64,000 nt of DNA from an uncultured Tateyamaria sp. (GTDB lineage: Bacteria; Pseudomonadota; Alphaproteobacteria; Rhodobacterales; Rhodobacteraceae): contig NZ_CANNDN010000001.1 of the NCBI RefSeq assembly GCF_947503465.1, forward strand, positions 1,674,001 through 1,738,000, read 5' to 3'. Positions 1 to 64,000 of this stretch are shown piece by piece. A program made the translations under genes and the position numbers. The notes beneath the pieces were generated by a model. That model was not told where the DNA came from and did no database searches. It was given only the letters and a program-made list of their open reading frames with translations. Every line of letters starts with the position of its first letter. Within the stretch, counting starts at the first letter, position 1.

Positions 1-2
1 CC

Positions 3-785
3 CACAGCGCGGGGGATGTGCTGTTGTCGGTGACCGGCTTGTCCGTTGCATCGCCTTCGGCATTTGGCATGGCGCTCAAAGACATTTCTTTCGATGTGCG
101 CGCAGGCGAAGTGCTGGGCATAGGGGGGGTTGCAGGGAACGGACAGGACGAATTGCTGGCGGTCCTGTCGGGCGAGTTGCCCTGTCAGGTCGGCATGGTG
201 CGGTTTCGCGCACGCGATCTGGCCAAGGACGGTCCGGAAGCGCGCCGCGGGCTGGGCGTGCTGGCCGCGCCCGAGGAACGGTTGGGACATGCGGCGGCGC
301 CCAACATGTCCCTAATCGAAAATGCCATGCTCACGGGGTCCGCCCGCGAGGGGCTGGTGCATCGGGGCCTGTTGAACTGGACCAAGACGCGCGCCTTTGC
401 AGAGCGGATCATCGCGGGCTTTGATGTGCGCACGCCGGGGCCCGAAAACGCGGCACGGTCGCTGTCCGGGGGGAACCTGCAGAAATTCGTGATCGGACGC
501 GAGGTGTTGCAACGGCCCGAAGTTCTGGTCGTGAACCAACCCACCTGGGGTGTGGACGCGGCGGCCGCGGCCGCGATCCGTCAGGCCTTGCTGGATCTGG
601 CCGCAAACGGGTCAGCCGTTGTGGCAATTTCGCAGGACCTTGACGAGTTGATGGAAATCTCGGACCGGTTTGCCGCCCTGAACGAAGGGCGCCTGAGCGA
701 TCCACAACCGACCGCCGGTCTGAATGTGGAACACATCGGTCTCATGCTTGGCGGTGCCCACGGAATGGAGGTTGCACATGTTTGA
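3..785 (+). CDS. Nucleoside-type ABC transporter ATP-binding protein, C-terminal part
   Basis: This is the carboxy-terminal half of a two-domain ABC ATPase of the sugar/nucleoside importer type; the reading frame is open to the window edge, so the start lies outside. About 260 residues remain, covering the second nucleotide-binding domain. A Walker A-like loop GVAGNGQDEL is visible, in which the usual GKS/T is degenerate, as is common for the second domain of this family. The signature LSGGNLQK follows, and the Walker B region reads VLVVNQPTWGVD, with Asn-Gln where Asp-Glu is usual. The protein would power the two permeases and BMP binding protein encoded directly downstream. Family-level identification is firm. 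The substrate (purine nucleosides are typical for BMP-linked systems) is inferred from the operon. Confidence 0.9.
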   Translation, partial: HSAGDVLLSVTGLSVASPSAFGMALKDISFDVRAGEVLGIGGVAGNGQDELLAVLSGELPCQVGMVRFRARDLAKDGPEARRGLGVLAAPEERLGHAAAPNMSLIENAMLTGSAREGLVHRGLLNWTKTRAFAERIIAGFDVRTPGPENAARSLSGGNLQKFVIGREVLQRPEVLVVNQPTWGVDAAAAAAIRQALLDLAANGSAVVAISQDLDELMEISDRFAALNEGRLSDPQPTAGLNVEHIGLMLGGAHGMEVAHV

Positions 786-839
786 TATGGGCCCTCCGGG
801 GGTCGTATTTTGGGTCGGAAGAAACATGCAGGTGTGCCC

Positions 840-1922
840 GTGATCCGCCTTGAGGCGCGGCCGCAACCGTCGGCCATGATGGCCTATGCGACACCGGTTC
901 TGGCGGTTGTGTTGACCATGATTTTTGGCGGTGTCCTGTTTGCCGTTCTGGGAAAGGACCCGTTTCAGGCCATCACCACGATCTTCTGGGATCCGATCTT
1001 TGGCGAGTTCGCCTTTTTCTATCGCCCCCAACTGCTGATCAAGGGCGCGCCACTTGTTCTGATCGCCATTGGCCTCGCGCTTGGGTTTCGCGCGGGCATC
1101 TGGAACATCGGGGCCGAGGGGCAATACATCATCGGGGCCATCTGCGGCGCGGGCGCGGGGCTGGCGTTTTATCCGACCGAGAGCGTTCTGATCTTTCCGC
1201 TGATGGTGCTGGCCGGCGCCTTGGGCGGTTGGGCCTGGGCCATGATCCCGGCCGTTTTGAGGGTCAAGTTCGGCACCAACGAGATTTTGGTCTCGCTCAT
1301 GCTGGTCTATGTGGCCGAGCAGCTTCTCGCCTCCATGTCCTTGGGTTTGTTGAAAAACCCCGAAGGGTTCGGCTTTCCCGGGTCACGCAATTTGCAGCAA
1401 TACCCATCAGCCCATAATGCCGAGATCATCGCAGGCACGGGCATGCATTGGGGCGTCGTGGCGGCGCTGATCGCGGTGATCTTTGCCTATGTTCTGCTGA
1501 CGCGGCACCGGTTGGGCTTTGCCATCCGGGTGACGGGCGAGGCACCGCGCGCGGCCAAGTTCGGCGGTGTGAACCCCGGTCGGCTGGTGCTCTTTTGTCT
1601 GGGCATGTCGGGTCTGCTGGCCGGGCTTGCGGGCATGTTCGAAGTGGCAGGACCGTCGGGCCAGATCAGCATCGACTTCAATGTGGGCTATGGGTTTACG
1701 GCGATCATCGTGGCGTTTCTCGGGCGGCTCAATCCGCTGGGGATCGTGGCGGCAGGGCTGTTGATGGCGCTGACTTACATTGGCGGGGACATCGCGCAGT
1801 CGCAGCTGGGTCTGCCCGCCGCAGCCATTCAGGTCTTCCAGGGGATGCTGTTGTTCTTCCTGCTGGCGCTGGATGTTCTGACGAATTACCGCGTGCGGTT
1901 TGGCGGGGCGGAGGTGGCGTGA
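840..1922 (+). CDS. ABC transporter permease, BMP/nucleoside type (first permease)
   Basis: This integral membrane permease of about 360 residues belongs to the branched-chain/ribose-like permease family. Many hydrophobic segments are visible, with the family-typical stretch GFRAGIWNIGAEGQYIIGA near residue 90 and a conserved loop around GEAPRAAKFGGVNPGR. I place the start at GTG 840, with AGG about 8 bases upstream, rather than the upstream TTG at 810, because residues before 840 look non-coding. The gene follows the ATPase gene by about 55 bases. Its stop overlaps the start of the next small gene by one base (TGATG), so translation is probably coupled. It would form one half of the membrane channel, together with the permease at 2194. 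Confidence 0.9.
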   Translation: MIRLEARPQPSAMMAYATPVLAVVLTMIFGGVLFAVLGKDPFQAITTIFWDPIFGEFAFFYRPQLLIKGAPLVLIAIGLALGFRAGIWNIGAEGQYIIGAICGAGAGLAFYPTESVLIFPLMVLAGALGGWAWAMIPAVLRVKFGTNEILVSLMLVYVAEQLLASMSLGLLKNPEGFGFPGSRNLQQYPSAHNAEIIAGTGMHWGVVAALIAVIFAYVLLTRHRLGFAIRVTGEAPRAAKFGGVNPGRLVLFCLGMSGLLAGLAGMFEVAGPSGQISIDFNVGYGFTAIIVAFLGRLNPLGIVAAGLLMALTYIGGDIAQSQLGLPAAAIQVFQGMLLFFLLALDVLTNYRVRFGGAEVA

Positions 1923-2191
1923 TGCGTCAAATCCATCTGCTCATATCCGCATTCTTCTTAGGGTGTTTTGTTTTGCCCTTTTGCCTGTGGGCGGCCGATC
2001 AAGCGGTAGTGATATTGGCACCCGCTATGTTTGGTTTTTTCACGGTCCCAGCAATTGCGGTACTCACCTTCCTTGGTGCACAACGGGGCTTGGGCCGTGT
2101 GGCTCGCTTCAGCCAATATGCAGGCGTGACCTTGGCCGGCACACTTTTCCCAAGCGGCCTCCTGCTTCTTGCGTTGGCTATGAGAGGCTAA
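1922..2191 (+). CDS. Small three-helix membrane protein inside a nucleoside ABC operon
   Basis: This small gene of 89 residues encodes MRQIHLLISAFFLGC at its start and ends LLLALAMRG. Three hydrophobic stretches, roughly residues 5-24, 28-50 and 64-86, suggest a small inner-membrane protein. The ATG overlaps the stop of the upstream permease by one base, and the next permease starts two bases after its stop, so it is firmly inside the operon. Its base composition appears less GC-rich than its neighbours. I do not recognise a family. It could be an accessory subunit or stability factor of the importer, or a passenger gene; the sequence alone does not decide. Confidence 0.7.
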   Translation: MRQIHLLISAFFLGCFVLPFCLWAADQAVVILAPAMFGFFTVPAIAVLTFLGAQRGLGRVARFSQYAGVTLAGTLFPSGLLLLALAMRG

Positions 2192-2193
2192 GA

Positions 2194-3114
2194 ATGGACC
2201 TTTCTGCCATCAACCCCATCCTCCTGATCGCTGCCATGATCGCCGCAGCCACACCCATCCTACTGGCCGCCATAGGCGAGCTTGTCGTCGAACGCGCAGG
2301 TGTGCTGAACCTCGGGGTCGAAGGAATGATGATCACAGGCGCGGTCTGCGGTTTCATCATTGCCGTCAACACCGGCTCCCCCACAGTTGGCTTCATCGCC
2401 GCCGCCATAGGGGGCGCGGTGCTCAGCCTGCTCTTTGCCTTTCTCACCCAAATCGCGCTGGCCAATCAGGTGGCCTCGGGCCTCGCGCTTACGCTGTTCG
2501 GCCTAGGGCTGTCGTCGCTCATGGGCCAGAGTTATGTCGGGATCAAACCCCCTCGGGCCGAGGCGACGCCATTGGGGCTGCTGGCCGATCTTCCGGTCAT
2601 CGGGCCGATCATCTTTGGTCATGATTTGATGGTGTATCTGGGTCTCGGCATCCTTGCCGCGACTTGGGCCGTGCTCAAGTTCACACGCATGGGGCTGGTC
2701 CTGCGCGCTGTCGGGGAAAACCACGACGCGGCGCATGCACTTGGGTACAAGGTCAAGCGGATCCGCACCCTTGCCATCCTGTTTGGCGGGGCCTGTGCGG
2801 GCTTGGGCGGCGCTTACATCAGCCTGATCCGCGTACCGCAATGGACCGAAGGGATGACGGCCGGGGTCGGGTGGATCGCACTCGCGCTGGTTGTCTTTGC
2901 CAGTTGGAAGCCGTGGCGCGTCCTGCTGGGTGCCTATCTTTTTGGCGGGATCACCCAGCTGCAGTTGAACCTGCAAGGGGCAGGCGTTGCCATTCCGGTC
3001 GAGTATTTGGCAATGTCACCCTACATCGTGACGATCATCGTTCTGGTGATTCTAAGCGCGGACAAATCTCGCGCCCCCGGCTCACTGGGGCGCACATTCC
3101 ACGCCTCGGGATAA
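2194..3114 (+). CDS. ABC transporter permease, BMP/nucleoside type (second permease)
   Basis: This is the second membrane permease of the importer, 306 residues and highly hydrophobic. The N-terminal segment contains GELVVERAGVLNLGVEGMM, the hallmark of the second permease in BMP-linked nucleoside importers. A loop with GENHDAAHALGYKVKRIR near residue 180 is the likely coupling region contacting the ATPase. The start at ATG 2194 is chosen because it follows GAGAGG by a normal distance and gives a clean membrane N-terminus; the frame is open further upstream but runs through the small gene. The gene lies between the 89-residue membrane protein and the binding protein in one transcription unit. 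Confidence 0.92.
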   Translation: MDLSAINPILLIAAMIAAATPILLAAIGELVVERAGVLNLGVEGMMITGAVCGFIIAVNTGSPTVGFIAAAIGGAVLSLLFAFLTQIALANQVASGLALTLFGLGLSSLMGQSYVGIKPPRAEATPLGLLADLPVIGPIIFGHDLMVYLGLGILAATWAVLKFTRMGLVLRAVGENHDAAHALGYKVKRIRTLAILFGGACAGLGGAYISLIRVPQWTEGMTAGVGWIALALVVFASWKPWRVLLGAYLFGGITQLQLNLQGAGVAIPVEYLAMSPYIVTIIVLVILSADKSRAPGSLGRTFHASG

Positions 3115-3144
3115 GGGGCGCACCAAAATGGGGAGAAACCTGAG

Positions 3145-4227
3145 ATGAAATTTACGACACTTTTGGCCAGTGCGGCCATGGTGCTGGGCCTTGGTGGCGC
3201 GGTGCTGGCTGACGGTCATGAAAAGACCAAGGTCGGCTTTGTCTATGTCGGGCCCGTGGGCGACGGCGGCTGGACCTACGAACACGACCAGGGCCGCCTC
3301 GCGGTCGAGGCTGAGTTCGGCGACGCGGTCGAAACCGTGTTTGTCGAAAACGTGGCCGAAGGGCCCGACAGCGAACGCGTTATGACACAGATGGCGCTCG
3401 ATGGCGCAGACCTGATCTTTACCACATCCTTTGGCTACATGGACCCGACCAACAATGTGGCGGCCAAGTTCCCGGACGTGAAATTCGAACACGCAACGGG
3501 CTACAAGCGCCTGCACCCGAACGTGTCGACCTACTCGGCCCGTTTCTACGAAGGGCGCGCCATTCAGGGCCACATCGCGGGCAACATGACCAAGTCGAAC
3601 ATCATCGGCTATATCGGCTCCTTCCCGATCCCCGAAGTGATCCGCGGCATCAACTCGGCCTATATCCATGCCAAGAAGGTGAACCCGGATGTCGAGTTCA
3701 AGATCATCTGGGTCTACACCTGGTTTGACCCCGCCAAGGAAGCGGATGCCGCCAAGACCCTGATCGACCAGGGCGCGGACGTGGTTCTGCAACACACCGA
3801 CTCCACCGCCCCGCAAGCGGCGGCACAGGAAGCAGGCGGCGTTGTGACCTTTGGCCAGGCGTCGGACATGGGTCAGTACGGCCCCTTCCCGCGCGTCTCG
3901 TCCATCATTGACGACTGGGCCCCCTACTACATCGCGCGCACCCGCGCCGTGATGGAGGGCACATGGGAACAGCAGGACACATGGGACGGCATCGGCCCGG
4001 GCATGGTCAAGATCGGCGAAATCTCTGACGCCGTGCCAGAGAACGTGAAGGCCGAAGCGCTTGCCATGAAGGCGGCCCTGGCTGACGGGTCCTACCATGC
4101 GTTCACCGGCCCGCTGAACAAGCAGGACGGCACGCCGTGGCTGGCCGAAGGCGAGACAGCCGATGATGGCACGCTCGCGGGCATGAACTTCTATGTCGAA
4201 GGCATCGAAGGCGACATTCCGCAGTAA
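3145..4227 (+). CDS. BMP family ABC transporter substrate-binding protein
   Basis: This periplasmic binding protein of the BMP (basic membrane protein/PnrA) family has 360 residues. A signal peptide spans about residues 1-22 and would be cleaved near VLA-DGHEK; there is no lipobox cysteine. The mature protein begins TKVGFVYVGPVGDGGWTYEH, which is characteristic of the family, and contains the motif SFGYMDPTNNVAAKFPDVKFEH. It is preceded by GGGAGA and is the last gene of the operon, followed by a hairpin terminator. Family members bind purine nucleosides or related ligands, so uptake of a nucleoside or base is likely but not shown. Confidence 0.92.
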   Translation: MKFTTLLASAAMVLGLGGAVLADGHEKTKVGFVYVGPVGDGGWTYEHDQGRLAVEAEFGDAVETVFVENVAEGPDSERVMTQMALDGADLIFTTSFGYMDPTNNVAAKFPDVKFEHATGYKRLHPNVSTYSARFYEGRAIQGHIAGNMTKSNIIGYIGSFPIPEVIRGINSAYIHAKKVNPDVEFKIIWVYTWFDPAKEADAAKTLIDQGADVVLQHTDSTAPQAAAQEAGGVVTFGQASDMGQYGPFPRVSSIIDDWAPYYIARTRAVMEGTWEQQDTWDGIGPGMVKIGEISDAVPENVKAEALAMKAALADGSYHAFTGPLNKQDGTPWLAEGETADDGTLAGMNFYVEGIEGDIPQ

Positions 4228-4266
4228 GCGGCACGCAAAAGGCGGGGATGTCCCGCGCCCATTGGA

Positions 4267-4294
4267 ACCCCCCGGCCCTGTGTCGGGGGTTTTT
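4267..4294 (+). terminator. Rho-independent terminator of the nucleoside ABC operon
   Basis: A stem of CCCCCG and CGGGGG around a nine-base loop is followed by a run of five T bases, about 40 bases after the stop of the binding-protein gene. It also lies just beyond the 3' end of the convergent muramidase gene. Confidence 0.8.
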
Positions 4295-4357
4295 CGGTGC
4301 ACAGGGCGTTTCGACACATGCCCCGTGCCCGCACCTCCGCCCCGTCACACGCCCGCG

Positions 4358-5080
4358 CTACCGCGCGAAAATCCGCACCATTTGCGCGTCAAAATGCGCC
4401 CAGGTCATCGTCGCCTTGTTCCCCGCATAGCCATGGTAATGCGACTTCCCGGTGTCATTGGGCAGACCCGCCCAGATCTTGGCCAGATTGTTCATGAACG
4501 CATCGCGCGGCATGTTTCCGGACAGGAAGGACTCCAAACCGGCATCAGCCAACAGGATATCTGCCAACCGATCCTGCACCTCCGGCGAAAAGCGCTGCCT
4601 TGGGTCAAGCCCCGCCTGGCGCACCAGTCGGCGCAGCGTCGGCGGGATGAATTGATAGCGGCCAATGGCGTGGGGCTGGCCGGGCGTCTCATCGATCCAG
4701 TCATAAATCTGCTGAATGGTCATCTGGGTCGGGGCCGCGTCGGGTTTGATCGTGGCCCCGTACTGTACCGCGTCATAGCCCTTGGCGCCGGCCTCGGCTT
4801 GCGCGATCAACGTGCGCAGCCGGGCAACCCGGCCACCAACCGGATAATTGCGCAGCTTTTCAACCTCGGTCGGGTCCGGTGGGGCAAACAGGCCGGTCAT
4901 GGATCGGCCCGCAAACAGACTGGCACCGGTATGGCGGATCATCGGCTGCCGGGTCTCGAACAACGGGGCCGCCTTGGTCAACAGGCTGGCGCGGGTCGCC
5001 ATTGGCAACGCCTCGCCCCAGGCAATGGCCGCCTGCACCACCAAAGCCACACACGCCAAAAGGCACCATATCCACCGCAT
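4358..5080 (-). CDS. Lysozyme-like muramidase, GH104-like, exported
   Basis: This 240-residue protein has an N-terminal hydrophobic segment (about residues 3-22) that would act as a signal peptide or anchor. The rest resembles phage-lambda-type lysozymes (GH104-like): RTLIAQAEAGAKGYDAV carries the probable catalytic Glu, and AIGRYQFIPPTLRRLV matches the conserved GRYQ segment. It would cleave the glycan strand of peptidoglycan in the periplasm. The gene stands alone, convergent with the ABC operon. There are no holin or other phage genes nearby, so a cell-wall role in the host is more likely than a prophage remnant. Confidence 0.75.
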   Translation of the reverse strand: MRWIWCLLACVALVVQAAIAWGEALPMATRASLLTKAAPLFETRQPMIRHTGASLFAGRSMTGLFAPPDPTEVEKLRNYPVGGRVARLRTLIAQAEAGAKGYDAVQYGATIKPDAAPTQMTIQQIYDWIDETPGQPHAIGRYQFIPPTLRRLVRQAGLDPRQRFSPEVQDRLADILLADAGLESFLSGNMPRDAFMNNLAKIWAGLPNDTGKSHYHGYAGNKATMTWAHFDAQMVRIFAR

Positions 5081-5205
5081 CGCAATCCCATTCTGAAATT
5101 ATCGCGTGCGGGCGTTTTGGGGCGCGACACCTAAACACCGGGTTGCCGCGCCGCCGGGATATGATCGGGATTTAGTTCAAATGCGACGGATCAAGTCCAC
5201 CCGTT

Positions 5206-5442
5206 TCAGGTGTTCAGTCGGTCATAGATCTGATCCTTCAGCGCCATCCGCTGCTTGCGCAAATCCTGCATGAACAGATCCGAGACGGGTTCCACGTCCG
5301 TTTCCGCCCGGTGCACGGCGCGGTTCAGGCTGTGATACGTCTCAACCAATCGCGCAAAATGCGCGTCACGACCGCGCAATTCGGAAATGCGTGCGGCATG
5401 TTCGGGAAAGTCATTGGCCAGTTCGTGCGGCGTGTTCGACAT
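5206..5442 (-). CDS. YdcH family (DUF465) small protein
   Basis: This small 78-residue, highly charged protein matches the YdcH/DUF465 family: HELANDFPEHAARISELR near the start and LRKQRMALKDQIYDRL near the end are typical. The family forms short helical hairpins and has no established function. It follows the polyphosphate kinase gene on the same strand with a 14-base gap and may be co-transcribed with it. Confidence 0.85.
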   Translation of the reverse strand: MSNTPHELANDFPEHAARISELRGRDAHFARLVETYHSLNRAVHRAETDVEPVSDLFMQDLRKQRMALKDQIYDRLNT

Positions 5443-5456
5443 CGTAACCTCGGGGT

Positions 5457-6332
5457 TCAGCTTTTGCGGGAGTGCGGGTGACGTGACGCCGCCAGAATGT
5501 GCCCGGCCTCGTGAACGGACGTATCGGCATGCTGCACGATCAATGGATCAGGCGGCGTTACCACGCTCAGATCCTTGCCGGGGTAGTCCAGGCTCGCCAG
5601 AAAATGCTTCATACAGTTGATGCGGGCACGTTTCTTGTCATTGGACTTGATGACTGTCCACGGCGCATCGGCCGTATCCGTGTAGAAAAACATCGCCTCC
5701 TTCGCCTCTGTGTAATCGTCCCACTTGTCCAGGCTGGCCCGATCGATGGGCGACAGTTTCCATTGCTTCAGCGGGTCGGTTTCACGCGCTTCAAAGCGGC
5801 GGCGCTGTTCGTCCTGGGTCACCGAGAACCAGTACTTGAACAGATGAATGCCCGACCGCACCAACATGCGTTCGAACTCGGGCGTCTGCCGCATGAATTC
5901 CAGGTACGCGTTGGCCGCGCAAAAGGACATCACCCGTTCCACCCCGGCACGGTTGTACCACGACCTGTCATACAGAACGATCTCGCCAGCGGTCGGCAGA
6001 TGCTTGATGTAGCGTTGGAAAAACCACTGCCCCCGCTCGGCGTCCGACGGTTTGTTCAGGGCGACCACACGGGCCGCGCGCGGGTTCAGATGTTCCATGA
6101 ACCGCTTGATCGTGCCGCCCTTTCCGGCAGCATCGCGGCCCTCGAACAAAAGCACGAATTTCTGGCCGGTCTCCTGCACCCACAGCTGCACTTTCAACAA
6201 CTCGACCTGCAAGGCCGCCTTCTCCGCCTCGTAGTCGGCGCGGCTCATCCTTTCAGGATAGGGGTATTGCCTCGTGTCAAAGGCCTGCGCGGCGGATGGG
6301 TTGGCATCTACGGTTTGAAGGGGCTGTGCCAC
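5457..6332 (-). CDS. ppk2: Polyphosphate kinase 2 (PPK2 family)
   Basis: A cytoplasmic PPK2-family enzyme that transfers phosphate between polyphosphate and nucleotides (GDP/ADP to GTP/ATP in characterised members). The Walker A-like motif FEGRDAAGKGGTIKRF and the Walker B/lid region VLYDRSWYNRAGVERVMSF are both intact, followed by KYWFSVTQDEQRRRFEAR. About 291 residues is normal for a single-domain PPK2. I start at GTG 6332 because AGGAGA sits six bases upstream; an ATG at 6365 in the same frame has poorer context. It is upstream of the YdcH-like gene on the same strand. Confidence 0.92.
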   Translation of the reverse strand: MAQPLQTVDANPSAAQAFDTRQYPYPERMSRADYEAEKAALQVELLKVQLWVQETGQKFVLLFEGRDAAGKGGTIKRFMEHLNPRAARVVALNKPSDAERGQWFFQRYIKHLPTAGEIVLYDRSWYNRAGVERVMSFCAANAYLEFMRQTPEFERMLVRSGIHLFKYWFSVTQDEQRRRFEARETDPLKQWKLSPIDRASLDKWDDYTEAKEAMFFYTDTADAPWTVIKSNDKKRARINCMKHFLASLDYPGKDLSVVTPPDPLIVQHADTSVHEAGHILAASRHPHSRKS

Positions 6333-6404
6333 GTGACGTCTCCTGCTGTTTCCAGGCAGAATCAAACACCCAATGGCGCGCGGCGTCCTTGATATGCGTC
6401 AACT

Positions 6405-7082
6405 TCACAGATGTTTATCGAATACGGTCCAGACCGGCATCAATTCGTTGATCCGCGACACCGTGGCCTTCAGCAGACCGGTGTCGCGCCAATCGTCCGG
6501 CAGGGGCCCGGAAATGGCCAGGGCCTTGCGTTTCAGCAGGTCGGCATGGCGATGGTCCTGATCATAGGGTTTCGGGACGCGTTTCAATGGCTCGGGCCCC
6601 CAATCGCTGATCTGCGCGCCCTGCGATGCGATCTGATCCAGCGCGTCCTGCAGGCTGTCACCCCAGGTGTCGACAAACGCGCGGTACCGGGTCAGATGTT
6701 CGCCCTGCAATCCCATCACGCCCATGCCCAGGATGAAATAGTCCTGCGCCAGCCCCCAGAACCATGACGGCGCCAGCGGGTCCTTGTCCGCAGGCGTCCA
6801 CATGATGTGCAGATGCGTGTTCAAGGGCGTCTTGTCCTTGGAAAACCGCACATCGCGGTAAATGCGAAATACCTTTGGGCTGTGGGGTGTGCCGGTTATG
6901 CGGGCAATGTCCTCGGACATCAGGTCCGCAAAGAACCCGGCTGGCCCGGCAATGGCATCCTTGTAATGCGCCTTGTGCGGCTCGAACCACGCCTTGGAAT
7001 TGTTCTTCTCCAACTTGGCGAAAAAGGTCAGCGCCTCGTCCACCATCGCTTCAAACCCGTCAGCCATGCCCTTGCCCCCCAT
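6405..7082 (-). CDS. DUF2461 family protein (TIGR02453-type)
   Basis: A 225-residue protein of the DUF2461 family, with the family segments FFAKLEKNNSKAWFEPHK near residue 18, KVFRIYRDVRFSKDKTPLNTH near residue 65 and YFILGMGVMG further on. The biochemical function of the family is unknown; no signal peptide is visible. The start is the ATG at 7082, chosen because AGGAGGG lies six bases upstream; the frame is open for another 52 codons upstream but that part looks non-coding. It is divergent from the aldo/keto reductase at 7357. Confidence 0.82.
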   Translation of the reverse strand: MGGKGMADGFEAMVDEALTFFAKLEKNNSKAWFEPHKAHYKDAIAGPAGFFADLMSEDIARITGTPHSPKVFRIYRDVRFSKDKTPLNTHLHIMWTPADKDPLAPSWFWGLAQDYFILGMGVMGLQGEHLTRYRAFVDTWGDSLQDALDQIASQGAQISDWGPEPLKRVPKPYDQDHRHADLLKRKALAISGPLPDDWRDTGLLKATVSRINELMPVWTVFDKHL

Positions 7083-7210
7083 GTCGCACCCTCCTGAACC
7101 TATCGCGCCCGTGGGCACAGTCCACCGCATCCAACTGACAGTTTTCGGCAGCGGCAGACGTTTACGCCTTGGTAACGAACGCACCGCACGCCCCGTTAAC
7201 CATGGATTTG

Positions 7211-7260
7211 GGGCACAGTCAGTGCACAGGTTGTGCACAGTATGTGTACAGGTTGTGACC
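7211..7260. promoter_or_regulatory. Possible operator: near-identical 14-mers 22 bp apart
   Basis: In the 274-base gap between the divergent DUF2461 and aldo/keto reductase genes, GTGCACAGGTTGTG (7222-7235) and GTGTACAGGTTGTG (7244-7257) form a direct repeat with one mismatch and a 22-base period, with internal TGTGCACA dyads. The two-turn spacing suggests a dimeric regulator site. No regulator is encoded next to it, so the role is a guess. Confidence 0.35.
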
Positions 7261-7356
7261 CCGCCATATGCCTGTGTTAACGGGCTTTGCGCCGCAAATT
7301 GGCGCGGACGATGTTAACCGTTGCGCGTACGGTGCCTTAATGGCACGACTTGACCC

Positions 7357-8283
7357 ATGATTACGTCCCTCAATGGCACCCCGCTTTCCCCCCTGACCTT
7401 CGGCACGATGCAGTTCGGCGGTACCGCAGATGCACAGGAAAGCCGCGCGATGTTCGACGCCGCCCGCGCGGCAGGTATCACCCATTTCGACACGGCTTTC
7501 GTCTATACTGGCGGCGCGTCCGAGACCCTGCTGGGCGACATGGCACAGGCCGACCGCGAGGGGCTGATCATCGCAACCAAGGCCGCATATGAGGGCGGTT
7601 CGGGGCGCGCCAACATCCTCACCGGATTTGCAACCTCGCAACAGCGCCTGAAAATGGATGTGGTCGATATCCTCTACCTGCACCGCTTTGACGACAACAC
7701 ACCGCTGCAAGAAAGCTTCGATGCGCTCGCCACCCTCAAGCACGAAGGGCGCATTCGCCATATCGGCGTGTCCAACTTTGCAGCCTGGCAAGTGATGAAA
7801 GCGCAGGCCGTCGCCGCGCAATTCGGGATCAGGATCGACATGATCCAACCCATGCACAGCCTTGTCAAACGACAGGCCGAGGTCGAGATTTTCCCAATGG
7901 CCGTTGATCAAGCCATTGAAGTCGTGCCCTATTCGCCATTGGGTGGTGGATTGTTGACGGGCAAATACGCGCAGGGCGGATCCGGTCGCCTGACCGAAGA
8001 CCACCGGTATGCCGCGCGCTACAATGTGGGCTGGATGCATGATGCGGCGGCCAAACTGTCTGCGCTTTCCGCGGATCAGGGCACCGACCCTGCCACGCTC
8101 GCCGTGGCCTGGGCCATGGCACATCCCGCGCGTCCACGCCCCATCGTCTCTGCCAGGTCCGCCGCACAGTTGGCACCGTCGCTGGACGCGCTGAAGTTTG
8201 AAATGACGCCGGACCTCTATGATCGGATCACGGCATTCAGTGTCACCCCTCCTCCCGCCACGGACCGGATCGAAGAGGCATGA
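7357..8283 (+). CDS. Aldo/keto reductase
   Basis: A 308-residue NAD(P)H-dependent aldo/keto reductase. The catalytic tetrad is complete: Asp45 and Tyr50 in FDTAFVY, Lys75 in ATKAAY and His109 in YLHRFD. The C-terminal half has the VPYSPLGGGLLTGKY segment and the nucleotide-binding loop region typical of the family. The stop overlaps the start of the FAD oxidoreductase by four bases (ATGA), so the two are co-translated and probably act on related substrates. The substrate cannot be read from the sequence. Confidence 0.9.
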   Translation: MITSLNGTPLSPLTFGTMQFGGTADAQESRAMFDAARAAGITHFDTAFVYTGGASETLLGDMAQADREGLIIATKAAYEGGSGRANILTGFATSQQRLKMDVVDILYLHRFDDNTPLQESFDALATLKHEGRIRHIGVSNFAAWQVMKAQAVAAQFGIRIDMIQPMHSLVKRQAEVEIFPMAVDQAIEVVPYSPLGGGLLTGKYAQGGSGRLTEDHRYAARYNVGWMHDAAAKLSALSADQGTDPATLAVAWAMAHPARPRPIVSARSAAQLAPSLDALKFEMTPDLYDRITAFSVTPPPATDRIEEA

Positions 8284-9335
8284 CAGACATCATCGTGATC
8301 GGCGGTGGCATCGCCGGGGTGTCAGCCGCCGCGCGATTGTCCGAAGGGGCCAGGGTTACTCTGGTGGAAGGGGAAAGCGCGCTTGGCTACCACGCATCCG
8401 GGCGGTCCGCGGCGTTGTTCGAACAGAACTACGGCCTGCCCCCGGTCATCGCGCTGAACAAGGCAAGTGCCGCTTATCACCAACCCTATCTCAGCCCCCG
8501 CGGTTTCCTGCTCGTGGCCCGCGCGGGCGAGGATGACGGGTTCGAGGCTGATGCCAAAACCCTGAAATGTCCGGAAATTTCTGTGGCCGAGGCGCGATCG
8601 CATGTTCCGATCCTGAACGATCACATCATCCGCGCCGCCTACCACGCCGACGCGTGGGACATCGACACCGACCGCATGATTCAGGATTTCGCAAAGACTG
8701 TGCGCGCAAATGGGGGACAGGTGTTGACCGGTCACAAGGTCACCGCGATCACGCGCGGCAAGGCTTGGACCGTACGGTGCGGCGACGTGGTGCTTTCAGC
8801 TGATACTCTGGTCAACGCTGCGGGCGCATGGGCTGATCAGGTTGCAACGATGGCAGGTGTCCATCCCATCGGAATAACGCCGCATCGGCGGTCCATGGCG
8901 CGCCTGCCTGCACCGGCAGGACATGATGTCAGCGCCTGGCCCATCTTTTTCGGTGTGGGCGAGGCATGGTACGCCAAGCCGGACGCGGGCAAACTGCTCG
9001 TTTCCCCCGCTGACGAAGACGCGGTTGAACCCCACGATGCCTGGGCTGATGATCTGGTGCTGGCCGAAGGGTTGGATCGTTACAGCCAACACGTGACATC
9101 GCCCGTGGCACGCGTCGAAACCAGTTGGGCCGGCCTGCGCAGCTTTGCTCCGGACCGATGCCTTGTGCTGGGGCGCGATGCCCAAGTGCCTGACTTTGTC
9201 TGGTGTGCGGGACAGGGGGGCTATGGGTTTCAGACGGCACCGGCAGCCAGCCAACTTCTTGCGGATCTCGTGCTGGGCGCAGCGCCCGAGATTGAGGCCG
9301 CCACCCTCGAATCCCTGTCGCCAGCCCGCTTCTAA
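8280..9335 (+). CDS. FAD-dependent amino acid/amine oxidase (DAO family)
   Basis: A 351-residue flavoprotein of the D-amino acid oxidase/glycine oxidase family. The N-terminal dinucleotide fold IIVIGGGIAGVSAAARL is intact, followed by the acidic end of the second strand at LVEGE and the family segment GYHASGRSAALF. The C-terminal FAD-binding motif appears as WCAGQGGYGFQTAPAASQL. It would oxidise a secondary or primary amine with FAD in the cytoplasm. It is translationally coupled to the aldo/keto reductase upstream; the specific amine is unknown. Confidence 0.88.
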   Translation: MTDIIVIGGGIAGVSAAARLSEGARVTLVEGESALGYHASGRSAALFEQNYGLPPVIALNKASAAYHQPYLSPRGFLLVARAGEDDGFEADAKTLKCPEISVAEARSHVPILNDHIIRAAYHADAWDIDTDRMIQDFAKTVRANGGQVLTGHKVTAITRGKAWTVRCGDVVLSADTLVNAAGAWADQVATMAGVHPIGITPHRRSMARLPAPAGHDVSAWPIFFGVGEAWYAKPDAGKLLVSPADEDAVEPHDAWADDLVLAEGLDRYSQHVTSPVARVETSWAGLRSFAPDRCLVLGRDAQVPDFVWCAGQGGYGFQTAPAASQLLADLVLGAAPEIEAATLESLSPARF

Positions 9336-9352
9336 GCCGCTAGGCTCGTTTC

Positions 9353-10117
9353 ATGTTGACCCGTATCCTGATCGCCGCACTGGTCCTGTTGACCGCCTGC
9401 GCCCCCGCCCCCGCGCCCTTTACTGGCCCCATGATCATTGGCGACACCGACCCGGTCAGGTTCGCCGGTCGCCAACCCGGCACCTTTCCCGTGCGTGGCA
9501 TGGACGCGGCCCGGTTCCAGACCTCTGTCGATTGGACACGGGCCAAGGCCGTCGGCATCGAATTCGTGTTTCTCAAGGCGACCGAGGGCGGCGATCTGGC
9601 CGACCCGAAGTTCCAGGACCATTGGCGGGGCGCAGGTCGGGCCGGCATCAAGCGCGGCGCGTACCACTTCTACTATTTCTGCACCGCTCCCGAAGTACAG
9701 GCCCAGTTTTTCATCCGCACGGCCCCCAAGACCCGCGGCAGCCTGCCGCCCGTCCTGGATATGGAATGGAACCCGTTTTCGCCCACCTGCCGACGCCGCC
9801 CGGACGCGGCCACTGTGCAGGACGAAATGCGCCGCTGGCTGGACCTCGTGACCGCCCACTACGGCCAACGGCCCATCATCTACACAACCCCCGGTTTCTA
9901 CGAGGACGCCCAGCTCAACACCTTCAAAGGCTACGAATTCTGGCTCCGTACGACAGCGAAAACCCCGGCCCAGGCCTATCCCGGCCAGCCCTGGCGCTTC
10001 TGGCAATACACAGCCACGGGCACGCTGCCCAACACCGCCGGTTCGGTCGACATCAACGCCTTCAACGGATCGACGACCGAGTGGGAGACGTGGCTCGCCC
10101 GCCGCACAATCCGCTAA
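9353..10117 (+). CDS. GH25 family lysozyme (muramidase), lipoprotein
   Basis: A 254-residue predicted lipoprotein: the signal peptide ends in LLTAC, with the lipobox Cys at residue 16. The catalytic domain is glycoside hydrolase family 25: GMDAARFQTSVDW near the start, FVFLKATEGG, and the DxE catalytic pair in PVLDMEWN. The end of the domain reads RFWQYTATG, as is usual in GH25 enzymes. It would hydrolyse peptidoglycan from an outer- or inner-membrane anchor. It follows the FAD oxidoreductase by 17 bases on the same strand, but the functions look unrelated. Confidence 0.88.
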   Translation: MLTRILIAALVLLTACAPAPAPFTGPMIIGDTDPVRFAGRQPGTFPVRGMDAARFQTSVDWTRAKAVGIEFVFLKATEGGDLADPKFQDHWRGAGRAGIKRGAYHFYYFCTAPEVQAQFFIRTAPKTRGSLPPVLDMEWNPFSPTCRRRPDAATVQDEMRRWLDLVTAHYGQRPIIYTTPGFYEDAQLNTFKGYEFWLRTTAKTPAQAYPGQPWRFWQYTATGTLPNTAGSVDINAFNGSTTEWETWLARRTIR

Positions 10118-10141
10118 AACCATTTCTTCCGGCCAAAAATA

Positions 10142-10167
10142 TCCCGGGGTCTGGGGCAGAGCCCCAG
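10142..10167. repeat. Intergenic palindrome, roseobacter-type, possible terminator
   Basis: After the GH25 gene, a perfect inverted repeat CTGGGGC-AGA-GCCCCAG (10151-10167) follows ATCCCGGGGT. Sequences of this type recur between genes in Rhodobacteraceae (general knowledge, not checked here). It lies between convergent genes and may end transcription, although no T run follows. Confidence 0.5.
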
Positions 10168-10200
10168 TCGGTCGCCGCAGCGCACGCGCGGCGAAATCAC

Positions 10201-12702
10201 TCAGCCGTCCTTGCGGATGACCTCGTTCTTGGGATCGTAGGGGCTGTCCTCGACAACCTCTGCATCCCAAAGCTGATCAAACATCTTCACCTTCAACCTG
10301 GTGCCCGGCACGGCCAGGTGCGGCGACACGTACCCCATTCCGATGGACGTGCCGAAGGCCACGGAATAGCCGCCCGAGGTCAGGCGACCAACACGGGTGT
10401 CGCCGTGGTACAGCACTTCGCGTCCCCAGGGGTCCGCATCCCCGGGCCCATCGACAAGCAGCGTGACGCATTTTGACCGCACACCGATCTTCTCCATCGC
10501 CGCTTTGCCATGGAACGCCTTGGACAGGTCCACAAAGCGCGGCAAATCGGCCTCGATCGGCGTGGCGTCCCGGCCCAGTTCGGTCCCGAAAGCACGGTAG
10601 GATTTCTCCTGCCGCAACCAGTTCTGCGCCCGGGCTCCCACCAGCTTCATCCCGTGCGCTTCACCTGCGGCAACCAGTTGATCCCACAGGTAATTCTGCA
10701 TCTCGATGGGATGATGCAATTCCCAACCCAACTCGCCAGTATAGGCCACGCGGATCGCACGTACCGGACACATGCCCAGTTCGATGTCGCGAAAGCTGAG
10801 CCACGGGAACCGCTTGTTCGACAGCACGGTCGACGGATCGGCATCCCTCACCAACGCGTTCAGAACATCGCGCGACTTCGGCCCGGCAATTGCAAACACA
10901 CCCCACCGGGTTGTCACATCCTCTTCGTTGATGCGCCCGAACTCCGGCTCCTTCTCCATGATCGCCTTGTACAGGTAATCCTGATCATAGGCATGCCAGG
11001 CCCCCGCCGACACCAGGTAATAATCATCCTCGGCCACGCGCACGATGGTGTATTCCGTGCGCGTCGTCCCTGCCGCTGTCAGCGCATAGGTCAGGTTGAT
11101 ACGCCCCACCTTGGGCAGCTTGTTGGTCGTGATCCAATCCAGAAACGCGGTCGCCCCCGGCCCGGAAATCCGGTGCTTGGTAAAGGCCGTAGCGTCGATC
11201 AGCCCGACACCTTCGCGGATCGCCTTGGCTTCTTCGACAGCATACTGCCACCAGCCGCCACGCCGGAAGGACCGCGCATCATGATCAAACGCGTCAGGCG
11301 CGTCCAATGGTCCGTAGTAATTGGGCCGCTCAAACCCGTTCACACAGCCAAACTGGGCGCCAGCCGCCTTCTGCCGGTCATAGGCGGGCCCGGTGCGCAG
11401 GGGGCGGCACGCCTCCCGCTCCTCATCCGGGTGGTGCAGGATATAGACGTGTTCGTAGCATTCCTCGTTCTTGCGGGCGGCATATTCGGTCGTCATCCAG
11501 TCGCCATAGCGCTTGGGATCAAGCGATGCCATGTCGATCTCCGCTTCGCCGTCGACCATCATCTGGGCCAGGTAATACCCCGTCCCCCCCGCCGCCGTGA
11601 TGCCAAAGGAAAACCCTTCCGCCAGCCACATGTTGTGTAAACCCGGTGCCGGACCAACCAGCGGATTGCCATCGGGCGTATAGCAGATCGGGCCGTTGAA
11701 ATCGTCCTTCAACCCACTGTTCTCGCAGGATGGCACACGGTGAATCATCGCCATGTATTGCTCTTCGATCCGCTCCAGATCCAACTGGAACAGATCAGCG
11801 CGGAAACTGTCGGGCACACCGTGTTCAAACCGTGCAGGCGCGCCGTGCTCATAGACACCAAGGATCCAGCCGCCCCGTTCCTCGCGCACATAGGACTGCG
11901 CATCTGCATCGCGGATAACCGGGTGCTCCACATTCCCCTCGGCGCGGAACTTCACCAGTTCCGGGTCCTGCTCCATCACGATGAACTGGTGCTCGACCGG
12001 GATGGCAGGCATCTTGATACCCAGCATCTTCGCCGTGCGCTGCGCGTGGTTGCCGGAGGCTGTCACCACGTGCTCGGCCGTGATCACAACCTGCTCGTCC
12101 GACGGGACAAGATTGCCGCCCTTCTCGACCATCTTCGTCGCCGTGACCTCCCAGGCCTCACCGGTCCAGTGAAAGGCATCCGCCTGCCACTTCCGCTCAA
12201 TCATTACACCACGCTGCCGCGCCCCCTTGGCCATCGCCATGGTGACATCGGCGGGGTTAATGTATCCGTCCGTCTGGTGATAAAGCGCGCCTTTCAGGTC
12301 TTCTGTCCGGATCAATGGCCACTTGGCCTTGATCTCATCCGGCGTCATGAACTCATAGGGTACGCCACAGGTTTCGGCCGTCGAGGCATAGAGCATGTAT
12401 TCATCCATGCGTTCATCTGTTTGCGCCATCCGCAAGTTGCCGACCACGGCAAACCCCGCGTTCAGGCCCGTCTCTTCCTCCAGCGTCTTGTAGAACTTGA
12501 TGGAATAGTCGTGGATGTGGGTCGTCGCGTAGGACATGTTGAAATAGGGCAGCAAACCGGCGGCGTGCCAGGTCGATCCGGACGTCAACTCGTCCCGCTC
12601 CAACAGCATCACATCGTCCCAGCCAGCGCGCGCCAGATGGTAGGCAATCGACGTGCCAACCGCACCGCCACCTACGACAAGTGCTTTCACATGGGTTTTC
12701 AT
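10201..12702 (-). CDS. Dimethylglycine/sarcosine dehydrogenase-like flavoprotein with GcvT domain
   Basis: An 833-residue protein that joins an N-terminal FAD oxidoreductase (dinucleotide fold ALVVGGGAVGTSIAYHLA) to a C-terminal aminomethyltransferase (GcvT) domain. The segment ELTSGSTWHAAGLLP contains the His that binds FAD covalently in dimethylglycine dehydrogenase and sarcosine dehydrogenase. The GcvT half starts near residue 440 and shows YTGELGWELHHP and a tetrahydrofolate-site-like TSGGYSVAFGTSIGMGYV. It would demethylate an N-methylated amine, passing the carbon to tetrahydrofolate. I start at ATG 12702, preceded by GAGGGAG. The exact substrate among the many roseobacter paralogues is unknown. 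Confidence 0.88.
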   Translation of the reverse strand: MKTHVKALVVGGGAVGTSIAYHLARAGWDDVMLLERDELTSGSTWHAAGLLPYFNMSYATTHIHDYSIKFYKTLEEETGLNAGFAVVGNLRMAQTDERMDEYMLYASTAETCGVPYEFMTPDEIKAKWPLIRTEDLKGALYHQTDGYINPADVTMAMAKGARQRGVMIERKWQADAFHWTGEAWEVTATKMVEKGGNLVPSDEQVVITAEHVVTASGNHAQRTAKMLGIKMPAIPVEHQFIVMEQDPELVKFRAEGNVEHPVIRDADAQSYVREERGGWILGVYEHGAPARFEHGVPDSFRADLFQLDLERIEEQYMAMIHRVPSCENSGLKDDFNGPICYTPDGNPLVGPAPGLHNMWLAEGFSFGITAAGGTGYYLAQMMVDGEAEIDMASLDPKRYGDWMTTEYAARKNEECYEHVYILHHPDEEREACRPLRTGPAYDRQKAAGAQFGCVNGFERPNYYGPLDAPDAFDHDARSFRRGGWWQYAVEEAKAIREGVGLIDATAFTKHRISGPGATAFLDWITTNKLPKVGRINLTYALTAAGTTRTEYTIVRVAEDDYYLVSAGAWHAYDQDYLYKAIMEKEPEFGRINEEDVTTRWGVFAIAGPKSRDVLNALVRDADPSTVLSNKRFPWLSFRDIELGMCPVRAIRVAYTGELGWELHHPIEMQNYLWDQLVAAGEAHGMKLVGARAQNWLRQEKSYRAFGTELGRDATPIEADLPRFVDLSKAFHGKAAMEKIGVRSKCVTLLVDGPGDADPWGREVLYHGDTRVGRLTSGGYSVAFGTSIGMGYVSPHLAVPGTRLKVKMFDQLWDAEVVEDSPYDPKNEVIRKDG

Positions 12703-12887
12703 GTCCCGACTCCCTCGCAAACCGTCCATGACGTTCTAGGCAAAGCGCAATTTCCCCGCGTCAACAGGCCGACCGGTCACGGCGGAAAAACGACGCCGAT
12801 ACGTTCTGGCGCTTCTCTGTCTCAAAAAATCATGGGGGCGCCGATGGCGAGAGCAGAGCCGCTGAAACATGTCGCCGCGCAGCGTCG

Positions 12888-14303
12888 TCAGACCTGACGG
12901 CGCGGGCCAAAGATCTTGCCCGGGTTCATGATGTTCAGTGGGTCAAGCGCGGTCTTGATGGCCGCCATGTACTCTACTGTCGGGCCAAGCTCCTTGACCA
13001 GATAGGGCATCTTGCCCTGCCCGATCCCGTGCTCGCCCGTGCACGTGCCATCCATGCGGATGGCCTCTTCGGCCAGAAAGGCAGTGAACGCTTCGGCCCG
13101 CTGAACCTCTTCATCGTTCTCCATGTCTATCAGGACAAGCGAATGGAAATTGCCATCCCCCACATGCCCGACAATGGGCGCAAGCAAATCCAGTTCCGCG
13201 GCCTTCGCCTGTGCCCCGGTCACAGCCTCTGCAAGGCGGGAAATGGGCACACATACATCCGTCGAAATCCCTTGCGCGCCTGGTCGAAGTTGCAGCGTGG
13301 CCCAGTACAGATCATGCCGCGCTTTCCACAGCCTGTTGCGTTCCTCTGCCGTGGCCGTGGTCGCAAAATCGGTGCCGCCCGCGTCCTCGGCGATGGACCC
13401 GAACATTTCCGCCTGTTCGATCACCCCACGGTCCGACCCGTGGAATTCCAGCAGCAACAGCGGCGTTTCTGGCAGATCCAGGCCGGCATAGGCATTGGCC
13501 GCCTTCACGTTCAATTCGTCCATCAATTCAATCCGGGCCACGGGAATACCGTACTGGATCGTTGTCATCACTGCCTGACAGGCCGCTTCAATCGACGGAA
13601 AGGACATACGCGCCGCCGAGATCGCCTCGGGGATGCCTTGCAGTTTCAACGTGATCTCCGTGATCAGGCCGAGCGTGCCTTCGGACCCGACCAGAAGACG
13701 GGTCATATCATACCCGGCCGAGGTTTTCTTGGCCCGCTGCGCTGTCCGAATGATGCGCCCATCGGCCATCACGGCCTCAAGGCTCAACACATTGTCCTTC
13801 ATCGTGCCATAGCGCACCGCATTGGTCCCCGACGCACGGGTCGAGGCCATCCCGCCCAGAGACGCATTGGCACCGGGATCTATGGGAAAGAACAGTCCGC
13901 GATCGCGCAAGTAGGTGTTTAACTGCTCGCGCGTCACGCCCGGCTGGACGACGCAATCCAGATCTTCGGAATTGACCGCAATGATCTGATCCATCTGGGT
14001 CAGATCAACGGAAATGCCTCCGGCGGGTGCATTCACATGGCCTTCCAGCGATGTGCCCGTTCCGAAGGGGATGACCGGCACATGATGGGTGGCGCAGACC
14101 TTGATGATGTCCGACACCTCCTTGGTCGAAGTGGGAAAGACAACCGCATCGGGGGCCTGTGCCCTGATCCAGGTGGTGGTGTGCGCATGCTGGTCCCGCA
14201 TGGCCTGCCCGGTGTGGAACCGGTCGCCGAACTGTTGCTTGAGGATGCCCAGCGCCGTGGCGATGCCATCCTCGTTCCGTGGCAGATCAATGGCCTGCGG
14301 CAT
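12888..14303 (-). CDS. FAD-linked oxidase, D-lactate dehydrogenase/glycolate oxidase type
   Basis: A 471-residue FAD-linked oxidase (GlcD/DLD family). The N-terminal FAD-binding PCMH domain shows VVFPTSTKEVSDIIKVC, PFGTGTSLEGHV and GANASLGGMASTRASGTNAVRYG. The C-terminal domain has the metal-site region GHVGDGNFH and ends CTGEHGIGQGKMPYLVKE. It would oxidise a D-2-hydroxy acid such as D-lactate to the keto acid. The start at ATG 14303 is preceded by AGGGAGAG. It lies 28 bases after gamma-glutamyltransferase on the same strand, so the two are probably co-transcribed. Confidence 0.9.
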   Translation of the reverse strand: MPQAIDLPRNEDGIATALGILKQQFGDRFHTGQAMRDQHAHTTTWIRAQAPDAVVFPTSTKEVSDIIKVCATHHVPVIPFGTGTSLEGHVNAPAGGISVDLTQMDQIIAVNSEDLDCVVQPGVTREQLNTYLRDRGLFFPIDPGANASLGGMASTRASGTNAVRYGTMKDNVLSLEAVMADGRIIRTAQRAKKTSAGYDMTRLLVGSEGTLGLITEITLKLQGIPEAISAARMSFPSIEAACQAVMTTIQYGIPVARIELMDELNVKAANAYAGLDLPETPLLLLEFHGSDRGVIEQAEMFGSIAEDAGGTDFATTATAEERNRLWKARHDLYWATLQLRPGAQGISTDVCVPISRLAEAVTGAQAKAAELDLLAPIVGHVGDGNFHSLVLIDMENDEEVQRAEAFTAFLAEEAIRMDGTCTGEHGIGQGKMPYLVKELGPTVEYMAAIKTALDPLNIMNPGKIFGPRRQV

Positions 14304-14331
14304 TTGCTGTCTCTCCCTGTGTGCGCGGGCG

Positions 14332-16113
14332 TCAGTCGCCCAACGCAATCCCTTCGCGGCGCGGATCGGCGCCGCCCTGCAATCTGTCACCAATCTCGAT
14401 CGCGTGCAGACCGGAATTCAACCCACGAATATTCACTTCAAAGCCAAGCGCCTCAAGCGCCGGAGCCAGATCAGCCGCGGATGTGCCTTCTTCGAAGTCA
14501 TAGGTGCCAAAGCGGTTGACGGCATGGGGCAGGCTGACCGCCTGCTGCACATCCATGCCCCAATCCAGCCACGCAATGATGGACTTGGCGGTATAGCCGA
14601 TGATCCGGCTGCCGCCCGGCGAACCAATGGCCAGGACCGGTGCGCCATCCTTCATCACGATGGTCGGCGACATGGACGACCGTGGCCGCTTGCCCGGCGC
14701 CAGCGCGTTGGCAATCGGCACACCGTCCACATGGGTGCGAAAGCTGAAATCGGTCAGTTCATTGTTCAGAAGAAACCCGTGAACCATCAACCGCGACCCA
14801 AAGGCGTTTTCAATCGTCGTGGTCATCGACGCCACATTGCCATAGCTGTCCACGATCGAGATGTGCGAGGTCGAGGGCAATTCGAGGCTTTGGTCATCCG
14901 CCCAGTTGCGGCTGTGATCGAACCCGGGACTGCCCGGTGTTGCGTCTGACAAAGCGGTGTCACCGTCCAATTGCGTGGCCCGTTCGGCCAGGTATGCCGG
15001 ATCGACCAGCCCCGCCGTCGGCATCGGAACATAGTCACTGTCGGCCATGAACCGGCCCCTGTCTGCAAACGCCAGGCGCGACGCATCACCGATCAAACGC
15101 CAGCTTTCGGGGTTGTCGGCCCCAAGTGCGGCAAGGTCGTAACTGTCGAGCATCCCCAGGATCTGTCCGACGGTCAGCGCACCCGAAGACGGCGGCCCCA
15201 TTCCGCAGACGTCATGCGCGCGGTAGGTCACACACACAGGCGGGCGTTCCTTCACCTGGTACACGGCCAGATCCAGTTCCGACAGCACACCCGGGTTGTC
15301 CGGGGCAAACCGGACCGTTGCCATGATGTCTTGCGCAATCTTGCCGGTATAAAATGCATCGGCACCCTCAGCGGCCAACGCACGCAGCGTATTGGCGTAC
15401 GCGGGGTTCTTCAGAACGGTTCCCACTGACAGGGGCGCACCGCCGGGAAGAAAATAGTCAGCGGTCACCGGAAAGGTCCCAAGGCGCTCTGCGTCCCGTT
15501 CGATCAGCCCTGCAAGGCGTGGCGACACCTCGAAACCGTTGTCCGCCAGCCCCATCCCCGCATCGAACAAGTCGGACCAGATCCGATTGCCCCAACGCCG
15601 GTGCACCTCTTCCAACAGCGCAGGCGTACCCGGTGTTCCAACGGAACGCCCCCCGACAACGGCATCGAAGAAACCCATCGGCTCGCCGTCTTCAGTCTGG
15701 AACAGCTGCGGCGTGGCGGCCAGTGGCGCGGTCTCGCGCCCATCCAGCGTGGTCAACTCGCCGCTCTCTGCGTCGTACCAGACAAGAAATGCTCCGCCAC
15801 CAAGACCTGATGATTGCGGCTCGACCAGACCCAAGACCACCTGAACGGCCACAAGCGCATCTGCCGCCGTTCCACCCTCCGCCAGCACCTCGACCCCGGC
15901 CTGCACGGCCAGCGGGTTGGCTGCAGCAACCATGTAGGATTGCGCGTCAACCGGTTGGCCCGCGTCCTTGGCCGCCTGCGCGGCGGCGACCGCTTCGGAT
16001 GTTGCGGCTGCGGCGCCATCGACACCGGTTTCCGGTTGCACCGCATCAGCCGTTTGCTGCGCAAGCGCAGCGTTCGCGATTAGGGTGAAGGCAACAGTCA
16101 GGCAAAAGCGCAT
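14332..16113 (-). CDS. ggt: Gamma-glutamyltransferase, periplasmic
   Basis: A 593-residue gamma-glutamyltranspeptidase precursor. A signal peptide runs to about ALAQQ. The proenzyme splits into large and small subunits before the nucleophilic Thr, seen here in LPSTSHISIVDSYGNVASMT. Other family marks are SSGLGGGAFLVWYD, RPRSSMSPTIV and GSPGGSRIIGY. It would hydrolyse or transfer gamma-glutamyl groups from glutathione and related peptides in the periplasm. The start ATG 16113 follows AAGGAGGA. An Ala-rich stretch after the signal peptide (residues about 30-55) looks like a low-complexity linker. It sits between the 2-hydroxyacid dehydrogenase and the FAD oxidase. Confidence 0.92.
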   Translation of the reverse strand: MRFCLTVAFTLIANAALAQQTADAVQPETGVDGAAAATSEAVAAAQAAKDAGQPVDAQSYMVAAANPLAVQAGVEVLAEGGTAADALVAVQVVLGLVEPQSSGLGGGAFLVWYDAESGELTTLDGRETAPLAATPQLFQTEDGEPMGFFDAVVGGRSVGTPGTPALLEEVHRRWGNRIWSDLFDAGMGLADNGFEVSPRLAGLIERDAERLGTFPVTADYFLPGGAPLSVGTVLKNPAYANTLRALAAEGADAFYTGKIAQDIMATVRFAPDNPGVLSELDLAVYQVKERPPVCVTYRAHDVCGMGPPSSGALTVGQILGMLDSYDLAALGADNPESWRLIGDASRLAFADRGRFMADSDYVPMPTAGLVDPAYLAERATQLDGDTALSDATPGSPGFDHSRNWADDQSLELPSTSHISIVDSYGNVASMTTTIENAFGSRLMVHGFLLNNELTDFSFRTHVDGVPIANALAPGKRPRSSMSPTIVMKDGAPVLAIGSPGGSRIIGYTAKSIIAWLDWGMDVQQAVSLPHAVNRFGTYDFEEGTSAADLAPALEALGFEVNIRGLNSGLHAIEIGDRLQGGADPRREGIALGD

Positions 16114-16181
16114 GGGGTCCTCCTTTGGCGCGGCAGTCAATTCTGGTCTTGGCCCCGAGGCAGCACTGCCGCCCCACGGTG

Positions 16182-17168
16182 TCACAGCATGGATGGCACA
16201 ACCTGGTCGGGTGGCCTGTGCCCATCGTTGAAAGTCTTGATGTTGATGATGACTTTCTCGCCCATCTCGATCCGGCTTTCGCGGGTGGCCGACCCCATAT
16301 GCGGGAGCAGCACAACATTGGTCAGTTCCCGCAGGCGCGGGTTCACTTCGGTCCCGTTTTCATAAACATCAAGTCCCGCCCCAGCGATCTCGCCCGCGCG
16401 CAACATCCGGGTCAGCGCGTTTTCGTCAATCACTTCGCCGCGCGAGGTATTCACGATCACAGCGTCCGGTTTCATCAGCTTCAATCGGCGGGCGTTCATC
16501 AGGTGGAAGGTCGATGGCGTATGGGGGCAATTGACGCTCAGCACGTCCATGCGTGCGACCATCTGGTCCAGGCTTTCCCACCAGGTCGCTTCAAGCGCGT
16601 CCTCGATTTCGGATCGCAGCCGTCGGCGGTTGTGATAATGCACCTGCATGCCAAACGCAGCGGCCCTGCGGGCAACCGCCTGCCCGATCCGGCCCATGCC
16701 AAGGATGCCCAGACGACGCCCCGCCACGCGACCGCCCAGAAATGCGGTCGGCGCCCAACCGTCCCAGTCACCAGACTGCATCGCGGCCAATCCTTCCGGT
16801 AGCCGACGTGTCACGGCAAGGATCAGGCCCATGGTCATGTCGGCGGTGTCATCGGTCAGCACACCGGGCGTGTTCGACACCAGGATCCCGCGCTGACGGG
16901 CAGTCGCCACATCGATGTTGTCGACACCGGCACCGTAATTGGCAATCAGCTTGAGCCGCTCACCGGCTTGCCCGATCATCGCGCCATCCACGGTGTCTGT
17001 GATCGTCGGCACCAGGACATCCGCATTTTTCATGGCGTCCACGATGTCCGTCCGCGACATGGGCGCATCATCTTCGCGCAGGCGCACGTCGAACAGTTCG
17101 CTCAACCGGGTCTCAACTTCGGCGGGCAACCGTCGCGTAACGACAACACTCAGACGTTCCTTTGGCAT
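16182..17168 (-). CDS. D-2-hydroxyacid dehydrogenase (glyoxylate/hydroxypyruvate reductase-like)
   Basis: A 328-residue NAD(P)-dependent D-2-hydroxyacid dehydrogenase. The nucleotide fold is GILGMGRIGQAVARRAAAFG, the catalytic Arg is in VNTSRGEVID, and the acid/base His is in LLPHMGSAT; the substrate loop ANYGAGVDNID is also present. It reversibly reduces a 2-keto acid such as glyoxylate or hydroxypyruvate. It is the first gene of a minus-strand run that continues with ggt and the FAD oxidase, with gaps of 68 and 28 bases, which suggests one transcript. Its start overlaps nothing real on the other strand. Confidence 0.9.
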   Translation of the reverse strand: MPKERLSVVVTRRLPAEVETRLSELFDVRLREDDAPMSRTDIVDAMKNADVLVPTITDTVDGAMIGQAGERLKLIANYGAGVDNIDVATARQRGILVSNTPGVLTDDTADMTMGLILAVTRRLPEGLAAMQSGDWDGWAPTAFLGGRVAGRRLGILGMGRIGQAVARRAAAFGMQVHYHNRRRLRSEIEDALEATWWESLDQMVARMDVLSVNCPHTPSTFHLMNARRLKLMKPDAVIVNTSRGEVIDENALTRMLRAGEIAGAGLDVYENGTEVNPRLRELTNVVLLPHMGSATRESRIEMGEKVIINIKTFNDGHRPPDQVVPSML

Positions 17169-17266
17169 TGCGTCCTCCCCGGCGCTTGGCCTTGCGGCCC
17201 TTCTTTGGCATGGTGGCGGATGTGAGCACGAGGCACAAGAACCTCGGCCATATCAAGAGGCGAGTG

Positions 17267-17785
17267 ATGAGCGGAAATTTCCCGATGCGTGCGGTATTGC
17301 GGTTCATGCTGTCGATGCTTTTGGTGCTGGGCCTGACCCTGCCCCTGATGGCACGCGATACCGGGCCTGTCACAAACCTGCCCCTGCCCCGCTACGTGTC
17401 GATGAAAGCCTCGGAAGGCAATGTGCGCCGGGGGCCGTCCTTGACGCACAGGATCGACTGGGTGTTCAAACGGCGCGACATGCCCCTGCGGATCACCGCC
17501 GAACACGGACATTGGCGCCGGGTCGAGGACCGCGATGGCCTGGGCGGCTGGGTTCACTATTCCCTTCTGTCCGGCACCCGCACCGTGATTGTCGAACAGG
17601 ATATGCTGACCTTGCGCACCAAACCCGATGCGGGTGCGCCCGTGACGGCCGCGCTTGAAGCCGGCGTCGTCGCCCGCCTTGGCAAATGCGGTCCTGAATG
17701 GTGTCACCTCAGTTCCGGCGGTTTTCGGGGTTGGGCCCCCAAGGCCCGACTGTGGGGCGTGGCCATGAACGAATTGCGCGACTAG
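17267..17785 (+). CDS. Exported bacterial SH3-domain protein
   Basis: A 172-residue protein with an N-terminal hydrophobic signal (about residues 8-27, cleaved near LMARD). The mature part contains two SH3-like repeats: the first from KASEGNVRRGPSLTHRIDWVF to GGWVHYSLL, the second from QDMLTLRTKPDAGAPV to GGFRGWAPKARLWG. Such proteins bind cell-wall or protein partners in the periplasm. The start at ATG 17267 follows AAGAGGCGAG; the open frame upstream overlaps the divergent dehydrogenase start and is unlikely to be used. The stop shares the tetranucleotide CTAG with the stop of the convergent RidA gene. Confidence 0.82.
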   Translation: MSGNFPMRAVLRFMLSMLLVLGLTLPLMARDTGPVTNLPLPRYVSMKASEGNVRRGPSLTHRIDWVFKRRDMPLRITAEHGHWRRVEDRDGLGGWVHYSLLSGTRTVIVEQDMLTLRTKPDAGAPVTAALEAGVVARLGKCGPEWCHLSSGGFRGWAPKARLWGVAMNELRD

Positions 17786-18171
17786 CGCAGCGCCGCCACC
17801 ACCCGGATCTCGACAACCGCGCCGTGCCGGCGCAAACCGGCCACTTCGACCGCTGTCCATGCCGGATAGGGATCGGCCAGATGCAAGCGGCGGACGCGAT
17901 CAAACAGATCGAAATGCCCGCGCAAGCCAACGTGGTAGCTGGTCATTTCGACCACCGCATCAAGACCCAGATCCGCCTCGGCCAGCACGGCCGCGATCTT
18001 TTCAAAACAGGCGTTGAACTGCGCTTCGTCAGTGTCGGGCATGGCTCCGTCCGGTCCTGCACCCGTGACGCCCGTCAGAAAAACGTGGTTGTGCGACACA
18101 ACGCCTGGCGACATCCCCGCCTGCGCGCAGGCCGCGCGCAACGCCGGTGGGACAAGAACCTGTCGGGTCAT
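17782..18171 (-). CDS. RidA family (YjgF/YER057c/UK114) protein
   Basis: A 129-residue protein of the RidA family, whose members hydrolyse reactive enamine/imine intermediates made by PLP enzymes. Visible family features are VFLTGVTGAGPDG, the middle segment AVLAEADLGLDAVVEMTSYHV, and PAWTAVEVAGLRRHGAVVEIRVVA near the end. The conserved Arg that binds the carboxylate in active RidA enzymes is usually in a C-terminal R-x-x-(V/L)E segment; the exact equivalent here is uncertain, so it may be one of the non-deaminase subgroups. The start ATG 18171 follows AGGAGAG. Confidence 0.85.
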   Translation of the reverse strand: MTRQVLVPPALRAACAQAGMSPGVVSHNHVFLTGVTGAGPDGAMPDTDEAQFNACFEKIAAVLAEADLGLDAVVEMTSYHVGLRGHFDLFDRVRRLHLADPYPAWTAVEVAGLRRHGAVVEIRVVAALR

Positions 18172-18252
18172 CGGAACTCTCCTTGCTCTTGCAGGGAACT
18201 TGGGTAGCATCCACGCCACCGCCTGCGGGCCGACTTGAAGAAGACCATCCTG

Positions 18253-19245
18253 ATGAAATGTATTCAATACGCCCAATTCGGTCCTGCCGCAGATGTCCTT
18301 GCGCTGACAGACCGTCCAACCCCCAATCCCGCAGCGGGCGAAGTGCTGGTGGAACTCAGCCATTCGGGCGTTAACCCGTCGGACGTCAAGGCCCGATCGG
18401 GATCACGGCCCGGTGTCACGAAACCACCCTTTGACCAGATCATTCCGCACAGCGACGGCGCGGGGCGCATCGTGGCCGTCGGTGACGGGGTGCCCAGAAC
18501 ACGTGTCGGAGAGCGGGTGTGGGTTTGGAACGGACAATGGCAAAGGGCCGCGGGCACGGCTGCCACGCACATCTGTCTTCCCGCCGCGCAAGCCGTGCCG
18601 TTGCCTGACGACATAAGCGCTGAAACCGGCGCGGTTCTGGGCATACCCGGCCTGACAGCGGCCCACGCGATCTTTGGCGGTGGGGATGTGGCGGGACAAA
18701 CCCTTCTTGTTCAGGGCGGGGCCGGTACCGTCGGCCTGCTGGCGGTACAGCTTGCCAAATGGGGTGGGGCCAAGGTCGTCGCGACGGCGCGCGGCGACGG
18801 GCTGGCGGCCGCGGAAAAGGCCGGCGCGGATGTCGTTCTGAACTATGCAGACCCCGACTTGGCAGAGCATATCCTTGCCGCGAATGACGGCGCTCCGATT
18901 GAGCGTATTGTCGAGGTGGAGTTCGGCCTGAACGTCGCCACGAATGCAGAGGTGATTGCACCCAACGGCACCATGGCCGTCTACGGGTCTGCCCGCGACA
19001 TGGCGCCCTCACTGCCCTTTGGCCCGCTTCTGTTCAAGGCAGTGACCATCGACATCTTGTTGATCTACCTGTTGCCCCAGGCACAACGCGATGCCGCCAT
19101 CACGCGGCTGCATGCGGCGCTGTCGACGGGCGGGCTGCACTGCCCCGTTGCCCAGGTGTTTTCGCTGTCAGAAACCGCGCTCGCGCACGAGGCAGTCGAG
19201 GCGGGCGGGCGAAACGGCGCAATTCTTGTGGATGTGCAGGCATGA
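18253..19245 (+). CDS. NADPH:quinone reductase-like zinc-independent MDR oxidoreductase
   Basis: A 330-residue medium-chain dehydrogenase/reductase of the quinone oxidoreductase type. The N-terminal part has GEVLVELSHSGVNPSDVKAR, and the cofactor-binding motif is LLVQGGAGTVGLLAVQLAKWGGAKVVATA (Rossmann fold with AGTVG). Structural-zinc cysteines are absent, as expected for this branch. It would reduce quinones or enones with NADPH. I use ATG 18253; a TTG 18 bases upstream is less likely. The stop overlaps the MscS gene start by four bases. Confidence 0.88.
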   Translation: MKCIQYAQFGPAADVLALTDRPTPNPAAGEVLVELSHSGVNPSDVKARSGSRPGVTKPPFDQIIPHSDGAGRIVAVGDGVPRTRVGERVWVWNGQWQRAAGTAATHICLPAAQAVPLPDDISAETGAVLGIPGLTAAHAIFGGGDVAGQTLLVQGGAGTVGLLAVQLAKWGGAKVVATARGDGLAAAEKAGADVVLNYADPDLAEHILAANDGAPIERIVEVEFGLNVATNAEVIAPNGTMAVYGSARDMAPSLPFGPLLFKAVTIDILLIYLLPQAQRDAAITRLHAALSTGGLHCPVAQVFSLSETALAHEAVEAGGRNGAILVDVQA

Positions 19246-20573
19246 TCCGCGCGCTTGCCCTTTTCCTGTGCCTGTGGGCGCTGCCGGTCGCTGCGCAGGA
19301 TACAAGCCAGCCCCAGGGCACGATCACGGTCCAGGACAGCGCCGATCAGGACGCCGCCATCGCCGTGCGTATTCGCGGCATTCTGGGCGAACTCGAAGGT
19401 TTTGACGGTGTGACCGTCTCTGTCTCTTCGGGCATCGTGACACTGCGCGGCACGACGGTCGATACCGCCACGGCCGACCGTCTGAACGAATTGGTCGGTC
19501 GGGTCGAAGGTGTCGTCGCAATCGAAAACGAGGTGTCTGAAACGACAGATGTGGTCGCGCGGCTGAACCCGGCGGTCGAGCGGTTCCAGGACCGGCTAAG
19601 CCAGGGCGTCGCGCTGTTGCCGCTGTTGGCTGTGGCCCTGCTTGTCTTTGTGCTGGTGCTGTCACTGGGCCTGCTTTTGGCCCGGGCGCGCTATCCCTGG
19701 GACCGGATTGCCCCCAACGCCTTCATTGCCAACATCTACCGCCAGGTCGTCCGTATCCTGTTCTTTGTGGCTGGTGTCGTCATTGCCCTGGACATTCTGG
19801 GGGCGACCGCGTTGCTGGGCACGATCCTGGGCGCCGCGGGGATCGTGGGTTTGGCCATCGGCTTTGCGGTCCGCGACACGGTCGAGAACTTTATCGCTTC
19901 GATCATGCTGTCCATCCGGCAGCCCTTTCGCCCAAATGACGTGGTCGAGATCGAAGGCGACATCGGCAAGGTGATACGCCTGACGAGCCGCGCAACGATC
20001 CTCCTCAGCTTTGATGGCAATCATATCCGTATTCCCAATGCGACCGTTTTCAAAAGCCGCATCGTCAATTATTCCACCAACACTGAACGCCGCTTTGACT
20101 TTGAAATAGGGGTGGCATCCGATGCGGACCTGGCGGATGTGCGCCAGATGACCGAAGACACCGTGGCGGGCCTGCCCTTTGTCCTGTCCGAGCCGGCGCC
20201 GATGTCATGGATCGAACGGATCGGCGACGGCGCGATTTTCCTGTCCGTGACCGGGTGGATTGATCAGGAGGCCACATCGCTTGTTCGCGCCAAGGGCGAA
20301 GCGCTGCGACTGGTCAAAGCGCGGATCGAAAGCGCGGGCATCGAAGTGCCGGACACAACCTACCGCGTGCAACTGTTGGGTGGGGCGCAGGCTGGCGCCG
20401 AAGCGGCGCGCCTGGCCCCCGCGCCGATGGCACCCGTCCCGCACACTGTCACCAACGTTGATGCAGCAGATGTGACAGACGCGTCCGAGGCAGGCCTCGA
20501 CAAGCTGGTCGATGCCGAACGCAACGACCCGGACGCCCCGGATTTGTTGACCGAAGCCGCTCCCAAGGAATAG
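19242..20573 (+). CDS. Mechanosensitive channel (MscS family) with BON domain
   Basis: A 443-residue inner-membrane channel. A signal peptide (to about VAAQD) precedes a periplasmic BON domain at about residues 35-100 (ILGELEGFDGVTVSVSSGIVTLRGTTVD). Transmembrane segments follow from residue 125, and the MscS pore helix region is LGTILGAAGIVGLAIGFAVRDTVENF. The beta domain shows QPFRPNDVVEIEGDIGKV and GNHIRIPNATVF. It would open on hypo-osmotic shock. The C-terminal tail is acidic and Ala-rich. The gene is coupled to the quinone reductase by an ATGA overlap. Confidence 0.93.
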   Translation: MIRALALFLCLWALPVAAQDTSQPQGTITVQDSADQDAAIAVRIRGILGELEGFDGVTVSVSSGIVTLRGTTVDTATADRLNELVGRVEGVVAIENEVSETTDVVARLNPAVERFQDRLSQGVALLPLLAVALLVFVLVLSLGLLLARARYPWDRIAPNAFIANIYRQVVRILFFVAGVVIALDILGATALLGTILGAAGIVGLAIGFAVRDTVENFIASIMLSIRQPFRPNDVVEIEGDIGKVIRLTSRATILLSFDGNHIRIPNATVFKSRIVNYSTNTERRFDFEIGVASDADLADVRQMTEDTVAGLPFVLSEPAPMSWIERIGDGAIFLSVTGWIDQEATSLVRAKGEALRLVKARIESAGIEVPDTTYRVQLLGGAQAGAEAARLAPAPMAPVPHTVTNVDAADVTDASEAGLDKLVDAERNDPDAPDLLTEAAPKE

Positions 20574-20596
20574 TCCGATTTTTGGCGCAAAGGGGC

Positions 20597-20623
20597 TTGC
20601 GCGCGCGCCAACGCCGCTCTAAT
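20597..20623 (+). promoter_or_regulatory. Possible tRNA-Gln promoter
   Basis: TTGCGC (20597-20602) and TCTAAT (20618-20623) are placed like -35 and -10 boxes, with a short 15-base spacer, ending 13 bases before the tRNA. Weak match; position is the main argument. Confidence 0.35.
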
Positions 20624-20636
20624 TAGCGCGGCACGT

Positions 20637-20712
20637 TGGGATGTAGCTCAATTGGTAGAGCACCGGTTTTTGGTACCGTAGGTTGTAGGTTCGAGTCCTA
20701 CCATCCCAGCCA
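20637..20712 (+). tRNA. tRNA-Gln (anticodon TTG)
   Basis: A 76-base cloverleaf can be folded by eye: acceptor TGGGATG/CATCCCA with U1-A72 as in tRNA-Gln, D stem GCTC/GAGC, T stem GTAGG/CCTAC with TTCGAGT loop, and an encoded CCA end. The anticodon loop TTTTGGT places TTG at 20670-20672. The anticodon stem has four good pairs and a C-U mismatch at its outer end. Confidence 0.95.
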
Positions 20713-20802
20713 TCTTTTCAGGTTCGGCACACAGATCGCCAAGCACGCGCATGTCGCGCGATTCCGTTGGGCTGTTGCGGCTGCACCTGCTACGCCTCGG
20801 GT

Positions 20803-21846
20803 ATGAAACACCTTGCCCACACTGACGCTCGGGTTGCAGCCGTCCTTGCCGGTCTTCCAGACATCCCGTGGCCCAGTGCCGACGCCTCACATCCCGCTGA
20901 CCTGCTGATGCGGTGCCCCGCCGCAGCGCCGACACCGCTGGTACAGTCCCGGGCCTTGGCCCGGATCGCAGGCGTGTCCGAGGTTCACGTAAAGGACGAG
21001 CGTGGGCGGATGGGCCTGGGCAGCTTCAAGGCACTTGGCGCGGCCTACGTCATTGCGTGTGACGCCGCAAATGGTCTGGCAGCCGGACGTACCTATGTCA
21101 CGGCAAGTGCGGGCAATCATGGTCTGTCCGTGGCCGCGGGCGCACAGGCCTTTGGGGCGAAATCCGTTGTCTACCTTGCCGATACGGTCCCCGAGGCGTT
21201 TGCAGACCGCCTGCGCAGTCACGGCGCAGAGGTGTGCCGCCAGGGTGCAGTCTACGAGGACAGCATGGCCGAGGCAGCGCGGGTCGCGCAAACGAACGGG
21301 TGGGCCTTGTTGTCCGACAGTTCGTGGCCGGGCTATGTCGATGTGCCACATCGGCTGATGGAAGGGTACACCGTCCTGATGCAGGAGGCTGTCGCGGCCA
21401 TGCCTGCCCCCACCCATATCTTTCTGCAGGCCGGTGTCGGCGGCTTGGCCGCGGCATGTGCCGCCTATGCGCGCAAGGCGTGGGGCGGCGCGCCCCGGAT
21501 CGTTGTCGTCGAGCCCGACGCGGCACCCGCGCTGTTTGCGTCGGTCGCGGCCGGAGCGGCGCAAGTGACCGAAGGGCCGAGGTCCGACATGGGGCGCCTT
21601 GATTGCAAGGAACCATCGTTGATCGCACTCAAGGGGTTGGCGCGTGACGCCAGTGACTATGTCCTGATATCGGAAGAGGACGGCGCATATGGTGCGTCCG
21701 CTGCGGCGCAGGCAGGTTTTCCAACGACACCCTCCGGGGCCGCCGGACTGTCCGGTCTGCTGGCTTGCGCTGCAAACGGTGCGGATGTGGGTTTGAACGC
21801 CGCCGCGCGCGTGCTGGTCATCCTGAGCGAAGAGGCATCTGAATGA
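20803..21846 (+). CDS. PLP-dependent ammonia-lyase (diaminopropionate ammonia-lyase-like)
   Basis: A 347-residue fold-type II PLP enzyme. The segment VHVKDERGRMGLGSFKALGAAYV holds the PLP-binding Lys and matches the diaminopropionate ammonia-lyase pattern; TASAGNHGLSVAAGA is the substrate/cofactor loop and QAGVGGLAAA the phosphate-binding glycine loop. It would eliminate ammonia from a small diamino or hydroxy amino acid. It heads a three-gene unit, with its stop overlapping the M24 gene start by four bases. A threonine dehydratase-like EutB role in ectoine-type catabolism is an alternative. I start at ATG 20803, since the 12 codons before it look like non-coding spacer after the tRNA. Confidence 0.85.
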   Translation: MKHLAHTDARVAAVLAGLPDIPWPSADASHPADLLMRCPAAAPTPLVQSRALARIAGVSEVHVKDERGRMGLGSFKALGAAYVIACDAANGLAAGRTYVTASAGNHGLSVAAGAQAFGAKSVVYLADTVPEAFADRLRSHGAEVCRQGAVYEDSMAEAARVAQTNGWALLSDSSWPGYVDVPHRLMEGYTVLMQEAVAAMPAPTHIFLQAGVGGLAAACAAYARKAWGGAPRIVVVEPDAAPALFASVAAGAAQVTEGPRSDMGRLDCKEPSLIALKGLARDASDYVLISEEDGAYGASAAAQAGFPTTPSGAAGLSGLLACAANGADVGLNAAARVLVILSEEASE

Positions 21847-23006
21847 GCAACACCTTGCGCGGGTTCGCGCCCCAGGAATTCATGGACCGTACGGCGCGCG
21901 CCCAGTCCATGATGGCCACGGTCGATCTGGACGCGCTGCTTCTGACGACCGAGCCGGAAGTCCGGTACTACACCGGTTTCCTCACCCGCTTTTGGGAAAG
22001 CCCGACACGGCCCTGGTTTGTGGTTCTTCCGGCACAGGGCATGCCGATTGCGGTGATCCCGTCCATCGGGGCGCATCTGATGCGGCAGACCTGGATCACG
22101 GACATCCGGACCTGGCAGGCCCCGAACTACAGTGATGACGGCGTTGGACTGCTTGCCGATACCCTTCGCGAGATCGTGCCACGGGGCGGTCGCATCGGAT
22201 TGGCCGACACGATGGAAAGCCATGTGCGAATGCCGCTGGCGGACCTGCACGCACTTCAGGCCGCACTGGCGCCCTGCCAGATCGTAAGCGACACCCAGAT
22301 CACCCGAAAGTTGCGGACGATCAAATCGGACAGCGAAATCGCCAAGATCCGCGCGGCAGCTCAGGTTGCCGACCGCGCGTTCGACCGCGTGGGTGACATT
22401 GCCCGACCGGGCGTCCCGCTTAGCGCAGTGTTCCGTGACTTTCAAGCGCTGTGCCTGTCCGAGGGCGCCGATTGGGTGCCCTACCTTGCTGGTGCGGCGG
22501 GTGCCGGCGGCTATGGTGATGTCATTTCGCCCGCCACCGATGCGCCTGTGCAGCCCGGTGATGTTCTGATGCTTGATACCGGTTTGGTGCGCGACGGCTA
22601 TTTCTGTGATTTTGACCGCAATTACAGCGTGGGCACGCCCAGCGTATCGGTTTCCGGCGCACACGCCCGGCTTGTCGACGCCACCCGCGCGGCGTTCGAC
22701 ATTGCCAGACCGGGCAGCATCATATCGGACCTGTTTCACGCGATGGACCGGGTGGCAAATCCCGGCGGCTCCACTCTGGAAGCCGGACGACTGGGGCACG
22801 GGCTGGGCATGCAGTTGACGGAATGGCCGTCAATTGTCGCAACCGATCACACTCCGCTGGTGCCCGGCATGGTCCTGACACTTGAGCCGTCCGTGCTCCT
22901 GGGTGAGGATCGGATCATGGTGCACGAGGAAAACATCGTCATCACCAAAGACGGCGCCGCGTGGTTGTCGACACCGCAGGCGCGCGACATTCGGGTGCTG
23001 ACATGA
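21843..23006 (+). CDS. M24 family metallopeptidase/hydrolase (Xaa-Pro peptidase or ectoine hydrolase-like)
   Basis: A 387-residue pita-bread fold metallohydrolase. The five metal ligands are all visible: Asp in MLDTGLV, Asp in CDFDRN, His in GRLGHGLGMQ, Glu in LTLEPSV and Glu in MVHEENIV. The N-terminal creatinase-like domain is present (RYYTGFLTRFWESPTRPWF). Relatives include proline dipeptidase, creatinase and the ectoine hydrolase DoeA/EutD. It is translationally coupled on both sides, which points to hydrolysis of a cyclic or amide-linked compound whose product is handled by the neighbouring PLP lyase and racemase-family enzyme. Confidence 0.88.
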   Translation: MSNTLRGFAPQEFMDRTARAQSMMATVDLDALLLTTEPEVRYYTGFLTRFWESPTRPWFVVLPAQGMPIAVIPSIGAHLMRQTWITDIRTWQAPNYSDDGVGLLADTLREIVPRGGRIGLADTMESHVRMPLADLHALQAALAPCQIVSDTQITRKLRTIKSDSEIAKIRAAAQVADRAFDRVGDIARPGVPLSAVFRDFQALCLSEGADWVPYLAGAAGAGGYGDVISPATDAPVQPGDVLMLDTGLVRDGYFCDFDRNYSVGTPSVSVSGAHARLVDATRAAFDIARPGSIISDLFHAMDRVANPGGSTLEAGRLGHGLGMQLTEWPSIVATDHTPLVPGMVLTLEPSVLLGEDRIMVHEENIVITKDGAAWLSTPQARDIRVLT

Positions 23007-23764
23007 CGCTTCCTTTCGATCTGGAAGACGACCGCCCATTGCAGATGGGCCTCGTGGCGCTTCAATCCGACGAAACCGTCGAACGCGACCTGCGGCGACT
23101 GCTGCCGGACACGGTCGAATACATGATCAGCCGCGTACCATCGGCGGCAACGGTATCGCCCGATACGCTGCGCCAAATGGCAGACGACCTCACCACTGCG
23201 GCGGCCTTGTTTCCGCGCGGCGCCAACATGGCCTGTGTCGGATATGGGTGCACCTCCGGCACGGCTGAAATCGGGGCGGACAAGATCGCCCACCTGATCA
23301 CAATGGGCGTCCCGACCCCGCATGTGACAAATCCGGTGACCGCCTTGATCGCTGCCTGCCGCCACCTGCACATCACGCGCCTGGGTCTGATCAGCCCCTA
23401 TATCGCAAGCGTGTCGGACAGGTTGCGCCATGTCCTGGCATTGGCCGGAATCGAAGTCACCGCCTTCGCCAGCTTTGATGAACCGCTTGAAGAACGTGTG
23501 GTGCGGATCTCGACCGGTTCCATCGTCCAAGCGGCGTGCGGCCTGGGCGACGCGGATCAGTTTGATGCAGTCTTTCTGTCGTGCACCAATCTGCGTACCC
23601 TGCCCGCCATTCCTGAGATCGAGGCGGCGCTGAGACTCCCGGTCTTGTCCAGCAACCTTGTGCTTGCCTGGCATATGGCTGCGCTGGCAGGACCCGGCCT
23701 GCGGCCCGGTCTGCCCTACCGACTTGGCAGGGCACCACAGGATGGTCCAATGCACAAATCCTAA
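23003..23764 (+). CDS. Asp/Glu racemase superfamily protein (maleate isomerase/EutA-like)
   Basis: A 253-residue member of the aspartate/glutamate racemase superfamily, closest by motif to maleate cis-trans isomerase, arylmalonate decarboxylase and the ectoine-utilisation protein EutA. The two catalytic cysteines are in VGYGCTSGTAEIG and LSCTNLRTLPAI. The C-terminal segment LPVLSSNLVLAWHMAALAG is also typical. The start is ATG 23003, overlapping the M24 stop (ATGA); an upstream GTG at 22961 would intrude on the M24 gene. It is the last gene of the operon. Confidence 0.85.
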   Translation: MTLPFDLEDDRPLQMGLVALQSDETVERDLRRLLPDTVEYMISRVPSAATVSPDTLRQMADDLTTAAALFPRGANMACVGYGCTSGTAEIGADKIAHLITMGVPTPHVTNPVTALIAACRHLHITRLGLISPYIASVSDRLRHVLALAGIEVTAFASFDEPLEERVVRISTGSIVQAACGLGDADQFDAVFLSCTNLRTLPAIPEIEAALRLPVLSSNLVLAWHMAALAGPGLRPGLPYRLGRAPQDGPMHKS

Positions 23765-23951
23765 AGTTTCCGCACAGATGCGCGTTCGCTGCCAAGTCGG
23801 GCGCATATCTGCCCTCCACCCCCTGTGGTCGTATGGACTTGGACAGGCAACCTCTGGTTTACTGCCCCCAAGACTCGGTCGGAACCATACTGTTGCGACC
23901 CGTGCGGCTGGATCGTGGTGTCCACGGATGGCCAAAATTGGGAATATGCAC

Positions 23952-25076
23952 ATGAAATTTTTGGCACTGGCGGGTTTTTTCGCTGCGATCACATTCGGCA
24001 GCGCTGTATTGGCGCAACAAGGCCCGCCTACGGTCACAGTGGCCAGCCCGGTGGTCAAAACAATCGTCGAAGATGATGAATTTGTCGGCAGGTTCGAGGC
24101 GCAGTCCGAAGTCGACGTTCGGTCGCGCGTGTCGGGATACCTTGAAGCTGTGCATTTTCAGGACGGCAGCCTGGTGGGAAAGGACCAGTTGCTGTTCACC
24201 ATCGACCAGCGGCAGTTCCGGACCGCGCTGCGGCAGGCGCAGGCCCAGATCGACGTCGCGACCGCCACCTTTGACTTTGCCGAAGAACAGCTGGAACGCG
24301 CACAGGCCCTGATCGGCAACGGCACCATTCCCCAAAGCGTGCTGGACGAACGCCGCGAGGCATATCTGTCGGCCCAGGGGGCGCTGGAACAGGCGCGCGC
24401 GGCCCTGGAACTGGCCGAACTTGATATCGAATTTTCGGAAATCCGCGCGCCGATGGCCGGACGCATCGACAGGTCGCAAATTGATCCCGGTAACCTCGTG
24501 TCTGCGGATCAGACCGAACTGACCACCATCGTTTCGAACGATCCGATCTATTTCCTTTTTGACATCGACGAACGGTACTTCCTTGCCTACGCCCGCGACG
24601 CGCGGGCCCGGGGCACGTCCCTGCAGGAAGGGGGCGGCGCACTCGAGGTGAAGGTGACGCTGTCCGACAGCCGCATTCCGGCGCAAAGCGGATATCTCGA
24701 TTTTTCCGAAAACAAGATCGACGCAGACACAGGTACCATGCGCGTGCGCGCTGTGCTGCCCAACCCCGACGAGCTTCTGACACCGGGTCTCTTTGGTCGG
24801 GTCAATGTGCCCGGCTCGCTTCCTTATGAAGGCATATTGGTGCCGGACCGTGCCATTGTCGCGGACCAGAACCGCAGGCTGGTGATGACAGTGGACGACA
24901 CCGGGCTTGTGACCCCGCTGCCGGTACGGCCGGGCCCGCGGATCGACGGGTACCGGGTGATCCGCGAGGGCATGGATGGCAGCGAAACCATCGTGATCGA
25001 CGGGCTGGTCGCCGCGCGGCCGGGCACTACGGTGAACCCCGACCGGATGGAACTGCCCCTGATCGCGGAAAACTGA
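23952..25076 (+). CDS. RND efflux periplasmic adaptor subunit (HlyD/AcrA family)
   Basis: A 374-residue membrane-fusion protein. A signal peptide (about residues 1-20, cleaved near VLAQQ) has no lipobox Cys. The lipoyl/barrel-sandwich parts are recognisable at VRSRVSGYLEAVHFQDGSLV and EIRAPMAGRIDRSQIDPG, with a coiled-coil hairpin between them (about residues 75-130). It bridges the RND pump encoded one base downstream to an outer-membrane channel. The start at ATG 23952 is preceded by GGGAA; two in-frame ATGs at 23928 and 23946 are less well placed. No outer-membrane factor or local regulator gene is present. Confidence 0.92.
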   Translation: MKFLALAGFFAAITFGSAVLAQQGPPTVTVASPVVKTIVEDDEFVGRFEAQSEVDVRSRVSGYLEAVHFQDGSLVGKDQLLFTIDQRQFRTALRQAQAQIDVATATFDFAEEQLERAQALIGNGTIPQSVLDERREAYLSAQGALEQARAALELAELDIEFSEIRAPMAGRIDRSQIDPGNLVSADQTELTTIVSNDPIYFLFDIDERYFLAYARDARARGTSLQEGGGALEVKVTLSDSRIPAQSGYLDFSENKIDADTGTMRVRAVLPNPDELLTPGLFGRVNVPGSLPYEGILVPDRAIVADQNRRLVMTVDDTGLVTPLPVRPGPRIDGYRVIREGMDGSETIVIDGLVAARPGTTVNPDRMELPLIAEN

Positions 25077-25077
25077 G

Positions 25078-28000
25078 ATGGGCCGTTTCTTTGTAAGCCG
25101 CCCGATCTTTGCCATCGTCGTGTCGGTCATCATGACGATTGTGGGCCTGATCTCGTATTACCAGCTGCCCATCGAGCAATACCCCGAAATCGCGCCACCC
25201 TCGATCGTTGTGCGTGCGGCCTATCCCGGGGCGGACGCCGAAACCATCGCCAACACCGTTGCGACCCCGCTTGAGCAGGAAATCAACGGGGTAGAGGACA
25301 TGCTCTACCTGTCGTCCTACTCGACCGCCGACGGGTCGATGAGCCTGACAATCACCTTCGAATTGGGTACCGACCTGGATACCGCACAGGTGCTGGTGCA
25401 AAACAGGGTCGCCATCGCCGAACCGCGCCTGCCACAAGAGGTGCGCGCCCTTGGCGTCACTACTACAAAATCCTCGCCCGACCTGATGATGGTCGTGCAC
25501 ATGCTGTCGCCTGACGAAACCTTCGATCAGCTGTATGTGTCCAATTACGCGCGGGCGCGGGTGCGGGACAGGCTGGTGCGCATTGACGGGGTCGGCGACC
25601 TCATCATCTTTGGAGAGCGTGAGTTTTCCGCTCGGGTCTGGATTGACCCGGACAAGTTGACGTCGCTTGGTCTGACGGCGGGCGATGTCGTTGCTGCCTT
25701 GCGCGAACAGAACGTCCAGGTGTCCGGCGGATCACTCGGGGCGCCCCCCAACACGGCTGCCAATGCATTCCAGGTCTCGATCACGACCCAGGGGCGGCTT
25801 GAAGATCCGCGCGAATTTGGCCGTGTGATCGTCAAGGCATCCGATGACGGGCGCGTCGTGCGGGTGCGTGATGTTGCGCGGGTGGAAATCGGGGCCCGGT
25901 CTTATGTGACGAATTCCTATCTCGACAATAAACCAGCGGTTGCCCTGGGCGTCTTCCAGCGGCCGGGATCCAACGCGCTGGCCACCGCGGCCGAAGTGCG
26001 CGCCACCATGGACGCACTGGCCGGGGATTTTCCCCAGGGCCTCGAATACCGCGTCGTCTATAACCCGACCGAGTTCATCAGTGCTTCAATCGACGCCGTC
26101 TATACCACCTTGTTCGAGGCGGTGCTGCTGGTGGTGATCGTCATTCTGGTGTTCCTGCAAAGCTGGCGCACCGCGATCATTCCCCTGCTTGCGGTGCCCG
26201 TGTCCCTGATCGGCACGTTCGCGATCATGCTGGCCTTGGGCTACACGCTCAACTTGCTGACGCTGTTCGGCTTGATCCTTGCCATCGGGATCGTGGTCGA
26301 TGACGCCATTGTGGTGGTCGAAAATGTGGAACGGAACATCGACAACGGCATGACCCCGCGCGAAGCGTCCGCGCGCACCATGGACGAGGTGCAAAGCGCC
26401 ATCATCGGTACGTCGCTGGTTCTGATTGCGGTCTTTGTGCCAGCGGCCCTGGTGCCGGGCATCACCGGTCAATTCTACAAACAGTTTGCCGTGACAATTG
26501 CCGTGGCAACCGTGATTTCCAGTATCAACTCGCTCAGCCTGTCGCCAGCATTGGCCGCCGTCCTTTTGAAGCAGCGCAGCGATACACCGTCACGCAATCC
26601 GCTGGTGCGGATCGGCGGTGTCTTTGCCAACGGGTTCAATCGCGGTTTTGACGCGATGACCCGCGGCTACGCCGCCATTGTCCGTATCCTTGTCGGGACA
26701 TGGGGTATGATCCTGGTCACCTTTGTGGTCTTTGCCGGTTTGATTGGCGCGGCGTGGTGGATCAACGAACAGGTGCCGACAGGCTTCATTCCGGACGCCG
26801 ACCAGGGCTACGCCATCGTGGTTGTGCAATTGCCGGAAGGGGCGGCGCTGGATCGCACCGACGCGGTGATGAAACAGGCAACCGAAATCGCACGCGCAAC
26901 CCCCGGGGTCGTGAACGCAGTTGCCTTTGCCGGTTTTTCGGGCGCGACCTTTACCAATGCCAGCAACCAGGGCGTCATCTTCACCACGTTCGAGCCGTTC
27001 GAGGATCGTATCGAAAGCGGGCTGAACGCCAATGCCATTGTCGGTCAGCTTTTTGGCCGGATGCAAGTGATCCGCGAGGCGTTCATCATCGCCATCGCGC
27101 CGCCCGCAGTGCGCGGTGTGGGCACCGGTGGCGGGTTCAAGATGCAATTGCAGGACACCGAAACGTCCGACATGGGGCGGGTCCTGAACACGGCCTACGC
27201 GATCATGGGCGCATCACAGCAATCCGACAAGGTTGCGGGCGTGTTCACCACCTTCTCGGCCAGTTCACCGCAGGTGTTCCTCGAAATCGACCGGGTGCGT
27301 GCGCAGATGCTGAATGTCCCGATCGGAGAGATTTTCGAGACATTGTCGATCAACCTCGGCTCGGCCTACGTGAACGACTTCAACGCCTTTGGGCGCCTGT
27401 TCCAGGTGCGCGCGCAGGCGGACCAGCAATTCCGGTTGGAAGAGGACGACATCCGGTCGTTGCGCGTGCGCACGGCCACCGGGGCGCTTGTTCCGTTGGG
27501 CACCCTCGTCTCGGTCGTCGACACCGCAGGCCCGGCCCTTGTCCAACGCTATAACCAGCTGGTGTCGGTGCCTATTCAGGGCAATGCCACACCGGGTGTG
27601 TCCACGGGCGAGGCATTGATCGCGATGGAGGAACTGGCGGCCCAACTTATGCCGCCCGGCGTGAATTTCGAGTGGACCGAACTGGCCCTGCAAGAGCGCA
27701 ACCAGGGGGATGCAGCCAGCTACATCTTTGCGTTCTCGGTTCTTTTCGCCTTCCTGTTCCTTGCGGCGCTTTACGAAAGCTGGGTCTTGCCACTGGCCAT
27801 TATCCTTGTGGTGCCCTTGGCAGTTCTGTCGGCCCTGTCCGGCGTGATGCTGCGTGGCATGGACAACAACATCCTGACCCAGGTCGGCCTGATCGTCCTC
27901 GTGGGACTATCCGCCAAGAACGCTATCCTGATCGTCGAGTTTGCGAAACAGGCGCAAGAGGAAAAAGGCTTGTCGCCCGCCGAGGCGGCGGTTGAGTCCT

Positions 28001-28266
28001 GCCGACTGAGGCTGCGCCCCATCCTGATGACGGCCTTTGCCTTTATCCTTGGTGTGGTGCCCCTGATGATCGCCACCGGTCCGGGGTCCGAGATGCGGCA
28101 GGCCCTGGGTACAGCCGTGTTCTTCGGCATGTCCGGCGTGACCTTCCTTGGCTTGTTCTTTACCCCGGTGTTCTACGTGGCGCTCAGACGGATCTTTCCT
28201 GTCACAACGACGGCCCCAGACGGACCAGCAGCCGAACCGGAACCGGACAAGGCCACGGCAAGCTAG
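25078..28266 (+). CDS. RND multidrug efflux permease (AcrB/MexF type)
   Basis: A 1062-residue inner-membrane pump of the hydrophobe/amphiphile efflux family. Twelve hydrophobic segments and two large periplasmic loops are in the normal places. The proton-relay Asp pair is in IGIVVDDAIVVVENVERN and the relay Lys in GLSAKNAILIVEFAKQ. The N-terminus GRFFVSRPIFAIVVSVIM is typical. It uses the proton gradient to export drugs, dyes or solvents with the adaptor upstream. Its stop is directly adjacent to the stop of the convergent GlxA-type regulator. Confidence 0.95.
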   Translation: MGRFFVSRPIFAIVVSVIMTIVGLISYYQLPIEQYPEIAPPSIVVRAAYPGADAETIANTVATPLEQEINGVEDMLYLSSYSTADGSMSLTITFELGTDLDTAQVLVQNRVAIAEPRLPQEVRALGVTTTKSSPDLMMVVHMLSPDETFDQLYVSNYARARVRDRLVRIDGVGDLIIFGEREFSARVWIDPDKLTSLGLTAGDVVAALREQNVQVSGGSLGAPPNTAANAFQVSITTQGRLEDPREFGRVIVKASDDGRVVRVRDVARVEIGARSYVTNSYLDNKPAVALGVFQRPGSNALATAAEVRATMDALAGDFPQGLEYRVVYNPTEFISASIDAVYTTLFEAVLLVVIVILVFLQSWRTAIIPLLAVPVSLIGTFAIMLALGYTLNLLTLFGLILAIGIVVDDAIVVVENVERNIDNGMTPREASARTMDEVQSAIIGTSLVLIAVFVPAALVPGITGQFYKQFAVTIAVATVISSINSLSLSPALAAVLLKQRSDTPSRNPLVRIGGVFANGFNRGFDAMTRGYAAIVRILVGTWGMILVTFVVFAGLIGAAWWINEQVPTGFIPDADQGYAIVVVQLPEGAALDRTDAVMKQATEIARATPGVVNAVAFAGFSGATFTNASNQGVIFTTFEPFEDRIESGLNANAIVGQLFGRMQVIREAFIIAIAPPAVRGVGTGGGFKMQLQDTETSDMGRVLNTAYAIMGASQQSDKVAGVFTTFSASSPQVFLEIDRVRAQMLNVPIGEIFETLSINLGSAYVNDFNAFGRLFQVRAQADQQFRLEEDDIRSLRVRTATGALVPLGTLVSVVDTAGPALVQRYNQLVSVPIQGNATPGVSTGEALIAMEELAAQLMPPGVNFEWTELALQERNQGDAASYIFAFSVLFAFLFLAALYESWVLPLAIILVVPLAVLSALSGVMLRGMDNNILTQVGLIVLVGLSAKNAILIVEFAKQAQEEKGLSPAEAAVESCRLRLRPILMTAFAFILGVVPLMIATGPGSEMRQALGTAVFFGMSGVTFLGLFFTPVFYVALRRIFPVTTTAPDGPAAEPEPDKATAS

Positions 28267-29217
28267 TCACAGACCGCTTTGGCGCACCGCCTGCGGGCTG
28301 GCACCAAACGCGGCCCGGAACGCACGGGTCATCGCACTCGCATTGTCGTACCCGCACCGTCCCGCAATCTCGGCCACCGGCACATCACTGTGCCGCACCA
28401 GACGCAGGGCCGCGTTCAGCCTCTGACGGCGATATACGGCAGCGGGCGTCGCAGCCATGGCCGCACGCATGCGTTGTTCCAGCGTCCTCTGGGTGCACCC
28501 GACCCGGCGGGCAATCTCCGGGATGGTCAGGGGCGTTTCAACGTGGTCCTGCATAAGCGCCACGGCACGCCGCACAGTCCGACCCGCAAGCGTCGCACCC
28601 GTCATCGGCGTCGCATCCCGCGACATGAAAAGCTGTGCCACCTCCATCGCCACGGTCGGGCCGTGCGCCTCGGCAATCAGATGTGCCACGACGTCGAATG
28701 CCGCCATTGCGCCGGAACAGGTTACGCGGTCGCGGTCGATCACATATCTTTTTCGCATCACATCAACATGCGGGAAACGTTCGGCAAAACCGTCCAGCAT
28801 GTCCCAATGAATTGTGGCGGCATAGCCATCCAGCAATCCCGCCCGCGCCAGCAACCAGGACCCGGTGTCGAAACCGCCCAAGACCTGGGCCCGCCCTGCG
28901 GCCCGAACAACGGCACGAACGACATCCGGTCGGTCCAACGTGCGGATACCGTAGGATGGCATCAGAAACAGCGCACGCCCGGTCGCGTCCCCCAACGCCC
29001 CGTGCGGTGCAATCTGCAATCCGCTGGAACTGTGTACCGGCGCCCCATCCAACGTCACAAATCGCCAGTGATACGGCTGCCCCCGAACAATCCCGTTTGT
29101 TGCACGCAAGGGTTCCACAAAATTGGCAAGGCAATGGTTCGAAAACTGGTCAAACAGCAGAATGTCGACATGCTGCAGCGCGTCGTGGATATTTGGCCAA
29201 TTGTGCATGATCAACAT
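28267..29217 (-). CDS. GlxA family transcriptional regulator (DJ-1/PfpI plus AraC domains)
   Basis: A 316-residue regulator with an N-terminal DJ-1/PfpI-like ligand domain and a C-terminal AraC helix-turn-helix pair. In the ligand domain the nucleophile elbow reads GGFDTGSWLLARAGLL, with Thr replacing the catalytic Cys, as in CdhR/GbdR-type regulators. The DNA-binding part starts near residue 215 (TPLTIPEIARRVGCTQRTLEQRM and VPVAEIAGRCGYDNASAMTRAFRAAFG). Members control quaternary-amine catabolism in other bacteria. It is divergent from the acyl-CoA dehydrogenase operon across a 67-base gap and probably activates it. Confidence 0.9.
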   Translation of the reverse strand: MLIMHNWPNIHDALQHVDILLFDQFSNHCLANFVEPLRATNGIVRGQPYHWRFVTLDGAPVHSSSGLQIAPHGALGDATGRALFLMPSYGIRTLDRPDVVRAVVRAAGRAQVLGGFDTGSWLLARAGLLDGYAATIHWDMLDGFAERFPHVDVMRKRYVIDRDRVTCSGAMAAFDVVAHLIAEAHGPTVAMEVAQLFMSRDATPMTGATLAGRTVRRAVALMQDHVETPLTIPEIARRVGCTQRTLEQRMRAAMAATPAAVYRRQRLNAALRLVRHSDVPVAEIAGRCGYDNASAMTRAFRAAFGASPQAVRQSGL

Positions 29218-29284
29218 CTAAACCCGCACAGCGCCGCTGCACAAGCTGCGCTCAGATCGCACCGTTGAACAGGGGACGTTTCAC

Positions 29285-30445
29285 ATGCAGTTTGGCCTGA
29301 CCGAAGAACAGGACATGATCGTGTCCACCGTGCGCAGCTTTGTCGAAAACGAAATTTACCCGCACGAAGCCGAAGTGGAACGCACCGGCCACGTGCCGCA
29401 CGACCTTGGGCAAGAGATCAAGCGCAAGGTCATCGACATGGGCTTTTACGCCTGCAACTTTCCCGAAGAGGTGGGCGGCGCAGGGCTCAGCCACCTGGAT
29501 TTCACACTGGTCGAACGCGAGTTGGGACGCGGTTCAATGGCGCTGACCCATTTCTTTGGTCGCCCGCAGAACATCCTGATGGCCTGCAACGACGAACAGC
29601 GCGAACGCTATCTTTTGCCCGCAGTCCGCGGCGACAGAATGGATGCGCTTGCCATGACGGAACCCGATGCAGGGTCGGACGTGCGCGGCATGAAATGCAA
29701 TGCCGTGCGGGACGGCGGCGATTGGGTGATCAACGGATCCAAGCATTTCATATCGGGTGCCGAACACGCCGACTTTTTCATCGTGTTCATTGCGACCGGC
29801 GTCGATGAGACACCCAAGGGCCCCAAGAAACGGATCACCACCTTCCTTGTGGATCGGGGCACACCCGGGTTCGAGGTGCGCGATGGATACACCTCGGTCA
29901 GCCACAAGGGGTACAAGAACTGCATCCTCTATTTTGACGACTGCAGGTTGCCGGACGCCCAGGTGCTGGGCGAGGTGGATGGCGGTTTCGCCGTCATGAA
30001 CGAATGGCTCTATGCCACGCGTCTGACCGTCGCGGCCTTCAGCGTCGGACGCGCGCGCCGTTGTTTTGACTATGCTTTGAACTACGCCGCGGAACGCAAG
30101 CAGTTCGGCCAACCCATTGGTAAATTCCAGGGCGTCGGGTTCCAGATTGCCGACATGATCACCGAAATCGATGCCGCTGACTGGCTGACACTGGCCGCGG
30201 CATGGCGTCTGGACCAGAGCCTGCCGTCGAACCGAGAGATCGCGTCGGCCAAGCTCTATGCCTCCGAGGCGTTGGCGCGGGTCACGGACACAACCTTGCA
30301 GATCTATGGCGGTATGGGGTTGATGGACGATTTCCCGATTGAACGGTTTTGGCGCGACGCCCGGGTCGAGCGCATTTGGGACGGCACCAGCGAAATCCAG
30401 CGCCACATCATCAGCCGCGATTTACTACGGCCTCTGGGCGCCTGA
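29285..30445 (+). CDS. Acyl-CoA dehydrogenase (possibly betainyl-CoA type)
   Basis: A 386-residue FAD-dependent acyl-CoA dehydrogenase. Conserved segments include AMTEPDAGSDVRGMK, WVINGSKHFIS, RKQFGQPIGKFQ and the C-terminal IYGGMGLMDDFPIERFWRDA. The position of the catalytic Glu in short- and medium-chain enzymes is Asp here (IWDGTSEIQ), so the base may be Asp or lie elsewhere. It would introduce a double bond into an acyl-CoA. With the CoA ligase and the CaiD-like hydratase just downstream (gaps of one and four bases) and a GlxA-type regulator opposite, gamma-butyrobetainyl-CoA is a good candidate substrate, though unproven. Confidence 0.88.
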   Translation: MQFGLTEEQDMIVSTVRSFVENEIYPHEAEVERTGHVPHDLGQEIKRKVIDMGFYACNFPEEVGGAGLSHLDFTLVERELGRGSMALTHFFGRPQNILMACNDEQRERYLLPAVRGDRMDALAMTEPDAGSDVRGMKCNAVRDGGDWVINGSKHFISGAEHADFFIVFIATGVDETPKGPKKRITTFLVDRGTPGFEVRDGYTSVSHKGYKNCILYFDDCRLPDAQVLGEVDGGFAVMNEWLYATRLTVAAFSVGRARRCFDYALNYAAERKQFGQPIGKFQGVGFQIADMITEIDAADWLTLAAAWRLDQSLPSNREIASAKLYASEALARVTDTTLQIYGGMGLMDDFPIERFWRDARVERIWDGTSEIQRHIISRDLLRPLGA

Positions 30446-30446
30446 C

Positions 30447-32564
30447 ATGGGGTCCACATCCGAAACGGACAAAGGGGCCGCCCCACGGACCGGGCGCATG
30501 TTCGGCAGCCCATCACAGCGACCCGGCACGCCGCGGAACCCTGTTGAAACAGGAAACCGGGATCTGTCCCGACTGTTGCGACCCAAGTCCATCGCCGTCG
30601 TCGGGGGCGGGGTCTGGTGCAGGTCGGTTGTGGAACAGGCGGAAAGATTTGGCTTTGACGGTGCCATCTGGCCGGTTCATCCGACCAGGCCAGCCATCGC
30701 CGGGCATGGGGCCTTTCCGTCGATTGCGGACCTGCCATACGCGCCTGATGCCGCCTTTGTCGGCGTGAACCGAACAGCAAGCGTGGACGTCGTGGCGGAT
30801 TTGGCGCGCATCGGCGCGGGCGGTGCCGTGTGCTTTGCCTCGGGCTTTTCCGAGGCGGGGGCAGAAGACGGCCATGCCGCGACCTTGCAAGCGTCCTTGG
30901 TGTCTGCGGCTGGCGACATGCCAATCCTTGGACCCAATTGCTATGGGTTCATCAATGCCGTTGATCAGGCACTGCTGTGGCCTGACCAGCACGGGTGCAC
31001 TCCGGTGGCACGTGGTGTTGCCATCCTGACCCAGAGTTCCAACATCGCGATCAACCTGACGATGCAACAACGGGCGCTGCCCATCGCCTATGCCATCACC
31101 TGTGGCAACATGGCCCAGACCGGCCAGGCCGAACTGGCCCTGGCGCTGCTGGACGACCCCCGCGTGACCGCCATCGGGCTCCACATCGAGGGTTTTCAGG
31201 ACCTGCGCGCCTGGGAAACCCTGGCCGCGAAGGCCCATGACCATGGCGTGCCGCTGGTTGCGCTCAAGGTCGGCGCCTCGGACCAGGCCCGGCACGCGGC
31301 TGTGTCGCACACGGCCTCGCTTGCCGGGTCCGACATTGGCGCGCAGGCCTTTCTCAAACGCCTGGGCATTGCGCGGGTCGGTGCGTTGCCGGACTTCCTG
31401 GAAACGCTGAAACTGTTGCACATGCACGGCCCGGTGCGCGGACCCGGTATCGCCTCGATCAGCTGTTCAGGGGGCGAAGCAAGCCTTGTTGCCGACATGG
31501 CACTGGGCACCGGGTTGCACTTCCCTGCGCTGACCGCCCCCCAGGAACAGGCCTTGCGCGAGGCGCTTGGCCCCATGGTCGCACTTGCCAACCCTCTGGA
31601 TTATCACACTTATATCTGGGGTGACACGAACCGGATGGCCCGCGCGTGGGCGGCGATGACCGGAGATGCCATCGGGATGACCCTTGCAATCGTCGATTAC
31701 CCCACCACCGACGCAACCGACTGGGCCTGCACCGTTCAGGCGGCGCTGACCGCACACGACACGACCAAGGCTCCTTTTGGGGTGGTGGCGTCCTTGCCCG
31801 AACTTATGCCCCGGGACACCGCGCAAACACTCGCCCAAGGGGGCGTGATCCCCTTCTTCGGATTGCGCGAAGCGTTGGCCGCAATCGATGCTGCCCGCAC
31901 CGTAGGTCCGCCGCATCCCGAACCTGTGTGTTTGCCCGGAACAGGGGACGACAACGTAGCGCTGACCGAAGCATCCGCAAAGGCACAGCTTGCGGCACAT
32001 GGTCTGACGGTGCCGAAGAATTGTACGGTCGAACGCGACAGGGTTGGCACGGCAGCGGCGGCGTTTTCCGCACCTCTCGCGTTGAAAGGGGTCGGATTGA
32101 CCCACAAGACCGACAGCGGCGCGGTGTGCCTGAATGTCGATCCCGATCACGCGCAAGACACCGCCCAAAGTATTGGGACGGACGGTATTCTGATCGAAGA
32201 GATGATAACGGACGGTGTGGCCGAACTGTTGATCGGGGTGGTGCGCGATCCGGCCCACGGGTTCGTGCTGACCCTTGGTGCCGGTGGCACCCTGACCGAA
32301 CTCCTGCAGGACACTGCGTCAATGTTATTGCCCGCGACGGATCAGGACATTGTTGTGGCGTTGGGCAAATTGCGCTGCGCGCCGGTGCTGGCAGGGTACC
32401 GCGGCGCCGCCTCTGTCGACAGATCTGCCCTGATCGACGCAATTCTGGCGGTCCAGGCCTATGTTCTTGCGAACGCCGATGCCGTCAGCGAGGTTGAAGT
32501 GAACCCGCTAATCTGCACCCCCACCCGCGCCGTCGCCGTTGACGCGCTGATACGAAAGGCCTGA
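30447..32564 (+). CDS. Acyl-CoA synthetase, ADP-forming type, fused alpha and beta subunits
   Basis: A 705-residue acid-CoA ligase of the ADP-forming (acetyl-CoA synthetase/Pat-like) family. The N-terminal CoA-binding domain starts near residue 45 (LLRPKSIAVVGGGVWCRS) and includes ILGPNCYGFIN. The phosphorylated His is expected in AAVSHTASLAGSD. The C-terminal ATP-grasp half begins near residue 500 and has APLALKGVGLTHKTDSGAV and SEVEVNPLI. It would activate the substrate acid, at the cost of ATP to ADP, for the dehydrogenase upstream. The start at ATG 30447 comes one base after the dehydrogenase stop. Confidence 0.88.
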   Translation: MGSTSETDKGAAPRTGRMFGSPSQRPGTPRNPVETGNRDLSRLLRPKSIAVVGGGVWCRSVVEQAERFGFDGAIWPVHPTRPAIAGHGAFPSIADLPYAPDAAFVGVNRTASVDVVADLARIGAGGAVCFASGFSEAGAEDGHAATLQASLVSAAGDMPILGPNCYGFINAVDQALLWPDQHGCTPVARGVAILTQSSNIAINLTMQQRALPIAYAITCGNMAQTGQAELALALLDDPRVTAIGLHIEGFQDLRAWETLAAKAHDHGVPLVALKVGASDQARHAAVSHTASLAGSDIGAQAFLKRLGIARVGALPDFLETLKLLHMHGPVRGPGIASISCSGGEASLVADMALGTGLHFPALTAPQEQALREALGPMVALANPLDYHTYIWGDTNRMARAWAAMTGDAIGMTLAIVDYPTTDATDWACTVQAALTAHDTTKAPFGVVASLPELMPRDTAQTLAQGGVIPFFGLREALAAIDAARTVGPPHPEPVCLPGTGDDNVALTEASAKAQLAAHGLTVPKNCTVERDRVGTAAAAFSAPLALKGVGLTHKTDSGAVCLNVDPDHAQDTAQSIGTDGILIEEMITDGVAELLIGVVRDPAHGFVLTLGAGGTLTELLQDTASMLLPATDQDIVVALGKLRCAPVLAGYRGAASVDRSALIDAILAVQAYVLANADAVSEVEVNPLICTPTRAVAVDALIRKA

Positions 32565-32568
32565 CCGC

Positions 32569-33348
32569 ATGACCCCCATCAAAACGCATCGCGACGGTGC
32601 GATTCTCGAAGTCACCCTAAACCGCCCCAAGGCCAATGCCATCGACCTGGCCACGAGCCGGATCATGGGCGAGACTTTCAAGGCCTTTCGCGACGACCCC
32701 GACCTGCGTGTCGCGATCATTACCGGCGCTGGCGACAAGTTCTTCTCGCCCGGGTGGGACCTCAAGGCGGCGGCGGACGGGGACGCGGTTGATGGCGACT
32801 ACGGGGTCGGCGGATTTGGCGGATTGCAGGAATTGCCAGGGCTCAACAAGCCGGTGATCGCGGCGGTCAACGGAATTGCCTGTGGTGGCGGATTGGAACT
32901 TGCATTGAGCGCCGACATGATCCTAGCGGCCGACCACGCGACCTTTGCCCTGCCCGAAATCCGGTCGGGCACGGTGGCGGATGCGGCCAGCATCAAACTG
33001 CCCAAACGCATACCATATCACATCGCGATGGAACTTCTGCTCACGGGGCGCTGGTTCGACGCCGAGGAAGCGCACCGTTGGGGCCTTGTGAACGAAGTTG
33101 TCCCCGCGGGGACACTTTTGGACCGGGCACGTGACGTGGCCCGACTGATCGCCTCTGGCCCGCCACTGGTTTACGCAGCAATCAAGGAAGTTGTCCGGGA
33201 TGCCGAGGACGCGAAGTTTCAGGATGCGCTGAACCGCATCACGACCAGCCAATTGCCCACGATCGAACGCCTCTATAACTCGGAAGACCAGCTGGAGGGC
33301 GCGCGCGCATTTGCAGAAAAACGCGATCCGGTCTGGAAAGGTCGCTAG
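32569..33348 (+). CDS. caiD: Carnitinyl-CoA dehydratase-like enoyl-CoA hydratase
   Basis: A 259-residue crotonase-family enzyme that resembles CaiD closely: FSPGWDLKAAADGDA, GGFGGLQELPGLNKPVIAAVNG and the C-terminal EKRDPVWKGR are CaiD-type segments. The two active-site Glu residues are present in GGGLELALSADM and FALPEIRSG. It would hydrate crotonobetainyl-CoA to L-carnitinyl-CoA or the reverse. It ends the operon begun by the acyl-CoA dehydrogenase. Its stop overlaps the stop of the convergent di-haem peroxidase by four bases. It contains one of three copies of a 16-bp palindrome (33099-33114). I cannot exclude another hydroxyacyl-CoA substrate. Confidence 0.82.
   Translation: MTPIKTHRDGAILEVTLNRPKANAIDLATSRIMGETFKAFRDDPDLRVAIITGAGDKFFSPGWDLKAAADGDAVDGDYGVGGFGGLQELPGLNKPVIAAVNGIACGGGLELALSADMILAADHATFALPEIRSGTVADAASIKLPKRIPYHIAMELLLTGRWFDAEEAHRWGLVNEVVPAGTLLDRARDVARLIASGPPLVYAAIKEVVRDAEDAKFQDALNRITTSQLPTIERLYNSEDQLEGARAFAEKRDPVWKGR
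33099..33114. repeat. 16-bp palindrome, copy 1 (in caiD-like gene)
   Basis: The perfect palindrome TGTCCCCGCGGGGACA lies inside the CaiD-like gene and encodes Val-Pro-Ala-Gly-Thr in EVVPAGTLL. The same 16 bases occur at 42036 and 59770. Confidence 0.9.
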
Positions 33349-34646
33349 GGATCGATCCGGGGATCCACCGGCAGGCCGCTGGGCACCGACGCGGGGACGC
33401 CCAACCGGTCCTGCTGCGCCGTTTCGCCCGTGAGCGCGTGCAGAAACGCAACAATCTGATCGACTTCCGCATCGCTCAGCGTCGTTGGCCGGATCCGCAC
33501 CGCAGCGCGTTGCCGTGCCATTTCGCGGCTGTCCTGCCACGCCATGAAGTCAATCGCTTCCAACCATGGCGCGGCGGGCAACGCCGCAATGTCCGGCGTC
33601 CAGCGTTCCAGCGATGCCAGAGGGTCCAGGTGATGCCGCACAATACCTTCGAGGGTCGGGAACGCCCCGTTGTGTCCATACGGACCCGTCAAGGCCACAT
33701 TGCGCAGCATCGGCGTTTTGAATGCGTATGCGTCTTCGAGCGCATCGCTTTCCCCCATACGGCCCACATCCCGCACCATCGGGTCAAAACGGCGGGTGCG
33801 CCCAGGCCCGAACGGCGGCAGGCCGAGCGCGTGAAAGGCCTGATCCGTCATCAATGGTCCGCTATGACACGTGCCGCATGCAGCCTTGCCATAGAACAAG
33901 TCCATCCCCTGTTTCTGAGAAGCGCTTAACGCCTGGCTATCGCCTGCCAGATAGGCGTCGAACGGGCTGTCGGTGCTGGTCCATTCCCAGATCATGAAGG
34001 CGCTCAGCGCATTTGCGATGTCCGCAATGGTGATATCCTTGGCCGTGTCGATATGGTCAAACGCGCCTGCGAACCCTTCGGCATAGGCCGGAATGTGGCG
34101 AATGCGGTCCGCAAGGATCGGCCAGGCATAGTCCATACGCTGATGAATGGCGCCGGCAACTTCGTTTTCCTTCGGGTTGCCCGCCATTTCGAACTGGGCC
34201 ACCAGCGGAAAGATGGCTTGGGCGGCCAACAGATTGTCGAGGCCATCAGGCAACCATTCTTCGGCCGGCGAGTTGAAGCCGTTTTCGTACGTGTCGGCGA
34301 TACTCAGGCGTCCATCGTGAAAAATGGTGTGCAGGTCCTTGGCACCCAGATTCCACAACCCCGGCGCATTGCGTGGAATGCGCTTACGGATGCGCGACTC
34401 CCCCGTCCCCGCGGTCCGCTGCGGGCCCAGCCCGTCGCCGCCCTCGCCGATGCCCAGGCTCAACCCGTCACCTGTGCCAAGATCGGGATGATGGCAGGTT
34501 GAACAGGCGATATTGCGGTTGCCCGACAAGATGCGATCATAGAACAGAAGTTGGCCAAGCTTGGCTTGCGCCGGGTCCGCCGCGATGAAATCATCCGGAA
34601 CCAGAGGCCGCGGCGGAGCATCGGCAAAGACCGGAGACGCGGCCAG
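33345..34646 (-). CDS. Di-haem cytochrome c peroxidase family protein, start unclear
   Basis: A periplasmic protein of about 430 residues in the cytochrome c peroxidase/MauG family. Two haem c motifs are visible, CSTCH near the N-terminus and CGTCH near the middle, along with KTPMLRNVALTGPYGHNGAFPTLEGIV and FHDGRLS. A signal-peptide-like stretch HVILLAASPVFADAPP precedes the mature part. However, no ATG, GTG or TTG lies in this frame between that stretch and a point far upstream in the opposite gene. The coordinate given is an in-frame CTG. An ATG one base out of frame at about 34676 suggests a small frameshift or a non-standard start. It opposes the Sel1 gene. Confidence 0.75.
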   Translation of the reverse strand: MAASPVFADAPPRPLVPDDFIAADPAQAKLGQLLFYDRILSGNRNIACSTCHHPDLGTGDGLSLGIGEGGDGLGPQRTAGTGESRIRKRIPRNAPGLWNLGAKDLHTIFHDGRLSIADTYENGFNSPAEEWLPDGLDNLLAAQAIFPLVAQFEMAGNPKENEVAGAIHQRMDYAWPILADRIRHIPAYAEGFAGAFDHIDTAKDITIADIANALSAFMIWEWTSTDSPFDAYLAGDSQALSASQKQGMDLFYGKAACGTCHSGPLMTDQAFHALGLPPFGPGRTRRFDPMVRDVGRMGESDALEDAYAFKTPMLRNVALTGPYGHNGAFPTLEGIVRHHLDPLASLERWTPDIAALPAAPWLEAIDFMAWQDSREMARQRAAVRIRPTTLSDAEVDQIVAFLHALTGETAQQDRLGVPASVPSGLPVDPRIDP

Positions 34647-34655
34647 GAGGATGAC

Positions 34656-35126
34656 ATGCGAAAACTTGCCATAGCCCTTTGTTTTCTGGCCATGCCCGCC
34701 CTTGCCGAGATCGAGGAAGCGCGCGACCTGATGGAGGCCGGAGCGTATGAAGCCGCCTATGACGCCCTGTGGCCTGCCGCGCGATCGGGCAACGCCGATG
34801 CCGAAGAACTGATTGGCGTGATGTATGCTTTGGGACTGGGCGTTGACCGCGATGATGAACGCGCGTTCGAGTGGTACCTGCGGTCGTCCATGAAGGGGCA
34901 CCCGGGTGCGCAAAGCGGTGTCGGCTGGTATTACGAGGTCGGGCGCGGCATGCCCGCCCCGGATCTTGTGCGTGCCTATATGTGGTACACCCTCAGCGCC
35001 ATTGGCGGCGATCCTGACGCCGCGATTTCGCTGGAAGAGGTGGTCAAGAAGATGACGCAGGACGAGATTGATCGGGCGCATATTCTGGTCGCTGACTACA
35101 AGGTGTGGATGTATCCATTTCGCTGA
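34656..35126 (+). CDS. Sel1-repeat (TPR-like) exported protein
   Basis: A 156-residue protein with a short signal peptide (MRKLAIALCFLAMPALA) and about two to three Sel1-like repeats, for example AEELIGVMYALGLGVDRDDERAFEWYLRSSMKGHPGAQSGVGWYYEVG, which I cite only as residues about 48-95. Such repeats mediate protein contacts in the periplasm or envelope. The start is ATG 34656 with AGGAGG upstream. The gene begins almost back to back with the cytochrome c peroxidase on the other strand. Confidence 0.8.
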   Translation: MRKLAIALCFLAMPALAEIEEARDLMEAGAYEAAYDALWPAARSGNADAEELIGVMYALGLGVDRDDERAFEWYLRSSMKGHPGAQSGVGWYYEVGRGMPAPDLVRAYMWYTLSAIGGDPDAAISLEEVVKKMTQDEIDRAHILVADYKVWMYPFR

Positions 35127-35147
35127 GTTTGGCACCGGCATGCGCAG

Positions 35148-35176
35148 TTGGGAAGGGCAAAGACGGCCCTGCCCAA
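35148..35176. terminator. Shared hairpin between convergent genes
   Basis: TTGGGAAGGGC and GCCCTGCCCAA pair over 11 positions with one mismatch, around a seven-base loop. It lies in the 64-base gap between the convergent Sel1 and ICL-family genes. No T run is present, so termination efficiency is uncertain. Confidence 0.5.
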
Positions 35177-35190
35177 CCCGTGGTTGCCGC

Positions 35191-35955
35191 CTAACTTGCG
35201 GCGGCGGCGGTAAACCCATCGCCAAGCTGTTGCATCGCGTTTGCGAACGGACCCGGCCCGTAGCTTGCGCGGGCCACCCCAAGCGCTGCAACCGCGGACA
35301 CGGAGGCAAGCTTGCCCCGCATCATCACGTTGACGGGCAAGGACACCTGATCACAGATCCGCGCGATCAAGTCGTGATCCGTGAGGCCCGGAATGAAAAA
35401 CCCGCTGGCGCCGGCCTCTGTATATGCGGTGGCGCGGTCCATAGCCTCGTCCACAAGACCCGCGTGCATATCCGGTTTCGATTTCAGAAACAGGTCCGTG
35501 CGCGCGTTGATGAAAAGCGGCACGTTCGCGGCATCTGCGGCGGCTCGAATGGCTTTGATCCGTGCCACTTGAATGTCGACCGGGTGCAGACCACTGCCCC
35601 CGACGATCTGATCCTCGAAATTCAGGCCAACCGCCCCCGTCCCGATCAACCGTTCGATGTTTGCGGCCAACGCCGCAGGGCCGACGGCATACCCCCCTTC
35701 AAAGTCAATGCTGACCGGCAGGTCGGTTGACGCAACGATGCGGTCAGCCGTGGCCAACAGGATATCAAGAGGGAGCTTTTCACCATCTGCAAATCCCTGT
35801 GCTTCGGCCACGGACCAACTGCCGGTCGCGACGGCCCTTGCACCCGCATCCGTAACGGCCCGGGCCGAACCCGCATCCCAGATGTTGTAAAGAACGACCG
35901 GCGTACCGGGCACGTGCAGCGCTGCGAACGCTGCGGCTTTGTCTGCTTGGGTCAT
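35191..35955 (-). CDS. Isocitrate lyase/PEP mutase family protein
   Basis: A 254-residue TIM-barrel protein of the ICL/PEP mutase superfamily. Segments visible are VVLYNIWDAGSARAV, the metal-binding region VSIDFEGGYAVG with GLNFEDQ, and FINARTDLFL. The catalytic Cys motif of isocitrate lyase (KKCGH) is absent, so it is not a classical isocitrate lyase; relatives include oxaloacetate decarboxylase-like and phosphonate enzymes. The start ATG 35955 follows AGAGGT. It stands alone. Confidence 0.82.
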   Translation of the reverse strand: MTQADKAAAFAALHVPGTPVVLYNIWDAGSARAVTDAGARAVATGSWSVAEAQGFADGEKLPLDILLATADRIVASTDLPVSIDFEGGYAVGPAALAANIERLIGTGAVGLNFEDQIVGGSGLHPVDIQVARIKAIRAAADAANVPLFINARTDLFLKSKPDMHAGLVDEAMDRATAYTEAGASGFFIPGLTDHDLIARICDQVSLPVNVMMRGKLASVSAVAALGVARASYGPGPFANAMQQLGDGFTAAAAS

Positions 35956-36102
35956 GTGACACCTCTGATGCAAATTTGCGGCGGTCCCAGCTTTGCCCCG
36001 TAGCGGTTGAACCGCAAGGGCATGCGGGCCATCAATCACGGATAGTTTTTGCGCAGGTCCGCGTGTTCGGCCCGTGGTGTGCCGAGGCGCCGGAACGTCC
36101 CG

Positions 36103-37005
36103 TCACTCTCGCATGATGCGGCGAAACTGCCCCGGCGTTGCCCCAACCCGTTTGCGGAATACGTCCGTCATGTGCGCCTGACTGGAAAACCCGATATCAT
36201 AGGCGATGTCCGCAATCGAATCCTCGCTGTCCTGCAACAGGCTCTTGGCCCGCGCCACGCGCCGTTCGATCACGTATTGATGCGGATTAAAGCCGGTTTC
36301 GGCCTTGAACGCGCGCATGAAACGGAATTGACTGATGCCACACATCTCTGCCAGATCAGCCAGGGTGATCCGCGTTGCGATCTTGGCCTCAATGAAATCC
36401 ACGACACGGCTCATTTGTGCGGGGTTCAAAGAGGACCGTGCCCGACCCACCAGCGCATCGTCCTCAAGCCGGGTCACGTAGCGCAGCAACGCCATCCCGA
36501 TATCCACCGTCCACTCGTCAAACTCGATTGCCGATGGGCTTGGGGCGTCGCGAATCAGCGCGATGCTGTCGGCGAGTGTCCGGGTAAACTCGGCCTCTCG
36601 GCAGCCAAATTCGACAGGGACGACGGCGTTATGTGCCGGCCGTGAATCGATGTCATTCACCAGATCCTGCAGCGTACTCACCGGCAGGTAGAGGTGGGAA
36701 TAATTCAATTGCCCGTCGCTGTTGAACACGGCCTCGTCTTCGGCCGCCTGCAGAAATGCCATGCCGGGGGTCAGGACGGACTCCATGTCGCTGCGGCGGA
36801 CAGAGGCTCCGGATTCGTGAAAGCAGATCGTGTGATAATCGTCGCGCGGCGATGTGTGCACCTCGCGCAATTGGCCGCTCCAATGCGCATATTTCACGGT
36901 CTTGGCAGAATCGCCGCCCCGAAAATCGACCAATGGCATGCCATTCCGCTCGCGCGCCATTTCAACATGGTGTGGCACCAATCTGTGTTCGATCACATCG
37001 TGCAT
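36103..37005 (-). CDS. AraC family transcriptional regulator
   Basis: A regulator of about 300 residues with a C-terminal AraC/XylS DNA-binding domain: ITLADLAEMCGISQFRFMRAFKAETGFNPHQYV and SIADIAYDIGFSSQAHMTDVFRKRVGATPGQFRR, cited here as residues about 205-300. The N-terminal half is the probable ligand-binding cupin. I choose ATG 37005, preceded by GGGAA; ATG 36960 is an alternative. It lies 356 bases beyond the 3' end of the TRAP operon, which has its own terminator, so it is probably separately transcribed. Confidence 0.85.
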   Translation of the reverse strand: MHDVIEHRLVPHHVEMARERNGMPLVDFRGGDSAKTVKYAHWSGQLREVHTSPRDDYHTICFHESGASVRRSDMESVLTPGMAFLQAAEDEAVFNSDGQLNYSHLYLPVSTLQDLVNDIDSRPAHNAVVPVEFGCREAEFTRTLADSIALIRDAPSPSAIEFDEWTVDIGMALLRYVTRLEDDALVGRARSSLNPAQMSRVVDFIEAKIATRITLADLAEMCGISQFRFMRAFKAETGFNPHQYVIERRVARAKSLLQDSEDSIADIAYDIGFSSQAHMTDVFRKRVGATPGQFRRIMRE

Positions 37006-37360
37006 TTGTTCCCACGCGCTTGCCCGCGCTACGCCTTGGCCAATTCGCTGATGCAGATCACCCGCTTGCCCACGGTCCGCATCCATTGCACCAAAGCGTG
37101 TGTGCGCCACTGTTACGCGACCCTGGCACCCTGCCCGGACCACCATTTCTTGTCCGTTTTGTTGTGTCACAGCGCTTTGGGAACCGATTCCACATTCTTG
37201 CCTGCGTTTCGGGCCGCTGACTGGGGTTTTGTCAGTTCCGGCACCGCGCGATCCGGGACCGTATCGCAGCGACGAAACGTGATATCTGGGGCTATCAAGT
37301 CGGGCACAAAAAATGGCCGCCCCGCAACGGGACGGCCACATCGTCAGACGCGGGGTCTGA
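37006..37360. other. Intergenic region: AraC promoter region plus TRAP terminator
   Basis: This 355-base gap holds a terminator at its right end (37308-37338) and presumably the promoter of the AraC gene. A sequence with 12 of 14 matches to the AglR-type palindrome is at 37167-37180. No coding sequence stands out. Confidence 0.6.
37308..37338 (-). terminator. Rho-independent terminator of the TRAP/monooxygenase operon
   Basis: Read on the minus strand, TGGCCGTCCCG pairs with CGGGGCGGCCA (one G-U pair) around a short loop and is followed by six T bases, 23 bases after the dctP-type stop. Confidence 0.88.
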
Positions 37361-38419
37361 TCAGTTCAGGTCAGCAGCACGCGATGCATTCACATCGGCC
37401 TCAGCCGCCGCAACGGCTTCGGTCAACGCGGCAAGGATTTCATCGCCACGGGCGACGTTTGCCACGAACCAGTCGCTGACAGGTGCTGCGGCTTCGGCGA
37501 ATGCAGCCTTCTGTTCGGGTGTCGGCACATACAGGTCACCGCCACCGGCCACAAAGTCTTCGTAGGCCTGGATCGACTTGCGCTTGGGCGATGCAAATGT
37601 CGCTTGTTGCAGCGCATAGAAGCCGTCCACAACAACGCGGCGCATGTCTTCTGGCATGCCCAGGAACTTTTCGTTGTTCATCCACCACAGCGCGCCCATG
37701 TAGGCATGCCCGTCCAGCGTGACATATTGCAGACCTGCATCGGGGAATTTCATGCCCATGATGTCGGTGATGCCGTTTTTCGACCCTTCAACAACGCCCG
37801 TCTGGAACGAGGTAAACAGCTCGGGCCACGGGATCGGGGTTGGCGAAGCGCCCAGCGCCTTGACCAGTTCCTGCGGCAGGTCGGCAACCACGGTACGGAT
37901 TTTCAACCCATCCATGTCCGACGGTTCGGCCACGCGGCGCTGCGTGTTCGCAAAGTTGCGCCAGCCGCCAGTGTTGCCCACGGTCATCAGGCGGATCGCG
38001 CCACCGGAATCTTCCAGCGCCATGTCGCGCATGGTACGCACAAAGTCACCTTGCAGCACATGTTCAGCAATGCGGTCATCTGCCATCAGGTACGGCAGAT
38101 CAAGAACCTGCACATACGGGAAGATGCCCGAGGCACCGCCCGAGGTGGAGATGTACACATCGATCGAGCCATCGGCCACGCCTTGCAGGCATTCTGCACC
38201 GTTCGAGCACAGCTGTGTTCCGATGAACAGCTCGACCGCGATGGCACCGTTCGAGGCTGCCTCGACGTAGTTTTTGAACACGACCAGACCGTCATAATCT
38301 TCGTCGTTGGTGTTCGAGTTGGCGGTCGCACGGATCGTGTAATCCTGCGCTTGTGCCATGATCGCAGACCCCGCGACAAGCGCGGCAGCGGTCAGGGTTT
38401 TGAGGGTTGTTTTGAGCAT
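37361..38419 (-). CDS. TRAP transporter substrate-binding protein (DctP family)
   Basis: A 352-residue periplasmic solute receptor of the DctP family. A signal peptide of about 24 residues ends at MAQAQD. Family segments include FGTQLCSNG-like FIGTQLCSNGAECLQGV, LDLPYLMADD and the ligand-pocket region GLKIRTVVADLPQELVKALGASPTPIPWPELF, of which the Arg usually contacts the ligand's acid group. It follows the large permease gene by 32 bases and ends the minus-strand operon. Given the sulfo-SMO genes upstream in the same operon, sulfoquinovose or its glycoside is a likely ligand (inference). Confidence 0.92.
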   Translation of the reverse strand: MLKTTLKTLTAAALVAGSAIMAQAQDYTIRATANSNTNDEDYDGLVVFKNYVEAASNGAIAVELFIGTQLCSNGAECLQGVADGSIDVYISTSGGASGIFPYVQVLDLPYLMADDRIAEHVLQGDFVRTMRDMALEDSGGAIRLMTVGNTGGWRNFANTQRRVAEPSDMDGLKIRTVVADLPQELVKALGASPTPIPWPELFTSFQTGVVEGSKNGITDIMGMKFPDAGLQYVTLDGHAYMGALWWMNNEKFLGMPEDMRRVVVDGFYALQQATFASPKRKSIQAYEDFVAGGGDLYVPTPEQKAAFAEAAAPVSDWFVANVARGDEILAALTEAVAAAEADVNASRAADLN

Positions 38420-38451
38420 TATGGTAGGTCCTCCCGGTTCAAAGCTCTGGA

Positions 38452-39924
38452 TTAGTTTGCAAACCCCGTCAGGCGGGGAATGGTCATGGAAATGGCGGGC
38501 ACATAGGTGATCAGGAAGATCACCGCGACTTCGATGGCAAGGAAGGGCAGGATCGCCCTGGCGATGGTTTCGACCTTCTCGCGACTGACGGCGGCCGCCA
38601 CGAAAAGGACAAGCCCCATGGGGGGCGTTGCCAGCCCCACGGTCAGGTTCACCGACATGATGATGGCAAAGTGGATCGGATCAACACCCAGATCGACAAA
38701 GATGGGTCCCAGGATCGGCCCCAGGATGATGATGGCCGGCCCCGCATCCAGGAACATGCCCACGATGAACAAAAGGATGTTGATCAGGAACAGCAGCACC
38801 AGGGGGTTTTCCGACAGCGTCAGGATGAAATCGGCAAGGATCTGCGGCGCATAGCTGAGCGATACAACCGTCTTGAACGCCAGCGCCGCACCCACCAACA
38901 GCAGGACCACGGCAGAGGTCAGCCCCGCTCGGCTGAGGATTTCGGGCAGGTCCGCAAGCCGCATGGTGCGCAGGACAAAGAAGGCGACAAACACGGCATA
39001 GGCCACGGCAACCGCCGCCGCCTCTGTCGGGGTGAACACGCCGCCCAGGATGCCACCAAGGATCAGAACCGGCGTTTGCAGCGGCACGATGGCCCGTTTG
39101 CAGATGGTGCGGAATTCATTGCTGACTAGCGTTCTGAGGGCCAGCATAAGGGCGTGCGCCACCACAACCGCACCCGCAAACGTGCCCCACGTGATCAGCG
39201 CGGATGTGTCGCCCAATGGCAGGAACGCCCAGATCAGCAGGCCGATGTTCAGCCGCACCAGCGCCCAGGACACCCAGCGTTCTGTCGGGCTCAGCTCGAC
39301 TCCGTCGAACTTGACCTTGTGCGCGGCGGGCAGGTCGTAACGGTCTGCCGTGACCCGGATCATCACCATCAGGCCAATGCCCACCAACACGCCGGGCACG
39401 ATGCCGGCAAGGAACAGGGCGGCAACGCTTTCGCCCATCACATACGCATAGATAATCATGATGCCCGAGGGCGGGATGATCGGTCCGATGACAGAACTCG
39501 CCGCCGTGATCGCAGCAGCGTAGCGGCGGGTATATCCCTCTTTCTCCATCGCGGGGACAAGCATGGAGCCCAGAGCGGATGTGTCGGCCACGGCCGAGCC
39601 CGACAGGCCCGCGAACAGGATCGACGACAGGACGTTCACCTGCGCAAGTCCGCCGCGCAAGTGGCCCATGAGCGCTTGGGAAAACTGGACAAGGCGGATC
39701 GTGATCCCGCCCTTGTTCATCAATTCGCCCGCCAGCATGAAGAACGGGATTGCCATCAGCGGAAAGCTGTCCATCCCGTTGTAAACATTGCGGTACAGCA
39801 GCGTGATGTCGCGTTCCTGGCCGTTCAGATACAGCAGGATACCGGGCGCGGCGAGCAGACCAAAAAAGACCGGCAGGCCGATCATCAGGAACAGCAGGAA
39901 CAGCGGAAGGAACCAGATCAGCAT
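38452..39924 (-). CDS. TRAP transporter large permease (DctM family)
   Basis: A 490-residue inner-membrane protein with about 12 to 13 hydrophobic segments. Family marks are FLPLFLLFLMIGLPVFFGL at the N-terminus, GLSGSAVADTSALGSMLVPAM and SVIGPIIPPSGIMIIYAY, and MSVNLTVGLATPPMGLVLF near the C-terminus. It is the sodium-coupled transport subunit. A hydrophilic-flanked insertion around residues 195-260 is longer than in the shortest DctM proteins. Its start is one base after the small permease stop. Confidence 0.93.
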   Translation of the reverse strand: MLIWFLPLFLLFLMIGLPVFFGLLAAPGILLYLNGQERDITLLYRNVYNGMDSFPLMAIPFFMLAGELMNKGGITIRLVQFSQALMGHLRGGLAQVNVLSSILFAGLSGSAVADTSALGSMLVPAMEKEGYTRRYAAAITAASSVIGPIIPPSGIMIIYAYVMGESVAALFLAGIVPGVLVGIGLMVMIRVTADRYDLPAAHKVKFDGVELSPTERWVSWALVRLNIGLLIWAFLPLGDTSALITWGTFAGAVVVAHALMLALRTLVSNEFRTICKRAIVPLQTPVLILGGILGGVFTPTEAAAVAVAYAVFVAFFVLRTMRLADLPEILSRAGLTSAVVLLLVGAALAFKTVVSLSYAPQILADFILTLSENPLVLLFLINILLFIVGMFLDAGPAIIILGPILGPIFVDLGVDPIHFAIIMSVNLTVGLATPPMGLVLFVAAAVSREKVETIARAILPFLAIEVAVIFLITYVPAISMTIPRLTGFAN

Positions 39925-39925
39925 A

Positions 39926-40510
39926 TCATTCGCTCCCCGCGGCCATGTCGCCCAGATCGAGATCCGGCAAGCGGTCCCCGCCGCCCATCAATTCGATCAG
40001 CTTGCGTAGGATCAGTTCGATATTGACCATCAGCAGAAGGATGACGCCCACCAACAGTGACAGCATCATCCAACTGCGCGGCACACGGAACCAGCCATCA
40101 AAGGTAGGCAGATAAAGAGACGCGGTCGCAAAGCGGCCGCCAAAGCCGGTCACTTCCGAGATACCGATAGGCAAAGCAACCAGCAGGATCGAAATGGAAA
40201 TCAGCAGCAGGACCAGCCCGAGGATTGCGGCCATGGCCCGCGGCAAAACGCCGGAGATCATATCAAGCGCCACAAACCCGCCGCGCCGAAAGGCCGTAGG
40301 GGCCATCAGCCCCGTCATCCACAGCATGCAGAAGCGCGCGGCCTCGTCCGGCCAGGGCAGAGCATTGTTGAATAGATAGCGGGCCACGACCTGAATCAGG
40401 ATCGCAATGACCATCGCCGCAATCGCAGCGATGCCAATGGCACGCCCTATCTTGAGCAGAGCGCCATTCACCCAGCTGATCGGCGCAAGCACCGTCAGTA
40501 ATAGACCCAT
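39926..40510 (-). CDS. TRAP transporter small permease (DctQ family)
   Basis: A 194-residue inner-membrane protein with four hydrophobic segments and the family-typical LFNNALPWPDEAARFCMLWMTG at about residues 48-70. It pairs with the large permease. AGGGAGGG precedes its ATG. It is 87 bases downstream of the flavin reductase gene on the same strand, which places the transporter in one operon with the monooxygenase genes. Confidence 0.92.
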   Translation of the reverse strand: MGLLLTVLAPISWVNGALLKIGRAIGIAAIAAMVIAILIQVVARYLFNNALPWPDEAARFCMLWMTGLMAPTAFRRGGFVALDMISGVLPRAMAAILGLVLLLISISILLVALPIGISEVTGFGGRFATASLYLPTFDGWFRVPRSWMMLSLLVGVILLLMVNIELILRKLIELMGGGDRLPDLDLGDMAAGSE

Positions 40511-40597
40511 GAAGGGCCCTCCCTTTGCGGTCGCCCGGCGGTTAGTCCACCGTGGCCCATTTTCCGCTTTAACCCCGCGGGCGGGTCTTGGCCTGCC

Positions 40598-41110
40598 CTA
40601 GTCGCGCAGGCTGCCGTACTGGCCGGCAAAGAACGTGAGCGGCTGGCCGTCGCGCATTTCGGTGCGCTGGACCTGGCCCACGATAATGACGTGGTCACCC
40701 GCATCATGTGCTGCCACCTTGCGGCATTCGAACCGCGCAAGGCAATGATCAATCAACGGAACTCCGTCCGCGTTCAGCAGATGGGGGTGATCGTTCAGCA
40801 TGTGCGCGTCACGCGCAGCAAGTGTGCAGACATCCTGCTGTTCAGCGGCCAGCACATGGATGGCATAATGATCAGCCGCCTCGAAATATGGAAAGCGGCG
40901 GGCGCTTCGGTCCACGGACCACAACACAAGGGCCGGATCCAGCGACACGGACGAAAAGCTATTGGCCACAATGGCGACCGGGCCGTCGACGCTTGGGGCG
41001 GTGATCACGGTGATGCCGGTGGCAAACTTTCCAAACGCGTCGCGCAGTTGGCGGCTGCTGTCTGCGTCGGGCGAAAACGTTGTGGGTTGGTTCGGGCTTT
41101 GCATTGTCAT
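40598..41110 (-). CDS. smoA: Flavin reductase, SmoA-like partner of the monooxygenase
   Basis: A 170-residue flavin reductase of the HpaC/RutF-like family: RDAFGKFATGITVITA, IVANSFSSVSLDPALVLWSVDRSARRF and FECRKVAAHDAGDHVIIVGQV are family segments. It would supply reduced FMN to the LLM monooxygenase encoded two genes upstream. Order (monooxygenase, aldo/keto reductase, flavin reductase, regulator opposite) matches smoA-smoB-smoC-smoD of the Agrobacterium sulfoquinovose pathway. Its start overlaps the aldo/keto reductase stop by one base, so translation is coupled. The gene symbol rests on this context. Confidence 0.82.
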   Translation of the reverse strand: MTMQSPNQPTTFSPDADSSRQLRDAFGKFATGITVITAPSVDGPVAIVANSFSSVSLDPALVLWSVDRSARRFPYFEAADHYAIHVLAAEQQDVCTLAARDAHMLNDHPHLLNADGVPLIDHCLARFECRKVAAHDAGDHVIIVGQVQRTEMRDGQPLTFFAGQYGSLRD

Positions 41111-42000
41111 CAGGCTACCTCGTGTCCTAGGGCCGCCTCGTACAGACGGAACCATGTGGGTCGGTCGAGCGATACCTTGGTGGCAGCACCGATGTTCTTG
41201 ATCCGGTCGATGTTGTTGGTGCCCATGACCGGGATGATGCGTGCGGGGTGCGCCAGCAGGAACGCCGTCGCGATCGCCGCGCGGTCCACACCGTGGGCTT
41301 TTGCCAATTCGTCCATGACGCTGTGCAGCTTGTCATTGCCTGTCATCAGGCCCCCGCCACCCAGGGGCGACCATGCCATCAACGGCTGGCCGTGTTTCTG
41401 GTGGAAGGCCAGATCGCCATTGGTGAAGGGGTTGATTTCGCTTAAGGAAATTTCGATCTGGTTGGTGACCAGCTCGGTCTTCATACCCGATTGCAGCAGT
41501 TCCCAGTCCCAGGGACGGAAGTTCGACACGCCCACAGCGCCTACCTTGCCCGACGCAACCGCCTCGTCCAGCGCAGCCCCGGTTTCATGGTGATCCATGA
41601 GCGGATCGGGCCGATGGATCAGCAGAAGGTCGATATGGTCAATCGCCATGTCCCGGAGCGAGTTCTCGATGCTCTGCATGATGTGCGCGCGGGAGGTGTC
41701 GTAATACTTGACCGGTGCATCGGCATAGCGCCCCACCGGGGCCACGATGTCGCATTTGGTCACGATCTCCATCTTTGACCGCAGGCCGGTGTCGGCCTTC
41801 AGGGCCTCGCCCAGCACCGCTTCGGCCACGTAACCGCCGTAGATGTCAGCCTGGTCAAAGGTGGTTATCCCCTGATCAAGGCAGGCGTGGATCTTGGCCT
41901 GCACATGCGTGGTGGACGTGTCGCTGTCATCGGCCAGACGCCACATGCCGTAGACAATGCGAGAAAAATTCAGGGTATCGGATAGGTGGACGCGATCCAT
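41110..42000 (-). CDS. smoB: Aldo/keto reductase, SmoB-like (6-oxo-glucose reductase candidate)
   Basis: A 296-residue aldo/keto reductase with the full tetrad Asp49, Tyr54, Lys82 and His129 (FDQADIYGG, VTKCD, LLIHRPD). The strand SPLGGGGLMTG and MGTNNIDRI correspond to the cofactor-binding end. In the sulfo-SMO pathway SmoB reduces 6-oxo-glucose, released by SmoC, to glucose. Position between the monooxygenase and the flavin reductase, with one-base overlaps on both sides, supports that role. A YdhF-like general reductase is the alternative if the cluster acts on another substrate. Confidence 0.82.
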   Translation of the reverse strand: MDRVHLSDTLNFSRIVYGMWRLADDSDTSTTHVQAKIHACLDQGITTFDQADIYGGYVAEAVLGEALKADTGLRSKMEIVTKCDIVAPVGRYADAPVKYYDTSRAHIMQSIENSLRDMAIDHIDLLLIHRPDPLMDHHETGAALDEAVASGKVGAVGVSNFRPWDWELLQSGMKTELVTNQIEISLSEINPFTNGDLAFHQKHGQPLMAWSPLGGGGLMTGNDKLHSVMDELAKAHGVDRAAIATAFLLAHPARIIPVMGTNNIDRIKNIGAATKVSLDRPTWFRLYEAALGHEVA

Positions 42001-43154
42001 TAGCGGCGCTCTCCTGCGGCGAGTGGGGTTGCAGGTGTCCCCGCGGGGACACGTCCGTAAGCATGGGGCAACGAACAGGTTTTCAAGTGCGGCATGACGC
42101 GCGCACCAAAGTGTTTCGCCTCGTCGATATGGGGGTAGCCAGAGAAGATGAAGGCGCGAATGCCCATGTTCTGGTACTCTTCGATCTTCGACATGACCTG
42201 ATCCGTCGACCCAACAAGGGCTGCCCCACAGCCCGACCGCGCCCGGCCCACACCGGTCCAGAGATTGGGTTCAACATAACCGAACTTGTCGGCCAATTCG
42301 CGGGCCTTGGCCTGATGCGACACGCCCAGCGATGTGGAATCAAGCGCGCGGTCTCGGATCAACTGTCCATATTCATCATCCAGCTTCGACACGATGAAAT
42401 CAGCGTATTCACGGGCCTCGGCTTCGGTATCGCGCACGATCATGTGGACGCGCAGGCCATAGTCCAGCGTGCGGTCATATTTCTCGGCCACCGCATTCAC
42501 ATCGCGCATCCGCCCCTTCAGGTTCTCCACGGGTTCGGGCCACATGAGGTAGACGTCGCAATGCTGGCCGCACAGCTCGAGGGCTGACGGCGAGTAGCCC
42601 CCGAAATAAAGAAGCGGGCCGCCCGTCTGGTAGGGGCGCACCGGATCGGTGGTGAGCCCTTTGAAGTTATAGACCTCGCCCTCGTAGTTGATTTCGTCCC
42701 GCGTCCACGCTTGTTTCAGGATTTCAACGACCTCGCGCGAACGTTGGTACCGATAGTCACTCTCGGCTTTCTCGCCCGGGAAATCGGACGAAATGATGTT
42801 CACCGTCAGTCGCCCCTCAAGCATGTGGTCGAGCGTGGCAATGGTGCGGGCCAGCATGATCGGCTGCATCTCGCCACAGCGCACCGCCGCCAGCAGGTTG
42901 ATCTTGGACGTGATGGGGGCACAGCCCGCCACGAAAGACAGCGTGTCCTGACCCACTTGGTAGGACGAGGGGCACAGGATGTTGCGAAACCCCTGCGTCT
43001 CGGCCTCTTTCACGATGTCCGAGCAATGCGCCCAGCTTGACCGCAAGTCGCCATCCGGCACACCAAGGAACTGGTAGTCGTCCGAACAAAGAGCGGAAAA
43101 CCAGGACACCTCGGCCGCATCAAGGTCGGGGGAGGTGATCGGAACGACGGTCAT
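42000..43154 (-). CDS. smoC: LLM flavin-dependent monooxygenase, SmoC-like (sulfoquinovose monooxygenase candidate)
   Basis: A 384-residue luciferase-like monooxygenase of the alkanesulfonate monooxygenase (SsuD) type. Segments seen are SYQVGQDTLSFVAGCAP, LAAVRCGEMQPIMLARTIATLDHMLEGRL, NIISSDFPGEK and GGYSPSALELCGQHCDVYLMWPEP, all typical of SsuD-like enzymes. In the sulfo-SMO pathway SmoC cleaves the C-S bond of sulfoquinovose, giving sulfite and 6-oxo-glucose. The start ATG 43154 gives a normal-length enzyme; the frame upstream runs into the divergent promoter. The C-terminal tail contains one copy of the repeated 16-bp palindrome. Other sulfonates remain possible. Confidence 0.82.
   Translation of the reverse strand: MTVVPITSPDLDAAEVSWFSALCSDDYQFLGVPDGDLRSSWAHCSDIVKEAETQGFRNILCPSSYQVGQDTLSFVAGCAPITSKINLLAAVRCGEMQPIMLARTIATLDHMLEGRLTVNIISSDFPGEKAESDYRYQRSREVVEILKQAWTRDEINYEGEVYNFKGLTTDPVRPYQTGGPLLYFGGYSPSALELCGQHCDVYLMWPEPVENLKGRMRDVNAVAEKYDRTLDYGLRVHMIVRDTEAEAREYADFIVSKLDDEYGQLIRDRALDSTSLGVSHQAKARELADKFGYVEPNLWTGVGRARSGCGAALVGSTDQVMSKIEEYQNMGIRAFIFSGYPHIDEAKHFGARVMPHLKTCSLPHAYGRVPAGTPATPLAAGERR
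42036..42051. repeat. 16-bp palindrome, copy 2 (in smoC-like gene)
   Basis: TGTCCCCGCGGGGACA, extended here to 18 bases by a flanking G and C. On the coding (minus) strand it encodes Val-Pro-Ala-Gly-Thr in the C-terminal tail GRVPAGTPATP. Confidence 0.9.
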
Positions 43155-43198
43155 CTGCGGTCTTTCATCTGAGTAACTTGGCACTTGCGTAACATTGT

Positions 43199-43216
43199 CA
43201 TTGATGTAGATCAATG
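43199..43216. promoter_or_regulatory. Candidate operator of the GntR-type regulator
   Basis: CATTGAT-GTAG-ATCAATG is a perfect inverted repeat with a four-base spacer in the 99-base gap between the divergent monooxygenase and regulator genes. A further ATCAAT follows at 43221-43226. The place and symmetry suit a dimeric regulator controlling both sides. Confidence 0.6.
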
Positions 43217-43253
43217 GTGTATCAATTTCCACATCCATCTGTTCTGACGCCAC

Positions 43254-43964
43254 GTGACACGCGCCCAACAATCCCCCCACTCTCTGCCGATCTACGTGCA
43301 GATCGCCGAGCTTCTGACCCGCGACATCGTGGCCGGCCGGCTGATTGATGGGGAACGGCTGCCGCCCGAACGCGACATGGCATCAGAGCTGGGCATAAGT
43401 GTGGGCACATTGCGCAAGGCCCTGCGGGACATGGGCGAAAAGGGCCTGATCGAAAGTGTTCAGGGCTCGGGCAACTACATCCGGGCCAGTGGCGATACGG
43501 GTACCGTCTATGCGATGTTTCGCCTGGAATTGCTCGAAGGTGGCGGCCTGCCGCGGGCCCAGGTGCTGTCTGTGGACCTGATGGACAAGGCACCTGACCT
43601 GCCTGACTTCGGCACCTCTGGTCAGGCCACCCGGATCCGCAGGTTGCGGTCCCTGAATGACACAATCATGGGCGTGGAAGAAATCTGGCTGGATGCGGAT
43701 GCGGGAATCGTGTCCCAAGCCACCATGTCCGAATCCCTTTACGCCACCTATCGCAAGGAATTGGGTCTGTGGATCCAGCGGGCCGAAGACCGTGTGTCAC
43801 TGGGCCCCGTGCCTGATTGGGCACCGGACGCCTACGCCCCCCGTCCCGGCGATACCGTTGGCTACATCGAACGCCTGAGCTGGTCAGACGCTGCGGCCCC
43901 CATTGAATTTTCCCGCACATGGTACGACCCGGCACGGGCCGTCTATGTGCAACGACTGAAATAA
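43254..43964 (+). CDS. GntR family regulator with UTRA domain, SmoD-like
   Basis: A 236-residue regulator: winged helix-turn-helix at about residues 12-75 (LPIYVQIAELLTRDIVAG, LPPERDMASELGISVGTLRKAL, GLIESVQGSGNYI) and a UTRA ligand-binding domain after it, ending IEFSRTWYDPARAVYVQRL. The start is GTG 43254. It is divergent from the monooxygenase operon and directly upstream of the Gfo/Idh/MocA gene. The corresponding position in the Agrobacterium sulfoquinovose cluster also holds a regulator. It probably represses both arms until a sulfo-sugar binds. Confidence 0.88.
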   Translation: MTRAQQSPHSLPIYVQIAELLTRDIVAGRLIDGERLPPERDMASELGISVGTLRKALRDMGEKGLIESVQGSGNYIRASGDTGTVYAMFRLELLEGGGLPRAQVLSVDLMDKAPDLPDFGTSGQATRIRRLRSLNDTIMGVEEIWLDADAGIVSQATMSESLYATYRKELGLWIQRAEDRVSLGPVPDWAPDAYAPRPGDTVGYIERLSWSDAAAPIEFSRTWYDPARAVYVQRLK

Positions 43965-43975
43965 AGGAACACCGC

Positions 43976-45091
43976 TTGGAACAGGTACGCTACGGCATCA
44001 TCGGATGCGGCATGATGGGGCAGGAACACATGCGCAATATCGCACTGCTGCCCGAGGCAAGCGTCGCCGCGTACTTTGAACCCGATGACGGGATGGCGGC
44101 GCTGGCGGGCGCGATTGCCCCGGCGGCCAGACGGGTTGCCTCGGTGGCCGACCTGTTGGCGGTGGACGAACTGGACTGTTTGCTGATCGTCAGTCCCAAC
44201 TTCTGCCACGTGGCGCAAATGGAAGAGATCGCGGCGATCCGCCCCTTACCCTTGCTGGTGGAAAAGCCGCTGTTCACGGATCCGGATGATACGATCAAAC
44301 TGGCGACCTTCCGCGATGCCTACCCGGCGCCGATCTGGGTGGCGATGGAATATCGCTACATGCCGGTGATCTCGGAATTCCTGTCAAAAGCTGACGCTGC
44401 CACCGGCGGCGTCAAACAACTCAGCATCCGCGAGCACCGCTTTCCTTTCCTGGAAAAGGTCGGCGACTGGAACCGCTTCAACCGCTTCACAGGCGGCACC
44501 TTTGTCGAAAAATGCTGCCACTTCTTTGATCTGATGCGCCTGACAATGGGTGCGGAGCCGGTGCGCATCATGGCATCGGCCAGCCAGTCCGTGAACCACC
44601 TGACCGAAGCCTATGACGGCGAAGTGCCCGACATCATCGACAGCGGCTATGCCTTGGTTGATTTCGACAATGGCACGCGGGCGATGCTGGAATTGTGCAT
44701 GTTCGCCGAAGGCAGCGCCTATCAGGAAGAACTGTCTGCCGTGGGGCCATCCGGCAAGATCGAAGCCTTTGTACCTGGCCCCGGCCGGTTCTGGCCGGAC
44801 CATCTGGGCCCGGCTCCCGTGGCCAAGCTGGTCACATCGCCCCGCCATCCGCAGGGGCCCGAAACGCACGATATCCCGGTGGACCCGACGTTGCTGGAAG
44901 CGGGCGACCACAACGGATCAACCTTCTATCAGCACCAGAAATTCGTTTCGATCGTCCGCGGCACTGGCACGCCGGATGTCACACTTATCGATGGTTGGGC
45001 TGCGGTGGCGATGGGTATCGCCGCACAGGAAAGCGCCAGAACGGGTCAGGCGGTCGACCCAATGCGCTGGATGCCCCCGTCCTCCGGCTAA
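43976..45091 (+). CDS. Gfo/Idh/MocA oxidoreductase; candidate NAD-dependent sulfoquinovosidase
   Basis: A 371-residue Gfo/Idh/MocA family protein. The Rossmann motif is VRYGIIGCGMMGQEHM, the catalytic Lys lies in LVEKPLFTD, and the C-terminal domain has TGGTFVEKCCHFFDLMRLTMG with the His that normally contacts the sugar. A cluster without a GH31 sulfoquinovosidase, and the known existence of NAD-dependent sulfoquinovosidases in this fold (GH188), suggest it cleaves sulfoquinovosyl glycerol. A plain sugar dehydrogenase is the alternative. The start is TTG 43976, chosen because AAAGGAAC lies six bases before it. It follows the regulator by 11 bases. Confidence 0.82.
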   Translation: MEQVRYGIIGCGMMGQEHMRNIALLPEASVAAYFEPDDGMAALAGAIAPAARRVASVADLLAVDELDCLLIVSPNFCHVAQMEEIAAIRPLPLLVEKPLFTDPDDTIKLATFRDAYPAPIWVAMEYRYMPVISEFLSKADAATGGVKQLSIREHRFPFLEKVGDWNRFNRFTGGTFVEKCCHFFDLMRLTMGAEPVRIMASASQSVNHLTEAYDGEVPDIIDSGYALVDFDNGTRAMLELCMFAEGSAYQEELSAVGPSGKIEAFVPGPGRFWPDHLGPAPVAKLVTSPRHPQGPETHDIPVDPTLLEAGDHNGSTFYQHQKFVSIVRGTGTPDVTLIDGWAAVAMGIAAQESARTGQAVDPMRWMPPSSG

Positions 45092-45204
45092 GACTAACGC
45101 AGGGTGTTTGCAGGAATTGTCATGGGCGCGAGTGAACCGGGTAACGTCCCTTTGTTCAAAATATGAATCGCGCGGCAAAGCCTCCCCTTCCGGTATCGTC
45201 CCGG

Positions 45205-46524
45205 TCAGCGCAGCATCTTCTGAAACGCATGCCATGATGCCTTGGGGGTCCGTTCCAGCGTGTCGAAATCGACATGGACCATGCCAAAGCGTTTCTCATA
45301 GCCCAGCGCCCATTCGTAATTGTCCATCAGCGACCACGCCATGTAACCCTTAACCGGGACGCCCTTGGCGATGGCATCGCGGACAGCTTGCAGGTGGCTT
45401 TGGAAATACGCGATGCGGGCATCATCCCGTACCGCACCCTCGACGATCACATCTGCATTCGACATGCCGTTTTCGGTGACGAACAGGGGCAGATCGCCCG
45501 TGTATTGCTCTGCCGTGCGCACAAGAAAATCGTGCAAGCCCTGGGGATAGACCTCCCACCCCATCTGCGTTTTTTCCAATGGTCCTTCGACCGCATGGTG
45601 ATGCGGCCACGGACCGTCGTTCGGGGCCAGGATCGATCGTGTGTAGTAGTTGATGCCGGCCCAATCGAGCGGGGCGCTGATCGTGGCCATGTCGTCCTGC
45701 CACCCGGCGGGAAAATGCGGCCCCAGGGCAGTGACCAGGCGTTCGGGATAGCAGCCCTTGAACGCGCCAGAGACAAAGAAATGGTTGTAGTAATCGTCAT
45801 ACAGCGCCGCCGCCTCGACCGCGCCCGCGCTGTCATCGGCGGGCGCCGCCCATTCCATATTGAAGACGGCGCCAAGATTGCCGATCCCCATGCCGCGCAT
45901 CCGCTCTACAGAGGTGCCATGCGCCAACAGCACATGGTGCATCGCCCGCGCCGTGGCGCGAATGTCACGCAAACCCGGCGCGTGATGCCCGATGAAATGC
46001 GACAGCCACGACACGCACCAGAATTCGTTGATGGTCGCGACCGAATAGGTCCGGTCGCCGATCCGTCCCATCACCGCCTCGGTAAAGTCCCCGAACCACC
46101 CCGCGATGTCCCGGTTGCGCCAGCCACCAAGATCCGCGAGCGCTGATGGCAATTCCCAGTGATAGAGTGTGACACAGGGTTTGAGGTTCCGCGCCAGCAT
46201 GCCGTCAACCAACCGGTCATAGAAATCGAGGCCGTCCGGGTTCACCGTCCGCCCATCCGGCATCACCCGCGCCCAGCTGGTCGAAAAGCGATACGCGTCA
46301 AAGCCCCCGTCGCGCAACAGGTCCAGGTCCGCCTCGTACCGGTGATAGTGATCGCAGGCGCGCGCGCCATCCTCGGCCCGGACAACATTGCCCGGCGTGG
46401 CAGCGAAATCGTCCCACATGGTGCGACCTGCATCGCCATATTGGTGGCCCTCAATCTGGTAGGCAGAGGTTGCAGCCCCGAAAAGGAACCCTTCGGGAAA
46501 GTCAGAGCGTTTGTGCGTGAACAT
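45205..46524 (-). CDS. GH1 family beta-glucosidase
   Basis: A 439-residue glycoside hydrolase family 1 enzyme without signal peptide. The N-terminal FLFGAATSAYQIEGHQYGD and the nucleophile in LFVTENGMSNAD are intact. The acid/base Glu is in ATINEFWCVSW; the residue after Glu is Phe, whereas nearly all GH1 enzymes have Pro there. The C-terminal MAWSLMDNYEWALGYEKRFG is also typical. It would hydrolyse beta-glucosides in the cytoplasm. It follows the LacI-type regulator by two bases on the same strand, so it joins the agl regulon. Confidence 0.92.
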   Translation of the reverse strand: MFTHKRSDFPEGFLFGAATSAYQIEGHQYGDAGRTMWDDFAATPGNVVRAEDGARACDHYHRYEADLDLLRDGGFDAYRFSTSWARVMPDGRTVNPDGLDFYDRLVDGMLARNLKPCVTLYHWELPSALADLGGWRNRDIAGWFGDFTEAVMGRIGDRTYSVATINEFWCVSWLSHFIGHHAPGLRDIRATARAMHHVLLAHGTSVERMRGMGIGNLGAVFNMEWAAPADDSAGAVEAAALYDDYYNHFFVSGAFKGCYPERLVTALGPHFPAGWQDDMATISAPLDWAGINYYTRSILAPNDGPWPHHHAVEGPLEKTQMGWEVYPQGLHDFLVRTAEQYTGDLPLFVTENGMSNADVIVEGAVRDDARIAYFQSHLQAVRDAIAKGVPVKGYMAWSLMDNYEWALGYEKRFGMVHVDFDTLERTPKASWHAFQKMLR

Positions 46525-46526
46525 GG

Positions 46527-47564
46527 TCAGTCCCTGGAATGATCCGGCGCGGGGCCGGTTGAGGTGCCCGAGACAAACTCGGCCTCCCACAATTCGGTTT
46601 CGTGCGGCGCATGTGGCATGCGAATTCTGTTGATCAACATCTTGGCCAGTGCAGCCCCCGCCGCCCGCACCGATGATTGCCATGCCGTGAACACGGGCGT
46701 GTCACCGCCATTGCCAAAATAGCTGAGGCAGTCGTCAAAGGTGACGATGGATACGTCTTTGCCCACGCGCAGTCCTCGTTCATCCAGGGCCCGGCGAACG
46801 CCAGCCGCACAAATGATCGAGGCGGCCAGAAACGCCGTGGGCGGCTGGTCGAAATCCAGCATCAGGTTTGCCTGCGCATAGCCATAGGCTTCGGTCATTT
46901 CGCCCGTGCTCATCAAATCAGGCACAATGGGCAGCCCTGCAAAACGCAAAGAGGATTCGTAGCCCGATCGGCGGCGAATGGCGAAATCCATGGTTTCCTG
47001 CCCATTGATCAACGCAATCCGGCGATGACCAAGGCTGGCCAGGTAGGACGTCGCCTCGGAAAAGGCGCGCGTGTTATTGACGTCCAACCAGGAATAAGGC
47101 GCCTTGATCCCCGTCGACCGGCCATGCACCACATATGGGAGCCCGATCTTGTCCAGTAGGGCAAGGCGCGAATCGTTGCGGCGCGGCGCGTGCACCACCA
47201 CTCCGTCGACGGCGCCCCGCGCCTTGAGATTGCGATACGTGTCCGCCTCGTCCTGGGCGCCCACACGCGTCACCATCATGTCATAGCCGTGCGCGGCATA
47301 GCTTTCACCGGCGCCGGCCATGAAGTCGCCAAAGATCGGATTCACCATTTCCGCCGAATCGCTGACAGAAATGACGTGTCCGATGCACTTTGCATGGCCC
47401 GTGGCCAACCCCTGCGCCCGCGTGTTGGGGCTGTAGGCATGCGCCTGGGCCGCCTGAACGACGCGGGCACGGGTTTTTTCCGACACCTCGGGATAGCCGT
47501 TCAGCGCCCGGCTTACCGTTGTCTGGCTGAGACCCAGCAAAGATGACAGTTCCTTAAGATTCAC
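46527..47564 (-). CDS. aglR: LacI family regulator of the alpha-glucoside operon (AglR-like)
   Basis: A 345-residue LacI/GalR-type repressor. The N-terminal helix-turn-helix and hinge are MNLKELSSLLGLSQTTVSR and ARAYSP-like AHAYSPNTRAQGLATG; the sugar-binding core follows. It is divergent from aglEFGAK across 245 bases that hold two matching palindromes, and the same arrangement is known from rhizobial agl operons. It should repress the operon in the absence of alpha-glucosides. It is followed on its own strand by the GH1 gene. Confidence 0.88.
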   Translation of the reverse strand: MNLKELSSLLGLSQTTVSRALNGYPEVSEKTRARVVQAAQAHAYSPNTRAQGLATGHAKCIGHVISVSDSAEMVNPIFGDFMAGAGESYAAHGYDMMVTRVGAQDEADTYRNLKARGAVDGVVVHAPRRNDSRLALLDKIGLPYVVHGRSTGIKAPYSWLDVNNTRAFSEATSYLASLGHRRIALINGQETMDFAIRRRSGYESSLRFAGLPIVPDLMSTGEMTEAYGYAQANLMLDFDQPPTAFLAASIICAAGVRRALDERGLRVGKDVSIVTFDDCLSYFGNGGDTPVFTAWQSSVRAAGAALAKMLINRIRMPHAPHETELWEAEFVSGTSTGPAPDHSRD

Positions 47565-47579
47565 AGGGCGATCCGTTCC

Positions 47580-47589
47580 AAAGCGCTTT
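47580..47589. promoter_or_regulatory. LacI-type operator, aglR side
   Basis: AAAGCGCTTT is a perfect palindrome 16 bases upstream of the aglR start. It shares its core with the 14-bp palindrome at 47726, so both are probably bound by AglR. Confidence 0.65.
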
Positions 47590-47725
47590 CAAAGTCGCAG
47601 GCTAGCGGTTGGTTGCGCTAACGTCAAAACTTCTGATGGCTCTCGTTTTACGTGTTAAACTAATTTGCATCGACAGACCGAGACCATTTGACAGGACGTG
47701 AAAATTCGGCAACGGTCGCGGCATT

Positions 47726-47739
47726 CCAAAGCGCTTTGG
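47726..47739. promoter_or_regulatory. LacI-type operator, aglE side
   Basis: CCAAAGCGCTTTGG is a perfect 14-bp palindrome about 70 bases upstream of aglE. Its centre is 148 bases from the centre of the aglR-side site, close to 14 helical turns, which would permit looping. Confidence 0.75.
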
Positions 47740-47809
47740 CAATCTTGAAAGCGTACATGATCCGCGCATCAGCCGGGTCGGATTGGACACGAATGGGAGG
47801 ACGACCAGA

Positions 47810-49168
47810 ATGACCACCAAACTTCTGGCCAGCGCCGCGGCGTTGGCTATCACTGCTGCTACAGCACATGCAGACGGCCACCTGGCCTTTGCCCCGGGCG
47901 AAGGCCCGTTTAGCTGGGACAGCTACAACGCATGGGCCGAGGGTGCCCCTGACCTGAGCGGTCAGACCATCACCGTGTTCGGCCCCTGGCTGACACCCGA
48001 AGATGGCTATCTGAACAACGCTCTGGCCTATTTCGAAGCTGCCACAGGCGCCGACGTGATCTACACCGGGTCCGACAGCTTCGAGCAACAGATCGTCATT
48101 GATGCCGAAGCGGGCTCTGCACCGAACATCGCCGTCTTCCCACAGCCTGGCCTTGCCGCCGTCATGGCAAGCAAGGGCCAGCTGCACCCCCTGCCCGCGG
48201 GCATGGGCGACTGGGTCAAGAACAACTATGCCGCCGGTCAATCCTGGGTTGACCTGGGCACGTATGCCGACGCAGATGGCAACGACCAGGTATTTGGCTT
48301 TTTCTACAACGTGAACGTCAAATCGCTTGTCTGGTACAACCCCGAGAACTTCGAGGATGCCGGGTACGAAATCCCCGAAAGCATGGAAGAACTGAAGGCT
48401 CTCACGGATCAGATCGTTGCTGACGGTGAAACACCATGGTGCATCGGTCTGGGTTCAGGCGCGGCCACTGGCTGGCCCGCGACCGACTGGGTCGAGGACA
48501 TGATGCTGCGCACGGTCGAGCCTGCGGTCTATGACCAATGGACTTCGAACGAAATTCCGTTCGATGACGAGCGTGTCGTGGCAGCCATCGAAGAGTTCGG
48601 CTGGTTCGCCCGTGACGACGCCAAGGTGGCCGGTGGGTCCGGTGCGGTTGCATCGACCGACTTCCGCGACTCGCCCAAGGGCCTCTTCTCGAGCCCGCCG
48701 CAGTGCTACATGCACCGCCAGGCGTCGTTTGTGCCTGCCTTCTTCCCCGAGGATGTGGAATTCGGTGTCGACACCAACTTCTTCTACTTCCCGTCCTACG
48801 CGGACAAGGACCTGGGTGACCCGGTTCTGGGTGGCGGTACGCTGATGGCGATCACTGATCCCTCGGATGGCGCAAATGCCCTGATGGAGTTCTTCCAGGA
48901 GCCGATCAGCCACGAGATCATGATGGCGCAAACCGGCTTCCTCACACCGCATAACGGTGTGAACCTGGACGCCTACAAGGATGACACGCTGCGTGCGTTG
49001 GGTGAAGTTCTGCTGGGTGCGACCACCTTCCGTTTCGACGGTTCGGACCTGATGCCCGGTGGCGTTGGTGCCGGTACGTTCTGGACCGGCATGGTTGACT
49101 ATGCAGGTGGCAAGGACGCGGCCACCGTGGCGGGCGAAATCCAGGACAGCTGGGACGCATTGAAGTAA
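47810..49168 (+). CDS. aglE: Alpha-glucoside ABC transporter substrate-binding protein
   Basis: A 452-residue periplasmic sugar-binding protein (family 1 extracellular solute-binding). The signal peptide ends AHADGHLA, with cleavage before Asp. Mature segments seen are GQTITVFGPWLTPEDGYLN near residue 60 and GFFYNVNVKSLVWYNPENFEDAGYEIP, the usual hinge region. It captures alpha-glucosides such as sucrose, maltose or trehalose for AglFGK. GGGAGG precedes ATG 47810 by nine bases. A long intercistronic hairpin follows, which often stabilises the binding-protein message. Confidence 0.9.
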   Translation: MTTKLLASAAALAITAATAHADGHLAFAPGEGPFSWDSYNAWAEGAPDLSGQTITVFGPWLTPEDGYLNNALAYFEAATGADVIYTGSDSFEQQIVIDAEAGSAPNIAVFPQPGLAAVMASKGQLHPLPAGMGDWVKNNYAAGQSWVDLGTYADADGNDQVFGFFYNVNVKSLVWYNPENFEDAGYEIPESMEELKALTDQIVADGETPWCIGLGSGAATGWPATDWVEDMMLRTVEPAVYDQWTSNEIPFDDERVVAAIEEFGWFARDDAKVAGGSGAVASTDFRDSPKGLFSSPPQCYMHRQASFVPAFFPEDVEFGVDTNFFYFPSYADKDLGDPVLGGGTLMAITDPSDGANALMEFFQEPISHEIMMAQTGFLTPHNGVNLDAYKDDTLRALGEVLLGATTFRFDGSDLMPGGVGAGTFWTGMVDYAGGKDAATVAGEIQDSWDALK

Positions 49169-49191
49169 GGCCACAAGCCACTCACAACACA

Positions 49192-49219
49192 GACCAGCCC
49201 GCGTATTTGCGGGCTGGTC
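49192..49219 (+). other. Intercistronic hairpin between aglE and aglF
   Basis: GACCAGCCCGC and GCGGGCTGGTC form a perfect 11-bp stem with a six-base loop, 24 bases after the aglE stop. There is no T run. It probably protects the aglE message end or partly attenuates transcription. Confidence 0.7.
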
Positions 49220-49292
49220 AACCAGACCGGCCAACGCCGCCGGTCCGCGAGAGACCCGACAAAACCGGGCCTCGCCAAAGGGAGGAAGCGTG

Positions 49293-50528
49293 ATGAACCC
49301 TGCACTGTTGGGATTGATGACCATTGCACTCGGTGTGGGTGGATGCGTCCTGTACTTCTGGGGGTCGAACCAGATCCTCGACAAGGTGATCTTTCCGGCG
49401 AAGGGGCCCCAAGCCGGTCAGAACATCAACCGGGCCAACCAGGTGCGGCCCTGGCTGTTCCTCTTTCCCGCCATTTTCGCACTGGGCCTGTACCTCGCCT
49501 ACCCCGTGTTCGAAACCCTGCGCCTGTCTGTGACTGACCGTGACCTTGGGGGCGCATTTGTGGGCCTTGCCAATTACAACCAGATGATGGCCGAGCCCAA
49601 ATTCTGGGAAGCGCTGCGCAACAACATGCTTTGGCTGATTGTGGTGCCCGCGGCCTCGACCGCCTTTGGCCTTCTGGCCGCCCAACTGACGGACCGGATC
49701 AAATGGGGCGCCGCTGCCAAATCACTCATCTTCATGCCGATGGCGATTTCCTTTGTCGGCGCAGGCGTGATCTTTAAACTCGTCTACGAAGCGCGCCCCG
49801 CAGACCAAAGCCAGATCGGCATTCTGAACGCGGTGTGGCTGCAATTCGAAGGCGGTATCGGATCATTCCTGTTCCTGCAGGCGCTGCCGGGTCTGATGCT
49901 GTTGGCATTCGCCGCCATCGTAGCCTATGTCGGCTGGATTTTCGTTCGCCCGATCGCGGAAAGTCGCCAAAACGGCGGAGGTGCCGGATATGTCCCGTTG
50001 CGTCTGTTCGTGGCGGTCGCGGCGCTCTACCTGGTCTATCTGTCGCTGTCCTCGCTGATCGGTATTTTCACCTTTGACTATCCATATGGCGAACCGCAGA
50101 CGTGGCTGACCATTCCGTTCTGGAACAGCTTCCTGCTGATGGTTGTCCTGATCTGGATCCAGACGGGTTTTGCCATGGTGATCCTGTCGGCCGCCCTGCG
50201 CGGCATCCCCGAGGAAACGATCGAAGCAGCGATCATTGACGGCGCCAACCCGTTCCAGATCTTCTTCAAGATCAAGGTGCCGCAGATCATGGGCACCATT
50301 GTGGTGGTCTGGACCACCATCACCATCGTCGTTCTCAAGGTCTTTGACATCGTGTTCGCGATGACCAACGGCCAGTGGGAGACGCAGGTTCTGGCCAACT
50401 ACATGTACGACAAGATGTTCCGCGCCAACGATTGGGGGGTCGGGTCCGCCTCGGCCATCGTGATCATGCTGCTGGTGACACCGATCCTTGTCTGGAACGT
50501 CTACAACGCCCGTAAGGAGATGAAATAA
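49293..50528 (+). CDS. aglF: Alpha-glucoside ABC transporter permease, enlarged
   Basis: A 411-residue permease of the MalF type. The coupling motif is EETIEAAIIDGANPFQIFFKIKVPQI. It is larger than a typical AglF: an extra N-terminal hydrophobic segment (about residues 1-25) and an inserted pair of hydrophobic segments between about residues 190 and 260 (FLFLQALPGLMLLAFAAIVAY and LFVAVAALYLVYLSLSSLIG) are visible. I use ATG 49293, which sits a normal distance after GGAGGAA; GTG 49290 is too close. It forms the channel with AglG, whose start overlaps its stop by one base. Confidence 0.9.
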   Translation: MNPALLGLMTIALGVGGCVLYFWGSNQILDKVIFPAKGPQAGQNINRANQVRPWLFLFPAIFALGLYLAYPVFETLRLSVTDRDLGGAFVGLANYNQMMAEPKFWEALRNNMLWLIVVPAASTAFGLLAAQLTDRIKWGAAAKSLIFMPMAISFVGAGVIFKLVYEARPADQSQIGILNAVWLQFEGGIGSFLFLQALPGLMLLAFAAIVAYVGWIFVRPIAESRQNGGGAGYVPLRLFVAVAALYLVYLSLSSLIGIFTFDYPYGEPQTWLTIPFWNSFLLMVVLIWIQTGFAMVILSAALRGIPEETIEAAIIDGANPFQIFFKIKVPQIMGTIVVVWTTITIVVLKVFDIVFAMTNGQWETQVLANYMYDKMFRANDWGVGSASAIVIMLLVTPILVWNVYNARKEMK

Positions 50529-51682
50529 TGGACAATATTGCAGGTTCCAAATCGTCCCTTGGGTGGGCTGTCAACATTTCGGTCGTGCTGCTTGTTGCAC
50601 TCTGGGTGTTCCCGACCTTTGGACTTCTCGTGTCGTCCTTCCGGACGGCGGACCAGATCGTCGGATCGGGCTGGTGGGCGTCGATGTTCCCATCCGAACA
50701 GACCGAGCGTTTCCGCGCATCGGACCCGGACGGTAACCGGGTTCAGCGCGGTGATCTATTCGTGGTCGAAGGCAATATTTTCGAAGAAAATGGCGGCGGC
50801 GGTGACATCCAAAGCTGGGGCACCTCGTCCCGTGCGGTCGATGCCTACCAACCCGGCGACGTGGCTGACCTCGGCGATGGCGAGACATTCACTGTGGACG
50901 CCGACGGCAACTATGCCTGGTCCGGGAACGAAGAGCAGATCAGCGGACGGGGCCAACGCGCCTTTGTCACGGCCGTGTCTCCGCCAGAGTTCACGACGGA
51001 AAACTACGTGAACATCATGACCAGCGGCAATGACACCGACAACATGGCCAAGGCGTTCTTCAACACGCTGACGGTGACCATTCCCGCCACCATCATCCCC
51101 ATCGTCGTGGCAGCCTTTGCAGCCTATGCGCTGGCATGGATGGACTTCCCCGGTCGGGCGATCCTGATCGCCTGCGTCGTGGGCCTGCTGGTCGTGCCCC
51201 TGCAACTCGCGTTGATTCCGCTGCTCAAGCTGCATGTCGGTATCGGCATCGGCAAAGGGTATCTAGGGGTGTGGCTGGCCCATACCGGCTTTGGCCTTCC
51301 ACTCGCGATATACCTCTTGCGAAATTACATGGTTGGCCTGCCCCGCGACATCATCGAAAACGCAAAGGTGGACGGCGCGACGGATTTTCAGATCTTTACC
51401 AAGATCATCCTCCCTCTGTCGTTCCCCGCCCTGGCGTCCTTTGCGATCTTCCAGTTCCTGTGGACCTGGAACGATCTGCTGGTGGCCAAGGTGTTCCTGA
51501 TTGACGCCACGGGGCAAACGACAGTGATGACCGACCAGATCGTGAACTTGCTGGGCACCCGGGGGGGCAACTGGGAAATCCTTGCCACGGCGGCCTTTGT
51601 ATCGATTGCAGTGCCGCTGTGCGTCTTCTTCGCAATGCAAAAATACCTGGTGCGCGGTTTGCTGGCCGGGTCGGTGAAATAG
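50528..51682 (+). CDS. aglG: Alpha-glucoside ABC transporter permease
   Basis: A 384-residue MalG-type permease. After the first membrane helix comes a large periplasmic domain (about residues 45-160), including a glycine-rich ENGGGGDIQSW loop; this insertion is a feature of AglG proteins. The remaining helices follow, with the coupling segment DIIENAKVDGATDFQIFTKIILPLS. The stop/start overlap TAATG with aglF indicates coupled translation. It works with AglE, AglF and the ATPase AglK. Confidence 0.92.
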   Translation: MDNIAGSKSSLGWAVNISVVLLVALWVFPTFGLLVSSFRTADQIVGSGWWASMFPSEQTERFRASDPDGNRVQRGDLFVVEGNIFEENGGGGDIQSWGTSSRAVDAYQPGDVADLGDGETFTVDADGNYAWSGNEEQISGRGQRAFVTAVSPPEFTTENYVNIMTSGNDTDNMAKAFFNTLTVTIPATIIPIVVAAFAAYALAWMDFPGRAILIACVVGLLVVPLQLALIPLLKLHVGIGIGKGYLGVWLAHTGFGLPLAIYLLRNYMVGLPRDIIENAKVDGATDFQIFTKIILPLSFPALASFAIFQFLWTWNDLLVAKVFLIDATGQTTVMTDQIVNLLGTRGGNWEILATAAFVSIAVPLCVFFAMQKYLVRGLLAGSVK

Positions 51683-51694
51683 GACCTCTCATCA

Positions 51695-53350
51695 ATGAAC
51701 AAGAAAGCGGAATTCGACATGGCGCGAACTCTGGTGACGGACAAGGACTGGTGGCGCGGGGCAGTAATATACCAGATCTATCCGCGCAGCTTCCAGGACA
51801 GCAACGGCGACGGCATCGGTGACCTGAACGGGATCACCAGCCGCCTGCCCTATGTTGCCTCGCTGGGTGTCGATGCGATCTGGATCTCGCCGTTCTTCAC
51901 GTCCCCGATGAAGGACTTCGGATATGACGTCAGCGACTATCGCGGCGTGGACCCGATGTTCGGGACGCTGGCGGATTTCGACGCGCTGGTGGAAACGGCC
52001 CACGCCTTGGGGCTGCGCGTGATGATCGACCTGGTTTTGTCGCATACGTCGGACCAGCATCCATGGTTTGCAGAAAGCCACGTGGACCGGACCAACGGCA
52101 AGTCAGACTGGTATGTCTGGGCGGACCCCAAGCCGGACGGCACGCCGCCCAACAACTGGCTCTCTATTTTTGGCGGCCCGGCCTGGACGTGGGAGCCGCG
52201 GCGCGAACAGTACTATCTGCACAACTTCCTCACGACGCAGCCTGATCTGAACTTCCACAACCGGGATGTGCAGGATGCGCTGCTGGATGTGACCCGGTTC
52301 TGGCTGGACCGGGGGGTGGATGGTTTCCGCCTCGACACCATCAACTTCTACTATGCCGACAAGGAACTGCGCGACAACCCGGCCCTTCCCAAGGACCGGC
52401 GCAACGCGAACATCGCACCGTCGGTCAACCCGTATAATCACCAGGAACACCTGTATTCCAAGAACCAGCCAGAGAACCTCGAGTTCCTCGCGCGTTTCCG
52501 GTCGCTGCTGGATGAATACCCCGGCTCTGCCGCGGTTGGCGAAGTGGGTGATGCGCAGCGCGGGCTGGAAATCATGGGCGAATATACTGCCGGGGACGAC
52601 CGCGCGCACATGTGCTACGCGTTCGAATTTCTGGCCAAGGACCCGCTGACGGCCACCCGCGTGGCCGAGGTCCTGAAAAAGGTCGACGATGTGGCCGCCG
52701 ATGGCTGGGCGTGCTGGGCGTTTTCCAACCACGACGTCATGCGTCATGCCAGCCGCTGGGACTTGACGCCTGCCGCGATACGCGCCTACGCAACACTGAT
52801 CCTGTGCCTGCGCGGGTCGGTCTGTCTCTACCAGGGCGAAGAACTGGGTCTGCCCGAAGCCGATGTGGCATTCGAAGACCTGCAAGACCCATACGGCATC
52901 GAATTCTGGCCCGAATTCAAGGGACGCGACGGGTGCCGCACACCCATGGTGTGGGAACCATCGAACAGCAATGGGGGCTTCACCGGTGGTGAGCCGTGGT
53001 TGCCAGTCAGTCGCGAACACCTGCACAGTTCGGTATCCACGCAAGAAGACGACCCGACCGCGCTGTTGCACCATTATCGCAAGGCGGTCGCCCTGCGTCA
53101 CACGCACAAGGCACTGTCAAAGGGCGATCACAGCGGCGTCACGGCAACGGGTGACGTTGTGCACTTTACCCGCCATCACGACGACCAGACGATTTTCTGT
53201 GCCATCAACCTAAGCGACGAACCGGCCACGCTGGACCTGCCCGATGGGGCGTGGGTCACCATCGGGTCGGAATTGGGCAGCACCGCCCCGAGCCCGGATG
53301 GGCATGTCCATCTTGGACCCTGGCAGGTGGCGCTGGCTTTGAAGACATAA
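51695..53350 (+). CDS. aglA: Alpha-glucosidase, GH13 family
   Basis: A 551-residue cytoplasmic alpha-glucosidase (GH13, oligo-1,6-glucosidase/sucrose hydrolase-like). N-terminal WWRGAVIYQIYPRSFQDSNGDGIGDL is typical. The nucleophile Asp is in DGFRLDTINF, the acid/base Glu in AVGEVGD, and the third acid in FSNHDVMRHASRW. It hydrolyses imported alpha-glucosides to glucose. An in-frame ATG at 51719 (MARTLV) is an alternative start. It lies 12 bases after aglG in the operon. Confidence 0.92.
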   Translation: MNKKAEFDMARTLVTDKDWWRGAVIYQIYPRSFQDSNGDGIGDLNGITSRLPYVASLGVDAIWISPFFTSPMKDFGYDVSDYRGVDPMFGTLADFDALVETAHALGLRVMIDLVLSHTSDQHPWFAESHVDRTNGKSDWYVWADPKPDGTPPNNWLSIFGGPAWTWEPRREQYYLHNFLTTQPDLNFHNRDVQDALLDVTRFWLDRGVDGFRLDTINFYYADKELRDNPALPKDRRNANIAPSVNPYNHQEHLYSKNQPENLEFLARFRSLLDEYPGSAAVGEVGDAQRGLEIMGEYTAGDDRAHMCYAFEFLAKDPLTATRVAEVLKKVDDVAADGWACWAFSNHDVMRHASRWDLTPAAIRAYATLILCLRGSVCLYQGEELGLPEADVAFEDLQDPYGIEFWPEFKGRDGCRTPMVWEPSNSNGGFTGGEPWLPVSREHLHSSVSTQEDDPTALLHHYRKAVALRHTHKALSKGDHSGVTATGDVVHFTRHHDDQTIFCAINLSDEPATLDLPDGAWVTIGSELGSTAPSPDGHVHLGPWQVALALKT

Positions 53351-53400
53351 ACGAGGAAACGGGGGGCGGGTCACCGCCACCCCGAAGGGAGGGACCAACC

Positions 53401-54489
53401 ATGGCCGACTTGAAACTGACAGATGTCGAAAAGACATATGGCGGCACGGTCAACGTGCTCAACAACATCAACCTCGACATCGAAAAGGGCGAACTGATCG
53501 TCTTTGTCGGCCCCTCGGGTTGCGGCAAGTCCACGCTGTTGCGCATGATCGCAGGGCTGGAGAAGATCACCGGCGGCACCCTGGAAATCGACGGGACCGT
53601 CGTGAACGACGTCCCCCCCGCCCAGCGCGGCATCGCGATGGTGTTCCAATCCTACGCCCTGTATCCGCACATGACCGTGCGGGACAACATGACCTTTGCC
53701 CTGAAACTGGCAAAGAAATCCCAGTCCGAAATTGACGAAGCGGTGAACCGCGCCGCCCGCATCCTGCAACTTGAACCCTATCTGGACCGTCTGCCCAAGG
53801 CCCTGTCCGGTGGTCAACGCCAGCGGGTTGCCATTGGCCGGTCCATCGTGCGCGATCCCAAGGTATACCTCTTTGACGAACCGCTCTCGAACCTGGACGC
53901 CGCCCTGCGCGTTGCGACCCGGATCGAGATTGCGCAGCTCAAGGAATCCATGCCCGACAGCACCATGATCTATGTGACCCACGACCAGGTCGAGGCGATG
54001 ACCCTGGCCAGCCGTATCGTGGTGCTTGCCAACAAGGGCATCGCGCAGGTGGGCAGCCCCCTTGAGCTTTATGAACGCCCGCAGAACGAATTTGTGGCGC
54101 AATTCATCGGATCGCCCTCAATGAACCTGCTGCCCGGCGAAATCGTCGAAACCGGCACGCAGACCAAGGTGAAGATGGGCAACGGGTCCATCATCACATC
54201 GGCTGTCCCGACACAGGACGGCGACATGGGGATGCAGGTCAACGTGGGCGTCCGCCCCGAAGACATGATTGCCACCGAAGGTGACGCCGTGTTCGAAGGC
54301 AAGGTGGACTTCACCGAAGCGTTGGGCGAGGTTACCATCCTGTACTTCGAAGCACCCGAAGGCGAACAGGCCGTGCTGGCGAAAATGCCCGGCATCCACA
54401 AGGATCTGCGCGGCCAATCCGTCAAGGTGACGGCGGAACCGGGCAAGGTGCAACTCTTCGCGAACGGAGAGTCGCTCTACTACCGCTAG
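53401..54489 (+). CDS. aglK: ABC transporter ATP-binding protein (MalK/UgpC type)
   Basis: A 362-residue ATPase of the carbohydrate uptake 1 family. Walker A is GPSGCGKST, the signature LSGGQRQRVAIG, and Walker B LFDEPLSNLDA; the C-terminal OB-fold regulatory domain runs from about residue 240. It powers the AglFG permeases. I use ATG 53401 with GGGAGG upstream. It is the last gene of the agl operon; its stop lies three bases from the end of the convergent ROK gene. Confidence 0.93.
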   Translation: MADLKLTDVEKTYGGTVNVLNNINLDIEKGELIVFVGPSGCGKSTLLRMIAGLEKITGGTLEIDGTVVNDVPPAQRGIAMVFQSYALYPHMTVRDNMTFALKLAKKSQSEIDEAVNRAARILQLEPYLDRLPKALSGGQRQRVAIGRSIVRDPKVYLFDEPLSNLDAALRVATRIEIAQLKESMPDSTMIYVTHDQVEAMTLASRIVVLANKGIAQVGSPLELYERPQNEFVAQFIGSPSMNLLPGEIVETGTQTKVKMGNGSIITSAVPTQDGDMGMQVNVGVRPEDMIATEGDAVFEGKVDFTEALGEVTILYFEAPEGEQAVLAKMPGIHKDLRGQSVKVTAEPGKVQLFANGESLYYR

Positions 54490-54492
54490 GGC

Positions 54493-55695
54493 TCAGCCCT
54501 GCTCGAACATGGCGGCAGAGCGATCGAGCAGAAACTGCCCAATGACCGGCCCCGCGGCAGCACCGATGCCGCGGGCATTTGCGCCGATTTGACCCGCAAC
54601 AGTTTCCGGGCGGATCAGCCCCCGCATATCCTTTGTCGCAAGCGCCGCGCGCGTCGCGTCGACCAGGCGCGCACGGATCGCGGGCGGCATGGCGCCGTCG
54701 ATCACCACGGCCTCCACGTCGATGACAGCACAGCTGGCAACGCTCGCGATGGCAAGCGCGTCCGCGGTCTGCGCAATCCACGGCGCAACGTGTTGTTCCA
54801 GATGGGACCAATCCTGCGGCTGCTGCCACAACTGGCGCGGATTTTCAGCAGCGTCGATCAGGCGCAATTCCAGCGTGCGGATCGATGCCAGATCAATCAG
54901 GTGCCCCGGATTGCCCTGCAAGTCGGGCACCGGCATCGTCCCGAATGCGCCCGCATTTTTCTGATTACCCTCGAATACGGCATGGTCCAGCACCACGCCG
55001 CCTCCGACAAAGGCGCCGATGAAAAAGTAGATGTAGTCGCGATATTCCCGCCCGATCCCGAATACATGTTCCGCCCGGCAGGCAGCCGTCGCATCATTGA
55101 CAAGGCGCACAGGCAAGTCGGTGATGCGGGCCACCTCGGCCACAAAATCGGCATCTTTCCAGGCCTCGAACTCATCGGCGGGCGCATCCAGCAACTCATG
55201 CCAGCTCCACAACTCGAACGGCGTGGCGATGCCGACACCGCACAATCGCCCGCGCATCGCGTCATCCATATCCGCGTTCAGCCGGGCAAATCCACCTCGC
55301 AGAAAGCTGAACACGTTACCGGGCAACGGATAGTCATAGGTATGGCGCAACTGGTGACGCACCTGCCCCATTGCATCCAGCACCAAAAGATCGGCACTGC
55401 GGCGTCCGATCTTGAGGCCCACGGAAAACACGCCATCAGGGTTCAGCAGGAAAGGCACCGATGGCTTGCCCACCTTCCCCTTGACCGGCCGACCCTTCAA
55501 CAGCAACCCATCCTGTTCCAGCTTGCGCAGGATCACCGACGCCGTTTGCGGCGACAGCCCCGTCCGCCGCGCAAGGTCGCTGCCCGGCAGCCCGCCATTG
55601 CGCTGCAAGATCGACAGGATAAGCCGCTCGTTATAGGCCCGCACGCCGGTCTGGTTGATCCCACCAGACAAGGTGCGCACGTGGTCCAGTGTCAT
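54493..55695 (-). CDS. frcR: ROK family transcriptional regulator (FrcR-like)
   Basis: A 400-residue ROK protein with an N-terminal helix-turn-helix (LILSILQRNGGLPGSDLARRTGLSPQTASVILRKL, residues about 25-60) and a kinase-like sugar-binding core (VGLKIGRRSADLLVLDAMG and FFIGAFVGGGVVLDHAVFEG). It is divergent from frcBCAK, as in rhizobia, where FrcR regulates fructose uptake. The start is ATG 55695; TTG just before it is in frame but GGAGG is better placed for the ATG. Confidence 0.85.
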   Translation of the reverse strand: MTLDHVRTLSGGINQTGVRAYNERLILSILQRNGGLPGSDLARRTGLSPQTASVILRKLEQDGLLLKGRPVKGKVGKPSVPFLLNPDGVFSVGLKIGRRSADLLVLDAMGQVRHQLRHTYDYPLPGNVFSFLRGGFARLNADMDDAMRGRLCGVGIATPFELWSWHELLDAPADEFEAWKDADFVAEVARITDLPVRLVNDATAACRAEHVFGIGREYRDYIYFFIGAFVGGGVVLDHAVFEGNQKNAGAFGTMPVPDLQGNPGHLIDLASIRTLELRLIDAAENPRQLWQQPQDWSHLEQHVAPWIAQTADALAIASVASCAVIDVEAVVIDGAMPPAIRARLVDATRAALATKDMRGLIRPETVAGQIGANARGIGAAAGPVIGQFLLDRSAAMFEQG

Positions 55696-55733
55696 CAAGC
55701 CATTCCTCCCATTGCGATCTTTGCGCGCGTCAA

Positions 55734-55758
55734 TTAATAAATCAAGTTGAATTATTAA
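55734..55758. promoter_or_regulatory. Candidate FrcR operator
   Basis: TTAATAA (55734-55740) and TTATTAA (55752-55758) are an AT-rich inverted repeat with an 11-base spacer, in an otherwise GC-rich region between frcR and frcB. The layout resembles operators of other ROK repressors. Confidence 0.6.
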
Positions 55759-55841
55759 TTTGACAGCGCTGCAGAATCACGCTTCCCTTGGGGCAGTTCG
55801 GATTGCGGGTCCCGTGGTCCGACAAGTTCTGGGAGGACACC

Positions 55842-56861
55842 ATGAAAAAACTACTACTCGGCACCGCATGTGCCCTGACAACCATGGCTGGCGCCGCATT
55901 GGCCGATGGGCATGCTGTTTCGGCCTGCTTGATCACCAAAACGGATACGAACCCCTTCTTCGTGAAGATGCGCGAAGGTGCCACCGCCAAGGCAGAAGAG
56001 CTTGGCATCAACCTCAGTTCCTTTGCGGGCAAGGTCGACGGCGACCATGAAACGCAGGTGCAAGCCATCGAAACCTGCATCGCCAACGGCGCCAAGGGCA
56101 TCCTGCTGACCGCCTCGGACACGGCAAGCATTGTGCCGGTTGTCCAGCAGGCGCGTGACGCGGGTCTTCTGGTCATCGCGCTGGACACGCCGCTCGAACC
56201 GATCGACGCAGCCGACATGACATTCGCCACCGACAACTTCCTCGCCGGTGAACTGATCGGCGCATGGGCCGCCGCCACATTGGGTGACGAGGCCGCCAAC
56301 GCCAAGATCGGCATGCTGGACCTCGCCATCAGCCAACCCACCGTGGGTGTGTTGCGCGACCAGGGCTTCCTGACCGGTTTCGGCATCGACATTGGTGATC
56401 CGAACAAGTGGGGCGACGAAACCGATCCCCGCATCGTCGGCAACGACGTGACCGCCGGCAACGAGGAAGGCGGCCGCCGCGCGATGGAAAACCTGCTGGC
56501 CAAGGACCCGTCCATCAACGTGGTCTACACCATCAACGAACCTGCCGCTGCCGGAGCCTACGAGGCGCTCAAGGCCATTGGTCGCGAAAACGACGTGCTG
56601 ATCGTGTCCGTCGATGGCGGTTGCCCCGGCGTCCAGAACGTGGCCGACGGCGTGATCGGCGCCACGTCGCAGCAATACCCGCTGTTGATGGCATCGCTGG
56701 GGATCGAGGCGATTGCCGCCTGGGCCGCAGATGGCACCAAACCGGAAGCGACGGATGGCAAAGCGTTCTTTGACACCGGCGTGGCGTTGGTGACGGACCA
56801 GCCCGCGGACGGGGTCGAGAGTATCTCGGTTGCCGAAGGCAAGGACCTGTGCTGGGGCTGA
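55842..56861 (+). CDS. frcB: Fructose-type ABC transporter substrate-binding protein
   Basis: A 339-residue periplasmic binding protein of the ribose/fructose type. A signal peptide ends at AALADGHAV. The mature sequence has [20 protein letters not shown] and the hinge [23 protein letters not shown], and [14 protein letters not shown]. It binds fructose (and in some relatives ribose or mannose) for FrcCA. ATG 55842 is used; a longer frame upstream overlaps the operator. A hairpin with a T run follows, before frcC. Confidence 0.9.
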
Positions 56862-56888
56862 TCTGCAGACGCAGTTGAGACAAGGAGC

Positions 56889-56917
56889 GTCCGTGTCGCA
56901 CGGACCTCCCCTTTTTT
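56889..56917 (+). terminator. Attenuator-like hairpin between frcB and frcC
   Basis: GTCCGTG-TCG-CACGGAC is followed by CTCCCC and six T bases. Inside an operon, it may lower expression of the downstream genes relative to the binding protein. Confidence 0.65.
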
Positions 56918-56987
56918 CACGGAAACACGTTATACTTGGGGCGGGCATCGCGCCTGCCCCTTTTCCTGGCCCAAGGATGGGACCCCC

Positions 56988-58055
56988 ATGACCCAATCTG
57001 ACAACTACGAGGCCGCCGTCTCCTCTGCTGACGCCACTGTCGCAGAGTTCGACGACCACCGCCGCGGCATCATCGGACGCATCCAGCATACGCTGCACCA
57101 GACCCCATCGCTGGTGCCGCTGATCGTGCTGATCTTCTCCATCGCCCTGTTCGGCATCCTGCTGGGCTCACGCTTTTTCTCGCCCTTCGCCCTGACGCTG
57201 ATCCTGCAACAGGTGCAGATCGTGGGCGTGCTGGCGGCGGCGCAAACGCTGATCATCCTGACCGCGGGCATCGACCTGAGCGTCGGCGCCATCGCTGTCC
57301 TGTGCACCGTGGTGATGGGCAAGGCATCTTTCAGCTACGGCGTACCGCCCGCCGTGTCCGTCGCGATCGGCCTGACGGTCGGCACGGCCCTCGGCGCCAT
57401 ATCGGGCTGGCTGGTCAGCCGCATGAAACTGCCGCCCTTCATCGTCACCCTTGGCATGTGGCAAATCGTGCTGGCCGCGAACTATCTCTACTCTGCAAAC
57501 GAAACCATCCGGTCCCAGGATATCGAGGCAGAGGCGTCATTCCTCCAGTTCCTCGGCACCAAGATCCAGTTTGGTGGCGCAACCTTCACGCTTGGGGTGC
57601 TGGGCATGATCGGGCTTTTTGTGGTGCTGGCCTATGCGCTGCGATCCACCGCCTGGGGCCGGCATGTTTACGCTGTCGGGGATGATCCCGAAGCGGCAGA
57701 GCTGTCCGGCGTCAATGTCCACAAGACCTACATGTCCGTCTATATGGCAGCCGGGTTCATCTGCGCATTGGCCGGCTGGGTCATGATCGGGCGCTTCGGC
57801 TCCATCTCGCCCTCGGCCACCACGGGCGTCATCGGCAACATCCAATCCATCACCGCCGTGGTGATCGGGGGTATCTCGCTCTTTGGCGGACGCGGCTCGA
57901 TCGCCGGCGCCCTCTTTGGTGCGCTGATCGTGGGCGTGTTCGAACTGGGCCTGCGGATGGCCGGGGCGGACCCGCAATGGACCTTCATGCTGATCGGTCT
58001 GCTCATCATCGCGGCCGTGGCCGTCGACCAATGGATCAGAAAGGTAAGCGCATGA
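56988..58055 (+). CDS. frcC: Fructose-type ABC transporter permease
   Basis: A 355-residue permease of the ribose/RbsC family. After a hydrophilic N-terminus of about 40 residues come eight to ten membrane segments. Family motifs are LIILTAGIDLSVGAIAVLC, KLPPFIVTLGMWQIVL and YAVGDDPEAAELSGVNVHKT, as well as GGISLFGGRGSIAGALFGA. It forms the membrane channel with FrcA. Its stop overlaps the frcA start by four bases (ATGA). Confidence 0.92.
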   Translation: MTQSDNYEAAVSSADATVAEFDDHRRGIIGRIQHTLHQTPSLVPLIVLIFSIALFGILLGSRFFSPFALTLILQQVQIVGVLAAAQTLIILTAGIDLSVGAIAVLCTVVMGKASFSYGVPPAVSVAIGLTVGTALGAISGWLVSRMKLPPFIVTLGMWQIVLAANYLYSANETIRSQDIEAEASFLQFLGTKIQFGGATFTLGVLGMIGLFVVLAYALRSTAWGRHVYAVGDDPEAAELSGVNVHKTYMSVYMAAGFICALAGWVMIGRFGSISPSATTGVIGNIQSITAVVIGGISLFGGRGSIAGALFGALIVGVFELGLRMAGADPQWTFMLIGLLIIAAVAVDQWIRKVSA

Positions 58056-58822
58056 CCGAGCCAATTCTCAAAGCCCGCAATCTGGTCAAGCGCTACGGCA
58101 AGGTCACAGCGCTCGACCACGCTGACTTCGACCTGATGCCGGGCGAGATTCTTGCCGTCATCGGCGACAACGGCGCGGGCAAATCCTCGATGATCAAGGC
58201 CGTATCCGGGGCCGTTGTTCCCGATCAGGGTCAGGTCTGGCTCGAAGGGAAAGAGGTCAAATTCCGCTCTCCGATCGAAGCGCGCGAGGAAGGGATCGAA
58301 ACAGTCTATCAACAGCTTGCCATGTCCCCGGCGCTGTCCATTGCCGACAACATGTTCATGGGGCGCGAATTGCGCAAACCGGGGATCATGGGCAAGGTTT
58401 TCCGGCGGCTCGACAAACCGGCGATGGAAAAATTTGCCCGCGAAAAGCTGAGCGAACTGGGCCTCGCAACGATCCAGAACATCAACCAGGCAGTCGAATC
58501 GCTGTCGGGTGGCCAGCGCCAGGGTGTCGCCGTGGCCCGCGCCGCGGCCTTCGGGTCCAAGGTGGTCATCCTGGACGAACCAACCGCCGCACTCGGGGTC
58601 AAGGAAAGCCGCAAGGTGCTTGAGTTGATCCAGGACGTGCGGTCGCGCGGCATCCCGATCATCCTGATCAGCCACAACATGCCGCACGTGTTCGAAGTGG
58701 CCGATCGCATCCATGTACACCGCCTCGGCAAAAGGCTTTGCGTGATCGATCCCAAGGATCATTCGATGTCTGACGCCGTTGCCTACATGACCGGCGCGGC
58801 TGTCCCGGAGATGGCCGCCTGA
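58052..58822 (+). CDS. frcA: Fructose-type ABC transporter ATP-binding protein
   Basis: A 256-residue single-domain ATPase; the single domain is typical of FrcA in contrast to two-domain RbsA. Walker A is IGDNGAGKSSMIKAVSG, the signature LSGGQRQGVAVARA, and Walker B VILDEPTAALGV. ATG 58052 overlaps the frcC stop. It powers uptake through FrcBC, and frcK follows one base after its stop. Confidence 0.92.
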   Translation: MTEPILKARNLVKRYGKVTALDHADFDLMPGEILAVIGDNGAGKSSMIKAVSGAVVPDQGQVWLEGKEVKFRSPIEAREEGIETVYQQLAMSPALSIADNMFMGRELRKPGIMGKVFRRLDKPAMEKFAREKLSELGLATIQNINQAVESLSGGQRQGVAVARAAAFGSKVVILDEPTAALGVKESRKVLELIQDVRSRGIPIILISHNMPHVFEVADRIHVHRLGKRLCVIDPKDHSMSDAVAYMTGAAVPEMAA

Positions 58823-58823
58823 C

Positions 58824-59441
58824 ATGACGCTCGACCAGATCTGTGCGCAGATCCTAGACAAACCGCCGGCACCCTATCGCCGGCTGGTGGCCATCGTCGG
58901 CCCACCCGCCAGCGGCAAAAGCACGCTGGCCGCCCGGGTGGCACGGCGGCTCACAGCGCAAGGCGAACCCGCTTCGGTCGTGCCGATGGACGGCTTTCAT
59001 CTGGATGACCGGCTGTTGCAAGAGGATGGCACGCAGGCCCGCAAGGGCGCACCGCATACGTTCGACGCAGACGGTTTTGTGCGGATGATCGAGGCGCTGC
59101 AATCCGAGGCCCCCGTCATCTACCCCGTCTTTGACCGCAGCCGCGAAATTGCGATCGCAGGCGCGGGCCGCGTGCCCGCATCCTGCAAGACCGTCGTCGT
59201 CGAAGGAAACTACCTGCTGTTGAACACCCCGCCCTGGACACGGTTGCACGACCTTTGGACTTTCACCATTGCATTGCACCTGCCGATGGACGCACTGATC
59301 CAGCGGCTCAGGGATCGCTGGGCCGAGCACGGCAAACCAGATGCGCAAGCATGGATAGACACCAATGACGTGCCGAACATCACTACGGTGCGCACTCAAT
59401 CGGCCCCGGCCGACGTAGTCTGGACGGAGACACAAACATGA
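58824..59441 (+). CDS. frcK: FrcK-like nucleoside/sugar kinase (P-loop, phosphoribulokinase/uridine kinase-like)
   Basis: A 205-residue P-loop kinase: Walker A is IVGPPASGKSTLAARV, followed by VVPMDGFHLDDRLLQ and VVVEGNYLLLNTPPW. It is the fourth frc gene and matches FrcK by position and family. Its substrate is not settled; family members phosphorylate pantothenate, uridine or ribulose phosphate, so it may phosphorylate a sugar or a nucleoside. It overlaps the PfkB gene by four bases. Confidence 0.85.
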   Translation: MTLDQICAQILDKPPAPYRRLVAIVGPPASGKSTLAARVARRLTAQGEPASVVPMDGFHLDDRLLQEDGTQARKGAPHTFDADGFVRMIEALQSEAPVIYPVFDRSREIAIAGAGRVPASCKTVVVEGNYLLLNTPPWTRLHDLWTFTIALHLPMDALIQRLRDRWAEHGKPDAQAWIDTNDVPNITTVRTQSAPADVVWTETQT

Positions 59442-60352
59442 TCCTTTGTGCGGGCGAAGCCTTGATCGACATGATCCCGAACGCGGATGGCGCATACGTT
59501 CCGCATGTGGGGGGCGCAGTGCTGAACACCGCCGTGGCGTTGGGGCGTCTGGGCGTGGACGTGGGGCTGATCACCGGGCTGTCCTCTGACCCCTTTGGTA
59601 CCATGATTGCGGATCACATGTCGGCCAGCCATGTCGCGACTGCATATGCCGTGCGCAGCGACCGCAATACGACGCTGGCCTTTGTGCATCTCGATCAGGG
59701 CAACGCGACGTACACGTTCTATGACGACGCAACAGCAACGCGCGCTATCCAACCCATTGATATTGCTTCTGTCCCCGCGGGGACAAACGCCATGTTCTTC
59801 GGTGGAATATCGTTGTGCAACCCACCCGTGGCCGACAGTTTGCTTGATCTGGCCCTGTCCCAGTCCGCCGACCGGCTGGTGATGGCAGACCCCAATATCC
59901 GCCCCGGTTTCGTGTCGGATCACGCGGGCTACCGCGCGCGGTTGACCAAGTTGATTGCACGCGCCGATATCGTGAAATTGTCGGACGATGACATCGCCTG
60001 GATGGTCCCCGACGGTGATCTGGCAGCCAAGGCGCGCGCGATCCTCGACTTGGGCTGCAAGATGCTGCTCCTGACCGAGGGCGGCGACGGCGCCACGGCG
60101 CATCTTGCCAACGGCGCACAGGTCCGCGTGGCTGCGGAAAAGGCACAGGTGGTCGATACGGTCGGCGCGGGTGACACGTTCAACGCAGGCTGCCTTGCCG
60201 CGCTGGACCGCGCCGGGGCCCTGTCGCCCGCAGCGATCCAGGCATTGGACAAACCGACAATCACCGACATGCTCAGCCTCGCCGCACGTGCCGCGGCCGT
60301 TACCGTTTCTCGCGCCGGGGCAAACCCGCCGTGGCAATCCGAACTGGAGTGA
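59438..60352 (+). CDS. PfkB family carbohydrate kinase (probable fructokinase)
   Basis: A 304-residue ribokinase-like enzyme. The sugar-binding N-terminus ILCAGEALIDMIPNADG and the GGAVLNTAVALGRLG loop are present, and the catalytic Asp lies in VVDTVGAGDTFNAG. It would phosphorylate an incoming sugar, most likely fructose, to fructose 6-phosphate. It lies in the extended frc operon, translationally coupled to frcK upstream and four bases before the isomerase gene. It contains the third copy of the 16-bp palindrome (59770-59785). Confidence 0.85.
   Translation: MILCAGEALIDMIPNADGAYVPHVGGAVLNTAVALGRLGVDVGLITGLSSDPFGTMIADHMSASHVATAYAVRSDRNTTLAFVHLDQGNATYTFYDDATATRAIQPIDIASVPAGTNAMFFGGISLCNPPVADSLLDLALSQSADRLVMADPNIRPGFVSDHAGYRARLTKLIARADIVKLSDDDIAWMVPDGDLAAKARAILDLGCKMLLLTEGGDGATAHLANGAQVRVAAEKAQVVDTVGAGDTFNAGCLAALDRAGALSPAAIQALDKPTITDMLSLAARAAAVTVSRAGANPPWQSELE
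59770..59785. repeat. 16-bp palindrome, copy 3 (in PfkB kinase gene)
   Basis: TGTCCCCGCGGGGACA inside the sugar-kinase gene, encoding Val-Pro-Ala-Gly-Thr in IASVPAGTNAM, in the same frame as the other two copies. Confidence 0.9.
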
Positions 60353-60356
60353 TCCA

Positions 60357-61022
60357 ATGAAACGATCCCGCGTGAATGATATCCTTGCCAGCGGCGCCGA
60401 CTTCTTTGCCCGGCACGGCTGGACCGTGCCGCCCTTCGGCACCTGGACCCCGGACGAGATGCGCAGTGACAAGGCGGCCCATATCCGCGACCGGCGTCTT
60501 GGCTGGGACATCACCGATTACGGACAGGGCAGGTTCGACGAGATGGGCCTGTTCCTTTTCACCATGCGCAACGGCGACCTGACCGAAATGGGCCAGCAGG
60601 GCGCGATGCTCTACGCGGAAAAGCTGATGATCTCGCGGCAGGATCAACTGTCTCCGATGCACCGTCACGTGCTCAAGACCGAAGACATTATCAACCGCGG
60701 TGGTGCCACGCTGGTGCTGGAGCTGTTCACCTGCGACGCCGAGGGACAGATTGACCGCAAGGCGGACGTGAACGTTTTAACCGACGGTGTACCGGTGACC
60801 CTGCCCGCAGGCGGTCACCTGAAACTGCCGGTGGGTGCGTCCGTGACGCTGACGCCCACCACGTGGCACGCGTTCTGGGGCGACGGGGGCGATTGCCTGA
60901 TCCACGAGGTCTCGACCGTCAATGACGACCTGACCGACAACATCTTTGCCGACCCCATCGGGCGCTTTTCAGATATCGATGAAGACGCCACGCCATCGCA
61001 TTTGCTGGTCAGCGACTACTAG
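60357..61022 (+). CDS. D-lyxose/D-mannose ketol-isomerase family protein
   Basis: A 221-residue cupin-type sugar isomerase. The segments GWDITDYGQGRFDEMGLFLFTMRNG, YAEKLMISRQDQLSPMHRHVLKTEDIINRGG (with the metal-binding His pair and Glu) and TPTTWHAFWG match D-lyxose isomerases, here given only by motif (residues about 45-125). Such enzymes interconvert D-mannose and D-fructose or D-lyxose and D-xylulose. Following the fructokinase in the extended frc operon, mannose-to-fructose is the likely reaction. Its end overlaps the convergent ferredoxin oxidoreductase gene by 14 bases. Confidence 0.88.
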   Translation: MKRSRVNDILASGADFFARHGWTVPPFGTWTPDEMRSDKAAHIRDRRLGWDITDYGQGRFDEMGLFLFTMRNGDLTEMGQQGAMLYAEKLMISRQDQLSPMHRHVLKTEDIINRGGATLVLELFTCDAEGQIDRKADVNVLTDGVPVTLPAGGHLKLPVGASVTLTPTTWHAFWGDGGDCLIHEVSTVNDDLTDNIFADPIGRFSDIDEDATPSHLLVSDY

Positions 61023-64000
61023 CCCGCTCAAGCGCTGCATCCGCGTCCGGTTTATGCCGGGCGACCGCGTCCGCTTTGACCGGGCCGTAGCCGCGAAATT
61101 CAAGCGGTGCGGCAAGAAATTCGTGCGCTGATGCGCGATCAGCGATGCCGTTGCTCAAGCGCGCCAAGCCGTCGACATACCAGTCAATCAACGCCCGCTC
61201 TTCCCGCCGTTCGGCCATGTAACCAAAGGGGTCCGCCCACGTACCGCGCAGGCGCTTGCCCCGTGCCAGGACCCGCATCATGGCGTGCATCCAAGGGCCG
61301 AAGACCCGTTTGACCGGCCGCCCCCGCGCATCCTTCTTGCGCGACAGGACAGGTGGCGCGAGGTGGTGGCGTACCCGGAAATCACCGTCGAACTGACTGT
61401 CCAGACCGCGAATAAAACCGGTCTGCGTATGCAGGCGCGCGACCTCGTACTCGTCCTTGTAGGCCATCAGCTTGTACAGCGCCCGGGCCGCAAGCACACG
61501 GCTTGCCTCATCAAAGCCGCGGGTAAACTCAAGCACGTCGCGGTAGCGCGCGGCATAGGCCCTGTCCTGATACGCGGTCAGCAACTCTGCCCGGTGCGCA
61601 ATGATCTCATCCATCGTCGCCGGCGTCTTTGCCGCGGACGGCACCTCAAGCAGATCGGGATTTTGCGCCCATATCCGACCGATATCGAACGCGCGCGCAT
61701 TTCGGTCAACCGCCACACCGTTCAACTGGATCGCCTGTTTCAGCGCCATCTCGCTGACAGGTACCAACCCTTTCTGCCACGCAGCACCCAGCAACATGAC
61801 ATTTGCGAACACGCTGTCCCCCAACAGCCGTTCGGCCAATGCGTTGGCGTCCAGCGACCAAAGGTTATCGGACCCGATCACCCCGGCAATCGCCGCTTCA
61901 CGGTCATCCACGCGCAGGCTGGCGTCACGGTGCAGCACCAGATCGCCCGTCGGCATTTCTGCCCGGTTCAGCACCATGCGCGTGCCGCTGTGATAATGGG
62001 CGGACGCCTTGGGTGCCGACGACACAACCACATCGCAGCCGATCACCGCATTCGCAGCGGCGTCTTCGATGCGCACCTGATGCAACGCGTCCGGCGTCTG
62101 TCCCAATCGGATGTAACTGAGAACGGTACCGAACTTCTGCGCAAAGCCGGTGAAATCCAGAACGGACGCCCCGCGCCCCTCAAGATGCGCGGCCATGGTG
62201 GCAAGCGCGCCCACCGTGACCACGCCGGTTCCGCCGACGCCTGTCACCAGCAAGTCAAAAGGTGCTTCAAGCGTGGGCAGATCAGGAAGAGGCAGATCGC
62301 CAAGATGCTGTGCCACGTCAAAGGCTTGCGCCTTGGGCGCTTTGCGCACCGCCCCTTCGACGGTGACAAAGCTGGGACAGAACCCCTTGAGGCAGGACAT
62401 GTCCGCATTGCAGGTCGACTGGTTGATCTTCCGCTTGCGCCCCAGCGGGGTCTCCAACGGCTCGACGCTCAGGCAATTGCTTTCGACCGAGCAGTCACCG
62501 CATCCCTCGCACACCTCGGGATTGATGACGGCAAAGGTTGTGACCGGCGGCAGGCTGCCCCGCTTGCGGCGGCGCCGCTTTTCGGTGGCGCAGGTCTGTT
62601 CAAAGATCAGGACGGTGACGCCGGGAACATCGCGCAAAGTGCGCTGTACCGCATCCAGATCATCACGGTCATGGAAACTGGTCCCCGGCGGGAACGCTGC
62701 GGTTTTGAACTTGCGCACGTCATCCGACACCAGCGCAATGCGGTCGACCCCTTCAGCGCGGGCGGACCACGCAATTGCCTCGACACTCACCGGCCCATCC
62801 ACAGGTTGCCCGCCGGTCATGGCCACCGCGTCATTGAACAGCACCTTGTAGGTGATGTTGGTCCCCGCAGCGACCGCCTGCCGGATGGCGAGGCTGCCCG
62901 AATGATACCATGTCCCTTCACCGAGGTTCTGGAACACATGTTTGCCGCCGTTGAACTTTGATGCTGCCGCCCAAGGCACGCCCTCGCCGCCCATCTGGGC
63001 ATAACCGCCCGTATCCCGGTCCATCCAGGCGGCCATGACATGGCAGCCGATGCCCGACGCGGCGCGCGACCCATCGGGAACCTTGGTCGAGGTGTTGTGC
63101 GGGCAGCCCGAGCAGAAATAAGGGGTGCGCTTGGCGCCTTGAATGTTCAGCAGCTTGGGCGGGCTTTGCAGCGCCTTGGCCCGCGCGGGCAAGTCCAGAT
63201 CGGGCACAAAACCGTGCAACCGCTGCGCGATCAACGGCGCCAGCAGTTTCGGCGACAGCTCTCCGGTCCACGGCACCAGCGGCGCACCTGTTTCATCATG
63301 TTTGCCCACCATACGCTCTGGTATGTCATGGGACAGGTCAAACAGCGCTTCCTTGAGCTGGCTCTCGATGATCCCGCGCTTTTCCTCGATCACCATCACC
63401 TCGCGCTTGCCCCGCGCAAAGGCGCGCGCATCACCCAAGGCAAGCGGCCACACCATGCCGATCTTGTAGATGTCGATGCCACGTGCCTTGCACGTCGCCG
63501 CATCAAGGCCAAGCAGCCGCAGCGCCTCCATCAGGTCCAGGTGCGCCTTGCCGGTGGTGACAAACCCAAAGGGCGCGTCGGCCACGTCATAGATCCGCCG
63601 GTCAATCGGGTTGGCCCGGGCAAAGGCCTGCACGGCGTCCAGCTTGTGGCCGATCCGCAACTCGATCTCGGGGCTGGGCAGGTCCGAGGGGCGGATATGC
63701 AGGCCACCCGGCGGCGCAACATAGTCCGGTTGGGCAAAGACGGGATCGGGCGGCAGAACCAGGGACGCCCCGCTTTCCACGGTTTCCGAGATGGCCTTGA
63801 ACCCCACCCAGGTCCCTGAAAAACGGCTGAGCGCGATGCCCCACGCGCCGAACTCCAGATACTCGGCCACCGATGCGGGGTTCAGCGTTGGCATGAACCA
63901 TGCCATGAAGGCCACGTCGGACTGGTGCGGCATCGAGGACGACACGCATCCATGATCATCGCCCGCCACAACCAGCACCCCGCCCAGGGGCGATGACCCG
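61009..64000 (-). CDS. Indolepyruvate ferredoxin oxidoreductase family protein (partial)
   Basis: A partial gene of about 996 codons; it runs off the right edge. It belongs to the fused indolepyruvate/2-oxoacid:ferredoxin oxidoreductase family. At the edge, GGVLVVAGDDHGC is the start of the conserved pyrimidine-binding region. The TPP-binding domain (FCSGCPHNTSTKVPDG and GIGCHVMAAWMDRD) is followed by the ferredoxin-like cluster CEGCGDCSVESNCLS and CNADMSCLKGFCP. The C-terminal gamma-domain has GVGGTGVVTVGALATMAAHLEG. It would oxidatively decarboxylate an aryl- or branched-chain 2-oxoacid to acyl-CoA, reducing ferredoxin. Confidence 0.9.
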   Translation of the reverse strand, partial: GSSPLGGVLVVAGDDHGCVSSSMPHQSDVAFMAWFMPTLNPASVAEYLEFGAWGIALSRFSGTWVGFKAISETVESGASLVLPPDPVFAQPDYVAPPGGLHIRPSDLPSPEIELRIGHKLDAVQAFARANPIDRRIYDVADAPFGFVTTGKAHLDLMEALRLLGLDAATCKARGIDIYKIGMVWPLALGDARAFARGKREVMVIEEKRGIIESQLKEALFDLSHDIPERMVGKHDETGAPLVPWTGELSPKLLAPLIAQRLHGFVPDLDLPARAKALQSPPKLLNIQGAKRTPYFCSGCPHNTSTKVPDGSRAASGIGCHVMAAWMDRDTGGYAQMGGEGVPWAAASKFNGGKHVFQNLGEGTWYHSGSLAIRQAVAAGTNITYKVLFNDAVAMTGGQPVDGPVSVEAIAWSARAEGVDRIALVSDDVRKFKTAAFPPGTSFHDRDDLDAVQRTLRDVPGVTVLIFEQTCATEKRRRRKRGSLPPVTTFAVINPEVCEGCGDCSVESNCLSVEPLETPLGRKRKINQSTCNADMSCLKGFCPSFVTVEGAVRKAPKAQAFDVAQHLGDLPLPDLPTLEAPFDLLVTGVGGTGVVTVGALATMAAHLEGRGASVLDFTGFAQKFGTVLSYIRLGQTPDALHQVRIEDAAANAVIGCDVVVSSAPKASAHYHSGTRMVLNRAEMPTGDLVLHRDASLRVDDREAAIAGVIGSDNLWSLDANALAERLLGDSVFANVMLLGAAWQKGLVPVSEMALKQAIQLNGVAVDRNARAFDIGRIWAQNPDLLEVPSAAKTPATMDEIIAHRAELLTAYQDRAYAARYRDVLEFTRGFDEASRVLAARALYKLMAYKDEYEVARLHTQTGFIRGLDSQFDGDFRVRHHLAPPVLSRKKDARGRPVKRVFGPWMHAMMRVLARGKRLRGTWADPFGYMAERREERALIDWYVDGLARLSNGIADRASAHEFLAAPLEFRGYGPVKADAVARHKPDADAALERASSR

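Follow-up and report, generated by a model that had tools for sequence, protein, structure and literature searches.

A probable sulfoquinovose monooxygenase locus of Tateyamaria with a putative TRAP importer for sulfoquinovose or its glycerol glycoside

In the portions of Kaur et al. 2023 (PMC10755693) covered here, the sulfoquinovose (SQ) made and degraded is estimated at 10 billion tons a year, and the covered part of PMC8873060 describes SQ import as poorly characterised. The sulfo-SMO pathway of Agrobacterium tumefaciens (smoA-I) has the same proposed chemistry as the locus reported here, as far as the parts of PMC13372026 and PMC9594981 covered extend; the first of these takes the joint encoding of SmoC and SmoB as the criterion for the pathway. 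The importer of Agrobacterium is of the ABC type in the covered part of PMC8873060, whereas that of the Tateyamaria locus is of the TRAP type. Roseobacter clusters combine sulfo-SMO with GH188, as the Tateyamaria locus does, and in them GH188 replaces GH31 and is near-universal in the clade (Kaur et al. 2023, PMC10755693, portions covered). GH188 within such clusters is therefore already published in that paper, and the importer is the new part here. The main text of PMC10755693 names no transporter, and the Sel1/MauG-like pair and the operator described below are absent from the text portions covered. Within the part of the literature searched, no TRAP importer for sulfoquinovose was found.

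The window, a stretch of 64,000 nucleotides of Tateyamaria DNA, contains the features collected in Table 1. An earlier sequence-only reading had described smoC, smoB and smoA as overlapping by single bases with a regulator opposite, and the coordinates confirm this: each stop shares one base with the next ATG, all three genes lie on the minus strand, and smoD is divergent. Agrobacterium tumefaciens has the same gene order (smoC, smoB, smoA and a divergent GntR-type smoD). The positions of dctQ, dctM and dctP and the hairpin behind them likewise agree with the proposed continuation downstream of smoCBA, on the same strand, to a strong terminator. The gap between smoA and dctQ measures 87 bases and holds a clear ribosome-binding site, and the terminator scan listed no terminator in it; because that scan gave 14 terminator-like sites where shuffled sequence would be expected to give 8.4, only the strong terminator at the operon end is citable. 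The smoC open reading frame is open from 43280, and its PDB homologues begin at the methionine at 43154. For sqgA, whose frame is listed from an ATG at 43919, the TTG at 43976, preceded by AAAGGA, is the likelier start.

Table 1 Features of the locus and its surroundings (positions in the window).
Feature	Position	Strand	Evidence or remark
MauG-like protein of the di-haem cytochrome c peroxidase family, start not fixed, co-occurs with TRAP	33345..34586	-	PF03150, 116 bits
Sel1-repeat protein, probably secreted, co-occurs with TRAP	34656..35126	+	PF08238; census of 390 genomes
Terminator of smoCBA-dctQMP	37313..37339	-	12-pair stem and T run
dctP, periplasmic receptor, proposed SQ/SQ-glycerol binding protein	37361..38419	-	PF03480, 167 bits; co-occurrence census
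dctM, large TRAP permease (long form)	38452..39924	-	PF06808, 371 bits, cut-off 24; TIGR00786, 400 bits
dctQ, small TRAP permease	39926..40510	-	PF04290, 79 bits, cut-off 28
smoA, flavin reductase	40598..41110	-	FerA-type flavin reductase, 185 bits, cut-off 260
smoB, putative 6-dehydroglucose reductase (aldo/keto reductase)	41110..42000	-	403 bits to 7bby/7bbz, next 209
smoC, putative sulfoquinovose monooxygenase (LLM family)	42000..43154	-	711 bits to 7olf, next family 191
FNR-like palindrome overlapping candidate operator	43201..43214		TTGAT-N4-ATCAA
Candidate SmoD operator, 17 bases, ATTGATACACNATTGAT, upstream of smoC	43210..43226	-	conserved in relatives
smoD, GntR-type regulator, GTG start	43254..43964	+	GntR-type matches, none over equivalog cut-off
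sqgA, predicted GH188 NAD-dependent sulfoquinovosidase, TTG start inferred	43976..45091	+	539 bits to 8zn9

We compared the arrangement with that of 80 named relatives chosen by SmoC similarity. In 64 of them dctM stands immediately after smoA, and in 79 the Gfo/Idh/MocA gene adjoins smoD, as it does at the locus itself; the arrangement is therefore not chance, and the TRAP system in place of an ABC importer is both real and widespread. The 16 named loci without dctM include one (L032) whose sequence stops within smoA. In Ruegeria sp. TM1040, a culturable roseobacter, the same genes are found on the megaplasmid. Judged by position, the ABC genes at 47783-54489, on the right, probably form a separate sugar locus.

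By score, the SmoC protein is closest to 7olf and 7oh2 (711 and 707 bits), which we take to be characterised SmoC, as we take 7bby and 7bbz to be characterised SmoB, the deposited names being generic. An MsuD-type structure reached 191 bits and SsuD 184, and SmoC fell far short of the curated cut-offs for SsuD (TIGR03565, 244 bits against 518) and SfnG (157 against 383). On these scores we rejected SsuD, MsuD and SfnG as identities, and the sulfo-SMO assignment of the sequence-only reading withstands the refutation which that reading had named. SmoC and SmoB are thus encoded together, on the scores of their structural homologues. SmoA belongs to the flavin reductase family by score and is SmoA specifically by position only. 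In these comparisons the enzymes match the established sulfo-SMO pathway.

The Gfo/Idh/MocA gene, left unexplained in the earlier reading, is by sequence comparison a GH188 NAD-dependent sulfoquinovosidase. Beyond its match to 8zn9, SqgA scores 350 bits to 8qc2 and 343 to 8qc3, of the FlSqgA/ArSqgA family, with 47% identity to a stretch of ArSqgA. The sulfoquinovosidase of Agrobacterium is of family GH31; neither GH31 nor the ABC importer smoEFGH, which go beyond the sulfo-SMO criterion, occurs at the locus, where GH188 and TRAP stand instead. All eight published GH188 substrate-contact residues checked, catalytic and sulfonate-binding (Lys107, Tyr136, Arg166, Leu170, Lys172, Glu189, His193 and His321, in the numbering of PMC10755693), are identical in SqgA, and they are identical too in 80/80 smo-linked rows and in 16/16 rows from SmoC-negative genomes. 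Glu163 of the same paper aligns one position off, with a Glu at 164.

Sulfite oxidase and glucokinase had been reported missing from the window, and whole-genome searches with PF02685, PF04976, PF00174 and PF03601 bear this out: none of the four families has a match inside the window. A glucokinase-family gene, SoxC and a SoeABC-like set are present elsewhere in the genome. Rhizobium sp. SL42 and Ruegeria sp. TM1040 have a TauZ-type sulfate exporter annotated close to the cluster; we rejected one for the Tateyamaria genome, in which PF03601 has no match.

DctP, DctQ and DctM are encoded together and all score over their Pfam cut-offs, as in a DctPQM TRAP system. Among 390 relatives, SmoC was found in 194 and an orthologue of the Tateyamaria DctP in 155; the orthologue occurs in 132 of the 194 SmoC-positive and 23 of the 196 SmoC-negative genomes, a co-occurrence whose statistics are inflated by relatedness. 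The 62 SmoC-positive genomes that lack it indicate that DctP is not required for the sulfo-SMO pathway. When 150 DctP genes were located, 126 adjoined smoC, 19 adjoined an SQ cluster of sulfo-EMP type and 5 lay outside any SQ cluster, one of the latter in a genome (G241) with neither SmoC nor a close GH188. The sulfo-EMP-type clusters of SmoC-negative relatives encode a PfkB kinase, an SftI-like isomerase and usually GH188 and a LacD-type aldolase, a label that rests on matches below cut-off (SftI, 252 of 700 bits). The same TRAP system thus stands beside sulfo-EMP or sulfo-EMP2 genes in those relatives, whereas the Tateyamaria window has the set that would cleave the C-S bond, not a C-C bond. 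On the DctP tree the smoC-linked and sulfo-EMP-linked labels interleave, with at least five changes of setting, and no alignment column separates the two; the shared substrate is therefore most likely SQ or its glycerol glycoside, as the association of DctP orthologues suggests.

The same data bear on two other readings of the importer. Kin genomes co-inherit neighbouring genes, and the TRAP genes could be a neighbour that is merely conserved on the chromosome and takes no part in SQ use; given that they occur beside two distinct sets of enzymes, their tree requiring five or more changes of setting, and that three genomes of one genus (g4) keep SmoC and GH188 with the TRAP genes elsewhere, we find this scarcely credible. 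Alternatively, the enzymes could be sulfo-SMO while SQ comes in through a different importer and the TRAP system carries other cargo: a C2-C3 sulfonate, for example sulfolactate or dihydroxypropanesulfonate, or else a sugar acid. Acids are the usual ligands of TRAP receptors, the solved receptors nearest to DctP, at low scores (117 bits to the nearest, 4p47, and 87 to the isethionate receptor 8t9t), are labelled as binders of dicarboxylate, sialic acid and isethionate, and 62 SmoC-positive genomes cope without a DctP orthologue. However, the same DctP accompanies two pathways that have SQ in common, and no column divides the two settings. Because sulfo-SMO makes no C3 sulfonate, a C3-sulfonate importer or exporter would also be idle there, and we regard other cargo as quite improbable.

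DctP shares with the C2-C3 sulfonate TRAPs (such as 8t9t) the DctPQM family and the arginine of the GLKIRT motif, which in TRAP receptors has an acid-binding role and is kept in 84/84 rows. It differs from them in an invariant cysteine pair, C71/C77, and in its proposed six-carbon sulfosugar ligand. An AlphaFold model of DctP from a 27-row alignment was set aside: its pLDDT averaged 69 and fell to about 32-40 in residues 201-240, too low for it to serve in a fold search or in reading the pocket.

Just beyond the segment covered by the sequence-only reading (37361-45091) stand the Sel1 and MauG-like genes. The Sel1 gene was found in 124 of 155 DctP-positive and none of 235 other genomes, with statistics again inflated by relatedness. 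It was present in 21 of 23 genomes with the TRAP system and without SmoC, and in 0 of 62 with SmoC and without a DctP orthologue. The MauG-like protein has PF03150 and two CxxCH motifs in its translation, in common with MauG-type di-haem enzymes. It differs from these in falling below their cut-offs and in its link to a TRAP importer: the His-Xaa-Ser-associated MauG-like model TIGR03981 gave 251 bits against a cut-off of 340. A true MauG of tryptophan tryptophylquinone biosynthesis was rejected (TIGR03791, 137 of 444 bits).

From this distribution, the pair would belong with the TRAP importer. As a member of the di-haem cytochrome c peroxidase family, the MauG-like enzyme might instead merely clear peroxide from the flavin monooxygenase, and two genomes without the TRAP system (G158 and G342) do have more distant di-haem proteins (49-50%) at some 3 kb from SmoC. 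The Sel1 partner nevertheless accompanies the TRAP genes in the absence of SmoC and is missing where SmoC stands without DctP, and peroxide clearance appears rather unlikely to us. The DctP columns most strongly associated with Sel1 presence were 213, 214, 174 and 38, in a comparison uncorrected for relatedness in which the rows without Sel1 are partly close kin; 213 and 214 adjoin N215 and 174 adjoins R175, both presumed pocket residues. DctP of Sel1-negative genomes thus differs beside the presumed pocket, a lead suggesting that the ligand may not be the same in every member.

Between the divergent genes, ATTGATACACNATTGAT is a candidate SmoD operator. At two mismatches or fewer it occurs in 81/81 intergenic regions, with no further match in 80 loci, and the Tateyamaria genome has one exact site, the next best having two mismatches. 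A wider SmoD regulon did not emerge: at up to three mismatches the genome holds 6 sites, against 3 for the reversed control. The overlapping palindrome could make the element an FNR/FnrL box, with oxygen level rather than SmoD setting expression. This was appealing from the window alone, in which exact TTGAT-N4-ATCAA is expected 0.05 times by chance, and the motif is exact in 44/81 intergenic regions and at 8 sites in the genome. In the 81-sequence alignment, however, its second half is poorly conserved and its nominally free spacer is conserved, whereas ATTGATACACNATTGAT is found throughout; as the main regulatory reading we set the FNR box aside, and judge it improbable.

Direct observation covers the order and orthology of the genes, the conserved residues, the co-occurrence and co-location, and the conservation of the promoter element; from these we infer all activities, the TRAP substrate and the parts played by SmoD and the Sel1/MauG-like pair. 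We consider it highly probable that the locus is a sulfo-SMO set for complete SQ use with a dedicated binding-protein importer. DctP would capture SQ, or more likely SQ-glycerol, in the periplasm, and DctQM would carry it inward, driven by an ion gradient. Cytoplasmic SqgA with NAD+ would split SQ-glycerol into SQ and glycerol; SmoC, with O2 and reduced flavin from SmoA, would then cleave the C-S bond, converting SQ to sulfite and 6-dehydroglucose, which SmoB would reduce to glucose. Sulfite oxidation and glucose phosphorylation would fall to genes elsewhere, and SmoD would control the divergent promoters via the conserved element in front of smoC. In the periplasm, the Sel1 and MauG-like proteins may work together with the importer; one guess is that they mature or protect the receptor.

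This marine bacterium thus very probably takes up SQ, an abundant plant and algal sugar, frees it and removes its sulfur, with enzymes of a known kind and an uptake system of unexpected type. More broadly, we lean cautiously towards the view that this DctPQM is the first of a TRAP family devoted to the glycoside of a six-carbon sulfosugar and serves marine Rhodobacterales as a main SQ importer. It would be a portable uptake module that has switched several times between two breakdown routes of unrelated chemistry, with Sel1 and the MauG-like protein as two dedicated secreted partners. The candidate operator makes regulation directly testable. The Sel1/MauG-like link raises the question of why an importer needs a di-haem enzyme; if true, this would be the first solute receptor to depend on a di-haem oxidase, for example for oxidative modification of receptor or cargo. 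If the TRAP system is specific for SQ or its glycosides, it would explain SQ scavenging by marine roseobacters, extend TRAP substrates to sulfosugars and supply a marker gene with which to trace the use of SQ in ocean data.

The LLM monooxygenase had been read as SmoC rather than SsuD, MsuD or SfnG, and the scores agree: the protein matches structures 7olf and 7oh2 at 711 and 707 bits, against 191 for the MsuD-type 7jv3, 184 for SsuD (1nqk) and 106 for SfnG (8t0u), and it lies below the curated cut-offs for SsuD (244 versus 518 bits) and SfnG (157 versus 383). SmoB scores 403 bits with 7bby/7bbz and 209 with the second best. We take 7olf/7oh2 and 7bby/7bbz to be the characterised SmoC and SmoB; their deposited names are generic. 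DctQ, DctM and DctP each exceed their Pfam cut-offs, and the proposed association of a TRAP importer with the smo genes holds, with dctQMP following smoA on the same strand. The window, C1:1674001-1738000 in a 10-contig genome of 4.1 Mb, has its closest SmoC in an uncultured Tateyamaria (96%) and its closest DctP in T. omphalii (96%). The stretch right of sqgA (45205-55698) encodes a GH1 beta-glucosidase, which at 548 bits passes its cut-off of 479, and also contains sugar ABC transporter genes; relatives of the GH1 and binding-protein genes are also present in Tateyamaria loci, and sit on the opposite side of smoC in L013, L052, L060 and L072 (L numbers denote loci, L001-L080 being named SmoC relatives; G numbers denote genomes).

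Genes of the window locus, and the ~300-aa gene of six other loci
Feature	Locus	Position	Strand	Remark
smoC	window	43154-42000	-	1-base overlap with smoB
smoB	window	42000-41110	-	1-base overlap with smoA
smoA	window	41110-40598	-	
dctQ	window	40510-39926	-	
dctM	window	39924-38452	-	
dctP	window	38419-37361	-	followed by strong terminator
smoD (GntR-type)	window	43254-43964	+	
sqgA (Gfo/Idh/MocA-type)	window	from 43976 (likeliest start, TTG)	+	11 bases past smoD
Sel1-repeat gene	window	34656-35126	+	PF08238; outside the sequence-only reading
di-haem gene, MauG-like	window	33345-34586	-	PF03150; outside the sequence-only reading
~300-aa gene	L011	12568-13467		
~300-aa gene	L049, L065, L068	12554-13447		
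~300-aa gene	L058	6166-7047		
~300-aa gene	L121	9566-10462		

The Gfo/Idh/MocA gene after the regulator had been recognised but given no role. Its product scores 539 bits with 8zn9, and 350 and 343 with 8qc2 and 8qc3, which are FlSqgA and ArSqgA (PMC10755693). Eight SQ-contacting residues named in that paper are identical in the window, in 80/80 smo-linked rows and in 16/16 rows from SmoC-negative genomes. From these scores and contacts, the gene is predicted to encode a GH188 sulfoquinovosidase, which would supply the hydrolysis step. PMC10755693 also describes GH188 as near-universal in roseobacter sulfo-SMO clusters, so its presence here was already known. The pathway enzymes and glycosidase are all of known kinds. 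Among the 80 loci only L008 (Cognatishimia activa) is without GH188: the stretch examined carries smoD, smoC, smoB and smoA, and no TRAP genes either. Being NAD-dependent and having no apparent signal sequence, the GH188 enzyme should act in the cytoplasm, and action inside the cell suggests that the importer carries an SQ glycoside, alongside or instead of free SQ.

The gap between smoD and smoC contains a conserved block, AATTGATACAC(Y)ATTGATnnAC...TGcTACGCAAG. In 81/81 gaps its 17-base core is found at two mismatches or fewer, 59 of these copies being exact; both strands of the 80 loci (1.55 Mb) give 80 matches in total and none outside the gaps; there is one exact copy in the window's own genome and another in the plasmid copy of Rhizobium sp. 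SL42 (L119). We take this element as a candidate SmoD operator, which would overlap the smoC promoter. An FNR-type box across it is exact in 44/81 gaps, and its second half is not conserved. The TGcTACGCAAG block (43184-43194) is conserved 17 bases past the second TTGAT, a spacing that would fit the -35 and -10 elements of a smoC promoter.

Sulfite oxidation and glucose phosphorylation had been expected to be encoded outside the window, and candidates were found there: a SoxC sulfite dehydrogenase that passes its cut-off of 420 with 590 bits; a set of neighbouring genes (molybdopterin, 4Fe-4S and DmsC-like) that resembles SoeABC and passes no equivalog cut-off; and, 17.8 kb right of the window, a glucokinase-family gene (PF02685) that scores under the NCBIfam glucokinase cut-offs. 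The genome has no match to the PF03601 exporter. In L119 (14926-15885) and in L120 (Ruegeria sp. TM1040; 15079-15152), the annotation places a 'putative sulfate exporter family transporter' downstream of dctP; this is a candidate sulfite/sulfate outlet that the window's own genome is missing.

We followed the importer through the 80 named loci, which were picked by SmoC similarity and are the nearest relatives, and for that reason also through a broader set of 390 genomes from the order, every one of them reported under a single family. The anticipated TRAP-smoABC synteny recurs: dctM stands straight after smoA in 64/80 loci (62 with the full set; L042 and L062 end early) and is absent there in 16, L032 among them being cut by a contig end. 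SmoC searches matched 258 of the 390 genomes, 194 at E <1e-200 and the remainder all at E >1e-60. A DctP orthologue (E <1e-100, one per genome) was present in 155; 132 genomes had both, 62 SmoC only, 23 DctP only and 173 neither (Fisher p 8e-32, which wrongly counts related genomes as independent). Both positions were available for 100 of the 132, and DctP lay 4.4-5.1 kb from SmoC in all except G077; among a further 29 of the remaining 32, 27 pairs were adjacent and two (G329, G084) apart. DctP was located in 150/155 genomes (all but G060, G080, G073, G144 and G247): beside smoC in 126, beside a sulfo-EMP-type cluster in 19 and unlinked in 5. Of the five unlinked genomes (G077, G329, G084, G375, G241), three carry both SmoC and a close GH188 away from DctP; G375 has a GH188 of 52%, likewise elsewhere, with one stop flagged within the matched range, and G241 has neither SmoC nor close GH188.

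DctM is ~490 aa in 35/86 proteins, the window's included, and ~428 aa in 51/86 (L001-L080, L119, L120, L122, L134-L153). The long form has ~61 additional residues, at 211-276 in the DctM of the window, which include two hydrophobic stretches, and either length is found with either pathway. On the Qingshengfaniella alkalisoli plasmid (L122), dctQMP directly follow smoC; the gene table for this stretch, which is incomplete, lists no smoB, smoA or GH188. Six loci, from five named genomes without TRAP and one Marinovum plasmid, have a ~300-aa gene directly after smoA. The Marinovum copy carries the annotation acetyl esterase, the others being 51-64% identical, and that of L049 has no Pfam match; the product is possibly a deacylase for acylated SQ.

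The importer has two further partners, a Sel1-repeat gene and a di-haem gene whose product scores 251 bits with TIGR03981 ('His-Xaa-Ser system-associated MauG-like'), below the cut-off of 340. In relatives they follow dctP, the di-haem gene on its strand and Sel1 opposite, in 58/93 smo-TRAP, 18/19 EMP-linked and 3/5 unlinked loci, and in 0/19 loci without DctP (three of these cut short). The Sel1 gene (E <1e-40) occurs in 124/390 genomes: 103/132 with DctP and SmoC, 21/23 with DctP only, 0/62 with SmoC only and 0/173 with neither. It lies <8 kb from DctP in 113/122 genomes with both positions; the other nine, all in DctP-positive genomes, are at least 8 kb away, six on another contig or >400 kb off. 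In 123/123 genomes, the closest di-haem orthologues (present in 126, at E values up to 5.8e-158) lie no more than 3 kb from the Sel1 gene. Three genomes (G087, G216, G377) have a close di-haem gene without DctP, and G075 has Sel1 without a close di-haem gene. Distant di-haem paralogues are common (246/390 genomes, E <1e-70); in G158 (C39:231338) and G342 (C1:1581387), SmoC-positive without DctP, such genes (49-50%) lie ~3 kb from SmoC. Since 31 genomes with DctP have no Sel1 gene, the pair cannot be obligatory; it may serve in receptor maturation, cargo oxidation or peroxide removal.

We examined 21 of the 23 DctP-only genomes (20 plus G173, leaving G060 and G080). Of the first 20, 18 have TRAP, PfkB kinase, SftI-like isomerase and GH188 genes in one stretch, with a LacD-type aldolase in 17 of these and well-matched aldose epimerase and GabD-type dehydrogenase in 9; G173 shows kinase, aldolase and isomerase, and none of the kinase, isomerase, aldolase or GH188-type genes is near DctP in L145 and L146. 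The sole NCBIfam match of the L134 isomerase is sulfoquinovose isomerase SftI (252 bits, cut-off 700), with no PDB match, and the top PDB match of the L134 aldolase is 8tnf, above tagatose-bisphosphate aldolases. Kinase, aldolase and isomerase queries gave 1, 0 and 0 matches in the 80 SmoC loci. We read these stretches, from their gene content, as putative sulfo-EMP-type SQ clusters; PMC8873060 sets out the same scheme, with a GabD-type dehydrogenase.

A tree was built from 84 DctP proteins, of which 64 are smo-linked, 18 are EMP-linked and 2 are unlinked; its bootstrap had not quite settled. On it the EMP label needs 5 changes, all of them required by well-supported branches, compared with 16.5 in shuffles, and EMP-linked L138 and L141 group with smo-linked Limimaricola, Roseibium and Ruegeria rows. 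No DctP column has differing majority residues at 80% between the two settings; 127/352 positions are invariant, including the GLKIRT arginine and the cysteine pair C71/C77. Given interleaved labels and no separating column, the simplest reading is that the transporter would retain one ligand as its partner enzymes are exchanged. The literature searched, which lacks the most relevant papers, contains no report of the TRAP importer with its Sel1/MauG-like partners, although the genes may appear in figures of PMC10755693; the arrangement is a variant on the known sulfo-SMO pathway. SQ and its glycosides are common to both pathways and the C3 sulfonate product belongs to one only; on strong association evidence, we propose SQ or SQ-glycerol as the substrate of the importer.
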